The position numbers and the translations under genes are program-made. Source: Mycolicibacterium sp. (lineage in GTDB: Bacteria; Actinomycetota; Actinomycetes; Mycobacteriales; Mycobacteriaceae). Taken from it: DNA of 64,000 nt. Under the pieces are notes generated by a model, which was given only the letters and a program-made list of their open reading frames with translations, ran no database searches and had not been told where the DNA came from. Location: positions 248,001-312,000 of the forward strand of contig JACJWN010000006.1 of NCBI GenBank assembly GCA_020637165.1, read 5' to 3'. Each line of letters begins with the position of its first letter. Position 1 is the stretch's first letter. This document shows, one piece after another, positions 1 through 64,000 of this stretch.

Positions 1-667
1 CCACCACGATCGCGCTCGCGTGCTGCGCCCCCGCCAGTCGCAGCACGTCGGATTTGTTGGCGTCACCGCGCACGGTGATCAGACCCGCCGCATTCGCCCG
101 ATCCAGCGCACCCTCGTCGGTGTCGACGACGACGATATCGGCCGGGGCGGTACCGTCGCCGATCATCGCCGTCACCGCGGTGCGGCCCTTGGTGCCGTAG
201 CCGACGACGACGGTATGGTCGCGCACTTTCTTCCTCCATCGGTGAATGCTGAATGCCTGCCGCGAGGTGACGGTCAGGGTCTCCACGGTGGTGCCGATCA
301 GGACAATCAGGAAGGTGAACCGCAGCGGGGTGATCACCAGGACGTTGATCAGGCGGGCCCGCTCGGAGAAGGGGGCGATGTCGCCGTAGCCCGTGGTCGA
401 CAGCGACACCGTGGCGTAGTAGAAGCAGTCCAGGAATGTCAGGGGCTTGCCGGTGGCGTTGTTGTAGCCGTCCCGGTCGAGGTAGACGACCAACGCCGCA
501 GTGAACAGCGCAGCCAGCGCGTAGAACACCCGAAGCGCGATGTGGCGGCCCGGGCTGACGAAGTTCTTGGGCGGAATCTTGAGGTAATCGACAAGCGCGG
601 CATCGGGCTTGGCGGCGAGGCTTTCGTCGATCGCCGCCAGCCGGCGCCTCAGACGGCGGTCAGCCAC
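1..667 (-). CDS. Two-TM potassium channel with RCK/TrkA-N domain (C-terminus beyond window)
   Basis: Read by hand on the minus strand from a GTG; the stop lies outside the window, so only about the first 222 residues are visible. After a charged N-terminus comes a membrane segment (about residues 42-62), a pore loop with the K+ selectivity filter TTGYGD, and a second membrane segment, i.e. a 2TM channel. It is followed by a Rossmann RCK/TrkA-N domain beginning VVVGYGTKGR, with an acidic residue after the second strand (VVVDTD) as expected for nucleotide binding. Family knowledge: such channels form tetramers gated by cytosolic RCK rings. Position and sequence match Rv3200c of M. tuberculosis. 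It diverges from the DoxX-like gene across 70 bp. Confidence 0.88.
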   Translation of the reverse strand, partial: MADRRLRRRLAAIDESLAAKPDAALVDYLKIPPKNFVSPGRHIALRVFYALAALFTAALVVYLDRDGYNNATGKPLTFLDCFYYATVSLSTTGYGDIAPFSERARLINVLVITPLRFTFLIVLIGTTVETLTVTSRQAFSIHRWRKKVRDHTVVVGYGTKGRTAVTAMIGDGTAPADIVVVDTDEGALDRANAAGLITVRGDANKSDVLRLAGAQHASAIVV

Positions 668-737
668 GACAACCCGTCATCGGCTGATCCGCTGAATTCC
701 GCCGGGGGGAAAGCCCAAACACGGCCATTATGTAACC

Positions 738-1148
738 ATGCCGCAGCCATCCGCTGAACCCGCCAGCCAACGTCCCGCCTACCGGATGGGGGCGATGCTG
801 ATCGGAATCGGCGCCGGCCACTTCCTGGCGCCCAAGCCGTTCGACGACATCGTTCCCGACGAACTGCCGGGTAGCCCGCGGTTCTACACGCTGGCCTCCG
901 GGGTGGCCGAGGTGGGTGTCGGGGCGATGCTTCTGGTGCCGCGGACCCGGCGAACCGGTGCGCTGGCCGCGGCCGCATTGTTTCTGGCGGTCTTTCCGGC
1001 CAACCTCAATATGGTCCGGCTCTGGTGGAACAAACCGGGCGCGGCGAAGTGGCCGATGCGGATCGGCGCGCTGGCCCGGCTGCCGCTTCAGGTGCCGATG
1101 ATCACCCAGGCGCTGGCGATCCGGCGCAACGCTCCGCGCCGGGGCTGA
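738..1148 (+). CDS. DoxX-like small membrane protein
   Basis: A 136-residue protein with about four hydrophobic segments (around residues 17-30, 53-70, 76-95 and 110-127), in the size range of DoxX/MauE-like four-helix membrane proteins. No catalytic motif is visible, so the exact role is unknown. The start ATG follows a 70-bp gap from the divergent channel gene. The 3' end overlaps the 3' end of adnB by 47 bp in convergent orientation, so the two transcripts can be antisense to each other. Codon use matches the GC-rich surroundings. Confidence 0.68.
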   Translation: MPQPSAEPASQRPAYRMGAMLIGIGAGHFLAPKPFDDIVPDELPGSPRFYTLASGVAEVGVGAMLLVPRTRRTGALAAAALFLAVFPANLNMVRLWWNKPGAAKWPMRIGALARLPLQVPMITQALAIRRNAPRRG

Positions 1149-4100
1149 GCAGCGCCGCCAGATCCTCGGCGCCGGGCAAGGCGTCCGGAGTGACGGTGCG
1201 CCCGGAGCGCACGTAGTGGAACGCCGCGCGCACCTGCGACGCCTCGCAGCCGCTGAGCCCCGCCCAGGCCAGCCGGTAGACCCCCAACTGGACCGCGGCG
1301 TGGCGCCGAGCCTCTGCGGTGCCGGGCGGTTCACCGGTCTTCCAGTCCACGACGGTGACCCCGCCGTCGGGTTCGCCGAACACCGCGTCGATTCGCCCGC
1401 GGACCACGGTTCCGGCCAGTTCCATTTCGAACGGGACCTCCACGGCGACCGGGGTTCGCAGCGCCCACGCCGACGCGCGGAAGGCCTCCTGCAGCGCGTC
1501 GAGCTGGTCGGGGTCGGCGGTCTGCGGATCCCCCGCGCCGGGCAGATCGTCGAGGTCGAACAGCCGCTCGGCACCGTAGAAACGCTGCACCCAGTCGTGG
1601 AAGGCCGTGCCCAGGGCGGCGTGCGGGTCCGGGCGGGCGGGCAGCCGCCGGGTCAGCCGGCGCGCCGCTCCCCGCGGGTCCCGATCGAGTTCGACCAGGG
1701 CGCTGACCGAGACTTGCGCGGGCAGCACCACCGGCCGGGGTTCGGCCGCCCGGGCACGTTCGGCCAGCAGTGCGTCGACATCGGCGACCCAGCCCTGCGG
1801 GTCGGCGCCGCCGGCCGCGGGCGGCCGGGCCATCGCGGCGGCCACCAACTGCGCGCCGCGTTCGATCTCGGCACGTCGGCCGCGCAGCGGGTCGACCGGC
1901 CACACCGCTTCGACGGTCTCCTCCCGCAGCGGATTCGGCTCGCCGTCCTCCGGTTCGGGTTCCCAGGACTCGATCACCCCGCACGCCTCGCCGTCGTCGG
2001 CGGGGCCGGCCTCACCGGAGGCTTCGATGATGCCGCGGATCTCGCAGAGGAAGTCCGATGGGCCGCGTGGCTTGGACTCGGTGGCGCCCCAGTGGTGGCC
2101 GGAGATCAGCAGGGTGTCCTCGGTTCGGGTGAGAGCGACGTAGAGCAGCCGGCGCTCCTCGTCGATGCCGCGCTGCAGCAACTGGTCGCGGTGGGCGCCG
2201 ATGACGTCCTCCAGGGCCTTGCGGTCGTTGACTCCGCTGGTGTCCAGCAGCGGCACCCCGTGCAGGCCGGGCTCGGCCCGGTCCCCGCGCAGCAGCGGCG
2301 GCAGGTCCGCCGGGTCGTTGAGCCAGGTGCGTTTCATCGTCGTCGAAGGAAACAGTCGCGAGCTCAGGTGCGGTACCGCGACGATCTGCCATTCCAAACC
2401 CTTGGCCGCGTGGACGGTGAGTACCTGAACCCGCCCGGGCGCCACGGAGACCTCGGCCGGGGCCAGCCCGTTCTCCACCGCCGCGGCGGCGTCGAGATAG
2501 GCCAGCAGTCCGGTCACGTCGGCGCCGGGGCGCTCCGCGTAGCCGACGACCACGTCGGTGAGCCGGTCCAGGTGTTCGGCGCCGGTCCCCGCGGCGCGCA
2601 CCTCGGCGTCGACCCCGAGGACCCGGCGGACCTCGGAGATCAGGTCGACCAGCGGGTGCGCCAGGAAGCCGCGCAGCCGGGTCAGTTCGGCACCCAGGGC
2701 GGCGATGCGCCGATGCCCCTCGGCGGAATAGCCCTCGGACGGCCCCGGATCGGCCAGGGCGTCGGCCAGGCACGCGCCGTCGGCGGTGGCGGCGGCGGCG
2801 ATGTCTTCGGCCGACTCCACCGCCGGGGGCCGCCCGTGCAGCTGCACCGCACGGCGCCACAGCGCCACAAGGTCGGCGGCGCCCAGCCGCCAGCGCGGGC
2901 CGGTGAGCACCTCCATTGCGGCGGTGCCCGCGGCGGGGTCGGCGACCAGCCGGAGCATCGACACCGTCTGCGCGACCTCCGGGATCGAGAGCAGCCCGGC
3001 CAGGCCCACCACCTCGACAGGGACCCCGCGCGCCGACAGCGCCGCCGCGACCGGCCCTGCGTCGGCGTTGCGGCGCACCAGCACCGCGGCGGTGACCCCC
3101 TCCGCGTAACGCTCGGCGACCCGGTCGGCCACCCAGTCCCGTTCGGTCTGCACGTCGCGGTGCAGCGCGCACAGCACGGTGCCGGGGTCGGCGTCCGGCC
3201 GGGGCCGCAGCGGGCGCACCGCCACCGAGCGGCGGCGAGCCTCGGCGGAGACCGCGTTGGCCAGAGTCAGCGCCCGGGGCGGGTTGCGCCAGCTGGTCCG
3301 CAGCTCCAGGGTGGGCGCCGGGGTGCCATCCGGGAACGGGAAATCGGTGGTGAACCGCGGCAGGTTGGTGGCCGAGGCACCCCGCCAGCCGTAGATGGAC
3401 TGGATCGGGTCACCCACGGCGGTCAACGCCAGCCCGCCGTCGACGCCGCCACCGAAGAGGGCCGACAGCGCGACCCGCTGGGCATGCCCGGTGTCCTGGT
3501 ATTCGTCGAGCAACACCACCCGGTAGCGGGCACGGAGTTCCTCACCGACCTGCGGGCACCGCACGGCCAGACGCGCGGCCGAGGACATCTGGGAGCCGAA
3601 GTCCATCACCTTGGCCTCCCGCATCCGGGCGTGCAGGGCGTCGATGAGTGGGATCAGCGCCGCGCGATCGGTCTGGGTGTCGAGCATGTCCAGCAGCCGC
3701 CGGTTGGGCCCGTCGCCGCGCTGGCGAGGTCCGGGCGGCAGGGTGTGCACCAGCCGCTCGAGCTCGACGTGGGTGTCGCGCAGTTGGTCGGTGTCGATGA
3801 GGTGCTCTGCCAGCTCGTCGGACAGCTTGAGCACCATCGCGGTGACCGCGGCGGGCGTCTTGGCGATCTCCAGCGGCGCCGGGTAGCCGGCGACGACCTC
3901 GTAGGCCAGCTGCCAGCGCTCGGTCTCGCCGAGTAGCCGTGCGTCCGGTTCGACCGGCAGCAGGGGTCCGAACTCGCGCAGCAGCCCCCCGGCGAAGGCG
4001 TGATAGGTGCTCACCTGAGGGGAACCCGCGGCGGCCTGCTGGCTCTCCCCCATGAACCCGGAGAGCCGGGCCAGCCTCGAGCGCACCCGGCGCAGCAATT

Positions 4101-4326
4101 GCCCGGCGGCCTTGCGGGTGAAGGTCAGGCCGAGCACCTGGCCCGCATCGGCGTACCCGTTGGCCACCAGCCACACCACCCGGGCGGCCATGGTCTCGGT
4201 CTTGCCGGCCCCGGCGCCGGCGACGACCACCAGCGGGCCGGGCGAAGCGGAGATAACCGCGGCCTGCTCATCGGTGGGCGACGGAAGTCCAAGGGCGGCA
4301 GCAAGTTCGGCGGGGCTGTACGTCAT
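1102..4326 (-). CDS. adnB: AdnB, helicase-nuclease subunit of the AdnAB DSB-resection complex
   Basis: A 1074-residue UvrD/Rep-type superfamily 1 helicase fused to a C-terminal RecB-family nuclease. Walker A is VAGAGAGKT near the N-terminus, the DExQ box is LLDEYQDTG, and a downstream helicase motif reads VGDPIQSIYGWRG. Near residue 995 the nuclease motif VDWKTG is followed by QLGVYR, the usual D-x-K and QxxxY signature. In mycobacteria AdnAB is the end-resection motor-nuclease used for RecA-dependent break repair, and AdnB is the leading motor. The ATG at 4326 overlaps the adnA stop by four bases (ATGA), indicating translational coupling and 1:1 production. An in-frame start further upstream would add 19 residues inside adnA and is less likely. 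Confidence 0.93.
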   Translation of the reverse strand: MTYSPAELAAALGLPSPTDEQAAVISASPGPLVVVAGAGAGKTETMAARVVWLVANGYADAGQVLGLTFTRKAAGQLLRRVRSRLARLSGFMGESQQAAAGSPQVSTYHAFAGGLLREFGPLLPVEPDARLLGETERWQLAYEVVAGYPAPLEIAKTPAAVTAMVLKLSDELAEHLIDTDQLRDTHVELERLVHTLPPGPRQRGDGPNRRLLDMLDTQTDRAALIPLIDALHARMREAKVMDFGSQMSSAARLAVRCPQVGEELRARYRVVLLDEYQDTGHAQRVALSALFGGGVDGGLALTAVGDPIQSIYGWRGASATNLPRFTTDFPFPDGTPAPTLELRTSWRNPPRALTLANAVSAEARRRSVAVRPLRPRPDADPGTVLCALHRDVQTERDWVADRVAERYAEGVTAAVLVRRNADAGPVAAALSARGVPVEVVGLAGLLSIPEVAQTVSMLRLVADPAAGTAAMEVLTGPRWRLGAADLVALWRRAVQLHGRPPAVESAEDIAAAATADGACLADALADPGPSEGYSAEGHRRIAALGAELTRLRGFLAHPLVDLISEVRRVLGVDAEVRAAGTGAEHLDRLTDVVVGYAERPGADVTGLLAYLDAAAAVENGLAPAEVSVAPGRVQVLTVHAAKGLEWQIVAVPHLSSRLFPSTTMKRTWLNDPADLPPLLRGDRAEPGLHGVPLLDTSGVNDRKALEDVIGAHRDQLLQRGIDEERRLLYVALTRTEDTLLISGHHWGATESKPRGPSDFLCEIRGIIEASGEAGPADDGEACGVIESWEPEPEDGEPNPLREETVEAVWPVDPLRGRRAEIERGAQLVAAAMARPPAAGGADPQGWVADVDALLAERARAAEPRPVVLPAQVSVSALVELDRDPRGAARRLTRRLPARPDPHAALGTAFHDWVQRFYGAERLFDLDDLPGAGDPQTADPDQLDALQEAFRASAWALRTPVAVEVPFEMELAGTVVRGRIDAVFGEPDGGVTVVDWKTGEPPGTAEARRHAAVQLGVYRLAWAGLSGCEASQVRAAFHYVRSGRTVTPDALPGAEDLAALLSPGAERCAGSPAPG

Positions 4327-7300
4327 GAGGACGGGCCTCCTTGGTGGGCCGGGCATGATGGCCGCAGCGGGCAATGCGAGCAACCGGGGTTGACCCGGGC
4401 GGCGAAGTGCGGACCGGCGGTCGCGGCCGCGGCGGCGCGCACCTCGCGTTGCCGCTCGGAGGTGTCGTCGGGCCCGAGCGCGGTCTGCTCCCGTTCGGTG
4501 GCGGCGCCGGCGGCCGAGGGCTTGCCGAGGTAGACCAGCCGGCCACCGCCGGGTTCTTCGCCCTCGGCGAGCAGGCCGGCGGCCACCGCCAGCTGGTAGA
4601 GGCCCAGCTGGGCGTGCCGTTGGGCGTCGTCCTTGGTGACCGGGCTCCTCGCGGTCTTGAGGTCGACGACCACCAGCCGGCCCTGGGCATCGCGCTCCAG
4701 CCGGTCGATGCGCCCGCGTACCCGCACCCCGGGTTCATCGTCGGCCGGGTCGGCGACGATCCCGTCGATCTCGATCTCGGTACCGACCTCGGTGAGTTCG
4801 TGGCGGGTCGCGGCGTGCCAGGCCAAGTAAGCGGCCAGCATGCCGCGGTGGCGCTCCAACTCGTTGGTGGCGTACCAGGGCGAGTCGAACGGCAATGTGG
4901 CCCAGAGGGTTTCCAGGTCGGCGGCCAACCGGGCCGCGCTCTTGGAGGAATCGGCGAGCAGCGCGTGCACCAGCGAGCCCAGCGTGGAGTTCAGCGCCCG
5001 GGTCCCAGTGCCGCCGTGACGTTCGGCCAGCCAACGCAGCGGGCAGTCGGTGAGGGTCTGCAGCGTCGAGGGCGACAGCGCCACGGTGTGCTCCCCGTCT
5101 GGGGCCGACCACAGCGGGTCATCGGTGCTGACATCGGCCAGACCGTGCCACTGCGACGGGTCGGCCCCGGGCACCCCGGCGGTGGCCAGCCGGGCCAGTT
5201 GTTCTGCGGCACAGACACGTTCGGCGTCGTCGATTGCGCCGTCGGGAGCACACACCGCCGCCCGCAGCCGGCCCACCACGGCGGCCTGCGAGAGCACCGG
5301 CGGCGCGGGCTGCGGGCGCAGAGACTCCGGGCCTTCAGTCTGCGGTCCGGTCCCGTGGGCGGCGAGTTCGGCGACGAACGGCGAGGGCAGCGCCACCGCA
5401 TCGCCGGCGTCGCTGTCGACCGCGGTGATCAGCAGCCGGCGCCGCGCCCGCCCCATCGCCGCGATGAGCAGCCGACGTTCCTCGGCCAGCAGCGGCGCCC
5501 GGGCCGACACGTCCTCGCCGAGACCGTCGAGGACGTCGAGCAGCCGCTGGGTTCCCAGCACGCCGCCGCGCGGGACGGTGTTGGGCCACAGGCCGTCCTG
5601 CAGACCGGCGATGACGACCATCTCCCAGTCCCGCCCCAGGGCGGCATGCGGGCTGAGGATGGCCACCGTCTCCCCGCTCGGCAACGCCTCGGCGGGCGGC
5701 GGCAGTTGCAGGGCCGCGACATGGTCGAGCAGGCCGCGCAGCGAGGCTCCCGTGGTGCGATCGACGTAGGCCTCGGCGATGTCGAACAGGGCGGTGACCG
5801 CTGCCAGATTCCGCTCGGCCAATGCGCCGTCCACCCCGCCGCGCTCGGTGGCGTCGAGCCATCGGCGCTGCAGTCCACTTCGCTGCCAGGCCTGCCACAG
5901 CGTGTAGCGCGGATCGCGGCCGTCGCGGTGGGCGTGGGCGGCGGCGGCCAGCACTGCCCGCACCCGGTTGACCGGTGCCGCCAGCGTCGCGGGCAGCTGC
6001 GGCCCCGTACTGGTGAGCGTCTCGGCGAGCCCGGTCTCGGTCCGGCGCAGTGCGCGGCGCAGCTGACGCAGCGACACCGGGTCGACCCGCCCGATCGGAC
6101 CGATCAGCAGATCCTCGGCCCGCTCGTCGTCGAGACCTGCGGCGGTGGCGGCCAGCACGCACAGCAGCGCGCGGGCGGCGGGCTGGCTGCCGATCGGACC
6201 GGCCGCCGAGGGCGCCTCGACCGGCACCCCGGCCACCGCCAGCGAGCGGGACAGGGCGGCGGCGACGGAGGCCGAGCGGGTGATGACCGCCAGCTGCGAC
6301 CAGGCCACGCCGTCGACGAGGTGGGCGCGCCGCAGCGCGTCGGCGATGACGGCGGCCTCGACGTGCGCGGACTCGGCCACCCGCACCGTCACCGCTCCGT
6401 CGTCCTCGCCGTCTTCCCCGCCGGAGCCGGCCAGCGTGCGCCACCCGGCGCCGGGCAGCCTGGCAGCCATACCGCTGATGGCTCGCGCCACCGCCGGGGC
6501 GCAGCGGTGCGAGTGATCGAGGGTGATCGTCTCGGCACCCGCGGCACCGACGAGCAGCAGATTGGCATTGGCCCCGCGGAACCCGAACACGGCCTGGTTG
6601 GGGTCGCCGGCCAGGATCGCCGACTCGGCGCCGGCGGCCAGCACCCGCACCAGCAGCGCGGCCTGCGGATCGAGGTGCTGGGCGTCGTCGACGAGCAGCA
6701 GCCGGATGCGGGCCCGCTCGGCGGCCAGCAGGGTGGCGTCCGCGGCCAGGGCGTCCAGCGCCGCACCGACCAGTTCGGCCGCGCCCAGTGCCGGGACACT
6801 GGCCTGCGGGGCGGCGGTGCCGACCGAGGCGCGCAGCAGCATCACCTGTTCGTACTGGCGCGCGAAGCGGGCGGCGGCCACCCATTCGGGACGACCGTGC
6901 TCCCGGCCCAGCCGCCGCAGTTCGGACGGATCCACCCCGCGCTCGGCGCAGCGGCCCAGCAGGTCGCGCAGTTCGATGGCGAACCCGGAGGTGGTCAGAG
7001 CCGGGCGCAACTCCGGCGGCCAGCCGGCCGCCCCGTCCTCGAGGTCCCCGGCGAGCAGTTCGCGGGTGATGCCGTCCAGCTCCGCGCCGGTGACCAGTCG
7101 CGGCGGCGGATCACCGGCGCGCTCGGCGGCCTTGCCCAGCACCGCGAAGGCGTAGCTGTGCACCGAACGCACCATCGGTTCGCGCACCACCGGCAGATCC
7201 GCCCCGGCGGCACGCAACATCCGGGATGTGAGCGCAGCCCGGGTGCCGGCGGCCAATTTGGCCGAGGTCAGCAACAGCACCGAATCCGGGGCTAGGCCGT

Positions 7301-7382
7301 CGGCGATACGGTCGGCGGCGGCGGCGACCAGCATGGTGGTCTTGCCGGTACCCGGACCGCCGAGCACCCGTACCGTCGTCAT
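4323..7382 (-). CDS. adnA: AdnA, helicase-nuclease subunit of the AdnAB complex
   Basis: A 1019-residue partner of AdnB with the same order: N-terminal SF1 motor, then C-terminal RecB-like nuclease. Walker A is LGGPGTGKTT at the extreme N-terminus. The Walker B/DExx box reads LLVDDAQHLD, so the usual catalytic Glu is Asp, whereas AdnB keeps DE. The nuclease core has VVDLKT and QLGLYQ. Four cysteines (TDCPLRW plus a C-x2-C-x5-C cluster near the C-terminus) look like the iron-sulfur staple of AddB/AdnA-type nucleases. I chose ATG 7382, giving MTTVRVLGG, over a TTG 12 bases upstream. It is transcribed first in the operon and coupled to adnB. Equivalent to Rv3202c. Confidence 0.92.
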   Translation of the reverse strand: MTTVRVLGGPGTGKTTMLVAAAADRIADGLAPDSVLLLTSAKLAAGTRAALTSRMLRAAGADLPVVREPMVRSVHSYAFAVLGKAAERAGDPPPRLVTGAELDGITRELLAGDLEDGAAGWPPELRPALTTSGFAIELRDLLGRCAERGVDPSELRRLGREHGRPEWVAAARFARQYEQVMLLRASVGTAAPQASVPALGAAELVGAALDALAADATLLAAERARIRLLLVDDAQHLDPQAALLVRVLAAGAESAILAGDPNQAVFGFRGANANLLLVGAAGAETITLDHSHRCAPAVARAISGMAARLPGAGWRTLAGSGGEDGEDDGAVTVRVAESAHVEAAVIADALRRAHLVDGVAWSQLAVITRSASVAAALSRSLAVAGVPVEAPSAAGPIGSQPAARALLCVLAATAAGLDDERAEDLLIGPIGRVDPVSLRQLRRALRRTETGLAETLTSTGPQLPATLAAPVNRVRAVLAAAAHAHRDGRDPRYTLWQAWQRSGLQRRWLDATERGGVDGALAERNLAAVTALFDIAEAYVDRTTGASLRGLLDHVAALQLPPPAEALPSGETVAILSPHAALGRDWEMVVIAGLQDGLWPNTVPRGGVLGTQRLLDVLDGLGEDVSARAPLLAEERRLLIAAMGRARRRLLITAVDSDAGDAVALPSPFVAELAAHGTGPQTEGPESLRPQPAPPVLSQAAVVGRLRAAVCAPDGAIDDAERVCAAEQLARLATAGVPGADPSQWHGLADVSTDDPLWSAPDGEHTVALSPSTLQTLTDCPLRWLAERHGGTGTRALNSTLGSLVHALLADSSKSAARLAADLETLWATLPFDSPWYATNELERHRGMLAAYLAWHAATRHELTEVGTEIEIDGIVADPADDEPGVRVRGRIDRLERDAQGRLVVVDLKTARSPVTKDDAQRHAQLGLYQLAVAAGLLAEGEEPGGGRLVYLGKPSAAGAATEREQTALGPDDTSERQREVRAAAAATAGPHFAARVNPGCSHCPLRPSCPAHQGGPSS

Positions 7383-7422
7383 GGCGCCATGCAATCACGG
7401 GGCCCCGACAGATTCGGCCCCC

Positions 7423-8790
7423 CTACAGTTCGAACAGTTGGTCCTGCCTGGACACCGTTGCCTTCCAGCCCAATTCGTGGTCCAGACGCCGGCGCAGCGT
7501 GTCGGCGGCCTGGGCCTCGCCATGGACCACGAAGACCCGCTTGGGCGCGGCGGCGAATTCGGAGGCCCACCGGATGAGTTCATCGGCATCGGCGTGGGCG
7601 GACATCATCTTCAGGTTCGCCACCCGGGCGTTGATCGGGACCCACTCTCCGTGGATCCTGACCTGGGGTTCACCGGCGACGATGGACCGCCCGCGGGTGC
7701 CCGGGGCCTGATACCCGGTCAGCACGATCGCGTTGCGCGGATCCGGCGCGAACGCCGCGAGGTGGTGCAGGATCCGGCCGCCGGTGGCCATCCCGCTGGC
7801 GGAGATGACGACCTTCGGGTCCTTGCTCTCGGAGATCCTCTTGGACTGCTCTGCATCGCGGGTATAGGTAGCCATCGCGCACATGTCCTCGTAGACCTCC
7901 GGCGCCAACCGGTGGTCGTTGGGGTGCGAGCGCAGTAGATCGCTGGCGTTGATGGCCATCGGCGAGTCGAGGTAGACCGGTACCTCCGGCATCCTTCCGC
8001 CGGAGCGCAGCCGCCACATGTAGTAGAGCAGCATCTGGGCCCGGCCCACCGCGAACGCCGGGATGAGCACCGTCCCGCCGCGATGCACCGTCGGATTGAT
8101 GATCTCGGCGAGCGCTTCGACGGGGTCGACGCGGTCGTGCAGGCGGTCGCCGTAGGTGGACTCCATCACCAGGTAGTCCGCGGCGCGCACCGGCTCCGGG
8201 TCGAGCATGATCGGGTCGTCGTAGCGGCCGAGATCCCCGGTGAACACGACCCGGCGGCCGTGCCAGAGCAGATCCACGGTGGCCGCCCCGAGGATGTGCC
8301 CGGCCCGGCGGAAGGTGACCGCGGGGCCACCGTCGGGCAGGACGAACTCCTGGCCGAACGGCCGGGTGGTGAACAGGTCGATGGCCCGCTGGGCGTCCTC
8401 GCCGTCGTACAGTGGCAGGGCCGGGTGATGCTTGGTGGCGTGCCGTTTGTTGAGGTATGCCGCGTCGCGTTCCTGGATGGCGGCGCTGTCGCGCAGGATG
8501 ATCTCGGCGACGGCGGCGGTCCCGTCGGTGCAGAAGATCGGGCCGCTGAATCCCTCCCGCACCAGCCGCGGCAGGTAGCCGGTGTGGTCGAGGTGGGCGT
8601 GGGTGATGACGACCGCGTCGATGGTCGCGGGCTCGACGGCGAGATGTTCCCAGTTCTGTTCGCGAAGATTCTTCACACCCTGGAACAGCCCGCAGTCCAC
8701 CAGGATTCGCTTGCCGTCGGCCTCCAACAGGTGCTTGGAGCCGGTGACCGTGCCGGCACCCCCCAGGCTGCGCAGCGTGACCGAACTCAT
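7423..8790 (-). CDS. MBL-fold beta-CASP RNA-processing metallohydrolase
   Basis: A 455-residue metallo-beta-lactamase-fold protein with an inserted beta-CASP domain and C-terminal RMMBL region. Metal ligands are visible: motif 2 THAHLDHTG, motif 3 AGHILGAA, motif 4 TGDLGRYDDP, then the beta-CASP acidic motif ESTYGD, a glycine-rich SASGMATGG segment and the motif C histidine in MSAHADADEL. This is the CPSF73-like RNase architecture, shorter than RNase J (about 555 residues), so it is probably a second ribonuclease rather than the RNase J orthologue. It lies downstream of no obvious partner, between adnA and divergent lipV. I do not recall this gene between the matching M. tuberculosis genes, so it may be a lineage difference. 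Confidence 0.85.
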   Translation of the reverse strand: MSSVTLRSLGGAGTVTGSKHLLEADGKRILVDCGLFQGVKNLREQNWEHLAVEPATIDAVVITHAHLDHTGYLPRLVREGFSGPIFCTDGTAAVAEIILRDSAAIQERDAAYLNKRHATKHHPALPLYDGEDAQRAIDLFTTRPFGQEFVLPDGGPAVTFRRAGHILGAATVDLLWHGRRVVFTGDLGRYDDPIMLDPEPVRAADYLVMESTYGDRLHDRVDPVEALAEIINPTVHRGGTVLIPAFAVGRAQMLLYYMWRLRSGGRMPEVPVYLDSPMAINASDLLRSHPNDHRLAPEVYEDMCAMATYTRDAEQSKRISESKDPKVVISASGMATGGRILHHLAAFAPDPRNAIVLTGYQAPGTRGRSIVAGEPQVRIHGEWVPINARVANLKMMSAHADADELIRWASEFAAAPKRVFVVHGEAQAADTLRRRLDHELGWKATVSRQDQLFEL

Positions 8791-8808
8791 ACTGGCAGCA
8801 TAGGGCGG

Positions 8809-9591
8809 GTGTCACACGGCCTACACCTCAACCGCTACGGACCGCCCGGCCCGGCCCGGGTTCTGATGATCCACGGACTGACCGGTCACGGCCGACGCTG
8901 GCGCACCCTGGCCACCCGCCACCTCAACGACCTCGGCGTGCTGGCACCGGACCTCATCGGGCACGGCCACTCCACGTTCTCCGCACCGTGGACGATCGAC
9001 GCCAACGTCGCGGCGCTGGCGACCCTGATCGAGGACGAGGCGGACGGCCCGGTGCTGGTGGTCGGACACTCCTTCGGCGGGGCGGTCGCGCTGCATCTGG
9101 CCGCCCAGTGCCCGGATCTGGTTTCCGGTCTGGTGCTGCTGGACCCGGCGGTGGGCCTGGACGGGCAGTGGATGCGAGAGATCGCCGAGGCGATGATGGC
9201 CGCACCGGACTACACCGACCCGGCCGAGGCGCGCACCGAGAAGTCGACCGGCGCCTGGGCCGACGTGCCGCCCGCCGAACTGGACGCCGAGTGCGAGGAG
9301 CACCTGGTGGCGCTGCCCACCGGGCGTTACGGGTGGCGGGTCTGCCTGCCCGCGATGATGTCGTACTGGAGCGAGTTGGCCCGCGATATCGCGGTGCCGC
9401 ACCGCGGAACGCCGACGACGCTGGTGCGCGCGGCGTTCAGCGATCCGCAGTATGTGACCGAGACGCTGATCGAGACGCTGTCGGGCCAGCTGGGCGCCGA
9501 TTTCACGCTGACCGAGTTCGGCTGCCGGCATATGGTGCCGATGGCCGACCCGGCCCAGACCGCCTCCGTCATCCGCGACCTGCTGGGCTGA
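8809..9591 (+). CDS. lipV: LipV-type alpha/beta hydrolase
   Basis: A 260-residue alpha/beta hydrolase. The oxyanion-hole region is LMIHGLTGHG, the nucleophile elbow is VVGHSFGGAV (GHSFG), the acid is probably in the central part, and the catalytic His is the one in GCRHMVPM near the C-terminus. No signal peptide is seen, so it is cytosolic. Family knowledge: LipV (Rv3203) is an esterase/lipase-like hydrolase; the natural substrate is unknown. Longer in-frame extensions would run through the divergent beta-CASP gene, so I picked GTG 8809 just outside it. That leaves only 18 bp between the divergent starts and no strong ribosome-binding site, so the start is uncertain. Confidence 0.83.
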   Translation: MSHGLHLNRYGPPGPARVLMIHGLTGHGRRWRTLATRHLNDLGVLAPDLIGHGHSTFSAPWTIDANVAALATLIEDEADGPVLVVGHSFGGAVALHLAAQCPDLVSGLVLLDPAVGLDGQWMREIAEAMMAAPDYTDPAEARTEKSTGAWADVPPAELDAECEEHLVALPTGRYGWRVCLPAMMSYWSELARDIAVPHRGTPTTLVRAAFSDPQYVTETLIETLSGQLGADFTLTEFGCRHMVPMADPAQTASVIRDLLG

Positions 9592-9592
9592 G

Positions 9593-9901
9593 GTGCCCCC
9601 GGTCACCGGCGCCCAGGTCGAGTCGGTGCGCGCCCTGGTCGCCTCGATCCCGCCGGGACGGGTCGCCACCTACGGGGACATCGCTTGTGCGGCAGGGCTT
9701 TCCAGCCCGCGCATCGTCGGGTGGATCATGCGCACCGATGCCGTCGACCTGCCCTGGCACCGGGTGATCACCGCCAGCGGCCGGCCCGCGCCGCATCTGG
9801 CCGCACGTCAGCTGGAACTGCTGCGCGCCGAAGGGGTGCTCGCCGCCGACGGCCGGGTCGCCCTGTCAGGCGAGCGGTCCGTCCGCCACCAATTCGGCTA
9901 G
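9593..9901 (+). CDS. Alkyltransferase-like (ATL) DNA-binding protein, MGMT family without acceptor Cys
   Basis: A 102-residue protein matching the C-terminal DNA-binding domain of O6-alkylguanine-DNA alkyltransferases: IPPGRVATYGDIA, the helix-turn-helix SSPRIVGWIMR, and the active-site segment. In true MGMT this segment is PCHRV; here it reads LPWHRVI, with Trp in place of the acceptor Cys. That is the hallmark of ATL proteins, which bind O6-alkylguanine without reversing it and hand lesions to nucleotide excision repair. The GTG start lies one base after the lipV stop, so the two are probably co-transcribed. The 3' end overlaps the convergent APH-like gene by 4 bp. Position matches Rv3204. 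Confidence 0.88.
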   Translation: MPPVTGAQVESVRALVASIPPGRVATYGDIACAAGLSSPRIVGWIMRTDAVDLPWHRVITASGRPAPHLAARQLELLRAEGVLAADGRVALSGERSVRHQFG

Positions 9902-10752
9902 ACCGTCATCCGCACCAGCGCGGTGGTGCGCAACAGGCCCGGGAACGCCTCGGCCGTCGAGCGCGGGTGCAGAGCGTGCACGGCCAGGCGGAACATCATG
10001 GCGCGCAACAACATCTGCGGCCATTCGGGCAGTGTGTCCCAGCGTTCGATCAGCCCGTCGTCGGCCTCGCCCCAGGACAGCGCGTCGACCACCACCACCC
10101 CGGCCGCCCACGACTCCGGGCGCCAGTACGGGGTGATGTCGGTGATGCCCGGCGCGGCGGTTCCGGTGAACAACACAGTGCCGTAGAGATCACCGTGCAC
10201 CAGCTGGCTGGGACTCTCGGTGGGCTTGCGCAGCCCCGCCAGCTGGGTGAGGAGTTCGACCGAGCGCTCGCGGTCTTCGGATTCGGGTATCGGCGGAGCA
10301 CCCAGCGGCAGGGTCTGCAACGGGCGTTCGTCCCAGGCGGCGCGGTCGGCGACGGTGAACACGTCGACGTCGGTCCACGGCGGCACCGGGCCCTGGGTCA
10401 GGAAGCGCGGGCGCTCCAGCTTGGCGGTCGCCTCATGCAGCCGGACGCCGGCCGAGATCACCTCGTCGTGGCGGGGCTCGGGCTCGCCGGAGACGAAGGT
10501 GTCCGCGCGCCAGCCCGAGACCACGTAGCGGCCGTCGGTGGAGCGCACCGGCCGGGCCAGCCGCAGCCCGTCGACGAACAGCGTCTCGCGGACCTTGGCC
10601 GACCAGGCGGCGCGGGCATGGTCGGCGACGAGCGACAGCACGATCTCACCGCTGCGCCAGCCGCCCTCCCAGCCCTCGCCCAGGGGCTCGGGCCGACCGC
10701 CTTTCTGACCGAAGGCCGCCATCACGTGCTCCGGCGGTCGTTCGTCGATCAC
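9898..10752 (-). CDS. Actinobacterial TIGR02569-type protein with kinase-like (APH) motifs
   Basis: A 284-residue protein corresponding in position and sequence character to Rv3205c, a conserved actinobacterial family of unknown function. It has phosphotransferase-like signatures: LVHGDLYGTV resembles the HGDxxxxN catalytic loop of aminoglycoside/choline kinases, with Thr-Val where Asn is usual, and ITDITPYWRP follows where the metal-binding Asp is expected. The N-terminal GEGWEGG could be a degenerate nucleotide loop. The fold is therefore probably APH-like, but activity is uncertain. The start is GTG 10752. It is transcribed toward the ATL gene and lies 36 bp downstream of the moeZ stop on the same strand, so it may end the DUF3152-moeZ transcript. 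Confidence 0.7.
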   Translation of the reverse strand: MIDERPPEHVMAAFGQKGGRPEPLGEGWEGGWRSGEIVLSLVADHARAAWSAKVRETLFVDGLRLARPVRSTDGRYVVSGWRADTFVSGEPEPRHDEVISAGVRLHEATAKLERPRFLTQGPVPPWTDVDVFTVADRAAWDERPLQTLPLGAPPIPESEDRERSVELLTQLAGLRKPTESPSQLVHGDLYGTVLFTGTAAPGITDITPYWRPESWAAGVVVVDALSWGEADDGLIERWDTLPEWPQMLLRAMMFRLAVHALHPRSTAEAFPGLLRTTALVRMTV

Positions 10753-10788
10753 ATGGCCAGGGTAAGGCGTACCGGGGTAAAGACGGCG

Positions 10789-11946
10789 TCAGTGGACGCC
10801 CATGTCGGGATCGAATTGGTTGGCCCAGGCAACGATTCCGCCTCGCAGGTGCACCGCGTCGGCGAACCCGGCGCCGCGCAGGACCGCCAGCGCCGCGGCC
10901 GACCGGGCCCCGGTCTTGCAGTACAGCACCGGAATTCGATCCCGCGGGAGCCCGCTGAGCCCCGCACCGGACTCGATGGCCGACAGTGGAACCAGGACCG
11001 CACCGTCGATATGGCCGGCAGCCCACTCCCCCGGCTCTCGCACATCGACCAGGACGACCCGCTGACCCGCGTCGAGCATGCCGCGCAACTGCCGGGGGGT
11101 GACGGCGGAGTCGTCGGAAGCGCAGATTCCCGGGTAGTCCGCCAGGGCGGTGATCGGCGGGGCCTCAGGGGACTTGCGCAGACCGATGGTGTGCTGGGAC
11201 ATGGCCAGCGCGTCGTGGATCAGCAGCCGACCCAGCAGTGACTCACCGATTCCGGTGATGAGCTTGACGGCCTCGGTTCCCATCGCCGCGGCGACCGCGG
11301 CGCAGGTAAGGCCCAGCACGCCGCCCTCGGCGCAGGACGGCACCGGTTCCGGCGGTGCTTCCGGATGCAGGTCGCGATAGTTCAGCCCGCGCGGCTGCCC
11401 GTCCGGGCCGGCCGGGGCGTGTTCCCAGAACACCGAGACCTGGCCTTCGAAGCCCTGGACCGCGCCCCAGACGTAGGGCTTGCGGGCCAGCACGGCGGCG
11501 TCGTTGATCAGGTAGCGGGTGGCGAAGTTGTCGGTGCCATCGATGATCAGGTCGTAGCGGCCGAACAGTTCGACGGCGTTGTCGGGGGCCAGGCGCAGAT
11601 CGTGCATGTCAACCGTGACCAGCGGGTTGAGCGCCGCGATGGAGTCGCGGGCGCTGTGGGTCTTGGACCGGCCGACGTCGGCGCAGCCGTGGATGATCTG
11701 GCGCTGCAGGTTGGATTCCTCGACGGTGTCGAAATCGACGATGCCCAGCGTTCCGACACCGGCGGCGGCCAGGTAGAGCAGGATGGGCGAGCCCAGCCCG
11801 CCGGCCCCGACCACCAGCACGCGGGCGTTCTTGAGCCGCCTCTGCCCCACTTCGCCGAAGTCAGCCAAGACTAGGTGCCGGCTGTAGCGGGCGACCTCGG
11901 CGGGGCTCAGCTCCGCCGCGGGGGCTACCAGCGGCGGCAGCGGCAT
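10789..11946 (-). CDS. moeZ: MoeZ/MoeB1, sulfur-carrier adenylyltransferase and sulfurtransferase
   Basis: A 385-residue two-domain enzyme. The N-terminal E1-like/ThiF-MoeB domain has the nucleotide loop VVGAGGLGSP, the catalytic-Cys segment VPSCAEGGVLG and the adenylation-site motif DGTDNFATRY. The C-terminal rhodanese domain has the active-site loop VLYCKTGARS with its Cys. Family knowledge: mycobacterial MoeZ adenylates and thiocarboxylates small sulfur carriers (CysO for cysteine synthesis, MoaD for molybdopterin). ATG 11946 gives MPLPPLV, agreeing with remembered homologues; a start 93 bases upstream would run into the DUF3152 gene. Spacing to that upstream gene is 7 bp, suggesting co-transcription. 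Confidence 0.92.
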   Translation of the reverse strand: MPLPPLVAPAAELSPAEVARYSRHLVLADFGEVGQRRLKNARVLVVGAGGLGSPILLYLAAAGVGTLGIVDFDTVEESNLQRQIIHGCADVGRSKTHSARDSIAALNPLVTVDMHDLRLAPDNAVELFGRYDLIIDGTDNFATRYLINDAAVLARKPYVWGAVQGFEGQVSVFWEHAPAGPDGQPRGLNYRDLHPEAPPEPVPSCAEGGVLGLTCAAVAAAMGTEAVKLITGIGESLLGRLLIHDALAMSQHTIGLRKSPEAPPITALADYPGICASDDSAVTPRQLRGMLDAGQRVVLVDVREPGEWAAGHIDGAVLVPLSAIESGAGLSGLPRDRIPVLYCKTGARSAAALAVLRGAGFADAVHLRGGIVAWANQFDPDMGVH

Positions 11947-11953
11947 GACGTTC

Positions 11954-12985
11954 TCAGGCGATCGGGTAGGGCCAGGGGTTGAACCGGCAGGTCTTACCGT
12001 CCGGCTTGACCGAATCCGGGTCGAACCTCGAAGCGTCATTGTCGGAGGTGGAGAAGGTCTGCTGCATCATGATCGGGGCCAGCGCGCCGTTGCGTTCGCA
12101 CGGCTCGTGGGTGGTGTATCCGATGGCGTGGCCCACCTCGTGGTTGATCAGGTACTGCCGGTAGGACCCGATATCGCCCTGGAAGGGCATGGCCCCGCGA
12201 ACCCAGCGAGCCAGGTTGATGAACACCCGGGGCTCGGCGTCCGGGCCGTAGATCGGGTTGTAGCAGGAGGTCTCCAGCTCGATCTCGTAGCCGCAGCCCT
12301 CGCGGATCGTCATCGGCGAGGTCAGCGACACCCGGAAGTCCGGTTCGACGTCGGGGTCGTCGATCTGCTCGAAGGCGAACTGCGGATTGTGGGTCCAGCT
12401 CTTCGGGTTGTCCAGGGTCCCGCTGACCATCCGGGCGAATCCCTCGTCACCTCCGAAGGTGGAGGTGTCCACACCGTCCTCGATCTCGACGGTGTAGGTG
12501 AACGTCTTGGCGGTGCCCTGACCCACCTTCGGGGTGGTGCCCGGGACAATGCGCCAGGTCTTCTCGCCGGCCTCGGTGAAAGGGCCGCCGGCGGGCAGGA
12601 TTCCGGTGGGCAGGTTGGCGTCGAACTCGGTCAGCCCGCGCGGCGGTGCCCCGATGATGGAGGTTCCCGACGAGCCAATGGTCGGCGGACCCTTGACGGC
12701 GTCTTCCTCGGCGACGGGCACCGATGTTCCGGTGAGGGTCTGGTAGAGCACCACGCCGGTCAGCACGACCAGCACCGGCAGCGCGTACGCCCGCCACCCG
12801 TAGGTGGCCAGGAAGCGGCCCAGCCAGCTCTGTTTGCGCACTCCGGCGCGGTCCTCGCGGTTGGACCGGGGCCGGCCGCTGTCCCCGGCCATGGGGTCGC
12901 GAAGTGCGCGCAGCGGTTCGTTCCACTCGCTGTGCAGCACCGGCACGCGACCACCACCTCCAGGTGGGCCCGACTCATTGGTCAC
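11954..12985 (-). CDS. Membrane-anchored DUF3152 protein with HExxH zinc-protease-like motif
   Basis: About 343 residues, matching Rv3207c. There is a cytosolic N-terminal stretch, one membrane helix (LPVLVVLTGVVLY, around residue 70), then a large extracytoplasmic domain. That domain carries NHEVGHAIGY, an HExxH motif, with another His seven residues after the second, resembling but not exactly matching the metzincin spacing. Two Cys pairs in the same domain could form disulfides. DUF3152 proteins are widespread in actinobacteria; protease activity is inference from the motif. GTG 12985 was chosen; a TTG 18 bases upstream would add six residues. It is directly upstream of moeZ. Confidence 0.82.
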   Translation of the reverse strand: MTNESGPPGGGGRVPVLHSEWNEPLRALRDPMAGDSGRPRSNREDRAGVRKQSWLGRFLATYGWRAYALPVLVVLTGVVLYQTLTGTSVPVAEEDAVKGPPTIGSSGTSIIGAPPRGLTEFDANLPTGILPAGGPFTEAGEKTWRIVPGTTPKVGQGTAKTFTYTVEIEDGVDTSTFGGDEGFARMVSGTLDNPKSWTHNPQFAFEQIDDPDVEPDFRVSLTSPMTIREGCGYEIELETSCYNPIYGPDAEPRVFINLARWVRGAMPFQGDIGSYRQYLINHEVGHAIGYTTHEPCERNGALAPIMMQQTFSTSDNDASRFDPDSVKPDGKTCRFNPWPYPIA

Positions 12986-13014
12986 CGGACCAGAATGGCA
13001 CAACGTGCACGTGA

Positions 13015-13725
<711 letters not shown>

Positions 13726-13762
13726 GTCGCTACTGAGCCGCTCCCCGCGGGGGGCCCGGCGA

Positions 13763-14320
13763 TCAGCGGTTGCAGGTGGCGCTGGTGCCGAAGTCGGTCT
13801 GCCGGGCCACCGTGGTGCCGCCGGCGTCGGTGATCCAGCAGTTCAACTGGCTGCCGCCGCTGTTGGCCGTCACGTAGTTCACCGGCACGCTCGGGATGAG
13901 GCTCATGCTCCACGGCAGGGTGACGTTGTGCAGGGTCTGCAGGGTCCCGGTCTCGTCGGCGTAGACAACAGTGACCGGGTCGTCGGGCCGCTGGTTGCCG
14001 GCGACGGTATAGACGATCTCGCGCAAGTCCTGGGGCGCGGCAGCGCCGGCGGCGTTGGTCTGCAGTCTGACCGGGATCTCCGGGGCGGGTCCCGCGGTGA
14101 CGGTGATGGCCTGCGGTGCTGACTTCGGGGTGGCCGCCCCGATGGTGGCGACGACGGTCCGATGCGTGTTCGCGGTATTGCCGGTGATCTCCGCGGCGAT
14201 GGCCGCACCGCCCGCCTTGATGACGCACATGGTCGCCGCGACCGCGGAGGCCAGGCCCAACACGGCCATCGCCCGCCGTGGCCACCGGGGCGCCGGCCGC
14301 TGGTGGGTCTCATCGCTCAC
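13763..14320 (-). CDS. Orphan MmpS-like membrane-anchored protein
   Basis: A 185-residue protein with a short cytosolic N-terminus, one membrane helix (AVLGLASAVAATMCVI) and an extracytoplasmic beta domain. The C-terminal half follows the MmpS pattern: IVYTVAG, then VTVVYAD, NVTLPWS, a Gly-Gly-Ser stretch, LNCWI and a terminal Cys that could pair with it. MmpS proteins are accessory subunits of MmpL lipid or siderophore exporters, but no mmpL lies in this window. Size and position suggest Rv3209, although there that gene is on the opposite strand, as I recall. GTG 14320 gives MSDETHQ; longer starts produce a low-quality N-terminus reaching into the divergent DUF3107 gene. Confidence 0.72.
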   Translation of the reverse strand: MSDETHQRPAPRWPRRAMAVLGLASAVAATMCVIKAGGAAIAAEITGNTANTHRTVVATIGAATPKSAPQAITVTAGPAPEIPVRLQTNAAGAAAPQDLREIVYTVAGNQRPDDPVTVVYADETGTLQTLHNVTLPWSMSLIPSVPVNYVTANSGGSQLNCWITDAGGTTVARQTDFGTSATCNR

Positions 14321-14479
14321 CTGGTCAGTCTGGGTCTCCGCGGGATGGCGGGGAACCCGCCGCACGCGGGTGTTGTGATGCTGTAACCGCAGCTTGACGC
14401 CGTCTATGTCAAACCGGTCCGCCCGCCCCGGATGGCGTCCATTAGCCTGCTTGCAGACGGACGAGGAAAGGGGCCGCCG

Positions 14480-14719
14480 GTGGAGGTCAAGATCGGTATC
14501 TCGGACAGCCCGCGCGAGCTGGTGTTCAACAGCGACCAGACGCCCGAACAGGTCGAGCACCTGGTCAAGGCGGCGCTGGCCAAGGGCGACGAGGACGTTC
14601 TGAGCCTGATCGACGACAAGGGGCGCCGCTTCCTAGTGCAGACCGCCAAGATCGCCTACATCGAGATCGGTGCGGCCGACGCCCGCCGGGTGGGCTTCGG
14701 CGTCGCCGCGTCTGGCTGA
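14480..14719 (+). CDS. Small DUF3107 protein (Rv3208A/TB9.4-like)
   Basis: A 79-residue conserved actinobacterial protein beginning VEVKIGISDSPREL, matching DUF3107 and TB9.4 (Rv3208A). It has no membrane segment and no known catalytic motif. The start is GTG 14480, preceded by a purine-rich GAGGAAAGG at good distance; a start 48 bases upstream is possible but adds sequence not expected for the family. A strong hairpin just after the stop probably ends the transcript. Function is unknown. Confidence 0.84.
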   Translation: MEVKIGISDSPRELVFNSDQTPEQVEHLVKAALAKGDEDVLSLIDDKGRRFLVQTAKIAYIEIGAADARRVGFGVAASG

Positions 14720-14727
14720 GGCGTTCC

Positions 14728-14748
14728 GGCGCCCGCACACCGGGCGCC
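14728..14748 (+). terminator. Hairpin after the DUF3107 gene
   Basis: A perfect 8-bp stem (GGCGCCCG pairing with CGGGCGCC) with a 5-base loop starts nine bases after the stop codon. It is followed by CTTCAGT rather than a clean U run, as is common for mycobacterial terminators. Confidence 0.6.
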
Positions 14749-14852
14749 CTTCAGTCGGGGGCCCGGGGTGCCGATGGACGGCGTACGACTGACGCGGCGT
14801 CGGCGGTATCGAGAAGAACAGCGACATCGGGACAGCACCGTATTGGCGGGGA

Positions 14853-14906
14853 TGGCCTGCGTTTCCTCTGTGGCCTGCGTTTCCTCTATGGCCTGCGTTT
14901 CCTCTG
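14853..14906. repeat. Three 18-bp tandem repeats
   Basis: Unit TGGCCTGCGTTTCCTCTG occurs three times head to tail; the middle copy differs only at its last base. A fourth copy breaks off after TGGCC. Confidence 0.93.
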
Positions 14907-14970
14907 TGGCCACCGTCGAACGTCAGGCCACTGGAGCCTCACCCGTCACGCCCTGGGGCCCACCATGCCT

Positions 14971-15034
14971 TTTGCCCACCTCCGCGCGACAAAACGCGAC
15001 AGAAAGTGCCCTCAGTCGCTACAAGGTGGGCAAA
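14971..15034. repeat. 11-bp perfect inverted repeat
   Basis: TTTGCCCACCT (14971-14981) is matched by AGGTGGGCAAA (15024-15034), 42 bases apart, so the RNA could fold into a long-loop stem. The interior contains a further small repeat around CGCGAC. Confidence 0.75.
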
Positions 15035-15047
15035 TCTATTGGTGGGT

Positions 15048-15126
15048 CGGACACCGCACCGTTGATGAGCCGGACACCGCACCGTTGATGAGCCGGACAC
15101 CGCACCGTTGATGAGCCGGACACCAC
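15048..15126. repeat. 23-bp tandem repeats (VNTR-like)
   Basis: Three full copies of a 23-bp unit starting CGGACACCGCACCG and ending TTGATGAGC lie at 15048-15070, 15071-15093 and 15094-15116, followed by the first part of a fourth copy. The full copies are identical, indicating recent expansion. Confidence 0.93.
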
Positions 15127-15157
15127 CCGCGGTGCGCCCTGGCTGGGAGCCGCGGAA

Positions 15158-15844
15158 CTAGGCCAAGCCGAGCTCGTGCATCCGCTCGCCGTGGGTGCGC
15201 TGCAGCCGCTCGAACCAGTCGGTGACCTGGCCAAGCCCGCCGCCGGCGAGCACCAGGTCCACCAGCTCGTCGCGATCGGCCAGGATGTATTGCGCCTGGG
15301 TGATGGCCTCACCGAGCAGCCGCCGCGACCACAGTGCCAACCGGCTGCGCTGGCGTCCGCTGGAGTTGACCGCCGAACGAACTTCGGCCAGCACGAACTG
15401 CGAGTGGCCGGTGTCAGCCAAAACCGCGCGGACCACGTCGGCCACCTCGGCGGGCAGCGAATCGGCGATCGCCAGGTATAGATCGGCCGCCATCGCGTCG
15501 CCGACGTAGGTCTTGACCAAGGCCTCCAGCCAGGTGCTCGGCGTGGTCAGCCGGTGGTACTGCTCCAAGGCCGGCGCGTAGCGGGTCATCACCGTGGTCA
15601 CGTCGACGCCGCGGCCCTCCAGCGTCGAGCGCAACAGCTCGTAGTGGCCCATCTCAGCGGCCGCCATCCGCGCCATATTGATCCGGCCGCGCAGGTCCGG
15701 CGCCATCCGTGCCTCGTCGGTGAGGCGGTAGAAGGCGGCTACTTCGCCGTAGGCGAGTAGCGCAAACAACTCGTTGATCCCGGGGTGATCGGGCGCGACA
15801 ACCGTGCCCGGAACCCGCTCTGACGTCGCCCGGGTCGCTTCCAT
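15158..15844 (-). CDS. Ferritin-like (MiaE-related) protein
   Basis: A 228-residue helical protein matching Rv3210c. Conserved acidic/His pairs typical of ferritin-like diiron proteins are visible: YGEVAAFYRL, then AAAEMGHYE (E-x2-H), then VGDAMAADLY, and DTGHSQFVLAE (H near E). NCBI-style naming for relatives is ferritin-like fold or tRNA-(ms2io6A)-hydroxylase-like; the true substrate is unknown. ATG 15844 was preferred over a GTG nine bases upstream. It diverges from rhlE across about 180 bp. Confidence 0.78.
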   Translation of the reverse strand: MEATRATSERVPGTVVAPDHPGINELFALLAYGEVAAFYRLTDEARMAPDLRGRINMARMAAAEMGHYELLRSTLEGRGVDVTTVMTRYAPALEQYHRLTTPSTWLEALVKTYVGDAMAADLYLAIADSLPAEVADVVRAVLADTGHSQFVLAEVRSAVNSSGRQRSRLALWSRRLLGEAITQAQYILADRDELVDLVLAGGGLGQVTDWFERLQRTHGERMHELGLA

Positions 15845-15892
15845 GGGAGTCACTGTAGTCCGGTGCCCGCCGGGCGATCAGTGCCGACCAGG

Positions 15893-15898
15893 TAACAT
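15893..15898 (+). promoter_or_regulatory. Possible -10 element for rhlE
   Basis: TAACAT fits the mycobacterial TAnnnT -10 pattern and lies about 125 bases before the rhlE ATG, implying a long leader. No clear -35 hexamer is seen at 16-18 bases upstream, so this is tentative. Confidence 0.25.
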
Positions 15899-16022
15899 GT
15901 CAGGCGGAAATGTGCGTGCACGCAGTGGCCCGCCCCCTCGGCGCGAGGCCTGCATTTTTCGGAGTCGATTACTCGTGCGCGCGTGGAAGCAAGCACGAGG
16001 AAACGACAACGGAAGAGAATTC

Positions 16023-17546
16023 ATGACGCATCTGCATACCCACGACCAGACCAGCTTCGCCCAACTCGGGGTCCGCGAGGAGATCGTCCGGGCCCTCGCC
16101 GAACAGGGCATCGAGCACGCCTTCGCGATTCAGGAGCTCACCCTCCCGCTGGCCCTGGCCGGCGACGACCTGATCGGCCAGGCCCGCACCGGCATGGGCA
16201 AGACCTTCGCCTTCGGGATCCCCCTGCTGCACCGCATCACCGGTCCTGGTGAGCCTGCGCTGAACGGCACCCCCCGCGCGCTCGTGGTGGTGCCCACCCG
16301 CGAGCTGTGCCTGCAGGTCTACGACGACCTGGTCGGCGCCGCCAAGCTCCTGCAGGCCGGCGGCGGCGAGTCGGGCCCGGTACGTCCGCTCTCGGTGGTC
16401 GCCATCTACGGCGGACGCCCCTACGAGCCCCAGATCGAGGCCCTGCAGGCCGGTGCCGACGTCATCGTCGGCACCCCGGGTCGCCTGCTCGACCTCGCCC
16501 AGCAGAACCACCTGCAGCTCGGCGGGCTCTCGGTGCTGGTCCTTGACGAGGCCGACGAAATGCTCGACCTGGGCTTCCTGCCCGATATCGAGCGCATCCT
16601 GGCCCGCACCCCGGACTCCCGCCAATCGATGCTGTTCTCGGCGACCATGCCCGACCCGATCATCACGCTGGCTCGTACCTTCATGAACCAGCCGACCCAC
16701 ATCCGCGCCGAGTCGCCCCAGTCCTCGGCCACCCACGACACCACCGAGCAGTTCGTCTACCGCGCCCACGCGCTGGACAAGGTCGAGATGGTCGCCCGCA
16801 TCCTGCAGGCGCAGGGCCGGGGCTCCACCATGATCTTCACCCGCACCAAGCGGACCGCGCAGAAGGTCGCCGACGAGCTCGCCGAGCGCGGCTTCAAGGT
16901 CGGCGCGGTGCACGGCGACCTCGGTCAGATCGCCCGGGAGAAGGCGCTCAAGGCCTTCCGCGAGGGCGAGATCGACGTGCTGGTGGCCACCGACGTCGCC
17001 GCCCGCGGGATCGACATCGACGACATCACCCATGTGATCAATTACCAGATCCCCGAGGACGAGCAGTCCTACGTGCACCGCATCGGCCGCACCGGCCGAG
17101 CCGGCAAGACAGGTATCGCGATCACCCTGGTCGACTGGGACGAGCTGGAACGCTGGTCGATGATCAACAAGGCGCTGGATCTGGATTGCCCGGATCCGGC
17201 CGAAACCTACTCCAGCTCACCGCACCTGTACTCCGAGCTCGACATCCCGGCCGAGGCGGAGGGAAGCATCGGCGCCGCCCGCAAGGCCCGCGGCACCCGT
17301 CCGCCCGCCAAGGGCGAGAGCCGCATCTCCTCCACGGACTCCAAGTCCGACCGGCCGGCCCGCAACCGGTCACGCCGGCGCACCCGCGGCGGACAGGGCG
17401 GCGGCCAGACTGAGAAATCAACTGCCGCAACGGTTTCAGCCGCTCCCAAAGATTCCACGGGCGCCGAGGGCGGCTCAGGCGGGCGTCGTCGGCGCCGCCG
17501 CCGCGGCCCGCGTAAGTCGGCCGAGGCGGGCGTGACCACCGACTGA
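16023..17546 (+). CDS. rhlE: RhlE-type DEAD-box RNA helicase
   Basis: A 507-residue ATP-dependent RNA helicase. Motifs in order: Q-motif near FAIQELTLPLAL, motif I ARTGMGKTF, motif Ia PTRELCLQ, Ib TPGRLLDL, motif II VLDEADEML, motif III SATMP, motif V ATDVAARGID and motif VI HRIGRTGRAG. The C-terminus is basic (Arg-rich tracts around RRTRGGQGG and RRRRRRGPRK), expected to bind RNA. ATG 16023 follows GGAAGAG; an upstream start would add 73 poorly conserved residues. The leader from 15854 is long. It is followed after 5 bp by the Rv3212-like gene, so the two probably share a transcript. Confidence 0.93.
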   Translation: MTHLHTHDQTSFAQLGVREEIVRALAEQGIEHAFAIQELTLPLALAGDDLIGQARTGMGKTFAFGIPLLHRITGPGEPALNGTPRALVVVPTRELCLQVYDDLVGAAKLLQAGGGESGPVRPLSVVAIYGGRPYEPQIEALQAGADVIVGTPGRLLDLAQQNHLQLGGLSVLVLDEADEMLDLGFLPDIERILARTPDSRQSMLFSATMPDPIITLARTFMNQPTHIRAESPQSSATHDTTEQFVYRAHALDKVEMVARILQAQGRGSTMIFTRTKRTAQKVADELAERGFKVGAVHGDLGQIAREKALKAFREGEIDVLVATDVAARGIDIDDITHVINYQIPEDEQSYVHRIGRTGRAGKTGIAITLVDWDELERWSMINKALDLDCPDPAETYSSSPHLYSELDIPAEAEGSIGAARKARGTRPPAKGESRISSTDSKSDRPARNRSRRRTRGGQGGGQTEKSTAATVSAAPKDSTGAEGGSGGRRRRRRRGPRKSAEAGVTTD

Positions 17547-17551
17547 CGGAG

Positions 17552-18784
17552 ATGGTCAGACCGGAACGCCGCACCAAGGGGGATCTCATCGCCGCGGCGG
17601 CGATCGTCGCTGTGGTGATCGTGGTCATCGGCCTGTTCTGGTGGCGCAGTTCCGAGCGCGCCACCATCAGCAGGCCGTCGGCGCAGCCGGCTCCCGCCAC
17701 CACTGCAGCCACGGCCGTCCCGCCGGCCCTGCAGCAGCGGTGGACCGCGACCAGCACCCGCACGGTGGCCCCGGTGGCCCTCGGCGGCGTGGTGGTGACC
17801 GGCGACGGCCGGACCGTGGCGGGACTCGATCCGCAGAGCGGTGAGCAACTGTGGAGCTACGCCCGCGACGCCGAGCTATGCGCGGTGTCCTACGTCTACG
17901 ACCTTGCCGTCGCGGTTTATCCCGACCAACGCGGTTGCGGCCAGGTCAGCGGCCTGAAAGCCGCCACCGGCCAGCGCGGCCCGACCCGCACCAGTTATGC
18001 CGACAAGGTCGTGGTGGTGACTTCCGACGGCAGTGCGGTGCTCTCGGCCGGGGCGACCCGCCTGGAACTGTGGCGCTCGGACCTGATCCGCATGCTGTCC
18101 TACGGCGAGATCGACGCCCCGGTGAAACCGGTCAACACCAAGCTGGGCACCGGGTGCGCACTGATGTCGGCCGCCGGCAGCGAGAGCGGGGTCGGCGTCC
18201 TGGAGGCCTGCCCCGGCAAGCAAGACCTGCGCCTGACGCTGCTCAAACCGGCCAAGGAGGAGGACGAGCCGGACACCAAGCACGTCGAACTTCTCGGGGT
18301 GGCGATCGACGCCGAGGCCCGGGTGCTGGCCTCGGCGACCACCACCACCGCGGTGTATCTGCCGACGCCGGACCCGCGGGTAGTGGTCTACGACGAGACC
18401 GGCACCACGGTCTCCGAGACGCCGTTGCCCGGCCCGCCCGTCCTGAGCGGTGCGGCCCCGGCCGTCACCCGGGCCGGCGACATGATCACCTGGTGGACCG
18501 GCAACTCGGTGCTGGTGTTCGACAGCAAGCTGGGCTACCGCTACACCGTGGAGGGCACCGGTGCGCAGGCACCGCTGGGCCCGGCGACGATGATGACGGG
18601 CCGGCTACTGGTCCCGGTTACCGACGGGCTGGCCGTCTGCGACCCGGCCGACGGCGCCCTGGAGCGGGTGATCCCGCTGGCGCATCCGTCCGGGACCGGC
18701 GCGGTGATGCCCGCGGTCAGCGGGCCGATGGTGATCGAGCAGCGCGGAGCGGAGCTGGCCGCGTTCGGCCCGGCCGCGGGCTGA
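17552..18784 (+). CDS. Membrane-anchored beta-propeller-like protein (Rv3212 family)
   Basis: A 410-residue protein with a basic N-terminus, one strong membrane helix (IAAAAIVAVVIVVIGLFWW, about residues 12-30) and a large extracytoplasmic domain. That domain has repeated segments such as VAGLDPQSGEQLW and VYDETGTTVSE, typical of PQQ-type beta-propeller blades. Three or more Cys residues in the outer domain could form disulfides. It matches Rv3212, whose function I cannot state with confidence from sequence. It lies 5 bp after rhlE. Confidence 0.8.
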   Translation: MVRPERRTKGDLIAAAAIVAVVIVVIGLFWWRSSERATISRPSAQPAPATTAATAVPPALQQRWTATSTRTVAPVALGGVVVTGDGRTVAGLDPQSGEQLWSYARDAELCAVSYVYDLAVAVYPDQRGCGQVSGLKAATGQRGPTRTSYADKVVVVTSDGSAVLSAGATRLELWRSDLIRMLSYGEIDAPVKPVNTKLGTGCALMSAAGSESGVGVLEACPGKQDLRLTLLKPAKEEDEPDTKHVELLGVAIDAEARVLASATTTTAVYLPTPDPRVVVYDETGTTVSETPLPGPPVLSGAAPAVTRAGDMITWWTGNSVLVFDSKLGYRYTVEGTGAQAPLGPATMMTGRLLVPVTDGLAVCDPADGALERVIPLAHPSGTGAVMPAVSGPMVIEQRGAELAAFGPAAG

Positions 18785-18793
18785 GCCGGGCGG

Positions 18794-19588
18794 TTAAGCC
18801 GAAGCCTCGAAGTTCGGCAGCTTCTTACCCGAGCGCCAGTGCTGGAGCAGGGCCTTGGCCAGCTCCCGGTAGGCGATCGCGCCCTTGTTCTTCCGGCCGG
18901 CCAGCGCCGACGATCCCGAGGCGCTGGCCTCGGCGAAGCGCACGGTGCGCGGGATCGGCGGGGAGAGCACCGGCAGGTCGTAGCGGTCGGAGACGTCGAA
19001 CAGCACGTCGCGGCTGTGGGTGGTGCGCGAGTCATACAGCGTGGGCAGCGCACCGAGCAGCTTGAGATCGGGGTTGGTGATCTGCTGGACGTCGGCGACA
19101 GTGCGCAGGAACTGGCCCACGCCGCGGTGCGCCAGGGTCTCGCACTGCAGCGGCACGATCACCTCACCAGCCGCGGTCAGCCCGTTGAGGGTGAGCACAC
19201 CCAGCGACGGCGGGCAGTCGATGAGCACCACGTCGAACTCGTAGTCGGCCAGCTTGGCCAGTGCCCGCTTGAGCGCGTACTCACGCCCGGCCCGCATGAG
19301 CAGCATGGCCTCGGCCCCGGCCAGGTCGATATTGGCCGGCAGCAGGCTCATGCCCTCGGGGGTGGTCACCAGCGCCGCGCCGGGTTCGACCTCGCCGAGC
19401 AGCACCTCGTGCACCGACACCGGCAGCTTGTCCGGGTCGGTTCCCAGCGAGAACGTCAGACATCCCTGCGGGTCGAGGTCGACGAGCAGCACCTTGCTGC
19501 CCTCGGCCACCAACGCCGCACCCAACGAGGCCACCGTGGTCGTCTTGGCCACCCCGCCCTTCTGGTTGGCCACTGCCAGTACTCGCAT
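18794..19588 (-). CDS. ParA/Soj-family ATPase
   Basis: A 264-residue deviant-Walker ATPase. Residues 1-30 carry VANQKGGVAKTT (K-G-G-x-x-K-T); Walker B follows as VLLVDLDPQG, and IDCPPSLGVLT is the third motif. It closely resembles Rv3213c, a second chromosomal ParA-like protein distinct from the parA next to oriC; no parB or parS candidate is visible here. Possible roles include segregation or positioning of another cargo, which is inference. ATG 19588 gives MRVLAVANQKGG; an ATG 12 bases upstream is in frame but not expected from homologues. The 3' end is 9 bp from the convergent Rv3212-like stop. Confidence 0.88.
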   Translation of the reverse strand: MRVLAVANQKGGVAKTTTVASLGAALVAEGSKVLLVDLDPQGCLTFSLGTDPDKLPVSVHEVLLGEVEPGAALVTTPEGMSLLPANIDLAGAEAMLLMRAGREYALKRALAKLADYEFDVVLIDCPPSLGVLTLNGLTAAGEVIVPLQCETLAHRGVGQFLRTVADVQQITNPDLKLLGALPTLYDSRTTHSRDVLFDVSDRYDLPVLSPPIPRTVRFAEASASGSSALAGRKNKGAIAYRELAKALLQHWRSGKKLPNFEASA

Positions 19589-19629
19589 CACGCCGACCAT
19601 CCTTACAGGTTCGGGCAGAATCGGTGGAC

Positions 19630-20235
19630 GTGAGCGTCGGCAACCACCGTCTGATCCTTCTCCGGCACGGCGAAACGGAGTGGTCCCGGGACCGCAAACA
19701 CACCAGCCACACCGATATCGACCTCACCGAAAACGGCCGCCAGCAGGCGAAACTCGCCGCGCTGACGCTCGAGCACCTCGACCTGGACAACCCGCTGGTG
19801 ATCAGCAGCCCGCGCCGGCGCGCCCTGTCCACCGCCGAGTTGGCCGGCCTGCGTGTCGACGAGGTGTCCCCGCTGCTGGTGGAGTGGGACTACGGCGACT
19901 ACGAGGGGCTGACCACCCACGAGATCCGGACCGAGACACCGGGCTGGCTGCTGTGGACCTACGGCTGCCCCGGCGGTGAGAACGTGGACCAGGTGAGCAT
20001 GCGGGCCGATCAGGCGGTGGCCTACGCGCTGGACCACATGCCCGACCGCGATGTGGTGTTCGTCAGCCACGGGCACTTCTCCCGGTCGGTGATCACCCGT
20101 TGGGTCGAGCAGCCGCTGCGCGAGGGCGCTCGCTACGGGTTCGGCACCGCCGCGGTGGCCGTGTGCGGTTTCGAGTACGGTCTGCGCCAGCTCTCCGCCC
20201 TGGGCCTGACCAGCCACCCGGCTGCCGGGACGTGA
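19630..20235 (+). CDS. gpm2: Histidine-phosphatase superfamily acid phosphatase (Rv3214/gpm2-like)
   Basis: A 201-residue member of the phosphoglycerate-mutase-like superfamily. The catalytic motif is LLRHGETEWS (RHGE, with the phosphorylated His), a second Arg is in SSPRRRAL, the acid is in VEWDYGDYEG, and the second catalytic His is in VSHGHFSR. The M. tuberculosis relative was first called EntD/Gpm2 but behaves as a broad phosphatase rather than a mutase. GTG 19630 aligns with the remembered start; GTG 19624 is also possible. It overlaps entC by four bases (GTGA), so they are translationally coupled. Confidence 0.87.
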   Translation: MSVGNHRLILLRHGETEWSRDRKHTSHTDIDLTENGRQQAKLAALTLEHLDLDNPLVISSPRRRALSTAELAGLRVDEVSPLLVEWDYGDYEGLTTHEIRTETPGWLLWTYGCPGGENVDQVSMRADQAVAYALDHMPDRDVVFVSHGHFSRSVITRWVEQPLREGARYGFGTAAVAVCGFEYGLRQLSALGLTSHPAAGT

Positions 20236-21338
20236 GCGCGGCGATCTCCTTCGCGCTGACCGGGCCCGGGGCCGGCGCCCAAGGGGAAACCCTTGCCGCA
20301 GAAGGCGTCAGGACGGGTTACGACGACGTCGATGCGGCGGCGGGAGCGCTGCGCGACGGTTCGGCCGATCTGGTGGTTGGCGCGCTGCCGTTCGACCTGC
20401 GCCGGCCCGCGGCCCTGATGGCACCGCTGAGGGTGCTTCATGCCCTGCCCGAACGCGCGGGCCGAACACTGCCGGGGGTGCGAATCGCCGAGACGCTGCC
20501 CGACCCGGCCGGGCACCGCGCCCGGGTGGAACGGTTGCTACGCCGGTTGCGCGACCCCGAGGACGCACTGCAGAAGGTGGTTCTGGCCAGGGCGCTGGCA
20601 CTTGTCGCCGATGACCCCGTCGACCCGATGACGCTGCTGCACCGGTTGGTCGACGCCGACCCGGAGGCCACCGGCTATCTGGCCGACCTCTCCCCCGCCG
20701 GCGGGCGGCACGTCGGCGCAGTGCTGGTGGGCGCCAGCCCAGAACTGCTGGTGGCCCGCGTCGGCGACCAGGTGCTCTGCCAGCCCTTCGCCGGCTCGGC
20801 TCCACGATCGGCCGATCCGGCCGTCGACGCGGCCAACGGCGCCGCCCTCGCCGCCTCCGGCAAGAACCGCCACGAGCACGAATTGGTGGTCGAGACCATG
20901 CGAACCCGTCTGGAACCGCTGTGCTCATCGCTGGACGTGGCACCCGAGCCCAGGCTCAGCAACACCGCGGCCCTCTGGCACCTGCGCACCCCGATCCGCG
21001 GCACCCTGCGCGACACCGCCACCACCGCACTGGACCTGGCGCTGGCCCTGCACCCCACGCCCGCGGTCGGCGGGGTTCCGACGGCCGCCGCGGTGGACGC
21101 CATCGACGACATCGAGGGCGACCGCGGCTTCTACGCCGGTGCGGTCGGCTGGTGCGATGCCCGCGGGGACGGCCGCTGGGTGGTGGCCATCCGCGGCGCG
21201 GAGTTGTTCGCCGATCGCCGCAGCGCGCTGGCCCACGCCGGTGGCGGCATCGTGGCCGAATCCGACCCCGATGACGAGGTCGCCGAGACCACCACCAAGT
21301 TCCGGACCATCCTGACCGCCATGGGGGTGCACCAGTGA
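20232..21338 (+). CDS. entC: Isochorismate synthase
   Basis: A 368-residue chorismate-utilising enzyme, converting chorismate to isochorismate for siderophore or menaquinone synthesis. Family motifs present: QKVVLARAL, CQPFAGSAPR, SGKNRHEHELVV, LHPTPAVGGVPT and the C-terminal DRGFYAGAVGW and GGGIVAESDP. The N-terminal third is short, as in Rv3215. The GTG start overlaps the upstream phosphatase stop. It is followed by a GNAT gene with another 4-base overlap, so the three form a tight operon. No adjacent mycobactin genes are visible, and no iron box was identified. Confidence 0.9.
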   Translation: MSAAISFALTGPGAGAQGETLAAEGVRTGYDDVDAAAGALRDGSADLVVGALPFDLRRPAALMAPLRVLHALPERAGRTLPGVRIAETLPDPAGHRARVERLLRRLRDPEDALQKVVLARALALVADDPVDPMTLLHRLVDADPEATGYLADLSPAGGRHVGAVLVGASPELLVARVGDQVLCQPFAGSAPRSADPAVDAANGAALAASGKNRHEHELVVETMRTRLEPLCSSLDVAPEPRLSNTAALWHLRTPIRGTLRDTATTALDLALALHPTPAVGGVPTAAAVDAIDDIEGDRGFYAGAVGWCDARGDGRWVVAIRGAELFADRRSALAHAGGGIVAESDPDDEVAETTTKFRTILTAMGVHQ

Positions 21339-21832
21339 ACCCGCAGATCCGTCCCGCCAACGCCGGCGACGTACCCGAGATCGTCGCGATGATCCACGAA
21401 CTGGCCGCATTCGAACACGCCGCCGAGGACTGCGCGGTGACCGAAAGCCAGATCACCGCAGCACTTTTCGGTGGGGATGCCGTCGCGTCCTGCCATCTCG
21501 CCGAGGTGAGCGGCCGGATCGCCGCGATGGCGCTGTGGTTCCGGAACTTCTCCACCTGGGACGGGGTGGCCGGCATCCACCTGGAGGACCTTTTCGTTCG
21601 GCCGGAGTTCCGCCGCCGGGGCCTGGCCCGCGCGCTGCTGGCCACCTTGGCGCGCGAATGTGTCCAGCGCGGCTACAGCCGTCTGAGCTGGGCGGTGCTG
21701 GACTGGAACACCCAGGCCATCGCCCTCTATGACGCGGTGGGCGGCCGGGGAATGCCGGAGTGGATTCCCTATCGGGTCTGCGGGCCGGACTTGTCGGCGC
21801 TGGCGCTTTCCGAGCCGGCCCTGTCGGAGTAG
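21335..21832 (+). CDS. GNAT-family N-acetyltransferase
   Basis: A 165-residue GCN5-related acetyltransferase. The acetyl-CoA-binding motif A is clear: LEDLFVRPEFRRRGLARALL (R-x2-G-x-A), followed by WAVLDWNTQAIALY, a typical motif B. The substrate is unknown. The start GTG overlaps the entC stop. Position corresponds to Rv3216. Its 3' end overlaps the convergent membrane gene by 64 bp. Relatives with LEDLFV and LDWN signatures include diamine and thialysine acetyltransferases, so a small amine substrate is plausible. Confidence 0.86.
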   Translation: MNPQIRPANAGDVPEIVAMIHELAAFEHAAEDCAVTESQITAALFGGDAVASCHLAEVSGRIAAMALWFRNFSTWDGVAGIHLEDLFVRPEFRRRGLARALLATLARECVQRGYSRLSWAVLDWNTQAIALYDAVGGRGMPEWIPYRVCGPDLSALALSEPALSE

Positions 21833-22197
21833 CTCATCCACCGCAGCGTGGACGGCGCGAACAGCAGCCCCAGCACCGCCAGGGCGACCGCCGCGACCGG
21901 GATGCCGTAGAGCCAACGGTGCGACCCGGCCCCGGCGTACCACGCCACCGGCAGCAGCAGCAGTTGGATGAACACCGCGATACCGCGGCCCCATCGCCGG
22001 CCGGTCCACAGCGCCCAGGCCGCGGTGAACAACGCCGCCGCGAACACCCCGAACCAGGCCGCGTTGCCGAAACCGTTGACGATGTGCCGGTCGGAACCGG
22101 CCAACCCGCGGACCAGGAACACCAGGGCCGCGGCTAGGCCCAGGGCACCCTGCAGTGCGACCAGCACCGCCGCCCGTCGCACGGTCCCCGGGGTCAT
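21769..22197 (-). CDS. Four-TM integral membrane protein (Rv3217c family)
   Basis: A 142-residue protein with about four hydrophobic helices (around residues 8-30, 45-63, 70-90 and 98-115) and a polar C-terminal tail. It matches Rv3217c in size and position. No catalytic motif is visible and the function is unknown. ATG 22197 overlaps the upstream sensor-domain gene stop by four bases, so they are coupled. The 3' end runs 64 bp into the GNAT gene on the other strand. Confidence 0.8.
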   Translation of the reverse strand: MTPGTVRRAAVLVALQGALGLAAALVFLVRGLAGSDRHIVNGFGNAAWFGVFAAALFTAAWALWTGRRWGRGIAVFIQLLLLPVAWYAGAGSHRWLYGIPVAAVALAVLGLLFAPSTLRWMSYSDRAGSESASADKSGPQTR

Positions 22198-22799
22198 ACC
22201 GCGTCGGCCCGCCCGGTGATCTGCTGCAGCACGGCGGTGGCGATACGGTCGGAGTCGCCGAAACGCGCCGCGTCGACACCGATCAGAACCGGACCGGCGG
22301 CCCGGTACAAGGTGGCGCACTGGGCCTGACACACCGCGAACGTCGACTGGTCGAGCACCTGGGTGGTGACCGACAGGTCTGCCACCCCGAGGTCCGAACA
22401 GGCCGTCAGCGACTTGCCCAGGGCGGTCAGGGCCGCACGGGCGGAGCGGGAGTTGGGGTAGACGGCGACGGCCTGGGTGACCGCGCGACTGGCCGGCCCC
22501 GGATAGGTGACCGAGGCGAACTGCGTGAAGCCGCTTTGGAAGGCGACGTCCTGGTTGAACAGGCCGTAGCACTCAGCCGGGTACTGCGCGTCGTACTGAT
22601 GCTGGCCGCCCGGCCGGTTCACCGGATCCGCCGGCGCCAGATCGGCGTTGCCGCCGACGATGCCGCGGACCTCGTCGACGTTGAGCAGCATGGCGTCAGC
22701 AGGCGGACCGGCCGGCGGTTCGGCGCCTGCATTCGGCACTGCACCGAGTGCGGCGCCCACGGCCAGCGCGGCGGCCGCCACGAATCGAAAGCCCGTCAT
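22194..22799 (-). CDS. Secreted PknH-type sensor domain protein
   Basis: A 201-residue protein with a clear Sec signal peptide (FVAAAALAVGAALGAV, then cleavage around Ala-Glu) followed by a domain resembling the extracellular sensor of kinase PknH. Two pairs of Cys residues (in YPAECYGLF and TACSDLG, and in AVCQAQCATLY) are arranged as in that fold, where disulfides are formed. No kinase domain is attached. Such stand-alone domains occur widely in mycobacteria, often as lipoproteins; here no lipobox is evident. It is coupled to the downstream four-TM gene, suggesting they work together. I do not recall it in the matching M. tuberculosis interval. Confidence 0.75.
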   Translation of the reverse strand: MTGFRFVAAAALAVGAALGAVPNAGAEPPAGPPADAMLLNVDEVRGIVGGNADLAPADPVNRPGGQHQYDAQYPAECYGLFNQDVAFQSGFTQFASVTYPGPASRAVTQAVAVYPNSRSARAALTALGKSLTACSDLGVADLSVTTQVLDQSTFAVCQAQCATLYRAAGPVLIGVDAARFGDSDRIATAVLQQITGRADAV

Positions 22800-22866
22800 C
22801 TGCCACCCTCACGCCGGTATCAAGAGCACCGTCGAGTGTAGGCGCTGCGCACTAGGCTGATGGCTC

Positions 22867-23832
22867 GTGCGTGCCGTGCTGATCGTGAACCCCAACGCCA
22901 CGTCCACCACTCCGGCTGGCCGGGACCTGCTGGCCCACGCCCTGGAGAGCCGGGTCTCGTTGAGCGTCGTCCACACCGATCACCGCGGGCACGCCATCGA
23001 GATCGCCGAGGCGGCAAAGCGCGACGGTATCGACGTGATCATCGTGCACGGCGGCGACGGCACGGTGAACGAGGTGGTCAACGGCCTACTGGGCCGTCCG
23101 GGCCCGGAAAGGCCGGCGGTCGAGACGCTGCCGGCCGTCGCGGTGGTCCCCGGAGGGTCGGCCAACGTCTTCGCCCGCGCGCTGGGCATCAGCCCGGACC
23201 CGGTCGAGGCCACCAACCAGCTCATCGACCTGCTCGGCGAACGCCAGGGCGGTGCGCCGTGGCGGCGCATCGGCCTGATGGATTGCGCCGAAAGGTGGGC
23301 GGTGTTCACCGCCGGTATGGGCGTGGACGGCGACGTGGTGGCCGCGGTGGAGGCCCAGCGCGCCAAGGGTCGCAAGGTGACCGCCGGTCGCTACATGCGG
23401 ATCGCGTTCCGCGAGATGTTGAGCGGAGTGCGCACCGAACCGCTGCTCACGCTGCATCTGCCCGACCGTGAGCCGGCCCCGGGCGTGCATTTCGCCTTCG
23501 TGTCCAATGCCAGCCCGTGGACCTACGCGAACCGCCGGCCGGTGTGGACCAACCCGGGGACCACCTTCGAGGGCGGCCTCGGCGTTTTCGCCATCACCAG
23601 CATGAACTTCCTGTCCAACCTGATGGTGGTGCGTCGGATGCTGGCCCGCAGCGCCGAGATCAAGGGCCGGCACCTGATCCGCGAGGACGACCTGCCCTGG
23701 GTACGTCTCACCGCCGCCGAGCCGATCGCCTGCCAGGTCGACGGCGACTTCCTGGGGATGCGCACCGAGATGACCTTCACCGCGGTTCCCGGGGCGCTGT
23801 CGGTGGCGGCGCCGGTCGCACAACCGGCCTGA
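22867..23832 (+). CDS. Diacylglycerol-kinase-family lipid kinase
   Basis: A 321-residue DAGK-catalytic-domain protein. The nucleotide-binding motif is IIVHGGDGTVNEVVNG (GGDGT), preceded by IVNPNATS and followed by VVPGGSANVFARAL. A downstream conserved GMGVDGDVV and the C-terminal QVDGDFLG complete the fold. Relatives phosphorylate diacylglycerol, sphingosine or phosphatidylinositol-type lipids; the substrate here is unknown. The GTG start is 67 bp from the divergent sensor-domain gene. It matches Rv3218 in position, next to whiB1. Confidence 0.86.
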   Translation: MRAVLIVNPNATSTTPAGRDLLAHALESRVSLSVVHTDHRGHAIEIAEAAKRDGIDVIIVHGGDGTVNEVVNGLLGRPGPERPAVETLPAVAVVPGGSANVFARALGISPDPVEATNQLIDLLGERQGGAPWRRIGLMDCAERWAVFTAGMGVDGDVVAAVEAQRAKGRKVTAGRYMRIAFREMLSGVRTEPLLTLHLPDREPAPGVHFAFVSNASPWTYANRRPVWTNPGTTFEGGLGVFAITSMNFLSNLMVVRRMLARSAEIKGRHLIREDDLPWVRLTAAEPIACQVDGDFLGMRTEMTFTAVPGALSVAAPVAQPA

Positions 23833-23922
23833 GCTGCACCGATACCGAACGATCAGCGGCTTGAGGGCGCAGCTACTAGGAGTTTAAACTAAGCATCAGC
23901 CGGGATTTTCACCCACCCGGGG

Positions 23923-23938
23923 AGTGACCTTCCCCACG
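23923..23938 (+). promoter_or_regulatory. Candidate CRP (cAMP receptor protein) site upstream of whiB1
   Basis: AGTGACCTTCCCCACG matches the loose mycobacterial CRP pattern (GTGnnAnnnnnnCAC-like half-sites) and closely resembles, from memory, the CRP site reported in front of M. tuberculosis whiB1. It lies about 150 bases before the whiB1 ATG. A TTGACT at 23955-23960 is a possible -35; no equally good -10 was found at standard spacing. Confidence 0.5.
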
Positions 23939-24089
23939 CTTCGACTAAGTTCCCTTGACTTCCGTCAGGCCTGTGAAAACATCGTTGTAACAGAGCAACA
24001 ACGTTTGCGTGTGCACCGGTTAACACCGCGGTCGACGGGGAATACCCCGCGCCTTGGTGCGCACGCATGTAGTTAAGGAGTAGCGACAA

Positions 24090-24344
24090 ATGGATTGGCG
24101 CCACAAGGCGGTCTGCCGCGACGAGGATCCGGAACTGTTCTTCCCGGTCGGCAACAGTGGTCCGGCGATCGCCCAGATCGCTGACGCGAAGCTCGTGTGC
24201 AACCGGTGCCCGGTCGTGACGGAGTGCCTGACCTGGGCGCTTGATTCCGGTCAGGACGCCGGCGTCTGGGGTGGTATGAGCGAGGACGAGCGCCGTGCCC
24301 TCAAGCGTCGCAACGCCCGGACCCGGGCTCGCACCGGCGTCTGA
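24090..24344 (+). CDS. whiB1: WhiB1, NO-responsive iron-sulfur transcription factor
   Basis: An 84-residue Wbl protein. Four cluster-binding cysteines are at residues 9, 37, 40 and 46 (C-x27-C-x2-C-x5-C). The turn GVWGGMSEDERR and a basic C-terminal DNA-binding tail (KRRNARTRARTGV) follow. Family knowledge: WhiB1 carries a nitric-oxide-sensitive 4Fe-4S cluster, binds sigma factor SigA and is essential in M. tuberculosis. The ATG follows a strong AAGGAG. A 257-bp upstream region with a candidate CRP site suggests independent transcription, and a strong terminator follows. Confidence 0.96.
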   Translation: MDWRHKAVCRDEDPELFFPVGNSGPAIAQIADAKLVCNRCPVVTECLTWALDSGQDAGVWGGMSEDERRALKRRNARTRARTGV

Positions 24345-24360
24345 CGCGACTCTTCCGATC

Positions 24361-24388
24361 GGGGCCCCGGCAATCCCGCCGGGGCCCC
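24361..24388 (+). terminator. whiB1: Intrinsic terminator of whiB1
   Basis: A perfect 10-bp stem (GGGGCCCCGG with CCGGGGCCCC) and 8-base loop begins 16 bases after the stop, followed by GTTCTATT. Confidence 0.8.
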
Positions 24389-24593
24389 GTTCTATTGCGC
24401 GACGGTCCGGCCGTGGATCCGCAGGTTCGGTCGCGCCGATGGATCAACCGCCACGTCGAGCGTTTGGTACAACCTTGGCCGGGTCGGCGCTCGGAACCGC
24501 CCTTCAGCGGACAGCGGGGCATGCCGTTACGTGACCGGCCGGGTAGGTAGTTGAGCCGGCCGCTACCCCTGCCAGGGGTTTCTGGTGCGGGCT

Positions 24594-26009
24594 CTAGTGC
24601 GCCGTCCCCCGGCCGGTTCGGCGCCCGATCGGAACCCGCAGCACAACGTCGGTGCCGCCACCTGGCCGCGCCCGCATACCCAGCGTGCCGTCCAGTTCGG
24701 CGGCCAGCAGGGTCCGCACGATCTGAAGGCCGAGCCGGTCGGATTCCTCCAGGCTGAACCCCTCTGGCAGTCCGCGGCCGTCGTCGCTGACCACGATGTC
24801 CAGCGCGCGCGCCGAACGGTCGGCGCGGATCACCACCCGGCCGCCCTTGTCGGCCGGGCCGAAGGCGTGCTCGATGGCGTTCTGGACCAGCTCGGTGACC
24901 ACCATGACCAACGCGGTGGCCCGGTCTGCGTCGAGCACCCCCAGGGCGCCCTCCCGGCTGATCCGGATCGGGGCGTCCACCCGGGCCACGTCATTCATGA
25001 TCGGCAGAATCCGGTCGACGACGTCGTCGAGGTTGACCTCCTCGTCGACCGATATCGACAACGCCTCGTGCACCTGGGCGATCGCGGCCACTCGGCGCAC
25101 CGACTCCAGCAGCGCCTCCCGTCCTTGGGTGTTGTCGGTGCGGCGGGCCTGCAACCGCAGCAGGGCCGCCACGGTCTGCAGGTTGTTCTTGACCCGGTGG
25201 TGGATCTCCCGGATGGTCGCGTCCTTGCTGAGCAGCGCCCGGTCGCGGCGTTTAACCTCGGTGACGTCGCGGACCAGCACCGCCGCACCCGCCGATTCAG
25301 CTCCGACCGCAAGGGGCAGGGTTCGAATCAGCACCGTGGCCCCGCCGGCATCGACCTCCAGCCGCATTGCAGGACCGCCGGCCAGCGACTCCGCGATGTG
25401 GTCGGCCAGTTCCCGGGCCTCGAACGGGTCGGAGATCAGCGGCCGGGTCAGCGCGACCAGGTTGTGGCCTTCCAGGTCGGTGGCCAGGCCCATGCGGTGA
25501 TAGGCCGACAGTGCGTTCGGGCTGGCGTAGCCGACCACGCCGTCGACGTCCAGACGGATGAAACCGTCACCTACCCGCGGGCTCGACCGTGACATCGCCA
25601 CCTGGCCCACGTTCGGGAAGGAGCCCTCCGAGACCATGTCCAGCAGTGTCCCGGCGCAGTCCAGGTAAGCCTTCTCCAGCCTCGAGGACGTGCGCCGGCC
25701 GTCGCCGGCGGTCTGGCGGGTGAGTAACGCCACGACCTCACCACAGCAGCGCACCGGTACCGCCCCGAGCAGGGTCTCCTCGGCCACGACAGTGCCGACC
25801 GCGTCGGCGATCAGCATCGTCGAGGCGGTGTTGGGCCGGCACTGCGCCACACAGACAAGGTTGCCGTCATCGCGGGGCACCCACATCAGCAGGTCGCCGA
25901 AGGACAGGTCGGCCAGTAGTTGCCACTCCCCCACCAACGCATGAAGGTGGTCCACCGCGCTGCCAGGCAACTCGGTGTGCTCGGCGAGCAGGTCACCGAG
26001 GGTGGACAT
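24594..26009 (-). CDS. pdtaS: PdtaS, cytosolic sensor histidine kinase
   Basis: A 471-residue kinase lacking membrane helices. An N-terminal GAF-like region (about 1-130), a PAS-like region (about 150-250), then a HisKA_2/HATPase unit. The dimerisation helix is REIHHRVKNNLQTV with the phosphorylated His among residues 270-271; the N box is ELVQNAIEHAF, and the G box starts DDGRGLPEGF. Family knowledge: PdtaS phosphorylates PdtaR, an ANTAR RNA-binding antiterminator encoded elsewhere. A candidate metal- or NO-sensing Cys pair (RCCGEV) lies in the GAF region. The gene ends 249 bp from whiB1, facing it. Confidence 0.93.
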   Translation of the reverse strand: MSTLGDLLAEHTELPGSAVDHLHALVGEWQLLADLSFGDLLMWVPRDDGNLVCVAQCRPNTASTMLIADAVGTVVAEETLLGAVPVRCCGEVVALLTRQTAGDGRRTSSRLEKAYLDCAGTLLDMVSEGSFPNVGQVAMSRSSPRVGDGFIRLDVDGVVGYASPNALSAYHRMGLATDLEGHNLVALTRPLISDPFEARELADHIAESLAGGPAMRLEVDAGGATVLIRTLPLAVGAESAGAAVLVRDVTEVKRRDRALLSKDATIREIHHRVKNNLQTVAALLRLQARRTDNTQGREALLESVRRVAAIAQVHEALSISVDEEVNLDDVVDRILPIMNDVARVDAPIRISREGALGVLDADRATALVMVVTELVQNAIEHAFGPADKGGRVVIRADRSARALDIVVSDDGRGLPEGFSLEESDRLGLQIVRTLLAAELDGTLGMRARPGGGTDVVLRVPIGRRTGRGTAH

Positions 26010-26032
26010 CGGACGGCGTCAGTCGCCCGGAT

Positions 26033-26251
26033 TCAGTCGCCGATGACGGCGATGAGGTCACCGGCCTGGATCACGTCACCCACGACCACGCTGACCTCGG
26101 TGACCACGCCGGCGACCTCAGCCAGCACCGGGATCTCCATCTTCATCGACTCGAGCAGCACGAGAGTGTCGCCGACGCCGATCTGGTCGCCGGCGCTGAC
26201 GACGACTTCGAGCACACTGGCGACAATCTCGGCGCGCACATCCTCGGCCAT
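26033..26251 (-). CDS. Small biotinylated protein TB7.3
   Basis: A 72-residue stand-alone biotinyl/lipoyl domain, with the modified Lys in the motif ESMKMEIPV. It corresponds to Rv3221c (TB7.3). No carboxylase subunits are nearby, so it may serve an acyl-CoA carboxylase encoded elsewhere. ATG 26251 was preferred to a start 66 bases upstream, whose extra residues do not fit the family. It is 23 bp upstream of pdtaS on the same strand, so co-transcription is likely. Confidence 0.92.
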   Translation of the reverse strand: MAEDVRAEIVASVLEVVVSAGDQIGVGDTLVLLESMKMEIPVLAEVAGVVTEVSVVVGDVIQAGDLIAVIGD

Positions 26252-26335
26252 GGGACATATCGAACCACACCAGGCGATTTCCAGAGAGCTAAGCCACCGT
26301 GCGACACTGAATGGCAATCACTGGTGTTTTTTCAC

Positions 26336-26340
26336 GGAGG
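26336..26340 (+). promoter_or_regulatory. Ribosome-binding site of the bL37 gene
   Basis: GGAGG placed 7 bases before the ATG is one of the strongest Shine-Dalgarno sequences in the window and supports translation of this very short frame. Confidence 0.75.
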
Positions 26341-26347
26341 TACCATC

Positions 26348-26422
26348 ATGGCCAAGCGTGGCCGTAAGAAGCGCGACCGCAAGCACAGCAAGGCCAACCA
26401 CGGCAAGCGGCCCAACGCCTAA
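26348..26422 (+). CDS. Ribosomal protein bL37 (24 residues)
   Basis: A 24-codon frame with ATG, TAA and strong GGAGG site, encoding a highly basic peptide beginning MAKRGRKKRDRKHSK and ending GKRPNA. From memory this is the sequence of bL37, the tiny large-subunit protein found in M. smegmatis ribosome structures, located near the peptidyl-transferase region; homologues are conserved in actinobacteria and were missed by early annotations because of size. It is divergent from TB7.3 (97 bp) and sits just before the PE-PPE remnant on the other strand. Short direct repeats follow the stop. Confidence 0.9.
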   Translation: MAKRGRKKRDRKHSKANHGKRPNA

Positions 26423-26461
26423 CTCTTTCTCTAGGCTCTTTCTCTAGGCTCTTTGCTCTAG
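26423..26461. repeat. 13-bp direct repeats after bL37
   Basis: CTCTTTCTCTAGG occurs at 26423-26435 and 26436-26448, followed by a degenerate third copy CTCTTTGCTCTAG (26449-26461) that overlaps the stop of the PE-PPE gene. Confidence 0.85.
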
Positions 26462-27675
26462 CGATTAGCCGACGCCCGCCTGGTGGCGGCGCGGGCGGGC
26501 GTTTTCTTCGCCGTCGAATTCTTTACCGTCGGGGCGCTGCCCGCTGTGGCCGAGGTTCGTGCCGCTGCGGGCTTTGGCTGGGCGAACTTTCCCGCCGCCG
26601 TTGCTGCGGCTTTGTTCGCCGCCGAGCTCATGGGGTGATCGAGGTCGGCGGGCACCGTAGCCGCCGTCGGCGCAGTCACGGCCAATGGACTCGCCGCGCG
26701 CGTCGGGCGGATCGCCGGTGGGGGGTCACCCCACGGCCCCTGCGCCCGCGACGACGGATTCCACCAGGCCCGGAGGTTCTTCAGCCAGGTCGGGTCGTTG
26801 CGGGTGTAGCCGATGTCAACGATGGGCTTAAGCGCCGAGTTGAGCAGCGCGATCATCTCCTCGGGCACACCCTGCTCGCGGGGCGGCAACAGAATCGGCA
26901 ACTCCGCCGTCGGTACCAGATAGGTGGTCGTCGTACCGCCCGCTGCGTTCACCCCGGTGGTGACGTTCTGTGCGGGAATCGTGTCGAGGTCGACCCAGAT
27001 CGAGTCCCAGTGGATCTCGCTGTACTCAAACGCGGGGCTGCCGATGAGGGCGTTGGCGACGGCCAGCAGATTCCATGGCCGATCCGGCCAGTCCGCCAGC
27101 CCGTCGTACTCGCCCTTGACCACGATGGCGTCATAGGGAGTCACCGGGATCGGTTGCGTGGTGTAGGCGATGTAGGGCAGATCCGGGCCGGTGAAAGGCA
27201 CCACCGCCGGGATGATTCCGCGTTCGCCGTCGCCGATGATGACGAAGGAGATGTCCTGCGGCGTCGGCTTGTCGGGGTTGGAATCCTCGGCCAGCCGCCG
27301 CATGACCTCGTTGACCACGAAGGTACCGCCGGAGACCCCGATGGCGATCTGGGGTCCGTCGGTGGCCATGATGTGCGCCTACAGACTGTCGGAGGCCTCG
27401 TCCACCGAGTCCCCGAGAGTGCCCAAATACGCTGGCCACTCGATGTTGACGAAGGTGTTGTCGGGCTGGTCGTAGCGGGAGTCCAGAATCGCCCTCATGA
27501 CGGGCTCGTCCACGGTCTCCCAGCCCATACCGCCGGTGACGACCACGGTCGCGGTGGGTGTCCACGCAACGCTGGTGGCCGTGAGCGAGACGATCGCCGC
27601 CAAGGCAGCGGGTACCGCCGCGAAGATGATTCCGACCAGCTTGCGACCATGCCGACCTCCCCGACGGACTACCCC
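26458..27675 (-). pseudogene. PE-PPE-domain secreted hydrolase, interrupted by an in-frame amber stop
   Basis: Two parts lie in the same frame: a 5' part with a signal-peptide-like stretch (KLVGIIFAAVPAALAA) and the first PE-PPE strand (ATVVVTGGMGWE), ending at TAG 27379-27381, and a 3' part of 303 residues beginning MATDGPQIAIGVSGG, three codons later. In intact PE-PPE (PF08237) proteins these run together, with the Gly-x-Ser-x-Gly nucleophile elbow (here GVSGG) just after the break, so TAG probably replaced CAG. The 5' part also lacks ATG/GTG after its upstream stop; GTA 27670-area may be a decayed GTG, though TTG 27603 could serve. The C-terminus is Ala/Thr/Lys-rich. Alternatively the 3' part is still expressed on its own. 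Confidence 0.72.
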
Positions 27676-27709
27676 TCAAAAGTAGCTGAGAAAAACCTGA
27701 GACCGAAAA

Positions 27710-27784
27710 CTCTCCGCGCGAGCAGTCGCAAACGTCCCGATTTGCGCGGCGTGTCGGGGACTTTTGCGTCTGCTCGCCGGAGAG
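27710..27784 (-). terminator. Long hairpin terminator of the sigH-rshA transcript
   Basis: Arms 27710-27738 and 27757-27784 pair over about 28 bp with two mismatches and one bulged base, around an 18-base loop. Read on the minus strand it starts seven bases after the rshA stop and is followed by TTTTCGG and, further on, GTTTTT. Core of the 5' arm: GCGAGCAGACGCAAAAG. Confidence 0.8.
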
Positions 27785-27790
27785 AGGGGG

Positions 27791-28078
27791 TCAGAGCTCG
27801 CCGCGGATGATGGTGGTGCGGCTGATCTCCATGCGGACCCGCTGCACCAGACCCTCGGGGGCCTTTTCGCCGCTGCACTTGGTGGCGATCAGTCTCTTGA
27901 TGCGCTCCTCCACCCCGTACTGCCGCAGACACGCCGGACAGCGCTCCAGGTGGACGCGCAGCTCGTCGCGGGTCTCATCGGTGACCTCGCCGTCCAGCAG
28001 CGCCCAGACCTGCTCGATGACGACGACACAGTCCTGATGACCGTGATCGTGACTCACGCCGGACTCGTCGATGCTCAC
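27791..28078 (-). CDS. rshA: RshA, zinc-dependent anti-sigma factor of SigH
   Basis: A 95-residue ZAS anti-sigma protein. The redox zinc motif is [13 protein letters not shown] (H-x3-C-x2-C), and further Cys residues are at HQDC and TKCSG. Family knowledge: RshA holds SigH under reducing conditions; disulfide formation or phosphorylation by PknB releases it on oxidative or heat stress. The GTG start overlaps the sigH stop by four bases (GTGA), coupling the two. A long terminator hairpin directly follows. Confidence 0.93.
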
Positions 28079-28734
28079 GGGGTGACCTCCGCGGCCTGGT
28101 CGGTCTCGTCGCGGCCGCGCAAAAACCCGCGGTCCCGGGCGACGCCGGCGAGTAGATCGCGCAGCTGACGACGGCCACGGTGCAGGCGGGACATCACGGT
28201 CCCGATCGGAGTTTCCATGATCTCGGCGATCTCCTTGTAGGGCAGGCCCTCGACGTCGGCTAAGTACACCGCGAGCCGGAACTCCTCTGGTAACGCCTGG
28301 AGCGCCTCTTTGATTTCACTGTCCGGAAGATTTTCCAGCGCCTCGACCTCCGCCGAGCGCAGACCGGTCGAGGAGTGCTCGGCGTTGGCGGCCAGCTGCC
28401 AGTCGGTGATCTCCTCGGTGGGGTACTCCGCGGGCTGACGCTGCTTCTTGCGGTAGGAGTTGATGTAGGCGTTGGTCAGGATCCGATACAGCCAGGCCTT
28501 GAGGTTGGTTCCGGCCCGGAACGAGCGGAACCCGGCATAGGCCTTGACCATGGCCTCCTGCACTAGGTCCTCGGCATCGGCGGGGTTGCGGGTCATGCGC
28601 AGCGCGGCGCCGTAGAGCTGGTCCATCAGCGGGATGGCGTCCCGCTCGAACCGCGCCGTCAGTTCGGCGTCGGTCTCTTCCCGGCCGGTCTCGTCCCGGG
28701 CTTCCTCAGCGGCATCGCCGGTGTCCTCGCTCAT
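28075..28734 (-). CDS. sigH: SigH, ECF sigma factor for oxidative and heat stress
   Basis: A 219-residue group-4 sigma factor. Region 2 includes [13 protein letters not shown] and [15 protein letters not shown]; region 4 includes [16 protein letters not shown] and the recognition helix [14 protein letters not shown]. Strong match to SigH (Rv3223c). It directs the thioredoxin, heat-shock and sigE/sigB regulon in mycobacteria. It is 12 bp downstream of a methyltransferase gene on the same strand, so it may be co-transcribed with it. I did not find a well-spaced SigH-type promoter in the 60 bases before its start. Confidence 0.95.
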
Positions 28735-28746
28735 TGGAAGCTGATC

Positions 28747-29295
28747 CTAACCGGGCGCGTTCCCGGGCGAGCGCGCCAGAAGCCAGACCGCGCCCCGGCC
28801 CGTCCCCTCTTCGATCACCTCGAGACCAACGAAGGCGGCGCGCAGTTTACCGGCGCCCGCCCCGAAGCGCCCGTCGGCGAGGGCCGCGATCGCCAACAGC
28901 CCGCCGGGGGCCAGACGCCGCGCCAGCGCCCGGTTCAGCCGACGGTCGAAGAACCGGTGACACACCACCACGTCGACGGCCGGACCTGAGGGCAGACCAT
29001 CATCGAGATCGACGACACCGAACCGGCAACGGTCGGCGACAGAATGTCGACCAGCCAGCTCACGGGCGTTTCCGATCGCCACCGGCGAGATGTCCAAGCC
29101 GATCACGTCCAGCCCGCGCCGGGCCAGCCAGACCGAGACCTCGCCCTGGCCGCAGGCGATGTCCAGTGCTGTGCCGGCGCTCGGGAATTCGGCTGCGTAC
29201 GAGGCTAATAGCTGCGGCGGCCCCACCTCCTCGGGATCGGGCGCACCCCGCGCGGTGTAGCGCTCGTCCCAACGTTGCCGGTCCCCGTCGCTCAC
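28747..29295 (-). CDS. Class I SAM-dependent methyltransferase
   Basis: A 182-residue methyltransferase with motif I ALDIACGQGEVSVWLARRG, motif post-I VIGLDISP, and motif II FGVVDLDDGLP followed by DVVVCHRF. Similar small enzymes include tellurite-resistance TehB/thiopurine-type methyltransferases, so a thiol or chalcogen substrate is conceivable but unproven. GTG start. The gene lies directly upstream of sigH with 12 bp spacing; in M. tuberculosis I recall no methyltransferase between sigH and Rv3224, so this may add a detoxification function to the stress operon. Confidence 0.8.
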   Translation of the reverse strand: MSDGDRQRWDERYTARGAPDPEEVGPPQLLASYAAEFPSAGTALDIACGQGEVSVWLARRGLDVIGLDISPVAIGNARELAGRHSVADRCRFGVVDLDDGLPSGPAVDVVVCHRFFDRRLNRALARRLAPGGLLAIAALADGRFGAGAGKLRAAFVGLEVIEEGTGRGAVWLLARSPGNAPG

Positions 29296-29336
29296 CGGTG
29301 CGAGCCTAGAAGCAGCGGGGCAATACGCTGTAGCCC

Positions 29337-30194
29337 ATGGCAGCTCAGGGGTTCTCCGGCAAGACGATGTTCATTTCCGGCGCGAGTCGCGGTATCGGCC
29401 TGGCGATCGCCAAGCGGGTGGCCGCCGACGGCGCCAACGTCGCCCTGGTGGCCAAGACGGCCGAACCGCACCCCAAGCTTCCCGGCACCATCTACACCGC
29501 CGCCAAGGAGATCGAGCAAGCCGGCGGCAACGCGCTGCCGATCGTCGGCGACGTCCGCGACGGTGACTCGGTGGCCGCGGCGGTGGCCGCCGCCGTCGAG
29601 CAGTTCGGCGGTATCGACATGTGCGTCAACAACGCCTCGGCGATCAACCTCGGGTCCATCGAGGAGGTGCCCCTCAAGCGGTTCGACCTGATGAACGGGA
29701 TCGAGGTGCGCGGCACCTACGCGGTCACCCAGGCCTGCCTCCCGCATATGAAGGGCCGGGAGAATCCGCATGTCCTCACGCTGTCCCCGCCGATCCGTCT
29801 GGAACCCAAATGGCTGCGGCCCACGGGGTACATGATGGCCAAATTCGGGATGACCCTGTGCGCCCTGGGCGTCGCCGAGGAGATGCGCCAGCACGGCATC
29901 GCCTCCAACACGCTGTGGCCCCGAACCGCAATCGCCACCGCGGCGGTGCAGAACCTGCTGGGCGGCGACGAGATGATGGCGCGCTCACGGAAGCCGGAGG
30001 TGTATGCCGACGCGGCGTATGCGGTGCTGAGCAGGCCGGCGCGCGAATTCACCGGGAACACCCTGCTGTGTGAGGACGTGCTGCTGGACAGCGGCGTCAG
30101 CGACCTGTCGGTGTATGACTGCGTGCCGGGCACGGAGCTCGGTGTCGACTTCTGGGTCGACAGCCCGAATCCTCCGGGGTACTCGCAACCGTAG
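29337..30194 (+). CDS. Short-chain dehydrogenase/reductase (Rv3224-like)
   Basis: A 285-residue SDR. The cofactor loop is FISGASRGIGLAIA (G-x3-G-x-G), then NNASAINLG and a catalytic YMMAK (Y-x3-K). The usual catalytic Ser position falls near TLSPPIRL, as in HSDL2-like SDRs. The C-terminal extension (VSDLSVYDCVPG) is typical of that subgroup. Rv3224 is described as iron-regulated; substrate unknown. It diverges from the methyltransferase-sigH transcript over 41 bp. Confidence 0.88.
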   Translation: MAAQGFSGKTMFISGASRGIGLAIAKRVAADGANVALVAKTAEPHPKLPGTIYTAAKEIEQAGGNALPIVGDVRDGDSVAAAVAAAVEQFGGIDMCVNNASAINLGSIEEVPLKRFDLMNGIEVRGTYAVTQACLPHMKGRENPHVLTLSPPIRLEPKWLRPTGYMMAKFGMTLCALGVAEEMRQHGIASNTLWPRTAIATAAVQNLLGGDEMMARSRKPEVYADAAYAVLSRPAREFTGNTLLCEDVLLDSGVSDLSVYDCVPGTELGVDFWVDSPNPPGYSQP

Positions 30195-30211
30195 CTTCGG
30201 ACCCGGGATTT

Positions 30212-30258
30212 CCGGGGCATCGTTTTTCCGGGGCATCGTTTTTCCGGGGCATCGTTTT
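30212..30258. repeat. Three 16-bp tandem repeats
   Basis: Unit CCGGGGCATCGTTTTT at 30212-30227, 30228-30243 and 30244-30258 (last copy one base short), between the SDR gene and the HNH gene. Confidence 0.92.
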
Positions 30259-30279
30259 GTCGTAGCCCCGACGTAGCAT

Positions 30280-30295
30280 TCGAACATGCTTTCGA
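30280..30295 (+). promoter_or_regulatory. LexA/SOS-box-like palindrome on the HNH start codon
   Basis: TCGAACATGCTTTCGA differs at one base from the mycobacterial SOS box TCGAAC-N4-GTTCGA. It covers the ATG at 30286 of the 13E12-type HNH gene and is embedded in a longer inverted repeat (30277-30284 with 30291-30298), so bound LexA would block initiation. Confidence 0.6.
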
Positions 30296-31644
30296 ATGAC
30301 GTCGAGGGTGCGGTCGCCCAGATCGACGCGGCCCTCGACGTCTTGTCGTCGCTGGATCTGTCGGGGTTGAGTGCGCCGGATCTGGTGCGGTTGGCCGGGC
30401 GGTGCGAGACGCTGGTGCGCCGGCAGGCGGTGCTGCGCGGCGATATCGCCTTGGAGGTCGGGCGCCGGGAGGCCGCCGATGTCGGTGGGGCGCCGCTGAA
30501 GGTGCTCGCGGACTGGCTGCGGATCAGCCCGGCCGAGGCCCGCCGCCGCTCGGCGATGGCCGAACCCCTGGCCCCCCGCACCACGCTGACCGGCGAGTCG
30601 CTGCCGCCGCGCCAACCGGAGACCGCGCGGGCCTGGCGCGAGGGCGCCCTGGACGTCGAGCATGTGCGGGTCATCCAACGGTTCCTGACCGAGCTGCCCG
30701 TTGAGGTGGGCCCCGCCCAGCGCGAGGAAGCCGAGGCGTTCCTGGCCGGCCACGCCCGCGGGCTGCGCCCGGATCAGCTGGCCCGGCTGGCCGAGCGGCT
30801 GGCGCTGAGCCTGAACCCCGACGGCAAGTTCAGCGATGCCGACCGCGCGGCGCGGCGCGGGTTCACCTGGAGCCGCCAGGACGCCAGCGGGATGAGCACC
30901 GGACGGCTGGTGGCCACCCCGGCGCTGCGCGCCGAACTGGAGGCCTGGCTGGCCAAATTCGCCGCCCCCGGAATGTGCAACCCCGCCGATCCCCGCCCGG
31001 CCGTGGGCACCCAACCCACCCAGGACCAGATCGACACCGACCGGCGCACCCACCCCCAACGCCAGCACGACGCCCTTGAGGCACTGGTCCGCGGCCAACT
31101 CGGCGACCCGGCACTGGGCAGCCACCGTGGACTGCCGGTCACCGTCATCATCTCGGCCAGCCTGCAGGACCTGCAGGCCAAAACCGGCGTCGGGATCACC
31201 GCCGCCGGCACCGTCGTGCCGATGTCCGAGGTGATCCGGATGGCCGGGCACGCCTACCACTACCTGAGTGTGTTCGACGAGACAACGGGGCGGCGGCTGT
31301 GGCTGGGCCGCAGCAAACGCATCGCCAGCGCCGACCAAAGAGTGGTCCTACACGAACGCGACCGCGGTTGTACCTTCCCGGGCTGCACCGTGCCCGGCTA
31401 CGGCTGCCAGGTCCACCACGCCACCACCGACTGGGCCGAGGGCGGAACCACCGACATCGACCACCTCGACCTGGCCTGCGGACCCCACAACCGCCTGGTC
31501 AAACGCGGCGGCTGGACCACCCGAAAACGCCGCGACGGCACCACCGAATGGATACCCCCACCCGGCAAACCCCTCCGCGGCGGCACCAACACCTACCACC
31601 ACCCCGAAAAGGCAGTCCGACGGCTCCGGAAGCGCCGGGACTGA
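30286..31644 (+). CDS. 13E12-repeat family protein (DUF222 plus HNH nuclease)
   Basis: A 452-residue protein with an N-terminal DUF222 region (about 1-300) and a C-terminal HNH endonuclease domain. The HNH site is recognisable: DRGCTFPGCTVPGYGCQ, VHHATTDWAEGG and CGPHNRLVKRGG, with Cys pairs that probably bind structural zinc. 13E12 proteins are multicopy in mycobacteria, sometimes carried with REP13E12 mobile repeats, and several M. tuberculosis copies have SOS boxes. Consistent with that, a LexA-like box overlaps this start. The gene replaces the region where M. tuberculosis has Rv3225c, suggesting an insertion or exchange. Codon use is strongly GC-rich. Confidence 0.88.
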   Translation: MLSNDVEGAVAQIDAALDVLSSLDLSGLSAPDLVRLAGRCETLVRRQAVLRGDIALEVGRREAADVGGAPLKVLADWLRISPAEARRRSAMAEPLAPRTTLTGESLPPRQPETARAWREGALDVEHVRVIQRFLTELPVEVGPAQREEAEAFLAGHARGLRPDQLARLAERLALSLNPDGKFSDADRAARRGFTWSRQDASGMSTGRLVATPALRAELEAWLAKFAAPGMCNPADPRPAVGTQPTQDQIDTDRRTHPQRQHDALEALVRGQLGDPALGSHRGLPVTVIISASLQDLQAKTGVGITAAGTVVPMSEVIRMAGHAYHYLSVFDETTGRRLWLGRSKRIASADQRVVLHERDRGCTFPGCTVPGYGCQVHHATTDWAEGGTTDIDHLDLACGPHNRLVKRGGWTTRKRRDGTTEWIPPPGKPLRGGTNTYHHPEKAVRRLRKRRD

Positions 31645-31656
31645 GAACCCGTGTAC

Positions 31657-33186
31657 TCAGCCCTTGCGGCCGATGCGGCGCCAGCCGTGCCCGGCGAAGG
31701 CCCGCATGACGGCCAGTGCGATCCGGGCCTGCTTCTTCGACGACGAGTACCACATCAGCTCGGACTTGCTCGTGGGGATCCGCGGAGCGGTGATCGCCTG
31801 CTGACGGCAGAACTTGATCAGACCGTTGGCGCCGCCGGAGCGGTAGCCGATACCGGATTCCTTCCATCCGCCCATCGGCAGCGTCGGGCAGAACACGTTG
31901 GTCATCGCGTCGTTGATGTTGACCGCGCCGCATTCCAGCCGGCGGGCGACCCGCTCGCCGCGTTTGACGTCACCGGTCCACACCGTGGCCGACAGGCCGT
32001 AGCGCGAGTCGTTGGCCAGCCGGACGGCCTCCTCCTCGTCGGCGACCTTCACCACCGGCAGAGTCGGCCCGAAGGTCTCCTCGGCGATGCAGGACATGTT
32101 CGCCGTGACATCGGCCAGGACCGTTGGCTGGAAGAACGTGCCCTGCCCGGTCGGCTTGCCGCCGGCGAGCACCGTCGCACCGGCCTCGGTGGCCTCACGG
32201 ACGTGGCGGTCGACGATATCGCGCTGGGCGGCGGTGGCCATGGCGCCGATGTCGTAGGTGAACCCGGCGTCGGTTTCACTGCCCTGCTGGATCTTGCGGA
32301 CGTTCTCAGTGAGCTTGGCGACGAACTCGTCGTAGATCGGCGCCTCGACGTAGACCCGTTCGGTCGAGATGCAGACCTGGCCGGCGTTGAACATCCCGCC
32401 CCAGGTGATCCCGTTGGCCGCCCGGTCGACATCGGCGTCGGCGAGCACGATGGCCGGATCCTTGCCGCCGAGTTCGAGGCTGTAGGGGATCAGCCGCTCG
32501 GCACACGCCATCGCGACCTTGCGGCCGGTGGCCGTCGATCCGGTGAAATGCACGTAGTCGGCGTTGTCGATAACGGCCTTGCCGGTATCGCCGAACCCTG
32601 TTGTCAGCCCCAGGATCGGCGGAGCGCCGACCTCGTTCCAGCCGCGAACGAACTCCACCGCCGACAGCGGCGTGACCTCCGACGGTTTGAGCAGCACCGA
32701 GGCACCGGCGGCCAGGGCGGGCACCACGTCCAAGCCCAGCATGGCCAGCGGGAAGTTCCACGGCTCGATGATGCCGACCAGGGGATACGGGTGGTACACG
32801 GTGGTTAGTTTCTTGACCCGGTAGATCAGCGTGTGCGGCGTGGGATGGCGGTCGGAGAGGAACTCCTCGGCGTGCCCGGCCCAGTAGTTGATCGCGTCGG
32901 CGATACCGACAGCCTCGACACCAGCGTCACCGTGCGCCTTGCCGGTCTCCGACATCAGCACCTCGGTGAGGTGCTCGGCGTTGTCGAGAATCCAGTCCTG
33001 CCACAGCATCATCCACTTCTTGCGCCCCCTTGGGCCGATGGCCTCCCACTCCGGCTGGAACAGCCGCAACTCGCGGGCTTTGGCGGCCACCGCTTCGGCG
33101 TCGTCCACGGGCACCGTGCCCACCACGTGGCCGTCGGCGGGATTTCGCACCGTGATGGTGTCGGCTTTCGGTTCAACTGCGGTCAT
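31657..33186 (-). CDS. Aldehyde dehydrogenase family protein (GabD2/SSDH-like)
   Basis: A 509-residue NAD(P)-dependent aldehyde dehydrogenase. Catalytic Glu lies in LELGGKDPAI and the nucleophile Cys in NAGQVCISTERV; the FTGSTATGR segment binds cofactor. Overall organisation resembles GabD2-type succinate-semialdehyde dehydrogenases of mycobacteria, including a hydrophobic-basic C-terminal tail (SSSKKQARIALAVMRA), but substrate cannot be fixed. ATG 33186; longer in-frame starts run into the SRAP gene region and lack homology. It converges on the HNH gene with 12 bp between stops. Confidence 0.85.
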   Translation of the reverse strand: MTAVEPKADTITVRNPADGHVVGTVPVDDAEAVAAKARELRLFQPEWEAIGPRGRKKWMMLWQDWILDNAEHLTEVLMSETGKAHGDAGVEAVGIADAINYWAGHAEEFLSDRHPTPHTLIYRVKKLTTVYHPYPLVGIIEPWNFPLAMLGLDVVPALAAGASVLLKPSEVTPLSAVEFVRGWNEVGAPPILGLTTGFGDTGKAVIDNADYVHFTGSTATGRKVAMACAERLIPYSLELGGKDPAIVLADADVDRAANGITWGGMFNAGQVCISTERVYVEAPIYDEFVAKLTENVRKIQQGSETDAGFTYDIGAMATAAQRDIVDRHVREATEAGATVLAGGKPTGQGTFFQPTVLADVTANMSCIAEETFGPTLPVVKVADEEEAVRLANDSRYGLSATVWTGDVKRGERVARRLECGAVNINDAMTNVFCPTLPMGGWKESGIGYRSGGANGLIKFCRQQAITAPRIPTSKSELMWYSSSKKQARIALAVMRAFAGHGWRRIGRKG

Positions 33187-33242
33187 CGCACGGTCCTCCC
33201 AGTACTCAGCCTCTGATTTCGATGCTATCCCCACCCCGGCGT

Positions 33243-33992
33243 CTAGAACAGACCGACCGGTTGGTTGCCTCGATCGACCGGCGCGATGAGCTCCGGGCCG
33301 TTGTTGCCCACCTTGTTGACCATCGTCGAGACTTCGCGCATCGCGATACCGGCGGTCGCCGGCGGCGCGGCGAGCAGGTCCGCCGGGGCGGGCGCGTCGG
33401 GGTCCAGCCAGCGGTCCCATTCCCCCGGCGCCAGGATCAGCGGCATCCGGTCATGCACCCGGGCCAGTTCGCCGACCGCCCCGGTGGTGATGATCGTGCA
33501 GGTCAACTTCGCCCCGGCGGGGTCGGAGCGGTCGGGTCTCCATTCCGACCACAGCCCGGCCACCAGCAGCGGGTGCCCGTCCTCGCGGTGCATGTAGAAC
33601 GGCCGCTTGCGGGGCGCGCGCGGAGCGTCGGCGTGCGGGTCGTCGGAGGGGCGCATCCACTCGTAGTAGCCGTCCATCGGGATCAGACAGCGGGTATGCC
33701 GGGCCGCAGACCGAAATGCCGGCGTGGTGGCGGCCGTCTCCGCGCGGGCATTGATCAGCTGGGACTTGGCCATCGGGCGGCCCTGCGCGTCGGCCTTGAC
33801 CCACGACGGCAGCAGACCCCAGCGCATCGGCCGGATTCGTCGCCGGTGATCGCGCGCCACCACGGCGGCGACGTCCTTGGTGGGGGCGACGTTGTAGTCC
33901 GGCGCCGACAGCTCGCCCCCGGTCTCGTCGACGGCGTCGATCTCCTCGGCCAGCCGGGCCGGGTCGGTGGTGACGGCGAAACGTCCGCACAT
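33243..33992 (-). CDS. SRAP-family (DUF159) DNA-damage response protein
   Basis: A 249-residue protein starting MCGRFAV, where Cys2 (after Met removal, residue 1) is the catalytic thiol of SRAP/HMCES/YedK proteins. The Asn-Glu-His set appears as INARAETA, a Glu in GYYEWMR, and a His in VHDRMPLIL. Family knowledge: it forms a covalent thiazolidine crosslink with abasic sites in single-stranded DNA. It matches Rv3226c and lies 50 bp divergent from aroA. The start is fixed by the obligatory MCGR sequence. Confidence 0.93.
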   Translation of the reverse strand: MCGRFAVTTDPARLAEEIDAVDETGGELSAPDYNVAPTKDVAAVVARDHRRRIRPMRWGLLPSWVKADAQGRPMAKSQLINARAETAATTPAFRSAARHTRCLIPMDGYYEWMRPSDDPHADAPRAPRKRPFYMHREDGHPLLVAGLWSEWRPDRSDPAGAKLTCTIITTGAVGELARVHDRMPLILAPGEWDRWLDPDAPAPADLLAAPPATAGIAMREVSTMVNKVGNNGPELIAPVDRGNQPVGLF

Positions 33993-34042
33993 GACTCCAT
34001 GGTGGCAGGACCGGAACCGAGAACAGGGCAAGATGGTCCACC

Positions 34043-35341
34043 GTGAGCCATCAGATGTGGTCGGCGCCGACCGTCGGCGCCCCGGTGCACGCCACGGTGA
34101 CGGTGCCGGGCTCGAAGTCGATGACCAACCGCGCGCTGATCCTCGCCGCACTGGCCGCCGCGCAGGGCGGCGGGGCCTCCCGCATCGCCGGCGCGCTGCG
34201 CAGCCGCGACACCGACCTGATGATCGGCGCGCTGCGCACCCTCGGCTTCGCCATCGCCGGCGAGGGCGCCGTCCTGACGGTCCAGGGCAGCCTCAACCCG
34301 GCGCCGGGCGCCGGCATCGACTGCGGACTGGCGGGCACTGTGCTGCGGTTCGTGCCGCCACTGGCCGCCCTCGGCAACGTCGCGGTGGTTTTCGACGGTG
34401 ACGAGCAGGCCCGCTCGCGCCCGATCACCCCCCTCCTCGACGGGTTGCGCGGGCTGGGCGTGGACATCGACGCCAGTCCGGAGGGCGGGCTGCCGTTCAC
34501 GGTGCACGGCCGCGGCGGCGCACCCGGCGGCACGGTGCACATCGACGCCTCCTCCTCCTCGCAGTTCGTCTCCGGGCTGCTGTTGTGCGGGGCGGCGTTC
34601 GGCGACGGGCTGACGGTGGTGCACACCGGAACCTCGGTGCCCTCGGCCCCGCATATCGCGATGACCGCGGCGATGCTGGCCGAGGCCGGTGTCGAGGTGG
34701 ACGACACCGCGGTGAACCGGTGGCGGGTTGCGCCGGGCCGGGTGGCCGCGCACGACTGGGCGATCGAGCCGGACCTGTCCAACGCGGTGCCGTTCGCCGC
34801 GGCGGCGGTGGTGACCGGCGGCACGGTGTGCATCACCGGCTGGCCGATGATCAGCGTGCAGCCGGCCCCGATCATCCTGTCCATTCTGCGACTGCTGGGA
34901 TGCACTGTCAGCCATGAGGATTCGGGCTTGATCGTGCGCGGTCCGGCCGACTACGGCGGTTTCGACATGGATCTGCACGAGGTCGGCGAACTCGCCCCGT
35001 CGGTGGCCGCCCTGGCCGCACTGGCGCGGGAGGGTTCGGTGTCGCGATTGACCGGTATCGCGCATCTGCGCGGCCACGAAACCGACCGCCTGGCGGCGCT
35101 GAGCGCGGAGATCAACGGCCTCGGCGGAAACTGCGTCGAGATCGGCGACGGCCTGGTGATCACCGCCGCCCCGCTGCACGGCGGGACCTGGCACTCCTAC
35201 GCCGATCACCGGATGGCGACCGCGGGGGCGATCATCGGGCTCAGGGTGCCCGGGGTGGTCGTGGAGGACATCGCAACCACCGCCAAGACACTGCCGGACT
35301 TCCCCGGGCTGTGGGCGGGCATGCTTGAAGGAACCGCTTGA
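34043..35341 (+). CDS. aroA: 3-phosphoshikimate 1-carboxyvinyltransferase (EPSP synthase)
   Basis: A 432-residue EPSP synthase of the shikimate pathway, transferring enolpyruvyl from PEP to shikimate-3-phosphate. Motifs: [11 protein letters not shown] near the N-terminus, [42 protein letters not shown] and the C-terminal [16 protein letters not shown] start. The stop overlaps the TTG start of rsgA, so the two are coupled. Position matches Rv3227. Confidence 0.95.
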
Positions 35342-36339
35342 GCCCCCCTCGCCGACATCGGGACTACGACGAGTCCGACGTGCGCGTCCGGTCGGGCCGC
35401 GGCTCCCGGCCGCGCACCAAGACCCGGCCCGAGCACGCCGACGCCGAGACGGCGATGGTGGTCACGGTGGACCGCGGCCGCTGGGGCTGCGTGCTCGGCG
35501 GTGACCCGCACCGGCGGGTGACGGCCATGCGGGCCCGCGAACTGGGCCGCACCCCGATCGTCGTCGGCGACGACGTCGACGTGGTGGGCGATCTGTCCGG
35601 ACGGACCGACACCCTGGCCCGCATCGTTCGTCGCGGCCCGCGCCGCACGGTGCTGCGGCGCACCGCCGACGACACCGACCCCACCGAGCGGGTGGTGGTG
35701 GCCAACGCCGACCAGATGATGGTGGTGGTGGCACTGGCCGACCCGCCGCCGCGCACCGGCCTGGTCGACCGGGCGCTGATCGCCGCCTACACCGGCGGCC
35801 TGCGGCCGATCCTGTGCCTGACCAAGACCGACCTGGCGGCGGCGGCGCCGTTCGCCGAGCAGTTCGCCGATCTGGACCTGATGGTGGTGACCGCCGGACG
35901 CGACGAGCCCCTCGAACCGGTGCGGGAGTTGTTGACCGGGCACCTCACCGTGCTGCTGGGCCACTCCGGAGTGGGCAAGTCGACCCTGGTGAATCGGCTT
36001 GTGCCGGAGGCGGATCGGGCGATCGGCGAGGTCTCCGGCGTCGGCAAGGGCCGGCACACCTCGACCCAGTCGGTAGCGCTCCCGCTGCCCGGCGGCGGCT
36101 GGGTGGTCGACACGCCCGGCGTTCGGTCCTTCGGCCTCGCCCACATCCGGGGAGACGACGTGATCGCGGCATTCTCGGATCTGGGTGAGAGGATCACCGA
36201 GTGTCCGCGTGGCTGCGGGCACATGGGTCCGCCGGCGGACCCCGAATGCGCCCTCGACGGGTTGATCGGACCGCCGGCCCGGCGGGTGGCCGCCGCGCGC
36301 CGCCTGCTGGCGGTGCTGGCCGAACAGGCGCTGACTTGA
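35338..36339 (+). CDS. rsgA: RsgA, small-ribosomal-subunit biogenesis GTPase
   Basis: A 333-residue circularly permuted GTPase. An N-terminal OB-like part precedes G4 (CLTKTDL), then G1 [12 protein letters not shown], the conserved GKGRHTST switch, and G3 DTPGVRSFG. The C-terminal zinc finger is C-x3-C-x-H-x7-C ([11 protein letters not shown] and ECAL). It assists late 30S maturation. The TTG start overlaps the aroA stop (TTGA); an internal GTG 41 bases in is a weaker alternative. Matches Rv3228. Confidence 0.9.
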
Positions 36340-36343
36340 CCAC

Positions 36344-36377
36344 GCCGGCTGACCAGAGGAGCCGGCTGAGCAGAGGA
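36344..36377. repeat. 17-bp tandem duplication of a ribosome-binding-site region
   Basis: GCCGGCTGACCAGAGGA (36344-36360) is repeated with one change at 36361-36377, so the aldo-keto reductase has two purine-rich AGAGGAG segments upstream of its start. Confidence 0.85.
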
Positions 36378-36384
36378 GAGGCAT

Positions 36385-37245
36385 GTGAGCACAGGAGTCG
36401 GGAACGTCCCGCTGATCACGCTCAACGACGGCAACCGGATTCCGCAGCTGGGCTTCGGGGTGTTTCAGATCCCACCGGATGAGACCGCGACCGCGGTGCG
36501 GCACGCCTGCGAGGCGGGCTACCGCCACATCGACACCGCGCAGATGTACGGCAACGAGCAGGGTGTCGGCCAGGGCATCCGGGAGTCGGGCCTGGACCGC
36601 TCCGAGGTGTTCGTCACCAGCAAGCTCAACAACGGATTCCACCGGCCCGACGACGCCCGCCGCGCCTTCGACGAGACGCTGGCCGAACTGGGATCCGACT
36701 ACGTCGACCTGTTCCTCATCCACTGGCCGCTGCCCACCCTGTACGACGGCGACTTCGTCTCGACCTGGCAGACCCTCGAGGAGTTCAAGGCCGACGGCCG
36801 GGCCCGCAGCATCGGGGTGTCCAACTTCCAGATCCACCACCTGCAGGAACTGGCCCGCGAGACCGCGACCACCCCGGCGGTCAACCAGATCGAGGTGCAC
36901 CCCTACTTCGCCAACGATGCGGTGCGCGCCTACGGCGTCGAGCACGACATCGCTACCGAGGCGTGGTCGCCGATCGCCCAGGGCAAGGTGCTCAAGGACC
37001 CGGTGGTGGCCCGCATCGCCCGGGCGACCGGCGCGCACCCGGCCCAGGTGGTGCTGCGCTGGCACATCGAACGCGGCGACATCGTCTTCCCGAAAACCGT
37101 TCAGCCACAACGCATGCGGGAGAACTTCGAGATCTTCGACTTTGAGATCAACGACGAGGAGATCGAGGCGCTGAGCGCGCTGGATCAGGGCGAGGCCGGA
37201 CGGATCGGCCCCAACCCCGACGAGTTCGCCTACATCCCGGGCTGA
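36385..37245 (+). CDS. Aldo/keto reductase
   Basis: A 286-residue (alpha/beta)8 NADPH-dependent reductase. The catalytic tetrad is visible: Asp in GYRHIDTAQMYGNE with Tyr, Lys in VTSKLNNG, and His in LFLIHWPLP. Cofactor segments SNFQIHHL and VFPKTVQPQR follow. It resembles mycobacterial AKR5C-type enzymes (Rv2971-like), which reduce dicarbonyls such as methylglyoxal. GTG 36385 has AGAGGAGAGG upstream. It is 45 bp after rsgA and is not expected between rsgA and desA3 by comparison with M. tuberculosis. Confidence 0.9.
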   Translation: MSTGVGNVPLITLNDGNRIPQLGFGVFQIPPDETATAVRHACEAGYRHIDTAQMYGNEQGVGQGIRESGLDRSEVFVTSKLNNGFHRPDDARRAFDETLAELGSDYVDLFLIHWPLPTLYDGDFVSTWQTLEEFKADGRARSIGVSNFQIHHLQELARETATTPAVNQIEVHPYFANDAVRAYGVEHDIATEAWSPIAQGKVLKDPVVARIARATGAHPAQVVLRWHIERGDIVFPKTVQPQRMRENFEIFDFEINDEEIEALSALDQGEAGRIGPNPDEFAYIPG

Positions 37246-37283
37246 CGCCGGCGGGCGCCTATACTGCCGGCTGACGCCGGCGG
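37242..37283. repeat. 13-bp direct repeat at the aldo-keto/desA3 junction
   Basis: CTGACGCCGGCGG at 37242-37254 recurs at 37271-37283. The first copy includes the stop of the reductase gene; the second lies in the end of desA3, so repeat slippage would alter the DesA3 C-terminus. Confidence 0.8.
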
Positions 37284-38482
37284 CGGACCGCGGCGATGGC
37301 GGTCTTGAGTCCGCGCGCGCGGGTGTCCAAAACGTCGAACATCCGCTCGCTGCGGGTCTCCGGGGCGTCGTCGGCGCTGGCGCGCAGGAACCGGTCCGGC
37401 AACGACAGCTTGGCGATGGTGCGCCAGGACTTGGCGTACTGCACCGGCAGCGGCCCGCTGGTGTAAGGCAGGTCGTACTTGTCACAGAGTTGCCGAACCC
37501 GCACCGAGATCTCGGCGAGACGACGGCTCGGCAGGTTCGGGTAGAGATGGTGCTCGATCTGGTAGGACAGGTTTCCGGTCAGGAGAGCCAGGATCGGTCC
37601 GGCGTCGATGTTGGCGCTGCCCAGCATCTGCCGCAGGTACCACTGACCGCGGCTCTCCCCCACCATGTCGGTGGTGGTGAACTTCTCCGCGCCATCGGGA
37701 AAGTGACCGCAGAAGATCACCGCGTTGGTCCACAAATTGCGCGCGACATTGGCCAGGGCGTTCGCCTTGAGGGTCGCGAGGAACCCGGGGCGGCCGAAGT
37801 TGCTCGGCGACAGCGCGGTCAACACCGGCCAGGCGAGGTAGTCCTTGACCAATTGCCGGCCCGCCTTCGCGGAGAGTTCACCCAAACGGACCAGGGTGGC
37901 CGGCCTGGTCTCGCGATCGACGATCTTGCCGATCTCCAAGTGTTGCAGCGCGATTCCCCATTCGAAGCCCGCCGCCAGCATGGCGTTGAAGGGGACGTTG
38001 AGCAGGTTGCGCGGTCGCCACGGCTGGTCGCGGGTCACCCGCAGCAGGCCGTACCCGACATCGTCGTCCATATCGAGGATGTTGGTGTACTTGTGGTGGG
38101 AGTGGTTGTGGGTGATCTGCCAGTGCTTAGCCACCCCGGCCATATCCCACTCCCAGGTCGAGGAGTGGATCTCCGGGTCGTTCATCCAGTCCCACTGACC
38201 GTGGATGACGTTGTGCCCGATCTCCATGTTCTCGATGATCTTGGCCAGCGCTATCGCGGCCGTGCCTGCCCACCACGCCGAGCGCCGGGAACCGAGGGCC
38301 AGTAGCACCCGGCCGGTCAGGTCCAGGCCCCGCTGAACGGCGATGACCCGGTGGATGTAGCGCACGTCGCGCTCACCCAGGTCATCCTCGACGTCGCGCC
38401 GGATGGCGTCGAGTTCGGTTGCCAGGGAGTCGATGTCGGCGTCGGTCAGATGAGCGAAGACCTCGACGTCGGAAATAGCCAT
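37259..38482 (-). CDS. desA3: DesA3-type acyl-CoA delta-9 desaturase
   Basis: A 407-residue integral-membrane desaturase. The three His boxes are HNVIHGQWD, HNHSHHKYTN and QIEHHLYPNL. Family knowledge: DesA3 introduces the 9,10 double bond of oleate into stearoyl-CoA at the membrane, taking electrons from the adjacent oxidoreductase. ATG 38482 shares one base with the stop of that gene (TGATG), so the two are coupled. A longer start would add 49 residues with no similarity. Matches Rv3229c. Confidence 0.94.
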   Translation of the reverse strand: MAISDVEVFAHLTDADIDSLATELDAIRRDVEDDLGERDVRYIHRVIAVQRGLDLTGRVLLALGSRRSAWWAGTAAIALAKIIENMEIGHNVIHGQWDWMNDPEIHSSTWEWDMAGVAKHWQITHNHSHHKYTNILDMDDDVGYGLLRVTRDQPWRPRNLLNVPFNAMLAAGFEWGIALQHLEIGKIVDRETRPATLVRLGELSAKAGRQLVKDYLAWPVLTALSPSNFGRPGFLATLKANALANVARNLWTNAVIFCGHFPDGAEKFTTTDMVGESRGQWYLRQMLGSANIDAGPILALLTGNLSYQIEHHLYPNLPSRRLAEISVRVRQLCDKYDLPYTSGPLPVQYAKSWRTIAKLSLPDRFLRASADDAPETRSERMFDVLDTRARGLKTAIAAVRRRRQPAV

Positions 38483-39606
38483 CAGATGTCCACCACACAA
38501 TCTCCGCTCGGGGCGCTCACACAGGCCTGAACCCGGGTTCCCGCCTCCTGCTCGACACCGGTGCGCAAGTCGCGAACCCGACCCTGCACCACGCTCACCA
38601 CGCAGGTGTGGCAGATACCCATCCGGCAACCGAACGGCATGCGAACACCCGCCTGCTCGCCCGCCTCCAGCACCGAGGTGGCCGGATCGCAGTCCAGTGC
38701 GGCACCGCTGCGCGCGAAGGTGACCGTCCCCCCATATCCCGAAGCGCCGGAGCGCACGGGGGCGAACCGCTCCATATGCAGCCGATGGCTCAGACGTTCT
38801 TCCGACCAGAGCTTCTCGGCACCGGCGAGCAGGCCCTCAGGCCCGCAGACCCAGGTCTGCCGGTCCCGCCAGTCGGGCACCTGCGCGGGCAGATCCGCCA
38901 GGTCGAGCCGACCCTCGGTGCGGGTGGCGCGGACCAGCAGCCGGTAGCCGGGCCGGTCGCTCTGCAGCCCGGCGAGTTCCCCGGCGAACATCACATCGGC
39001 CGACGTCGGCGCGCAGTGCAGGTGCACGACATCGCCGATCTGGTCACGGCGCCGCATGGTTCGCAACATCGACATCACCGGGGTGATGCCGGAGCCGGCG
39101 GTCACGAACAGCACCCGGGCGGGGGCCGGGTCGGCCATCACGAAGTCGCCCTGCGGCGCGGCCAGCCGCACGATGGTGCCCGGCCGCACGCCGCCGACAA
39201 GATGCGAGGACAGGAAGCCCTCCGGCATTGCCTTGATGGTGATGGTGATGGTGCGGGACCCGCCCGCCCCGGTGTGGGGCCCGCCCACCGCGGTGCGAGG
39301 CACACCAACCATCGTGCGGGGCACACTGGTCAGCGAGTAGGACCGCCAGCGCCAGCGGCCGTCGACCAGCACGCCGATGCCGATGTACTGCCCCGGCTGG
39401 TGGTCGAAGCTGAACCCCCAGCCCGGTTTGATCACCAGGGTGGCCGAATCGCGGGTTTCCGGGCGCACCTCGACGATCCGGCCGCGCAGTTCGCGTGCCG
39501 ACCACAGCGGGTTGATCAGTTTGAGGTAATCGTCGATCACCAGCGGCGTCGTCAGCGGGGCGGTCAGGGCGCGCATCAAGGAACCAAGCCCGACCTGGGT
39601 CTTCAC
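38482..39606 (-). CDS. Desaturase electron-transfer partner: ferredoxin reductase with C-terminal 2Fe-2S
   Basis: A 374-residue flavoprotein, Rv3230c-like. FAD-binding motif RSYSLTS, NAD(P) motif [13 protein letters not shown] and VCGPEGLL, then a plant-type 2Fe-2S domain with CRMGICHTC and a last Cys in VQACVS. It passes NADPH electrons to DesA3. Between RSYSLTS and the following strand there is an unusual 25-residue stretch of 7-residue repeats (residues 95-119), which looks like an in-frame expansion. GTG 39606 start. The stop overlaps the desA3 start. Confidence 0.92.
39250..39324 (-). repeat. In-frame 21-bp repeats inside the reductase gene
   Basis: Codons 95-119 spell [21 protein letters not shown] and GSRT: three and a half copies of a 7-codon unit, inserted in the FAD domain after RSYSLTS. 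Confidence 0.85.
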
Positions 39607-39641
39607 CGGACCGACGGTACCGCATACCGCGGCGAACGGCC

Positions 39642-40145
39642 TCAGAGCAGGTCGAGCAGGAACGGCACCTCCTGGGTGGCGTACCAGGCCAGGTCGTGGT
39701 CCATGGCGTCGCCGACGGTCAACTCGGCGTCCTCGTCGCCCAGGTCGGCGGCGTCGATCACCGCGATGGCGGCCCGCACCGCCGGTTCTGCGTCGGCGTT
39801 GTCGACGTAGACCGCGGCCACCTGATCCATGTTCAACCGCCCGCTGACCCGCACCACCGAGTCGTCGAGATCCGGGCGCAACGTGATGCTGGTGTCCGGA
39901 GCCTCGGCAACCACGACCGCCCGGCGCAGCGGCGGGCCGCCGTCGGATTCGCCGGAGAGCAGCCGCAGTGATGCCAGGGCGGCCTCGCCCATGGCGACCT
40001 CCGCCAGTTCCTCGTCGTCGCCCTCGGCGTAGGCCTCGCGAAGGGTGGGCGTGACGGCGAAGGCGGTGCCACCGCGGGGCTGCAGGTAACCGTCGGCGAC
40101 GAGTTCGGAGAGCATCGGCAGCGTCGCCGGGATGTACACCCGCAT
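39642..40145 (-). CDS. Conserved actinobacterial protein (Rv3231c, DUF6912-like)
   Basis: A 167-residue acidic soluble protein starting [16 protein letters not shown]. It has the pattern seen in Rv3231c: an N-terminal MRVYiPaTl start, an Ala/Glu-rich helical middle, and a C-terminal [16 protein letters not shown]. No catalytic residues can be named. It sits 9 bp after ppk2 in the same direction and 35 bp before the reductase gene, so it is probably in a ppk2-to-desA3 transcript. Confidence 0.8.
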
Positions 40146-40154
40146 CGGGTCAGA

Positions 40155-41024
40155 CTAACGGGGGCCCTCTTTGTCCCCCATCAGCGTGGCCGCGAAGTCG
40201 GGCACGTAGGTGGTCAGCTCACGTGGCGGCCGCCGGTAGTTGCCGGTCTGCGGCCGCTTGGGCAGCTCGACGGTCTCCGGCTCCACCTCTTCGTAGTCGA
40301 TGCTGGACAGCAGATGCGAGAGCATGTTGAGCCGGGCGTGCTTCTTGATGTTGGACTCCACCACATACCAGGGGCTGACCGGGGTGTCGGTGTGCACCAT
40401 CATGTCGTCCTTGGCCCGCGAGTAGTCCTCCCACCGGTAGATCGACTCCATGTCCATCGGCGACAGCTTCCAGCGCCGCAGCGGGTCGTTGAGCCGGGAG
40501 GTGAACCGCTTGAGCTGTTCCTGCTCGGAGACCGAGAACCAGTACTTGCGCAGCAGGATTCCGTCGTCGATCAGCATCTGCTCGAAGATCGGGCACTGCC
40601 GCAGGAACAGCGCCTCCTCCTGCGGGGTGCAGAATCCCATCACCCGTTCCACCCCGGCCCGGTTGTACCAGGACCGGTCGAAAATCACGATCTCGCCCTT
40701 GGTCGGCAGGTGTTCGATGTAGCGCTGGAAGTACCACTGTCCCTTCTCACGCTCGGTGGGAGCGGGCAGCGCGGCGATGCGCGCGGTCCGGGGGCTGAGG
40801 TACTCCGTCATCCGCTTGATCGTGCCGCCCTTGCCGGCGGCGTCGCGTCCCTCGAAGATCACGACGATCCGCGCGCCGGTGGCCCGGACCCACTCCTGGA
40901 GCTTGACCAGTTCGGTCTGCAACCGGAACAGTTCGGCCTCGTAGACGTCGTTGGGAACCTTTGGTTCCTTGTGATGGTCATGGCCCTTGTGGTGGTGGGC
41001 GGGGTGATTCTTGTCCTTCGCCAT
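40155..41024 (-). CDS. ppk2: Polyphosphate kinase 2
   Basis: A 289-residue class-I PPK2. The Walker A-like loop is EGRDAAGKGGTIKR; the Walker B/lid region is IFDRSWYNRAGVERVMGFC; the downstream IYRWEDYSRAKDDM completes the fold. The His-rich N-terminus (HPAHHHKGHDHHKE) may bind metal. Family knowledge: PPK2 uses polyphosphate to phosphorylate GDP or ADP, or the reverse. Matches Rv3232c. It begins 54 bp downstream of the acyltransferase gene. Confidence 0.94.
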   Translation of the reverse strand: MAKDKNHPAHHHKGHDHHKEPKVPNDVYEAELFRLQTELVKLQEWVRATGARIVVIFEGRDAAGKGGTIKRMTEYLSPRTARIAALPAPTEREKGQWYFQRYIEHLPTKGEIVIFDRSWYNRAGVERVMGFCTPQEEALFLRQCPIFEQMLIDDGILLRKYWFSVSEQEQLKRFTSRLNDPLRRWKLSPMDMESIYRWEDYSRAKDDMMVHTDTPVSPWYVVESNIKKHARLNMLSHLLSSIDYEEVEPETVELPKRPQTGNYRRPPRELTTYVPDFAATLMGDKEGPR

Positions 41025-41078
41025 CGGCGCATCCTACGGCGCGAACCGCTGGCGCGAACCGCTACTGGGCTGTCTCGA

Positions 41079-42485
41079 TTATTGGGAGCCCTCGATGAAC
41101 TCCTCGAGGGATTCGCCCAGCAGTTCCGCGAACACCTCGACATCGCTCATGGCGTCACGGTCGGCGTTGATGCCGAAGTACAGCATCCCGCAATAGGAGG
41201 TGACGCCAACGGCCAGCACCTGGTCGTGCAGCAGGGGCGGGACGGCATAGGCCTCCAGTAGTTTCGCCCCGGCGATGTACATCTGGGTCTGCGGGCCCGG
41301 CACGTTGGTGATCAGGAGGTTGAACTGCCGTGGCGGGTACTGGGTGGCCACCCGGGTGCCCATGGCGTGCAGGGTCGGCGGCGGGAAACCAGACAGCGTG
41401 ATAATCGTGCGCGCCTCCACCAGGCTGGCCATCGCGGAGTAGGACTCGGTGGCGTGCGCGATCTGGGAAAGCCGCACCACCGGGTTGCTCTCGCCCACCG
41501 GGAGGTCGATGAGGAAGGGGGCCACCTCGCTGATCGCCTGCCCTGGGCCGGTAGGGACCTCGTCGTCGGGGTAGACCGAGGTGGGCGCCATCGCCCGCAC
41601 CGTCATGCTGGAGGACACCGGCTCGCCCCGGGACAGCAGCCAATTGCGCAGCGCCCCGGTGATGACCGCCAGCACGACGTCATTGACGTCGCAGTCGTAG
41701 CGAACCCGCAAACGGCGGAAGTCGGCCAGCGGCGCCGAGGCTACGGTGAACCGGCGGTGCCGCGAGACCGTGGTGTTCAGTGGGCTGTCCGGCGCGCTGC
41801 GACGGGTCACCCGGCTGACCATGTGCGCGGCCCGGCGAACCGTCCGGGCCAGTTCGCCGTTGTTGGTGGCGATGTCGACGACCGCCGAGCGCAGCGCCTG
41901 CAACTCCTGGCCGGGACGGGCCAGCCAGTCCCCGACGGCGTCGACGATCAGCTTGGCGTTCGACGGCTCCCCGGACGGCAGCCAGATGTCCTCGCCGACA
42001 GCGCTGGGACGCCGGGTCCGGTCGGCGATCACGTGGCCGATCTCCAGCGCCGCCATCCCGTTGATCAGGGCCTGGTGGGATTTGATGAACAGGGCGAGCC
42101 GGTTCCGTTCCAGGCCCTCGATGAGGTACATCTCCCACAGCGGCCGGGTGCGGTCCAGCGGCCGGCCGGCCAGCCGGGAGACCAGTTCGTACACCTGGGC
42201 GTCGCTGCCCGGTGACGGCAGCGCCGAGCGGCGCACGTGGTAGGTGATGTCGAAGTCGGGGTCGTCGATCCACACCGGGCGGGCGATGCCCAGGGTCAGT
42301 TCCCGCACCTTCTGCCGGTATCGCGGGATCTGCGGTAGCCGCCGCTCCACGGTTTCCAGCAGCGTCTCGTAGCTCAGCCCACCACGTGGCCGGCGCAGGA
42401 TCGACAGCGAACCCACGTACATCGGGGTGGCGGTGTTCTCCCGCTGGTAGAACGCCGCGTCCGGGGGCGACAGCCGTGCCACCAT
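41079..42485 (-). CDS. tgs3: WS/DGAT-family acyltransferase (Tgs3-like) with degenerate active-site motif
   Basis: A 468-residue wax-ester synthase/diacylglycerol acyltransferase-like protein. The family active-site motif HHxxxDG is HQALING at residues 137-143: the second, catalytic His is Gln138 and Asp is Asn142. Other family landmarks are kept, e.g. DRTRPLWEMY, CDVNDVVLAVITGALR, NLLITNVPGP and SYCGMLYFGINAD. M. tuberculosis has this locus split as Rv3233c and Rv3234c (tgs3); here it is one frame. ATG 42485 has a strong GAGGAGGG upstream. Activity in storage-lipid synthesis is therefore doubtful or mechanistically altered. Confidence 0.87.
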   Translation of the reverse strand: MVARLSPPDAAFYQRENTATPMYVGSLSILRRPRGGLSYETLLETVERRLPQIPRYRQKVRELTLGIARPVWIDDPDFDITYHVRRSALPSPGSDAQVYELVSRLAGRPLDRTRPLWEMYLIEGLERNRLALFIKSHQALINGMAALEIGHVIADRTRRPSAVGEDIWLPSGEPSNAKLIVDAVGDWLARPGQELQALRSAVVDIATNNGELARTVRRAAHMVSRVTRRSAPDSPLNTTVSRHRRFTVASAPLADFRRLRVRYDCDVNDVVLAVITGALRNWLLSRGEPVSSSMTVRAMAPTSVYPDDEVPTGPGQAISEVAPFLIDLPVGESNPVVRLSQIAHATESYSAMASLVEARTIITLSGFPPPTLHAMGTRVATQYPPRQFNLLITNVPGPQTQMYIAGAKLLEAYAVPPLLHDQVLAVGVTSYCGMLYFGINADRDAMSDVEVFAELLGESLEEFIEGSQ

Positions 42486-42635
42486 CGTCCCTCCTCGGTC
42501 ATCCAACCCCGTACCCGACAACGGTAGCGTTGCCCCTCCGGTTGTCTGAGTCACATCCCGGGATCCGGACGGGCCGGGTGCATCTCAGCGGGCCGGCGAC
42601 TGTCCGCTGCGAACTACACACCGTTGGCCAGCAGT

Positions 42636-42641
42636 TATAGT
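42636..42641 (+). promoter_or_regulatory. Possible -10 box ahead of the first locus GT2
   Basis: TATAGT fits the SigA -10 consensus and lies 46 bases before the ATG of the GT2 gene. No clear -35 accompanies it. It stands in the 202-bp divergent region between tgs3 and the carbohydrate locus. Confidence 0.35.
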
Positions 42642-42687
42642 GACCGCCAACGATCTTTGAGAGAACCTTCCCGAAAGCGGTGATGGC

Positions 42688-43647
42688 ATGTCGGTCGATC
42701 GAGAGGTGACGGTTTCCACCGTCGTCTGCGCCTATACCGACGCCCGCCGGGAATTGCTGAACAACTCCATCGAGTCGATCCTGGCCCAGCTGCGGCCCGA
42801 CGATCAACTGGTGGTCGTCATCGACTACAACGACGAGTTGCTGGCCCGGGTGTCGGGGCAGTACGGCACCCGCGCCACCGTGGTACCCAACCGGAATAGC
42901 AAGGGAATCTGCGGCGCCCGAAACGCCGGGATCGAAGCGTCCCGATGCGACGTCATCGCCTTCGTCGACGATGACGCCGAGGTCCAGCCGGGCTGGCTGG
43001 AACGGCTGCGAGAGGATTACCGCGACCCACAGGTGACCGGCGTCGGGGGCAATGCCCAGCCGGTTTGGCCCGACGAACGTCCGGCATGGTTTCCGGAAAC
43101 TTTCAACTGGGTGGTTGGCTGCAGTCACGAAGGCCTTCCGGTGGACCGGGCGCCGGTGCGAAACCTGCTCGGCTGCAACATGTCGTTTCGCCGCGACGCT
43201 CTCGATGCCGTGGGCGGTTTCAATTCCGAAATCGGGCAGGTCGGCGCGAACCTGATGAGGTGCGACGAAACGGAAATGTGTATCCGGATCAACCAGGAAA
43301 CCACCGCGCCCTTGCTGTTGCTCGACCCTGCGGTCAAGGTTCGGCACTGGGTGTCCGATGACCGGACCACCTGGAAGTACTTCCTCCGTCGATGTTTCTG
43401 GGAGGGCTACTCCAAGCGGCAGTTGAGCACGATGGTCGGCCCGTCGGACGCACTCAGCACAGAGCGTCAGTACACGGTAGCCGTCCTACCGAAGGCCTTG
43501 GCAAGGGAAATTGTTGCCGGCATCCGATCGCCCGGCCGAAGGTCGGGTCATTTCGGGAAGAGCGCCGCGATCGTGGTCGGGTTCGCCGCGACTGCCTACG
43601 GTTACCTGTACGCCACTGTGAAGTCCTGGTTGCCGCGCCAGAGATAG
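42688..43647 (+). CDS. GT2-family glycosyltransferase, first gene of the carbohydrate locus
   Basis: A 319-residue GT-A-fold glycosyltransferase. The nucleotide-sugar region begins STVVCAYTDARREL; the metal-binding acidic motif is VDDDAEVQPGW; CDETEMCIR contains the likely catalytic-base region. It has NCGARNAG-like ICGARNAGIE typical of the family. A C-terminal hydrophobic segment (SAAIVVGFAATAYGYLYATV) probably anchors it to the membrane. No QxxRW or multiple membrane helices as in processive synthases. ATG 42688. It is followed within 40 bp by the BcsB-like gene. The acceptor and sugar are unknown. Confidence 0.85.
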   Translation: MSVDREVTVSTVVCAYTDARRELLNNSIESILAQLRPDDQLVVVIDYNDELLARVSGQYGTRATVVPNRNSKGICGARNAGIEASRCDVIAFVDDDAEVQPGWLERLREDYRDPQVTGVGGNAQPVWPDERPAWFPETFNWVVGCSHEGLPVDRAPVRNLLGCNMSFRRDALDAVGGFNSEIGQVGANLMRCDETEMCIRINQETTAPLLLLDPAVKVRHWVSDDRTTWKYFLRRCFWEGYSKRQLSTMVGPSDALSTERQYTVAVLPKALAREIVAGIRSPGRRSGHFGKSAAIVVGFAATAYGYLYATVKSWLPRQR

Positions 43648-43685
43648 CCGTGGAGAGTTTCCCGAAATTCGCTAGAGTTTCGCCG

Positions 43686-45791
43686 GTGAGACGTCTGCGT
43701 CGCGTGAGTGCACTGGCCGGGGTGGCATCGCTGATCGTCCTGGCGCCCTGCACGACGCCGTATGCGGTGGCCCAGCCGACCGAACCGCCCCCGCCGCCCA
43801 CGCCCATCCCGGGCGGTCCGGCGGTGCCCGATGCGCCGATCTCCGGCCAGCGGGTTCCCGCCGACGCCCCGCCGGACGCACCGCCGGGCGATACGACGTT
43901 CGCGCTGGCCGACCTCGGCTCCTCGAATACCATCTGGTTCGACGCCCGCCGCGACGTCACCAGCAGCACGATTTCGTTTGTCACCCTGACCGGATTGATT
44001 CCGGACCGCCTGAACGCGACGCTTGAGGTTCCGGTCGACCTGCGGTTCGGGTATCTGACCGTCACTCAGAACGGCCGGACCCTCAGCAGGATACCGCTGC
44101 CACCCAAAGACCAGTCCCGGATGGCGATACCCCTCGACGGTATCGAGGTGTTCGACAACTGGGCCAGCGTCACGCTGACGATCACCGCGGTACCCGCGAT
44201 CGACTACTACTGCTGGGAGCCACAAAGTCCGATCCGCCTCGTCGACAGCTCCATCACTTTCGGCGGCACCCCGACCCCTCCGACAACGGTGGCCACCTTC
44301 CTGCCCCCAGCTCTGGGCAAGGTCAGCATCGCGGTGTCGCGCACCCTGACTCCGGCAGAATCGGAAGCGGCCATCCAGCTGGCCGCGGCCCTGACGACCC
44401 GGTACGGCTGGCAAGGCACTGACATCGGGGTCGTCCCCCTACCCGACGGCGCGACCACACTGCCTGAGGCGGCGGCCGGCGAACGGCAGATCGTCATCAA
44501 AGAGGGTCCGGAGCCGGGACTGGCCCTGCAGCCCGCCGCGGGAGTGCCCTCGCTGCTGATCTCAGGTGAGGGTGACGAACTGACGAACCAGACCCGCTTG
44601 CTGACCGACCCCTCGCTGCGGTTCGCACTCAGCGACAAGGCGGTGGCCGGCCCACTGACGACTGAACTCAAGCCGGCCGGTGATGCGGTGACCCTGACCA
44701 AACTCAAGCAAAAAGTCAACGTTTCCGAATCGCTGCGGCCGGAGGCGACGATCACCATCGACCAGAGCGTGTTCGCGCAGCCGGTGGACGACATGCGGGT
44801 GCACCTCATCGGATCCTTCACACCGCTGCCGACCAATTTCAACGGCGATCTAACCGCCTCGATCGGCGACACGGTGATCGATCGGTGGCCGGCCAACGCC
44901 GAGGGCACCATCGACCGCTGGATCGACATCCCCAACCGGCTGGCGCAACGAGCCACCGGACTGAAAATCCGGCTGCACACCACCGGCGATCCCGGGCACT
45001 GCAACGACTTCCTGGACCCCGTACTGCGGATCGACGGGAGTACCGAGATCTCGGTTCGCAGGGCCAGTCCGCCTTTACCGCCAGGTTTCCGATCGCTTCC
45101 GCAGGCGCTCATGCCGCGCATTCAGATCGGTATCGGACCCGACACCTTCAACGACACCGTTCGGGCCGCCCGGATCATCGTCGGACTTCAACGCAGCAGT
45201 AGCCTGCCGCTGATCACCGCGGTGACCGCTCTCCAGGATGCGATCAACAGCAGCGAGCCGGCAGTCCTCATCTCCGCCGACGGCTGGAACGACCAGTCCC
45301 TGACCCTGCCTATCAGCGCCGACCTCGGGAAAATCAGTATCGACGCGATGAACAGTTCTGGAGATCCCACCACGCTGAACCTGGACCCGGCGATCCGGTT
45401 CGGGTCTTTGCAGACGGTGTTCGACGGTCAACGCACGGTGCTGATCGCCACCTCCACCGGCGACCCGGCACAACTCGACGAACTGCTGCGCTGGCTGGCA
45501 CTGGATCAGGGCCGCTGGTCGGACCTGGATGGAAGGGCCGTCATCTCGGTGGCGGGCAGCGAGCCCGTAACGGTACCCAACCGGCCCAGCGACCTCCCAG
45601 CGGCCGACGAATCCGATGGGCACGGTCAAAGCGCCGGCGATTGGGTCTGGTGGGCTGCCGGCGGGATTGCGGTGCTCGCCCTGGCCGGCGCGGCCCTCAT
45701 CGTCATGCGCACGAGAAAGGCCACCGCCGCGGCCCAGGCGGCCACCGTAGCCGAGAATGACGAACAACCGACCGACACCGGCGAGCGCTAA
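43686..45791 (+). CDS. Secreted, C-terminally anchored BcsB-like protein
   Basis: About 701 residues. It has an N-terminal signal peptide (VRRLRRVSALAGVASLIVLA), a Pro-rich spacer, beta-rich domains and one C-terminal membrane helix (WVWWAAGGIAVLALAGAALI) with a short charged tail. The first domain has the BcsB-like run LNATLEVPVDLRFGYLTV, VTQNGRTLSRIPLP, and a Cys-Trp segment YYCWEPQSPIRL ending in an SSITF strand. BcsB guides nascent polysaccharide across the envelope in cellulose export. However, no BcsA is present, so only fold-level similarity is claimed. GTG 43686 gives the cleanest signal peptide; GTG 43650, two bases after the upstream stop, is an alternative. Confidence 0.58.
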   Translation: MRRLRRVSALAGVASLIVLAPCTTPYAVAQPTEPPPPPTPIPGGPAVPDAPISGQRVPADAPPDAPPGDTTFALADLGSSNTIWFDARRDVTSSTISFVTLTGLIPDRLNATLEVPVDLRFGYLTVTQNGRTLSRIPLPPKDQSRMAIPLDGIEVFDNWASVTLTITAVPAIDYYCWEPQSPIRLVDSSITFGGTPTPPTTVATFLPPALGKVSIAVSRTLTPAESEAAIQLAAALTTRYGWQGTDIGVVPLPDGATTLPEAAAGERQIVIKEGPEPGLALQPAAGVPSLLISGEGDELTNQTRLLTDPSLRFALSDKAVAGPLTTELKPAGDAVTLTKLKQKVNVSESLRPEATITIDQSVFAQPVDDMRVHLIGSFTPLPTNFNGDLTASIGDTVIDRWPANAEGTIDRWIDIPNRLAQRATGLKIRLHTTGDPGHCNDFLDPVLRIDGSTEISVRRASPPLPPGFRSLPQALMPRIQIGIGPDTFNDTVRAARIIVGLQRSSSLPLITAVTALQDAINSSEPAVLISADGWNDQSLTLPISADLGKISIDAMNSSGDPTTLNLDPAIRFGSLQTVFDGQRTVLIATSTGDPAQLDELLRWLALDQGRWSDLDGRAVISVAGSEPVTVPNRPSDLPAADESDGHGQSAGDWVWWAAGGIAVLALAGAALIVMRTRKATAAAQAATVAENDEQPTDTGER

Positions 45792-46666
45792 TCAGCGGGC
45801 TGCCAGTGCACCCAGTCGACCAGCATGGCGGCCGGGAATTCGGTGGTGCCGTCGGGCGATCCCGCCCAGTCGCCCCCGACCGCGAGATTGAGGATCAGAC
45901 AAAACCGCTTGTTGTACACCCACGTGGCTTCGGGCGGCAAGGACTGTGGCGTGAAGTCAGCCCAGACGACATCGTCGATACCGATGATGATGCGGTCCGG
46001 CCGGTGGATCAGCCAGTAATCGTGGAATTCCGCACTGAGGTCCGGCGAATCACCGGCGACCTGCGCCTGGAGGTAGTCCTCGACATCCGGAATCGGGCCG
46101 TGTAGCGACGAGTACCGTCGGGTGGGATCGGAGACCACCTCCACCACGTCGATCTCCCCCGCCCCGGGCCACGGATTTTTGTCCTCGTCGGCCCCCATCA
46201 ACCAGAACGCCGGCCACAGTCCCTTGCCGTCGGGCATCTTGATGCGCGCGATCAGGGTGCCGTAGCCGAAGGCCGCCTTTCGCCGGGTTTCCACGCGACC
46301 TGAGACATAGCCGTCATCCGCCCTCTCCGCGCGCAGCGCAAGATGCCCCTGCCCGTCGAGGACCGCATTCTCCCGCGCATACGTCTGGTCCCCTCGGTCC
46401 CAGCCGGCGCCCTCGACCACTGTCCATTTCGCCGGGTCCGGCGGGGCTCCTGCCGGACCGTCGAAATCGTCGAACACCTCCGTCGATGACGCTTTGGCCG
46501 GGGCTTGGTCGCCCGATGCGTCCCCGGCCAGCGGGATGGTGGGAGGCGGGCTGATACAGCCGTGTGGCGGGGCATCGACATCGCCGGGGGGCAAACCGAA
46601 CACCAGGCCGAGTGCCGCCGCGCACGCAGCCGCCAAGCCGAGTCGCACAGTTCTGACCACTTCCAC
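45788..46666 (-). CDS. Secreted GH16-family glycanase
   Basis: A 292-residue GH16 beta-glucanase-like enzyme. The catalytic motif is GEIDVVEVV, with E171, D173 and E176 (E-x-D-x2-E). Surrounding landmarks are GTLIARIKMPDGKGLWPAFWLMG and FHDYWLIHRPDRI, ending with ILNLAVGG. A signal peptide precedes (RLGLAAACAAALGLVFG). GH16 enzymes hydrolyse or transglycosylate beta-1,3/1,4-glucans, galactans or agarose; inside a synthesis locus it probably trims or releases the product. The GTG start is 5 bp after the wzx-type gene, and the 3' end overlaps the convergent BcsB-like gene by 4 bp. Confidence 0.88.
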   Translation of the reverse strand: MEVVRTVRLGLAAACAAALGLVFGLPPGDVDAPPHGCISPPPTIPLAGDASGDQAPAKASSTEVFDDFDGPAGAPPDPAKWTVVEGAGWDRGDQTYARENAVLDGQGHLALRAERADDGYVSGRVETRRKAAFGYGTLIARIKMPDGKGLWPAFWLMGADEDKNPWPGAGEIDVVEVVSDPTRRYSSLHGPIPDVEDYLQAQVAGDSPDLSAEFHDYWLIHRPDRIIIGIDDVVWADFTPQSLPPEATWVYNKRFCLILNLAVGGDWAGSPDGTTEFPAAMLVDWVHWQPAD

Positions 46667-46671
46667 CGGGC

Positions 46672-48042
46672 TTAGATCTCCAACGTTCCGGATTCTCCCA
46701 TGCGGGCGATGCGGGCCCCGGGCCCTGAGGCGTCGGCGTCGCCCTCAGCCCCCGGCCCGGCGATGGTGATGTGGCCGCGGTAGGTCCGCCATACCAGCGG
46801 TGTGCACACAACGACCTCCACGGCGATCGCAACCAGCCAGCCGAGACCCAACCCGAACAGCCCGCCGTGGTACGCGCCGATCGCCGCCGCGATGATCTCG
46901 CCCGCACCGAGAGCCGTCATCAGCGCTGCTTCGCGCCCGACGCGACCGGCGATCCGCGCGACGGCCACGTGGTGATCCCTGATGATCACGCCGAAGGCTC
47001 CGAGGCACAACACGATCAGCAGCGTGTGACCGTTCGTCTCATAGGCCGGCCCGAAGATTCTCAGGACCAGCCCACCGAACGGCAGGATGATCAGGTTGGC
47101 GGCCGCACACGCGGCCATCGAGCTTCTGAGCGTGAGGCGGATTTCGCGCAGGATAGTTCCGGAATCCTTTGCGCCGGAGGCGAAGAGGGATATCGACATC
47201 GCCATCGGAAGCATGAAGACGAATCCGGCCAGCGACCACGTCGCGTAGAGGTAGCCGGCCTGCTCCGAACCGAGGAGAACATTGGCAATGATCGGCATCA
47301 TGTAGTAGGGCACCGACAATGACAGGTTCAGCACATGGTGTTTGACGGCGTGGAAATGCAGCCCGTCCAGCGTGGATAGTCGAGGACGCAGCTCACGCAG
47401 TGGCAGGCGATAGTCCCGGAGCAGCTTGATGCCGACGATCAGAATCGACAACAGACCCGCGATGAACCAACTGGCGTAGATACCCAGCGAACCGTACCGA
47501 ATCAGCGTGATCGCGAAGACACCCAGCAGAACGAGCTTCGCGGAGGCAAAGACCGCGTTACGGCGGAGTTGGATTCCACCGCCGGTGGCGCTCAGCAGCG
47601 CGTTGTCGAGAAGCAGACCGACCGCATGGGCCGCGACGCCCCCCGCGAAAAGCGCGGTGACCCAGACGTTGGTGCCGATTCCCGGCAGCCCCATAAATGC
47701 GCCCGGCAGTATCAGCGCGCACCCCACGGCAACCAGACAGGCGGCGAGTGCGCAGATCACGACGGCGGTCGAAACGAGTTGGGCGCGGCCGGAACGCATG
47801 GTGGGGAGCTTCGATATCAACGCTGTGCCGAAGCCCAGAACCGTGAACGGTGCGATCAAACTCATCGCCGAGATGGCTGTCGTCGACTCGCCGACGGCGG
47901 TAACCGGGTACATCCGGGCGGCAAGGGTCCAGAAGACGAAACCCAGCGCGGAGGTAACGACCGACGTGGACACCAGCGCGGCCACATTGCGCAGCAGGAA
48001 ATTCCGCTTCTGTCGTTCTGTATCGTCTCCGGAACTGTTCAT
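46672..48042 (-). CDS. Wzx-like MOP-superfamily flippase
   Basis: A 456-residue protein with about 12-14 hydrophobic helices and few charged residues in them, typical of the polysaccharide-transporter (PST) branch of the MOP superfamily. Recognisable landmarks include FLLRNVAALVSTSVVTSALGF at the N-terminus and the ARMYPVTAVGESTTA loop seen in lipid-linked-oligosaccharide flippases. The C-terminus is a polar 30-residue tail. It would move undecaprenyl- or decaprenyl-linked repeat units across the plasma membrane. It starts 9 bp after the GT-C-like gene and precedes GH16 by 5 bp, forming a three-gene operon. Confidence 0.83.
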   Translation of the reverse strand: MNSSGDDTERQKRNFLLRNVAALVSTSVVTSALGFVFWTLAARMYPVTAVGESTTAISAMSLIAPFTVLGFGTALISKLPTMRSGRAQLVSTAVVICALAACLVAVGCALILPGAFMGLPGIGTNVWVTALFAGGVAAHAVGLLLDNALLSATGGGIQLRRNAVFASAKLVLLGVFAITLIRYGSLGIYASWFIAGLLSILIVGIKLLRDYRLPLRELRPRLSTLDGLHFHAVKHHVLNLSLSVPYYMMPIIANVLLGSEQAGYLYATWSLAGFVFMLPMAMSISLFASGAKDSGTILREIRLTLRSSMAACAAANLIILPFGGLVLRIFGPAYETNGHTLLIVLCLGAFGVIIRDHHVAVARIAGRVGREAALMTALGAGEIIAAAIGAYHGGLFGLGLGWLVAIAVEVVVCTPLVWRTYRGHITIAGPGAEGDADASGPGARIARMGESGTLEI

Positions 48043-48051
48043 CTTCGCCGC

Positions 48052-50397
48052 TCAATTCGGTTGTACGTCCGGAGGTGCGTGCACGGACTGCGGGTCGTCG
48101 AGTATGTTCCGCACCTCGACGATATCCACGGCGGCGGCGTCGTAGACCGCGAAGCCGATGATCGCCGCCAGAGGGACCATCAACGCTCCGGTGACCAACA
48201 GCCCGCGAGCAGTCACATGCCGGGTGAGATGCCGCAGTGTCGACGCCGCTCTGCCCGGAAAGACCAGCACCGGGACAGCGAGTGCGGACACGACCAGAAG
48301 GGGGGTCAGCCAGACGTGCAGCAACAGCAGCGCTGCCGAAGACAGGCCGACCGCGGCCAGCAGGACCGCCGCCCCGTCGGCGGGTCCGAACACACGCCGG
48401 AGCCTCGAGGCCTGCCCGGCGATTCGGGACCAGAATCGGCGGCCCATCAACCATGCGACGAAGAGCCCGACCACCAAGCCCACGGCCACCTGGTCGACGG
48501 GCCGAAATACCGGTGTCGATCCCACCCAGCCGTTCCGGTACTCCGTGAGGCCGAGTCCTTTGAGATCGTAGATCGACACGGGGCCGTGCCGGTAAACGGT
48601 TTTGATGCCCGGGACTTTGTCGAATTTGGTGAGCTGCGCGGCGGTGAACTTCTTACCCTGATCGACTTCGCCGCTGGCGAAGTAGTAGCCGAATGGGGGA
48701 AGGCTGTCGGCCATCCGCTCGTCAACGTACAGGTACCGGATCTTCAGCGCATTGGCCTTGTCGGTCTCATCCATACCCCACTGATACGGGACGTAGAGTT
48801 CGGGCGTCTTCACCCCGTTAAGACCTTCGTACACAGGCCACAGACGAGCGTCCGCAGCCAGCAGGACCGCACTGACGCGGTCGGCGCCGATGCGGCTTCC
48901 GGGGGGCAGCGATTCACCGGCCCATTTCACCGCCGCCAGGGTTTCGGCGTCCATGGAGCGAGAGTCCGCGGCGGGCAGGTAGCTACCGGGAAGGCGGGCC
49001 CAAGCCGGACCGCTGCCGAGCACGTATCCCCCGAGGAACACCACCGACGCCAGCACCGAGCCCACGAGATGCCACAGTCGCCCGTGCCGGGTGGGCTCGG
49101 GACCGAACTGTTGCGGCGGGCGATCCGGCAAGCGCCCCATGTGCCACCAGTCCAGGCGACCCATGTAGTTGACCACCACGAAGCTCAGTGGGAGAAAGAG
49201 GAAGCTGCTGGAGCGGGTGAAGATCTCGACACCTTTGGGAACCACCCGCGCGGCAAGCAGGACCGGGATCGCGAGGCTCAGGCCCATCACCAGCAGTTGG
49301 GGATTCCAGTAGTACAGGTCATGCTCACGCCGGCGCTGCCAACGCACCGTGAGGAAGAACAACGCCATCACGGTGAGTGTCAGGGCGCCGGCGTAGGTGA
49401 GCAGAAGGACCCTGTCCATCAGCGGGGTCGCCGTGCCGGCCGAGTCCTGGAACGCCTGCCGGCGAACACCGCCACCCAATTCGGACGCCAAGTCGTCGAT
49501 CATGGGCCCGAAATACTGCTCCAGCGTGGAACGCTGCACGATCGCCCACAGCACCGTCGCGGACAGTCCCGCCATGGCTCCGTAGGCCACCCGGATGCGA
49601 GCCTCCCCACGCTCGGCAAGGGTCCACACGATGAGGAAGGTGACGGTGAGGAAGCTCGTCAGATGGTGGGTAAGAGCTACTCCCAGCAAACACACCGTGG
49701 CACCGCCCAACAGGGGCAGCGGCTCGTCGGCATCGCGCGCCCTGCCGATCAGGCTGATCGCGCCGAGCGCAAGCGGCAACGCGAGGGTCTGGTACGAGAA
49801 CTGGGAGTTGAACCAGACGAACTGCGGCGAGAGGGCGTACACCGCGACCGCCAATCCGCCGGCACGAGAGCTCTCGGTGAGAAGTTCGACGGCGTCGCAC
49901 AGAACGAACACCAGAACGAGCCGGGCGATCAGGATGAGTGTTACCGCCGCCATCATCGGGGGCAGTCCGAGTTCGTTGAAGACGACCGTGACGGTTTCCA
50001 ACCCCGGGTAGCGGGGGCTGACGTCGAGCACCGGATTCGGCTGGAACAGCTGGTGCGAGGAGATGATGTCGGCCAGAGTGCGAAGGTGCAGTTGCTCGTC
50101 AAAGCCGGTGAGGAGCAGCGGGTCGGTAGCCCGCGACATGAGCGTCGGGGTCACCGCCAGGCAGGCGATCGCCATGTTCCGCGAGGTCCGGGTCAGTCTG
50201 GGCCGGGTCATCACCCAGACCGCACTGCCGTACATGACCCCCATGCTGACGGTGGACAGGATGTCGGCCGCCCCCTCGCCGCGGGTGCGGGCCAAGTGAA
50301 CTGCCCAGACCTGGCCTGCCAGGGCAACCAGCTGCCAGCCGATCAGGATGATGCGCCCGCGACGCTCGGAGAGCGCGGGGACAAAACCGGTCGCCAC
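48052..50397 (-). CDS. Large multispanning GT-C-like membrane protein
   Basis: A 781-residue integral-membrane protein with roughly 12 helices plus a long soluble loop (about 490-640). An acidic pair in the first outer loop (GFDEQLHLRTLADI) matches the D-E signature of GT-C glycosyltransferases, which use polyprenyl-phosphate sugars. A THHLTS helix follows. The C-terminal part returns to hydrophobic helices. It could transfer a sugar to the growing unit or act as polymerase; sequence alone cannot separate these. The GTG start lies in a region with 16-bp tandem repeats, divergent from the GT4 gene. It is followed by the flippase. Confidence 0.68.
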   Translation of the reverse strand: MATGFVPALSERRGRIILIGWQLVALAGQVWAVHLARTRGEGAADILSTVSMGVMYGSAVWVMTRPRLTRTSRNMAIACLAVTPTLMSRATDPLLLTGFDEQLHLRTLADIISSHQLFQPNPVLDVSPRYPGLETVTVVFNELGLPPMMAAVTLILIARLVLVFVLCDAVELLTESSRAGGLAVAVYALSPQFVWFNSQFSYQTLALPLALGAISLIGRARDADEPLPLLGGATVCLLGVALTHHLTSFLTVTFLIVWTLAERGEARIRVAYGAMAGLSATVLWAIVQRSTLEQYFGPMIDDLASELGGGVRRQAFQDSAGTATPLMDRVLLLTYAGALTLTVMALFFLTVRWQRRREHDLYYWNPQLLVMGLSLAIPVLLAARVVPKGVEIFTRSSSFLFLPLSFVVVNYMGRLDWWHMGRLPDRPPQQFGPEPTRHGRLWHLVGSVLASVVFLGGYVLGSGPAWARLPGSYLPAADSRSMDAETLAAVKWAGESLPPGSRIGADRVSAVLLAADARLWPVYEGLNGVKTPELYVPYQWGMDETDKANALKIRYLYVDERMADSLPPFGYYFASGEVDQGKKFTAAQLTKFDKVPGIKTVYRHGPVSIYDLKGLGLTEYRNGWVGSTPVFRPVDQVAVGLVVGLFVAWLMGRRFWSRIAGQASRLRRVFGPADGAAVLLAAVGLSSAALLLLHVWLTPLLVVSALAVPVLVFPGRAASTLRHLTRHVTARGLLVTGALMVPLAAIIGFAVYDAAAVDIVEVRNILDDPQSVHAPPDVQPN

Positions 50398-50517
50398 GCC
50401 GCTGATCTGCTCAGCGGCGCGGGAGCCGTGTGTGGTGTTGTCAGTCAGGTTGGCCGGGTTCCTTCTGATCTTGATCCGATTCCGGTCGTCCTACCATCGG
50501 GTATTCGGTCCGACAAA

Positions 50518-50565
50518 GGCTAGAAGTACGGAAGGCTAGAAGTACGGAAGGCTAGAAGTACGGAA
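50518..50565. repeat. Three 16-bp tandem repeats in the divergent promoter region
   Basis: Unit GGCTAGAAGTACGGAA occurs exactly three times at 50518-50533, 50534-50549 and 50550-50565, between the GT-C-like and GT4 genes (about 290 bp apart). Confidence 0.94.
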
Positions 50566-50688
50566 GCACTGGCCATGTGCGCCGGTCGTGCGCTTTAGGA
50601 TCGGAGGGCGAGACCCCCCAGCAATACCGAGGCCCATCGCACCACCACATGAGTGGGTATCGGACCCTACCGCTATCCGAAGGTAACC

Positions 50689-51897
50689 ATGCGCATCTTG
50701 ATGCTCATCGATTCCTATCCGCCGATGATCGGCGGTGCCCAGCAGTACGTACGGAATCTGAGCATCGAACTGGTCGCGCGGGGGCATGACGTGGCGGTCG
50801 CCACGCTGGCGGGCAACGGATTGGAGCCGTATGAGGAAGACGCCGGGGTGCGGGTGTACCGCCTGCGCGGGACTCTTCAACGGTCCGAGCGGATCTTCCG
50901 GGACCGCACCTACGCACCGCCGGTTCCCGACCCGGAACTTCTCGGCGCACTCGCCGATGTGGTTCGCCGGGAACGTCCGCACGTGGTTCATTCGCACAAT
51001 TGGATGGGCCGCTCCTTTCTGCCGTTAAAGCGGCGTAGCAAAGCCAAGCTCGTCGCCACCGTGCACGACTACAACATGCGCTGCGCAAACTGGATCCTGA
51101 TGCGCGACGGGGAACCGTGCAGCGGGCCGGGTGTCGCCAAGTGCCTCTCGTGCGCAGCGGTCAGCTACAACGGGCGGATCAAGGGCGCCGCGGTCGCCGC
51201 GGGCAACTGGGCGATGGCCGCACCCGAGCGACGCATGGTCGACATGTTCATCCCGGTGAGCCACGCGGTCGCGGCCGGCAATCGGCTGACGGCCGGATCG
51301 GGTCGTTGCCGGGTCATTCCCAACTTCATTCCCGACACCGTCGGGGCTCTCGGCGACGACTCCTATCGCGATCAACTCCCCGGTGAGGGGTATCTGCTCT
51401 TCGTCGGCTCGCTGACCCGCCAGAAGGGTATTCACACACTGTTGTCGGCCTATGACGGCCTCACCGCGGCACCGCCATTGGTGCTCGTCGGCTACACCCT
51501 GCCGGAGACCCCGAAATCGTTCCCTGAGAATGTTGTCGTACTCAAGAATTGGCCGCACGCCGCCGTGATGACTGCCTGGCGGCACAGCCTGGCCGGCATT
51601 GTGCCCTCCATCTGGCCGGATCCATGCCCGACCGTCGCGATGGAAGCCATGGCCCTCGGAAAACCGGTGATCGCCTCGCGTATCGGCGGGCTGCCCGAGA
51701 TCGTCGCCGACGGCGAGACCGGAATTGTCGTGACCCCGGAGGATTCCGACGAATTGCGCGCTGCCATCGCCAGGCTGGTGGCAGACCCGGCACTCGCGGC
51801 GAGGATGGGAGCCGCCGGGCAGGATCGGGTGACCTCCTTCTACGCCAGCACGGTCGTCCGGGAGATCGAGTCCGTGTACCAGGAGGTGCTCGCGTGA
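50689..51897 (+). CDS. GT4-family glycosyltransferase
   Basis: A 402-residue GT-B retaining glycosyltransferase. The N-terminal domain begins MRILMLIDSYPPMIGGAQQY, the usual Gly-rich acceptor loop. The C-terminal donor domain has FVGSLTRQKGIHTLL and the E-x7-E-like segment PSIWPDPCPTVAMEAMALGKPVIAS, where ME is the second acidic position and the first Glu is replaced by Asp (WPDP). A Cys cluster (PCSGPGVAKCLSCA) in the N-domain resembles that of several Wcf-type enzymes. ATG 50689 after CGAAGG; the stop overlaps the following GT2. Confidence 0.88.
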   Translation: MRILMLIDSYPPMIGGAQQYVRNLSIELVARGHDVAVATLAGNGLEPYEEDAGVRVYRLRGTLQRSERIFRDRTYAPPVPDPELLGALADVVRRERPHVVHSHNWMGRSFLPLKRRSKAKLVATVHDYNMRCANWILMRDGEPCSGPGVAKCLSCAAVSYNGRIKGAAVAAGNWAMAAPERRMVDMFIPVSHAVAAGNRLTAGSGRCRVIPNFIPDTVGALGDDSYRDQLPGEGYLLFVGSLTRQKGIHTLLSAYDGLTAAPPLVLVGYTLPETPKSFPENVVVLKNWPHAAVMTAWRHSLAGIVPSIWPDPCPTVAMEAMALGKPVIASRIGGLPEIVADGETGIVVTPEDSDELRAAIARLVADPALAARMGAAGQDRVTSFYASTVVREIESVYQEVLA

Positions 51898-53222
51898 GCG
51901 AAGAATTGCCCGGCTTCACCCCGATCCGGATGGTGCAGGTCGAGATCGGCGAGCCCATAGCGGGAATCGCGGCGGCCCACGACAAGCGAGGCGGGGTGTA
52001 TACCCGGGCCTGGGCGCTGGTGCGACTGCACGACGAACCACTCGGGATGGTCGAGTTGGCACTGCCCGACGGGGCCCTGCCCGCCGAGGCACTCGCCGAC
52101 GAGGTCTGGAAGCGCCTGGGAACACAGATCAACGCACATCTGCGGGCGGACGGCATGGCCGAATTGACCTCGCTCCAGGTCGCCGGGGTCACCGGCGACA
52201 GCCGGCCGCCGTGTCTGGTCGACCGCGACCGGGCCGGCGCTGACGCGCCTCTGATCAGCGTCATCATCGCCACTCGTGACCGTAGCGACAGCCTGGCGTT
52301 GTGCCTCGGCGCGTTCGATGATCTCGACTACCCGAACTACGAGATCGTGGTGGTCGACAACGCACCGTCCTCCGAGGCCACCGCCGAACTCGTCACCGGA
52401 CGCTACGCGGGCGACCCGCGGATTCACTATGCGCGCGAACCTCATCCCGGTCTGGGATGGGCGCACAATTGTGGCCTGCAGCACGCGACCGGGGAATACA
52501 TCGCCTTCACCGACGACGACGTGATCGTCGACCGGCACTGGCTCAGCGAGTTGCTGCGCGGCTTCGCGATGGGCGACAACGTCGGCTGCGTCACCGGACT
52601 CGTCGTTCCTCAGGAGATCGAGACGTCGTCACAGTATTGGTTCGACACCCACAGCGGATTCAACAAGGGGTTCCGCCGCAGGGTCTTCGACATGGGTCCG
52701 AACCGGCCCCGGGATCGGCTGTTCCCCTGGCGCTCGAGCATGTTCGGCACCGGCGCGAACATGGCCTTCCGGGCGAGCGCGCTGCGTTCCGTCGGTGGCC
52801 TGGACCCGGTCCTGGGACCGGGCACCCTCGCCAAGAACGGTGAGGACCTGGACATCTATTTCCGGATCATCGAGGCGGGCTATCAACTGGTGTACCAGCC
52901 GGCCGCGATGGTCAACCATCTGCATCGTGCCGACTACCCGGCGCTGCGGGACCAGTTCTACACCTATGGCGTTGGATTCACGGCCTACCTCACGAAACTC
53001 GTTCTGGCCCATCCGCTGGACGTCCTGCGGCTGATCGCCCGGATTCCGGCGATCATCGCCTTCGCCCGGCGTGGACAGGCCGCCGAGGCGCCGGAGGTCG
53101 AATACCCCGCGGAATTGACCAGGGTGGAACTCAAGGGCCGAATGTACGGACCGTTGGCATACCTGCGGAGCTGGTGGAACCATCGCCGCACACTCCGGCG
53201 CGATCGGTCCTATCCGAGGTAG
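51894..53222 (+). CDS. GT2-family glycosyltransferase with extra N-terminal domain
   Basis: A 442-residue protein. About 110 N-terminal residues form an unrecognised alpha/beta domain (PIRMVQVEIGEPIAG onward); then the GT-A core starts PLISVIIATRDRSDSL, with the metal motif FTDDDVIVD and EDLDIYFRIIEAGY. The C-terminal region has a hydrophobic stretch for membrane association. The GTG start overlaps the GT4 stop (GTGA), so both are made together and probably act in sequence. The 3' end overlaps convergent galE by 13 bp. Donor unknown. Confidence 0.86.
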   Translation: MSEELPGFTPIRMVQVEIGEPIAGIAAAHDKRGGVYTRAWALVRLHDEPLGMVELALPDGALPAEALADEVWKRLGTQINAHLRADGMAELTSLQVAGVTGDSRPPCLVDRDRAGADAPLISVIIATRDRSDSLALCLGAFDDLDYPNYEIVVVDNAPSSEATAELVTGRYAGDPRIHYAREPHPGLGWAHNCGLQHATGEYIAFTDDDVIVDRHWLSELLRGFAMGDNVGCVTGLVVPQEIETSSQYWFDTHSGFNKGFRRRVFDMGPNRPRDRLFPWRSSMFGTGANMAFRASALRSVGGLDPVLGPGTLAKNGEDLDIYFRIIEAGYQLVYQPAAMVNHLHRADYPALRDQFYTYGVGFTAYLTKLVLAHPLDVLRLIARIPAIIAFARRGQAAEAPEVEYPAELTRVELKGRMYGPLAYLRSWWNHRRTLRRDRSYPR

Positions 53223-54244
53223 CCGTTGGGATTCCGCTGCTGAAAATTCCATGCGTCACGGCACATCTCAGCAAGCTCCCGCGTTGTTCGCCAACCCCAT
53301 TCGCGTTCCACGAGTGAGGGATCGGCGACCAGACTGGGCACGTCGCCCGCACGCCGACCGACGATCCGGTAGGGGATCTCCTCGCCGCACGCCGCCGAGA
53401 ACGCTGCAACGAGCTGCAGCACCGAAACACCCGTTCCGGTGCCGAGGTTGAAAACCCGGAAGCCGGTGCAATCGTCGAGATGCTGCAACGCCACCCGGTG
53501 CGCGTCGGCGACGTCGACGACGTGGATGTAGTCCCGGATCGCCGTGCCGTCGGGGGTGTCATAGTCGTCGCCGAACACATTCAGCTCCGGCAGCCGGCCC
53601 ACGGCGATTTGCGCGAGATAGGGCATCACGTTGTAGGGCACGCCGAGTGGATCTTCGCCCAGTAGGCCGCTGGGATGCGCACCGATGGGGTTGAAGTACC
53701 GGAGCGCGATCACCGACAGTTCCGGCAGATGCCGGCAGGCCTCGGCAAGCAGTTGTTCGCATATCCACTTCGACAACGCATAGGGATTGGTGGGGGCGGC
53801 CGGGGCCGACTCCGCCAGGGGTTCGGCCGGAGCGTCGCCGTAAATCGAACAGGACGAGGAGAACACCAGACGGGAAACCTTGTGGTCTTTCATCGTGCGC
53901 AGCAGATTCGTCGTGCCACCGATGTTGATGTCGAAGTACTCCAGTGGAATCTGGGTCGACTCGCCCACCGCCTTTTTGGCGGCGAAGTGGATCACCGCGT
54001 CGATCGGGTGCTCATCGAAAACCCTGGACAGCGCGGAGCGGTCGCGCAAATCGGCTTGGTGAACGGTGACGGACTTTCCGGTGATCTCGGTGACCCGCTC
54101 CAGGGCGGCCGGACGACTGTTGGAGTAGTCATCGATCACCACCACCTCGTCGCCGGCATCGAGCAACTCAACGCAGGTGTGGCTGCCGATGAAGCCGGCG
54201 CCACCGGTCACCAGAATCGCCCCGGCCGCCTTCTCGATCGCCAT
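53210..54244 (-). CDS. galE: UDP-glucose 4-epimerase
   Basis: A 344-residue extended SDR. NAD loop VTGGAGFIGSHTCVELL; catalytic SSSCSIYG and YALSKWICE (Y-x3-K); substrate segment RYFNPIGAHPSG; DYIHVVDVADAH. These match GalE closely, interconverting UDP-Glc and UDP-Gal. The gene is probably monocistronic, divergent from the fusion gene over 126 bp, and provides UDP-Gal to the locus glycosyltransferases. Mycobacteria have other GalE copies elsewhere for galactan, so this one is likely dedicated. Confidence 0.92.
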   Translation of the reverse strand: MAIEKAAGAILVTGGAGFIGSHTCVELLDAGDEVVVIDDYSNSRPAALERVTEITGKSVTVHQADLRDRSALSRVFDEHPIDAVIHFAAKKAVGESTQIPLEYFDINIGGTTNLLRTMKDHKVSRLVFSSSCSIYGDAPAEPLAESAPAAPTNPYALSKWICEQLLAEACRHLPELSVIALRYFNPIGAHPSGLLGEDPLGVPYNVMPYLAQIAVGRLPELNVFGDDYDTPDGTAIRDYIHVVDVADAHRVALQHLDDCTGFRVFNLGTGTGVSVLQLVAAFSAACGEEIPYRIVGRRAGDVPSLVADPSLVEREWGWRTTRELAEMCRDAWNFQQRNPNGYLG

Positions 54245-54370
54245 AGCGCACAGAGCTCCCTACCCTCATCGGCACCGTCGTCACCGGTGAGCCGGCCGGC
54301 GCAATGATTGTAGCGATCCGGAAGCGCGCGGGTTGGTACCTTAATGGCCGGCGAAACGAAGGAGAGGTCC

Positions 54371-56695
54371 ATGCGGCCACATGCTGTATTGACCGGCGGG
54401 GCGGGCTTCCTGGGCTCGCATCTGGCGGACCGCTTGCTGGCCGAGGGCCTGGACGTGACCGTTCTGGACAATTTCTCAACCGGCTCCCCGGAGAATGTCG
54501 CCCACCTGCAGGGCCACAATGGCTTCCGACTGATCAAACTCGACGTTTCGAACTACATCTCCATCCCCGAACCGGTCGATTACGTCCTGCACTTCGCTTC
54601 GCCCGCATCGCCGATCGACTACGCCGAGATGCCGATCCAGACCATGAAGGTCGGCTCGCTGGGCACGCTGAACACACTCGGTCTGGCGATGGAGAAGGGT
54701 GCCCGCTACCTGCTGGCCTCGACCTCGGAGGCCTACGGCGACCCGCTCGTCCACCCGCAGCCCGAAAGCTACTGGGGAAATGTCAACCCGGTCGGCCCCC
54801 GCGGTTGCTACGACGAGGCCAAACGGTTCGCCGAGGCGCTCACGACGGCCTACCGGACCAAGCACGGCGTCAACACCGCGATTCTCCGGATCTTCAACAC
54901 CTACGGGCCTCGGATGCGGCCGAACGACGGCCGGGCGATCCCGACGTTCATCACCCAGGCACTCGCCGGTACCGCCCTCACGGTTCAGGGCGACGGCAGC
55001 CAAACCCGCTCGGTGTGCTACGTCGACGATCTGATCGACGGTGCGCTGCGGCTTCTGTTTTCCGATCTTCCGGGCCCGGTGAACGTCGGCAACCCGAACG
55101 AGATGACGGTGCTCGAGCTTGCCGAACTCATCCGGGAGCTCACCGGATCGGATTCGCGACTGAATTTCGTCGAACGGGCACAGGACGATCCGTCCCAGCG
55201 GCAGCCCGACATCACCCTGGCCCGGACCGCGCTGCACTGGGAACCGCAGGTCGACGTGCGCGACGGCCTGGCCAAGACGATCGCCTGGTTCCGCGATCGC
55301 GCAGCCGGCACGCTACCGGTTCCCTCCGCGGCCGCCACAGACCAGCCGCGCGAGCGGACACTGCCACGCCACAACCTTGCCGTCGTCGGCACCGGCTACG
55401 TCGGCGCCGTCACCGCGACCGGGATGGCGTTCCTCGGCCATACCGTGTGCGGGCTGGACACCAACTCGACGCGGGCGAACCAGCTGAACGCCGGCGAGGT
55501 GCCATTCGTCGAACCCGGACTTCCCGAGCTGCTGACATCGGCGATGGCCTCAGGCCGGCTCCGATTCACCGATGACCCGTCGGCCGCTCTCGCCGAAGCC
55601 GACTTCGTCTTCCTCTGCGTGGGAACCCCACCCGGTCCGGACGGGGCACCCAACCTCGAGCAGTTGGAAAGTGCCATCGAATCGCTGGCCCCGCACCTGC
55701 GCCCCGGAGCGGTCATCGTCAACAAGTCGACCGTGCCGGTCGGTTCCGGCAACTGGACCAGGACCATCCTCGAGGACGCGCTGGTGGAAACCCGCCAGCT
55801 CTCGTTCTCGGTGGTGTCCAACCCGGAGTTCCTGCGCGAGGGTTCGGCCATCGATGACTTCCTCTACCCGGACCGAATCGTCCTCGGCGGACCCGCCGCC
55901 GATGTCAGCCGGGTGGCCGAGTTGTACGAGCCGGTGCTAAACCAGTCCTTCGACGGTGGGCGCCCCGGGGTTCGGCCGCTGCTGATTACGACCGAGCTCC
56001 CATCGGCGGAGATGATCAAGTACGCGGCGAACGCCTTCCTGGCCACCAAGATCAGCTTCGCCAACGAGATCGCCCGGATGTGCGAGTTGTTCGGTGCCGA
56101 CGTCCGCGAGGTGCTGCCGGCCATCGGTGCCGACCACCGGATCGGCAGCCCCTTCCTCAATCCCGGAGTCGGTTGGGGCGGTTCGTGTTTCGGCAAGGAC
56201 GTCTCCGCACTGATCTCCGCGGCGCAGGAATACGGCTACACACCCTCGATGCTGGGGGCCACCGTCGAGATCAACCAGGCTCAGCGCTCGGCTGCGATAC
56301 GCAAACTTCAGCGCGAGTTGCACTCGCTGAAGGGCCGCCGGATCGCACTACTCGGTCTCTCCTTCAAGCCGGGAACCGATGACCTCCGGGATGCGCCGGC
56401 CCTCGACATCGCCAGGCGGCTGCTGACTGCCGGAGCCATGGTTTCGGCGTTCGATCCGGTCGTGAAGACACTGCCCGGCGAGTTCGAGGCGGTCCGACTG
56501 GCCGACGACGTCTACTCCGCCGCCGCACGGGCCGATGCCGTCGTGGTGGCGACGGAGTGGCCGGAGTTCCGCCTCATCGATCCGGAGGGACTACGCCGCG
56601 CCATGCGGGGCGATCTCATCGTCGATGGCCGCAACTGCCTGCCGGAGGCGAACTTCCACGGATCGGGACTGAAGCTGGTCGGATTCGGCTGGTGA
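54371..56695 (+). CDS. Fused UDP-glucuronate decarboxylase and UDP-glucose 6-dehydrogenase
   Basis: A 774-residue bifunctional enzyme. Residues 1-311: extended SDR of the UDP-xylose-synthase type, NAD loop [13 protein letters not shown], catalytic [24 protein letters not shown] (Y147, K151) and IFNTYGPRM. Residues 335-774: UDP-glucose dehydrogenase, NAD loop [20 protein letters not shown] and the catalytic thiol in [10 protein letters not shown] (C606), with C-terminal [15 protein letters not shown] Pro/Ala-rich linker (about 312-334) joins them. UGD makes UDP-GlcA, which UXS then decarboxylates to UDP-Xyl, so the order in the protein is product-first. ATG 54371 has AAGGAGAGG; an ATG 27 bases upstream lacks a good site. 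Confidence 0.93.
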
Positions 56696-56741
56696 CGCCG
56701 GCCCTCCTCGCCGTTCGGCACCGATCGTAAGGCGGCGGGAA

Positions 56742-57689
56742 TTGGCTCAGACGGCCCGCGATCTGCTGGCCTGGTTCGCGTTCCTGCTCGCCGCCATCGG
56801 GCTGGGCGTCCGCCACGTTCCGGTCGTCAACCACGGCGTTCTCTTCGTGGCGGCGCTCTCGCCGTATCTGACGGTGATCGCCGGGATGGCTGCCACGCTG
56901 CTGCTGGTCGCCGACCGCCGGTGGTGGGCGGCGAGCGTGACCGTGGCCGTGGTGGCCGCGGGGGTGGCGGTGCAGATCCCACGATTTCTGCCTGCCGACC
57001 GCACAGCCGGTGTCGCGGTCAGGGTGGTCACGATCAACCTCCGTGAGAGCCAGGCTGAGCTGCAATCCGTGATCGACGTCGCCCGTTCACACGCGGACGT
57101 GCTCATCGTTCAGGAACTGAAGCCCGAATTCGCCCGTGGCCTCTCCGAGCTCTCCTCAGATTTTCCGCAACGGGTGCTCGACACGAACGAGTCCCCCGGC
57201 GGGGTCGGCATCTGGAGTCGGTACCGGATGGCGAACTCGATCCGGATCGGTGGATATCAACTCGGCATGCTCGGCGTGACCGTCACGGTCCCCGGCGCCG
57301 CCGCGGACATGGTCGTGGTGGGCGCCCACGTGGTCGGCCCTTGGCCGTGGCCGATCGAAGGCTGGCGCGGCGAGTTGGCCTCTCTGCCGGGAACCCTTGC
57401 GGATGCAGCTCAGTGGGCGGGCAACGGCGCGGTGATCGTCGCCGGAGATTTCAATTCCACCACCGATATGCTGGGTTTCCGCCGGTTGCTGAAGAACGGT
57501 TACCACGATGCCGCCGAGCAGTCCGGGGCCGGGCTGAACCCGACGTTTCCCGCCAATTCGGCGGTGCCGCCACTGGTCGGCATCGACCACATCCTGGTCC
57601 GCAACGCGTCGGCGGGCGAGGTGCGAACCCTCCGGATTCCCGGGTCGGACCACCTGGGCCTGGCTGCGACGGTCCGGGTTCCGGGCTGA
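56742..57689 (+). CDS. Membrane-anchored endonuclease/exonuclease/phosphatase (EEP) protein
   Basis: A 315-residue protein with about three N-terminal membrane helices (DLLAWFAFLLAAIGLG, LFVAALSPYLTVIAGM and AASVTVAVVAAGVAV), then an EEP domain. EEP signatures are VVTINLRE, VLIVQELKPE (catalytic Glu), VIVAGDFNSTTD, and the C-terminal GIDHILV and GSDHLGL His. In the extracytoplasmic orientation it may act as a phosphodiesterase on lipids or glycoconjugates rather than DNA. TTG 56742 after GGCGGGAA. It is 46 bp from the fusion gene and closes the locus. Confidence 0.83.
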   Translation: MAQTARDLLAWFAFLLAAIGLGVRHVPVVNHGVLFVAALSPYLTVIAGMAATLLLVADRRWWAASVTVAVVAAGVAVQIPRFLPADRTAGVAVRVVTINLRESQAELQSVIDVARSHADVLIVQELKPEFARGLSELSSDFPQRVLDTNESPGGVGIWSRYRMANSIRIGGYQLGMLGVTVTVPGAAADMVVVGAHVVGPWPWPIEGWRGELASLPGTLADAAQWAGNGAVIVAGDFNSTTDMLGFRRLLKNGYHDAAEQSGAGLNPTFPANSAVPPLVGIDHILVRNASAGEVRTLRIPGSDHLGLAATVRVPG

Positions 57690-57816
57690 CCGTGACTGAC
57701 CACACCACCGTCGTCACCGTGAATACGCGGGGCCGGCCGACTGTGCCATGATCGGCGCCGAGGTTCGCCACTCTCCAGCGGGCCCGGCCGTGTCCTCCGA
57801 GCGATGGAGAGTTTCC

Positions 57817-58317
57817 GTGTCCTCCCCCTGTCCGAACGCCCCCACCGCCCCGGCGGCCGCCGTCATTCCGCTGCCTGACTACGAGCCCCCGGCAATCGGC
57901 GGGCCGCTGATCCTGCCGCCGGCGGCACCGCCGCGACCGCACCGCCGCCCCGCGTCGCCGCCGGTTCCGGTCGGCACCGACGCGGCCGCGGTCCGTTCCG
58001 CGGCCCTCTTCGCCGACGCGGCATTGCGCCGGGTGCTCGAGGTGCTCGATCGGCGCCGGCCACTGGCTCAGCTGCGGCCGATGATGGCGGCCGGGCTGGT
58101 GGATTCGCTGCCCGCGGTTGCCGGCGCGCATCGGGGCGCGGGCCCGGCGCGGTTGCGCCGGGTGGTGGCCCAACTCGCCCGGCCCGACGGGACCGCCGCC
58201 GAAGTGGCCGCCAACTACTCCAGGGCCGACCGGCGGTACGCCATCGCCTGCCGCATCGAGCAGTTCAGCGAGGCGACCGGACCGCGCTGGCGGGTGGTCG
58301 CCCTGCACATGAGCTGA
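57817..58317 (+). CDS. Rv3235-family Ala/Arg/Pro-rich protein
   Basis: About 166 residues. The N-terminal third is Pro/Ala-rich and probably disordered; the C-terminal part (from FADAALRRVLEVLDRR) is a compact alpha/beta domain ending RIEQFSEATGPRWRVVALHMS. It resembles the actinobacterial Rv3235 family, commonly placed beside secA; function unknown. GTG 57817 has GGAGAG at good spacing, so I preferred it; ATG 57748 would add 23 residues. It converges on secA1 with 4 bp between the stops. Confidence 0.72.
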   Translation: MSSPCPNAPTAPAAAVIPLPDYEPPAIGGPLILPPAAPPRPHRRPASPPVPVGTDAAAVRSAALFADAALRRVLEVLDRRRPLAQLRPMMAAGLVDSLPAVAGAHRGAGPARLRRVVAQLARPDGTAAEVAANYSRADRRYAIACRIEQFSEATGPRWRVVALHMS

Positions 58318-58321
58318 CGAT

Positions 58322-61051
<2,730 letters not shown>

Positions 61052-61134
61052 AGTGTTCTATCCCCTGTGGATTGGAGGCTTGAGTGCCCCCATCCTAGGT
61101 GACGCGCGGGTATGCCCCGATCAGGCCAGTCTGA

Positions 61135-61818
61135 TCAAGCCAGTCTGATCAATCCGTAGTCGTATGCGTGCCGCCGATAGACCACCGTCGGCCGGTCGGA
61201 CTCCTTGTCGTGGAACAAGAAGAAGTCGTGGCCCACAAGTTCCATCTCGTAGAGCGCATCGTCGACGGTCATCGGCTTGGCCGGATGCTCCTTGACCCGG
61301 ACGATGTGGCCGGGCTCATGCTCCTCGACCTCCACATGCGCGGCTTCGGCCTGGCCGTCCGGCGAGGGCGTGGTGTCGGGGACGAAGGCGTGAGCCAGAT
61401 CGAGCGGCTCGGCCGTGGCCTGGTGCACGGACACCGGCGTCTTGTCGCCGTAGTGCACCTTGCGGCGGTCCTTGCCCCGGCGCAGCCGGCTCTCGAGTTT
61501 GTGAACGGCGGCCTCGAAGGCGCCGTAGAAAGTGTCCGCACGTCCCTCGCCGCGCACCACCGGTCCCCGCCCGCCGTGTGCGGTGATCTCGACGTGCTGG
61601 CAGTTCTTGCGCTGGCGCCGGTTGTTCTCGTGGGTGAGTTCGACGTCGAATCGCTGGATCGAATGGTCGATCCGCTCGGCCCTGGCAAGCTTCTGCCCCA
61701 CATAGACGCGGTAGTGATCGGGGATCTCGACGTTGCGCCCCGTCACCTGGACGTGTGCGTTGGGGGCATCGGAGACCTGACCCTCGGAGGAAGCGGACTT
61801 CACGGATTGGGTTGACAT
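61135..61818 (-). CDS. hpf: Long-form ribosome hibernation promoting factor
   Basis: A 227-residue long HPF. An N-terminal S30AE domain (VQVTGRNVEIPDHYRVYVGQKL through LRRGKDRRKVHYG), a linker, and a C-terminal dimerisation domain with VDDALYEMELVGHDFFLFHD and PTVVYRRHAYDYGLI. Long forms bring two 30S subunits together as 100S particles in stationary phase. Matches Rv3241c. ATG 61818 gives MSTQSVKSA; a GTG 90 bases upstream adds unlikely sequence. A 334-bp region to comF carries a possible CRP palindrome. Confidence 0.92.
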   Translation of the reverse strand: MSTQSVKSASSEGQVSDAPNAHVQVTGRNVEIPDHYRVYVGQKLARAERIDHSIQRFDVELTHENNRRQRKNCQHVEITAHGGRGPVVRGEGRADTFYGAFEAAVHKLESRLRRGKDRRKVHYGDKTPVSVHQATAEPLDLAHAFVPDTTPSPDGQAEAAHVEVEEHEPGHIVRVKEHPAKPMTVDDALYEMELVGHDFFLFHDKESDRPTVVYRRHAYDYGLIRLA

Positions 61819-62152
61819 GCTTGGCAACTCATTTCTTCTACGGTTTGGCGCGCATCCCTGCGCACCCGGCCTGACTGTCCTGACAATGCGCCGAACGCGA
61901 CGGCCCAACGACCCTCGCCCACCGACGCCAGAGATCGAAGAACCACCTCCTTCACGCTCGGCGAAGCGGCGGACCGCTGCCCGGCCGCCCCGTGAGTGCG
62001 CTCACGGTGTGTTAACGCCCGACGGTAGTCGCTGCTGCGCCGTTGGTGCCACATTTTGACGCACGTGTATCCGGGTCTTTCGGCCCCTGTTACAAGCGAG
62101 CACAGTTACACGGGAGCCCAATTACGCGGGAGCACCGTTACACGGGAACCGG
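61819..62152. other. hpf-comF intergenic region
   Basis: 334 bp without a gene. It contains, from the hpf side, a leader sequence, the CRP-like palindrome near 61998 and a 16-bp repeat array near comF (62090-62153). Short frames here lack a start with ribosome-binding site or recognisable product. Confidence 0.6.
61991..62006 (-). promoter_or_regulatory. CRP-site-like palindrome upstream of hpf
   Basis: CGTGAGTGCGCTCACG is a near-perfect inverted repeat (7-bp arms extend over 61990-62007 around TGCG) with GTGA-N6-TCAC core as bound by mycobacterial CRP. It lies about 173 bases before the hpf ATG on the minus strand. Confidence 0.45.
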
Positions 62153-62153
62153 T
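62090..62153. repeat. Four imperfect 16-bp repeats
   Basis: Copies begin at 62090, 62106, 62122 and 62138, sharing the core TTAC-x-CGGGAGC (first copy TTACAAGCGAGCACAG, second TTACACGGGAGCCCAA). The last copy touches the comF stop codon. Confidence 0.87.
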
Positions 62154-62782
62154 CAGACATGGGCCAGGGTGAGCACCGCCGCCACCGCAACCCCGCCGGC
62201 GCCCAGCGCCCGCACCGACTCGCGGGCGGTCACCCCTGTGGTGAGGACGTCATCAACCAGCAGGACCTCACCGCGCGGGCGCGCCGTCAGCCGCACCCGG
62301 CCGGCGAGATTGCGTTCCCTGGCGGTGATCCCCAGCCCCACCGAGTCGCGAACCAGCGCCGATGTCCGCAGGGCGGGGACCACCGTGATCCGCGGGTCGG
62401 CGACCGCCGCCGCCGCGGCGATGCGGGTGATGGGGTCGCCGCCGCGGCGGAGAGCCGCCAGGCGGCGGGTGGGCGCCGGGACCACGGTGAGCGGCAGACC
62501 CACGACACCCCAGTCGGCGAGCCGGCCCACGCCCGCCGCCAGAAACCGGGCCAGCGGGGCGATCAGGTCACGACGGCCGTGCTCCTTGACCGCGACGATG
62601 GCACCCCGGCGCGCGCCGGTGTAGCGGCCGAGGGCGAACACCGGGACCCCGGGATCCACCCGCGGGCCGATGACGTGGGGGTCCTCGGCGCGGACTTGCA
62701 GGGCCGACTCGCAGGCCGCGCACCAGCGCCTCGACGGCGCGCCGCACCCGCCGCAGTGCAGCGGCAGGATCAAATCGAGCAT
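62153..62782 (-). CDS. ComF-family phosphoribosyltransferase-like protein
   Basis: A 209-residue protein starting MLDLILPLHCGGCG. A small N-terminal Cys-rich part (CGGCG and CAAC) probably binds zinc; the C-terminal PRTase fold carries the PRPP motif VLLVDDVLTTGVTA. It corresponds to Rv3242c. ComF acts in DNA uptake in naturally competent bacteria; role in mycobacteria is unclear. ATG 62782; a GTG start 72 bases upstream would overlap the next gene's stop region and add no conserved sequence. Confidence 0.88.
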   Translation of the reverse strand: MLDLILPLHCGGCGAPSRRWCAACESALQVRAEDPHVIGPRVDPGVPVFALGRYTGARRGAIVAVKEHGRRDLIAPLARFLAAGVGRLADWGVVGLPLTVVPAPTRRLAALRRGGDPITRIAAAAAVADPRITVVPALRTSALVRDSVGLGITARERNLAGRVRLTARPRGEVLLVDDVLTTGVTARESVRALGAGGVAVAAVLTLAHV

Positions 62783-62814
62783 GCCCGCAGTGTGGCGGGC
62801 CGGTCCGACAACTC

Positions 62815-64000
62815 TCAGGCCCGCGGGCGCAGCCGCAGGCTGTCTGCCACCCATCCGACCCGGCCGTCCGGGTCACGGACGAACGGCAGCCGTAGGCCGT
62901 CGGTGACGGCGAGGTCCCGCGCCAGGAAGCGCACCGCCGCGGGTTCGGGCGGGGGCGGGGCCAGGGCCGGCTGCCAGGCCCCCTGCAGCTCGATCAGCTC
63001 GAGACTGCGCTGCATGCCCGATGCGGACACCCGGAACGTCTCGATCCGTCCGGGATCGGCGTAGCGGCCCGCGTAGGAACGCAGTTCGGCCGAGCCCAGC
63101 CGGAAGTCCGGCGGATCCTCCGGGGCCAACAGTGCCTGCAGCGGGCCCACCCGCCCGGACAGCGGCGCGAGCCCGGGATAGCGGGCCAGTGCCGCCTTGA
63201 GCGCGGCCAGGCCGGCCGCCGCGCCGGGCTGGCCGTTGAGCAGCAGGACGAAGGCGAACCGACGTTCCGGCACCGCGACGAACACCGTGTGCTGGCCCAG
63301 GGTGTCGCCGTCGTGGGAGATCACGCGCAGCCCGTCGACGTCCTGGACGAACCAGCTGCGGCCCATCGACAACTCCAGGCCGGGCACCGGTACCGCCGGC
63401 TCCTGCATCGCCGTGCGGCTCGCCGCGGTGATGATCCGGGCCTTTTCGGGCGGCAGCAGGCCGAGGTGCAAACGGGCGTAACGCAGCACGTCGCGCGTGG
63501 TCGACCAGATCCCGCCGGCCGGGTCGGCGTTGCGCGGCACCCAGAGCGGGGTCTGGACGGCCACGGTCTGCCGGCCGTTGACCTCGATCGCGGTATGCCC
63601 GTCGCAGTAGGGGCGTTTCAGGACCTCCGCACGATGCAGGACCGTGTTGGCCAGGCCGAGCGGGCCCAGCACCAGACGCTGCATCGCCTCGTTGTAGTCG
63701 GCCGTCGCGGCCAGTTCGACGAGCCGGCCCAGCAACTGAAAGGCCGCGTTGTTGTAGGAGAAGAACTCCCCGCACCGGAACAGCTGGGGCAGTTCGGGTA
63801 GCCGGGTGTCGACGTAACGGGCCAGTGCGTAGGGACCGTCGCCGGTGTCGACGATCTCGTCGCCGTACCACCCGGCCGTGTGGTCGAGCAGATTGCCGAC
63901 GGTCACCGCCTCGATGGTCTCCCGGTCGCGCAACCGCAGGCCGCGCAGGTACCGGCGGACCGGGCCGTCCACTGCCAGCTTGCGCTCGTCGATCAGCCGC
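62815..64000 (-). CDS. Beta-lactamase-like serine hydrolase (Rv3243c-like), N-terminus beyond window
   Basis: The frame is open to the window edge, and the residues before the first visible Met (RLIDERKLAVDGPV) fit the class C/penicillin-binding-protein pattern for a strand after the SxxK helix, so the start and the SxxK Ser lie outside. The visible part includes NLLDHTAGWYGDE and the Y-x-N motif in FFSYNNAAFQLLG, GGIWSTTRDVLRYARL, and HDGDTLGQH in place of the HxG region. The C-terminal third is an accessory domain. About 395 residues are seen. Probably an esterase or peptidase rather than a true beta-lactamase. Confidence 0.82.
   Translation of the reverse strand, partial: RLIDERKLAVDGPVRRYLRGLRLRDRETIEAVTVGNLLDHTAGWYGDEIVDTGDGPYALARYVDTRLPELPQLFRCGEFFSYNNAAFQLLGRLVELAATADYNEAMQRLVLGPLGLANTVLHRAEVLKRPYCDGHTAIEVNGRQTVAVQTPLWVPRNADPAGGIWSTTRDVLRYARLHLGLLPPEKARIITAASRTAMQEPAVPVPGLELSMGRSWFVQDVDGLRVISHDGDTLGQHTVFVAVPERRFAFVLLLNGQPGAAAGLAALKAALARYPGLAPLSGRVGPLQALLAPEDPPDFRLGSAELRSYAGRYADPGRIETFRVSASGMQRSLELIELQGAWQPALAPPPPEPAAVRFLARDLAVTDGLRLPFVRDPDGRVGWVADSLRLRPRA

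What the first reader, a model, noticed from the sequence alone, without database searches (positions are those of the whole stretch)
42636..57689. Previously unremarked complex-carbohydrate synthesis and export locus between tgs3 and Rv3235-secA1
Eleven genes: three soluble or peripheral glycosyltransferases, GT-C-like protein, Wzx-type flippase, BcsB-like surface protein, secreted GH16, GalE, UXS-UGD fusion and EEP protein, arranged in alternating operons. Together they form most of a dedicated pathway. M. tuberculosis has a different content at this position. A xylose- or uronate-bearing product would fit xylose-containing lipo-oligosaccharides known from some mycobacteria (e.g. M. kansasii), or a secreted exopolysaccharide.
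Basis: partly seen in the sequence, partly recalled or inferred. Interest (0 to 1): 0.88.

Follow-up and report, generated by a model that had tools for sequence, protein, structure and literature searches.

The report
Swappable surface-sugar locus in mycobacteria
Ten neighbouring genes in this mycobacterium look like a nearly complete kit for building and exporting a sugar coat, and related species seem to have swapped the whole kit for different versions, much as other bacteria swap capsule types; the chemistry of the coat still has to be shown.

Summary
In detail: a dense block of glycan genes (42688-57689) lies between tgs3 and Rv3235-secA1. It has ten genes, not eleven. Most enzyme calls are confirmed; the flippase and GT-C calls are moderate, and 'BcsB-like' rests on sub-threshold matches, topology and paralogue context. 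The block is an insertion: of 133 Mycobacterium genomes with both flanks on one contig, 123 have them within 600 bp. A GT-C orthologue occurs in 21 of 396 genus genomes.
Two results go beyond the finding. (1) It behaves like a capsule locus. The window and its sister G182 share 90.6% DNA up to the start of tgs3 and 98% SecA2, yet their cassettes are only 37-54% identical per protein and differ in content; G182's cassette is 80-82% identical to that of a less related genome, G032. Trees reject congruence. (2) In eight other actinobacterial genomes the flippase and GT-C homologues are one ORF, suggesting a coupled flip-and-extend pair without Wzy.
The likely product is a uronate- and perhaps xylose-bearing surface or exopolysaccharide. 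A lipo-oligosaccharide is not supported: none of the ten genes is a polyketide synthase, acyltransferase, acyl-CoA synthetase or MmpL. Product, polymerase role and capsule status are inferred.

The parts
42688..43647 (+). GT2a: family 2 glycosyltransferase, nearest curated family AglG (glucuronosyltransferase)
   Evidence: PF00535 E 7.9e-22; NCBIfam NF041394 E 2.1e-68, 230.9 bits, below its cut-off of 440
43644..45791 (+). BcsB-like exported protein: N-terminal signal-like segment, large extracytoplasmic part, C-terminal membrane anchor (exact start uncertain, GTG near 43650)
   Evidence: Two hydrophobic segments, 21-39 and 670-688; homologues in 38 of 60 genus genomes, own included; paralogues beside a processive-type GT2; sub-threshold PF03170 matches inside such ORFs in 2 of 5 genomes; no Pfam, PDB or hhalign support otherwise
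45788..46666 (-). GH16 glycoside hydrolase, probably secreted, beta-1,3-glucanase-like
   Evidence: PF00722 E 5.8e-14; PDB 2hyk E 2.3e-48; EIDVVE and one N-terminal hydrophobic segment
46672..48042 (-). Wzx-type (MOP) flippase
   Evidence: PF01943 E 7.3e-6, below cut-off; 11 hydrophobic segments; fused to the GT-C homologue in other genomes
48052..50397 (-). GT-C-like membrane protein; candidate outer-face polymerase or transferase
   Evidence: Homologues hit PMT_2 (6 of 26), DUF6541 (7), GT87 (2), EpsG (2), AftD GT-C (1) at E <= 1; D100, E101, H244 and H245 invariant in 26 sequences
50653..51897 (+). GT4: family 4 glycosyltransferase
   Evidence: PF00534 E 1.6e-27
51894..53222 (+). GT2b: family 2 glycosyltransferase, distantly MftF-like
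   Evidence: PF00535 E 6.2e-24 (longer ORF); TIGR03965 E 3.4e-33, below cut-off
53210..54244 (-). GalE: UDP-glucose 4-epimerase
   Evidence: TIGR01179 405.9 bits, over cut-off 262.3
54344..56695 (+). UXS-UGD fusion: UDP-glucuronate decarboxylase (UDP-xylose synthase) fused to UDP-glucose dehydrogenase
   Evidence: PDB 4gll E 4.8e-109 for the first half; TIGR03026 430.7 bits, over cut-off, for the second; motifs; full-length matches in 2 other of 246 class genomes
56742..57689 (+). EEP: membrane-anchored endonuclease/exonuclease/phosphatase-family protein, distantly VanJ-like
   Evidence: PF03372 E 1.7e-19; vanJ E 4e-6, far below cut-off; hydrophobic N-terminus, GDFN
41079..42554 (-). Left flank: WS/DGAT gene (tgs3-like); cassette similarity to G182 ends at 42484 near its start
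   Evidence: PF03007 E 1.1e-78
57748..58317 (+). Right flank: DUF6459 gene (Rv3235-like)
   Evidence: PF20060 E 9.2e-13
58322..61051 (-). Right flank: secA1-like gene
   Evidence: PF07517 E 3.2e-127

Best explanation
The block is an exchangeable surface- or exopolysaccharide cassette inserted between two conserved flanks, working like a capsule locus. Proposed mechanism: the UXS-UGD fusion turns UDP-Glc into UDP-GlcA and part of that into UDP-Xyl, and GalE gives UDP-Gal (identity by homology shown; activity inferred). GT2a, GT4 and GT2b build an oligosaccharide on a polyprenyl-phosphate carrier, GT2a probably adding the uronic acid (inferred). An enzyme outside the block starts the chain (inferred). 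The flippase turns the lipid-linked unit to the outer face (inferred from family). The GT-C protein, elsewhere fused to the flippase, then polymerises or transfers it in place of Wzy (inferred). The BcsB-like protein guides the chain outward, GH16 trims or releases it, and the EEP protein acts on phosphorylated carrier (all inferred). Whole cassettes have been replaced between species (shown by tree conflict with an unlinked marker; direction and agent not shown).
For: Gene identities. Insertion between flanks that are adjacent in 123 of 133 genomes. Block genes travel together: GTC, flippase, GT2a, BcsB-like, GH16 and EEP are all present in the 6 of 6 loci held whole at this site: own, G390, G182, G391, G329, G003. 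Exchange: G182 flank 90.6% DNA identical ending at 42484; SecA2 98%; cassette proteins 37-54%; AU tests reject the window+G182 clade on GTC (p 6.5e-9) and flippase (p 8.7e-43), and reject G182+G032 on tgs3 (p 1.8e-6) and SecA2 (p 3.9e-4). Flippase-GT-C fusion in eight genomes. Flippase, GT-C, GT2a and GT4 homologues co-occur in Streptosporangiaceae, Nocardioides and Solirubrobacterales records.
Against: No initiating enzyme, Wzy or Wzz/Wzc recognised in the block. The only PF02397 match of the own genome lies on another contig, and 5 of 14 carriers searched have none and 1 only a sub-threshold fragment. BcsB identity is weak; flippase and AglG matches are below cut-off. 8 of 21 carriers have the block elsewhere than at this site. 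GalE and UXS-UGD are not part of the shared core (UXS-UGD in 4 of 9 carriers at the site). The exchange rests on MAGs, so assembly error cannot be ruled out, though the G182 contig runs unbroken from Rv3235 to tgs3. AU-test groups were chosen after identities had been seen. No structure could be predicted.
Confidence: 0.6

Rival explanations
1. Extracytoplasmic decoration: flippase and GT-C protein add a sugar or short oligosaccharide to an existing envelope glycan or to surface proteins instead of polymerising a new chain, as in three-component systems or haloarchaeal N-glycosylation.
For: A MATE-family flippase plus a GT-C enzyme is the core of a described three-component system (PMC11127046, passages). 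GT2a is nearest to AglG and the UGD half also matches AglM. Flippase-GT-C fusions.
Against: Three different GTs and GalE suggest a longer unit than one sugar; no polyprenyl-phosphoribose synthase among the ten genes; BcsB-like and GH16 proteins fit an exported polymer better.
Confidence: 0.2
2. Synthase-type (cellulose-like) glucan locus in which the BcsB-like protein is the partner of a processive GT2 encoded elsewhere, and the other genes decorate the glucan.
For: BcsB-like protein; a paralogue in the own genome lies two genes upstream of a processive-type GT2 (L014); GH16 is beta-1,3-glucanase-like.
Against: No processive membrane GT2 in the block: GT2a, GT2b and GT4 have no hydrophobic segment above threshold. 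PF03170 not reached. A dedicated flippase would not be needed.
Confidence: 0.07
3. Lipo-oligosaccharide locus: the glycan is put on an acylated trehalose or similar lipid.
For: Xylose occurs in M. kansasii LOS (PMC4403928, passages); UXS present.
Against: No polyketide synthase, acyltransferase, acyl-CoA synthetase or MmpL among the ten genes; the rest of the genome was not searched for them.
Confidence: 0.05

Closest known systems
Capsule/O-antigen loci with Wzx and exchangeable cassettes between fixed flanks (cps, K loci; recalled)
   Same: Flippase, several GTs, nucleotide-sugar genes; divergent cassettes between similar flanks, in conflict with the genome background.
   Different: No Wzy, Wzz/Wzc or initiating transferase recognised in the block; GT-C-like protein, BcsB-like protein and GH16 instead; chemistry unknown.
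Three-component extracytoplasmic glycosylation with MATE flippase and GT-C (PMC11127046, passages)
   Same: MOP/MATE-type flippase plus GT-C enzyme.
   Different: No polyprenyl-phosphoribose synthase; three further GTs; GH16 and BcsB-like.
Haloarchaeal Agl pathway (AglG, flippase, GT-C AglB/AglS, UGD AglM; partly recalled)
   Same: AglG-like GT2, flippase, GT-C protein, UGD.
   Different: AglG and AglM cut-offs not reached; GH16, BcsB-like and UXS added; no target protein known.
Bacterial cellulose synthase (BcsA-BcsB)
   Same: Exported protein with C-terminal anchor resembling BcsB in topology.
   Different: No BcsA-type synthase beside it; PF03170 not reached.
Mycobacterial LOS clusters (M. 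marinum, M. kansasii)
   Same: Mycobacterial surface glycan; xylose possible.
   Different: No lipid-synthesis or MmpL gene; has flippase, GH16 and BcsB-like instead.

Membership tests
Wzx/Wzy-dependent polysaccharide locus | Wzx-type flippase | tested here: inconclusive
   PF01943 E 7.3e-6 but 26.0 bits against cut-off 28.2; 11 hydrophobic segments
Wzx/Wzy-dependent polysaccharide locus | Wzy polymerase in the locus | tested here: not met
   No Wzy family among Pfam hits of the ten genes; the GT-C-like protein is the only other large multi-pass membrane protein
Wzx/Wzy-dependent polysaccharide locus | Initiating phosphoglycosyltransferase | tested here: inconclusive
   None in the block; one PF02397 match elsewhere in the own genome; over cut-off in 8 of 14 carriers searched
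Capsule (K/cps-like) locus | Divergent cassettes between conserved flanks, in conflict with the genome background | tested here: met
Capsule (K/cps-like) locus | Product is a cell-bound polysaccharide coat | not testable with these tools
   Needs chemistry and microscopy
Bacterial cellulose synthase BcsB | PF03170 over cut-off | tested here: not met
   (best E 0.18 and 0.23, in other genomes); hhalign to E. coli BcsB probability 0.5%
Bacterial cellulose synthase BcsB | Adjacent processive GT2 (BcsA type) | tested here: not met
   Not in the block; present near paralogues
GT-C glycosyltransferase | GT-C fold | tested here: inconclusive
   Family hits in a minority of homologues; structure prediction unavailable
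AglG glucuronosyltransferase | NF041394 over its cut-off | tested here: not met
   230.9 of 440 bits
UDP-xylose synthase (UXS) | UXS homology with active-site YxxxK | tested here: met
   4gll E 4.8e-109; YDEAKR; activity not tested
UDP-glucose dehydrogenase | Nucleotide-sugar dehydrogenase with catalytic Cys motif | tested here: met
   TIGR03026 over cut-off; GGSCFGKD
GH16 beta-glucanase | ExDxxE motif | tested here: met
   EIDVVE, aligned to 2hyk
Mycobacterial LOS cluster | Polyketide synthase, acyltransferase, acyl-CoA synthetase, MmpL | tested here: not met
   None among the ten genes

The most novel reading that the evidence does not exclude
Mycobacteria have a serotype-like capsule locus: species exchange whole polysaccharide cassettes between tgs3 and Rv3235-secA1, and the polymer is made by a flip-and-polymerise pair in which a GT-C enzyme, fused to the flippase in several other actinobacteria, replaces Wzy.
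Probability: 0.35. Interest if true: 0.83.

Novelty: new variant of a known kind. Interest (0 to 1): 0.63.

Why it matters
As I recall it, the mycobacterial outer layer is usually described as alpha-glucan, arabinomannan and mannan plus strain-specific lipids. A cassette-type polysaccharide exchanged between species would be a different source of surface diversity, relevant to phage adsorption, grazing and biofilm. The flippase-GT-C fusion makes it testable whether GT-C enzymes act as polymerases in flippase pathways. Named carriers that are not MAGs exist (Mycobacterium sp. M26 and 1164985.4, Mycolicibacterium komossense DSM 44078).

Tried and rejected
LOS locus: not supported, no lipid genes in the block. 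Canonical Wzx/Wzy: no Wzy or Wzz recognised. Canonical BcsAB: no processive GT2, PF03170 not reached. Rfam over 40000-61500: 0 matches. Promoter and terminator scans: 0 promoter-like and 6 terminator-like sites, no more than in shuffles. Profiles of BcsB-like and GTC against PDB: only chance-level hits. M. marinum epsH biofilm paper (PMC12167362, passages): its closest M. tuberculosis protein is Rv2957; no link to this block was tested. Actinoplanes EPS paper (PMC13390465, passages): Wzx/Wzy and GtrA clusters in another actinomycete; gene content not compared. Paper searches (all 10): among the listed rows I saw no title or abstract start on such a locus in mycobacteria, on a flippase-GT-C fusion or on a UXS-UGD fusion; most were seen as listings only, lists were cut, and subscription papers are missing, so this is weak evidence of absence.

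Rows left out and limits: one search uses genomes with both flank matches (138 of 148; tgs3 at E <= 1e-140, 141 genomes; Rv3235 144 genomes, its table cut at the end) and gaps for the 133 with both on one contig. Trees use single best tblastn segments or fetched fragments (tgs3 8 rows, GTC 16, flippase 16; SecA2 10); in the flippase tree G275 has a very long branch. AU groups were chosen after identities had been seen. Placement of the 21 carriers: at the site 9 (G000, G390, G209, G182, G391, G329, G003, G032, G257; for G209, G032 and G257 only one flank is on the contig); elsewhere 8 (G104, G167, G067, G283, G098, G275, G354, G041; for G104, G067, G098 and G041 the flanks are adjacent, for the other four the fetched stretch lacks the flank genes); unresolved 4 (G106, G346, G274, G211). 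G257 and G211 matched GTC over part of its length, at contig ends. The two structure jobs never gave a result.
Full report
What is there. Between a tgs3-like WS/DGAT gene and a DUF6459 (Rv3235-like) gene followed by a secA1-like gene, the window holds ten tightly packed genes on alternating strands: two GT2 and one GT4 glycosyltransferases, a GT-C-like membrane protein, a Wzx-type flippase, a BcsB-like exported protein, a GH16 enzyme, GalE, a fusion of UDP-xylose synthase and UDP-glucose dehydrogenase, and a membrane-anchored EEP-family protein. The window's genome (3.85 Mb, 32 contigs, 94% complete) is unnamed.

How sure the parts are. The UXS half matches human-type UDP-glucuronate decarboxylase 1 (4gll, E 4.8e-109) and the UGD half passes TIGR03026; both motifs are intact. 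GH16 is nearest to a beta-1,3-glucanase and keeps ExDxxE. GalE passes its cut-off. The first GT2 is nearest to AglG but below that family's cut-off. The flippase is just below the PF01943 cut-off. GTC hits no Pfam family itself; of 26 homologues DUF6541 hits 7, PMT_2 6, GT87 2, EpsG 2 and AftD 1, at E up to 1. 'BcsB-like' rests on topology, on paralogues near a processive-type GT2 in this genome (L014) and another (L043), and on sub-threshold PF03170 matches that fall inside such ORFs in 2 of 5 genomes searched, none of them the own genome; hhalign to E. coli BcsB found nothing.

Distribution. GTC at 45% identity or more was found in 21 of 396 genus genomes, own included; 22 more have weaker matches. 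In the order, 14 of 298 genomes match, own included. A scan of named genomes gave 26 loci: 16 near the window's type, mostly MAGs, plus Mycobacterium sp. M26, Mycobacterium sp. 1164985.4 and Mycolicibacterium komossense, and 10 distant ones (Streptosporangiaceae, Kineosporia, Lapillicoccus, Kineococcus, Pseudokineococcus, Humibacillus, Nocardioides, Solirubrobacterales). Several MAG names suggest lakes, rivers, bays or sewage; habitats were not looked up. The flanks are normally adjacent: of 148 genomes, 138 gave both flanks, 133 on one contig; 123 have a gap under 600 bp, 8 about 2 kb, 2 large (own 15.2 kb, G003 9.8 kb). Five of the 2-kb cases were fetched and three read: each holds one ABC-transporter-like gene, so the site accepts other cargo. 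Nine carriers have the block at this site, eight elsewhere, four could not be placed.

Cassette exchange. G182 (HKST-UBA37, L095/L124) is a sister of the window's species: SecA2, unlinked to the block, is 98% identical, ppk2 98% and tgs3 95%, and DNA identity is 90.6% from 37256 to 42484, close to the start of tgs3. There similarity stops: within the cassette only two patches align (65-67%), proteins are 37-54% identical, and content differs (GNAT, methyltransferase and ATP-grasp-like genes and a further GT4; no GalE, GT2b or UXS-UGD match). On the far side Rv3235 is 80.6% identical over 320 bases. G182's nearest cassette is that of G032 (GTC 81%, flippase 82%, BcsB-like 80%), whose own sister G329 (SecA2 96%, tgs3 94%) carries a third type. 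AU tests reject window+G182 and G329+G032 as clades on GTC and flippase, and reject G182+G032 on tgs3 and SecA2. By contrast G257 (HKST-UBA35) keeps about 93% over the part held, 50006-59552, block and flank alike. G329 combines its type with a UXS-UGD fusion 84% like the window's, so modules move too. Cassette GC is 65.8% against 69.3-69.5% in the flanks. These genomes are MAGs, so chimeric assembly is possible, but each conflict is seen in a contig that joins cassette and flank. The behaviour is that of capsule and O-antigen loci (recalled).

Flippase-GT-C fusion. No fused frame was reported for any mycobacterial locus held. Such fusions argue that the two act together, probably on one lipid-linked substrate. 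With no Wzy recognised in the block, GTC is the best candidate for the outer-face polymerase; a transferase role is the main rival.

The UXS-UGD fusion. Among 246 class genomes, full-length matches occur in the own genome, in G053 (79%) and in G699 (65%, one TGA inside); G737 and G779 have the two genes side by side. Among the nine carriers at this site it is in four: own, G257, G390, G329. If both halves work it makes UDP-GlcA and UDP-Xyl from UDP-Glc.

Initiation. The own genome has one PF02397 transferase, on another contig among transposase-like genes. Of 14 carriers searched 8 have one over cut-off, 1 a sub-threshold fragment and 5 none, including G104 (99% complete), so a WecA- or DPM1-like enzyme may start the chain instead; this was not tested.

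Verdict. Inferred: sugars, polymer, polymerase and location on the cell.

Noticed in passing
L014 8817-15598 (own genome, contig C30): A second BcsB-like gene (44% identical) followed by an unknown 509-aa gene, a processive-type GT2 and a PMT-like gene; BcsB-like homologues occur in 38 of 60 genus genomes.
   Followed up: partly
L174 2399-12712 (own genome, contig C30): The genome's only PF02397 sugar transferase, in ORF 7510-9063, beside a GT4-like gene, a flippase-like gene and several transposase-like ORFs (the last three judged by eye, no family search): possibly a second, IS-disturbed polysaccharide locus.
   Followed up: partly
L175, L176, L177 (gap between tgs3 and Rv3235 in G021, G049, G087): The same insertion site carries one large ABC-transporter-like gene (Walker motif seen by eye, no family search) in three genomes read; eight genomes have a gap of this size.
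   Followed up: partly
G000 contig C27, 59933-62350: A third SecA-like protein, 53% identical to SecA1, besides SecA1 and a 44% SecA2-like match; G283 has a similar extra copy.
   Followed up: no
L086 5076-6344; L096 13419-14678; L095 1437-2696: Relatives' cassettes carry a gene with similar N-terminus in each; the L096 copy has only weak ATP-grasp hits. It is absent from the window, between GT2b and GalE in L086; it could add an amino acid or other group to the glycan.
   Followed up: partly
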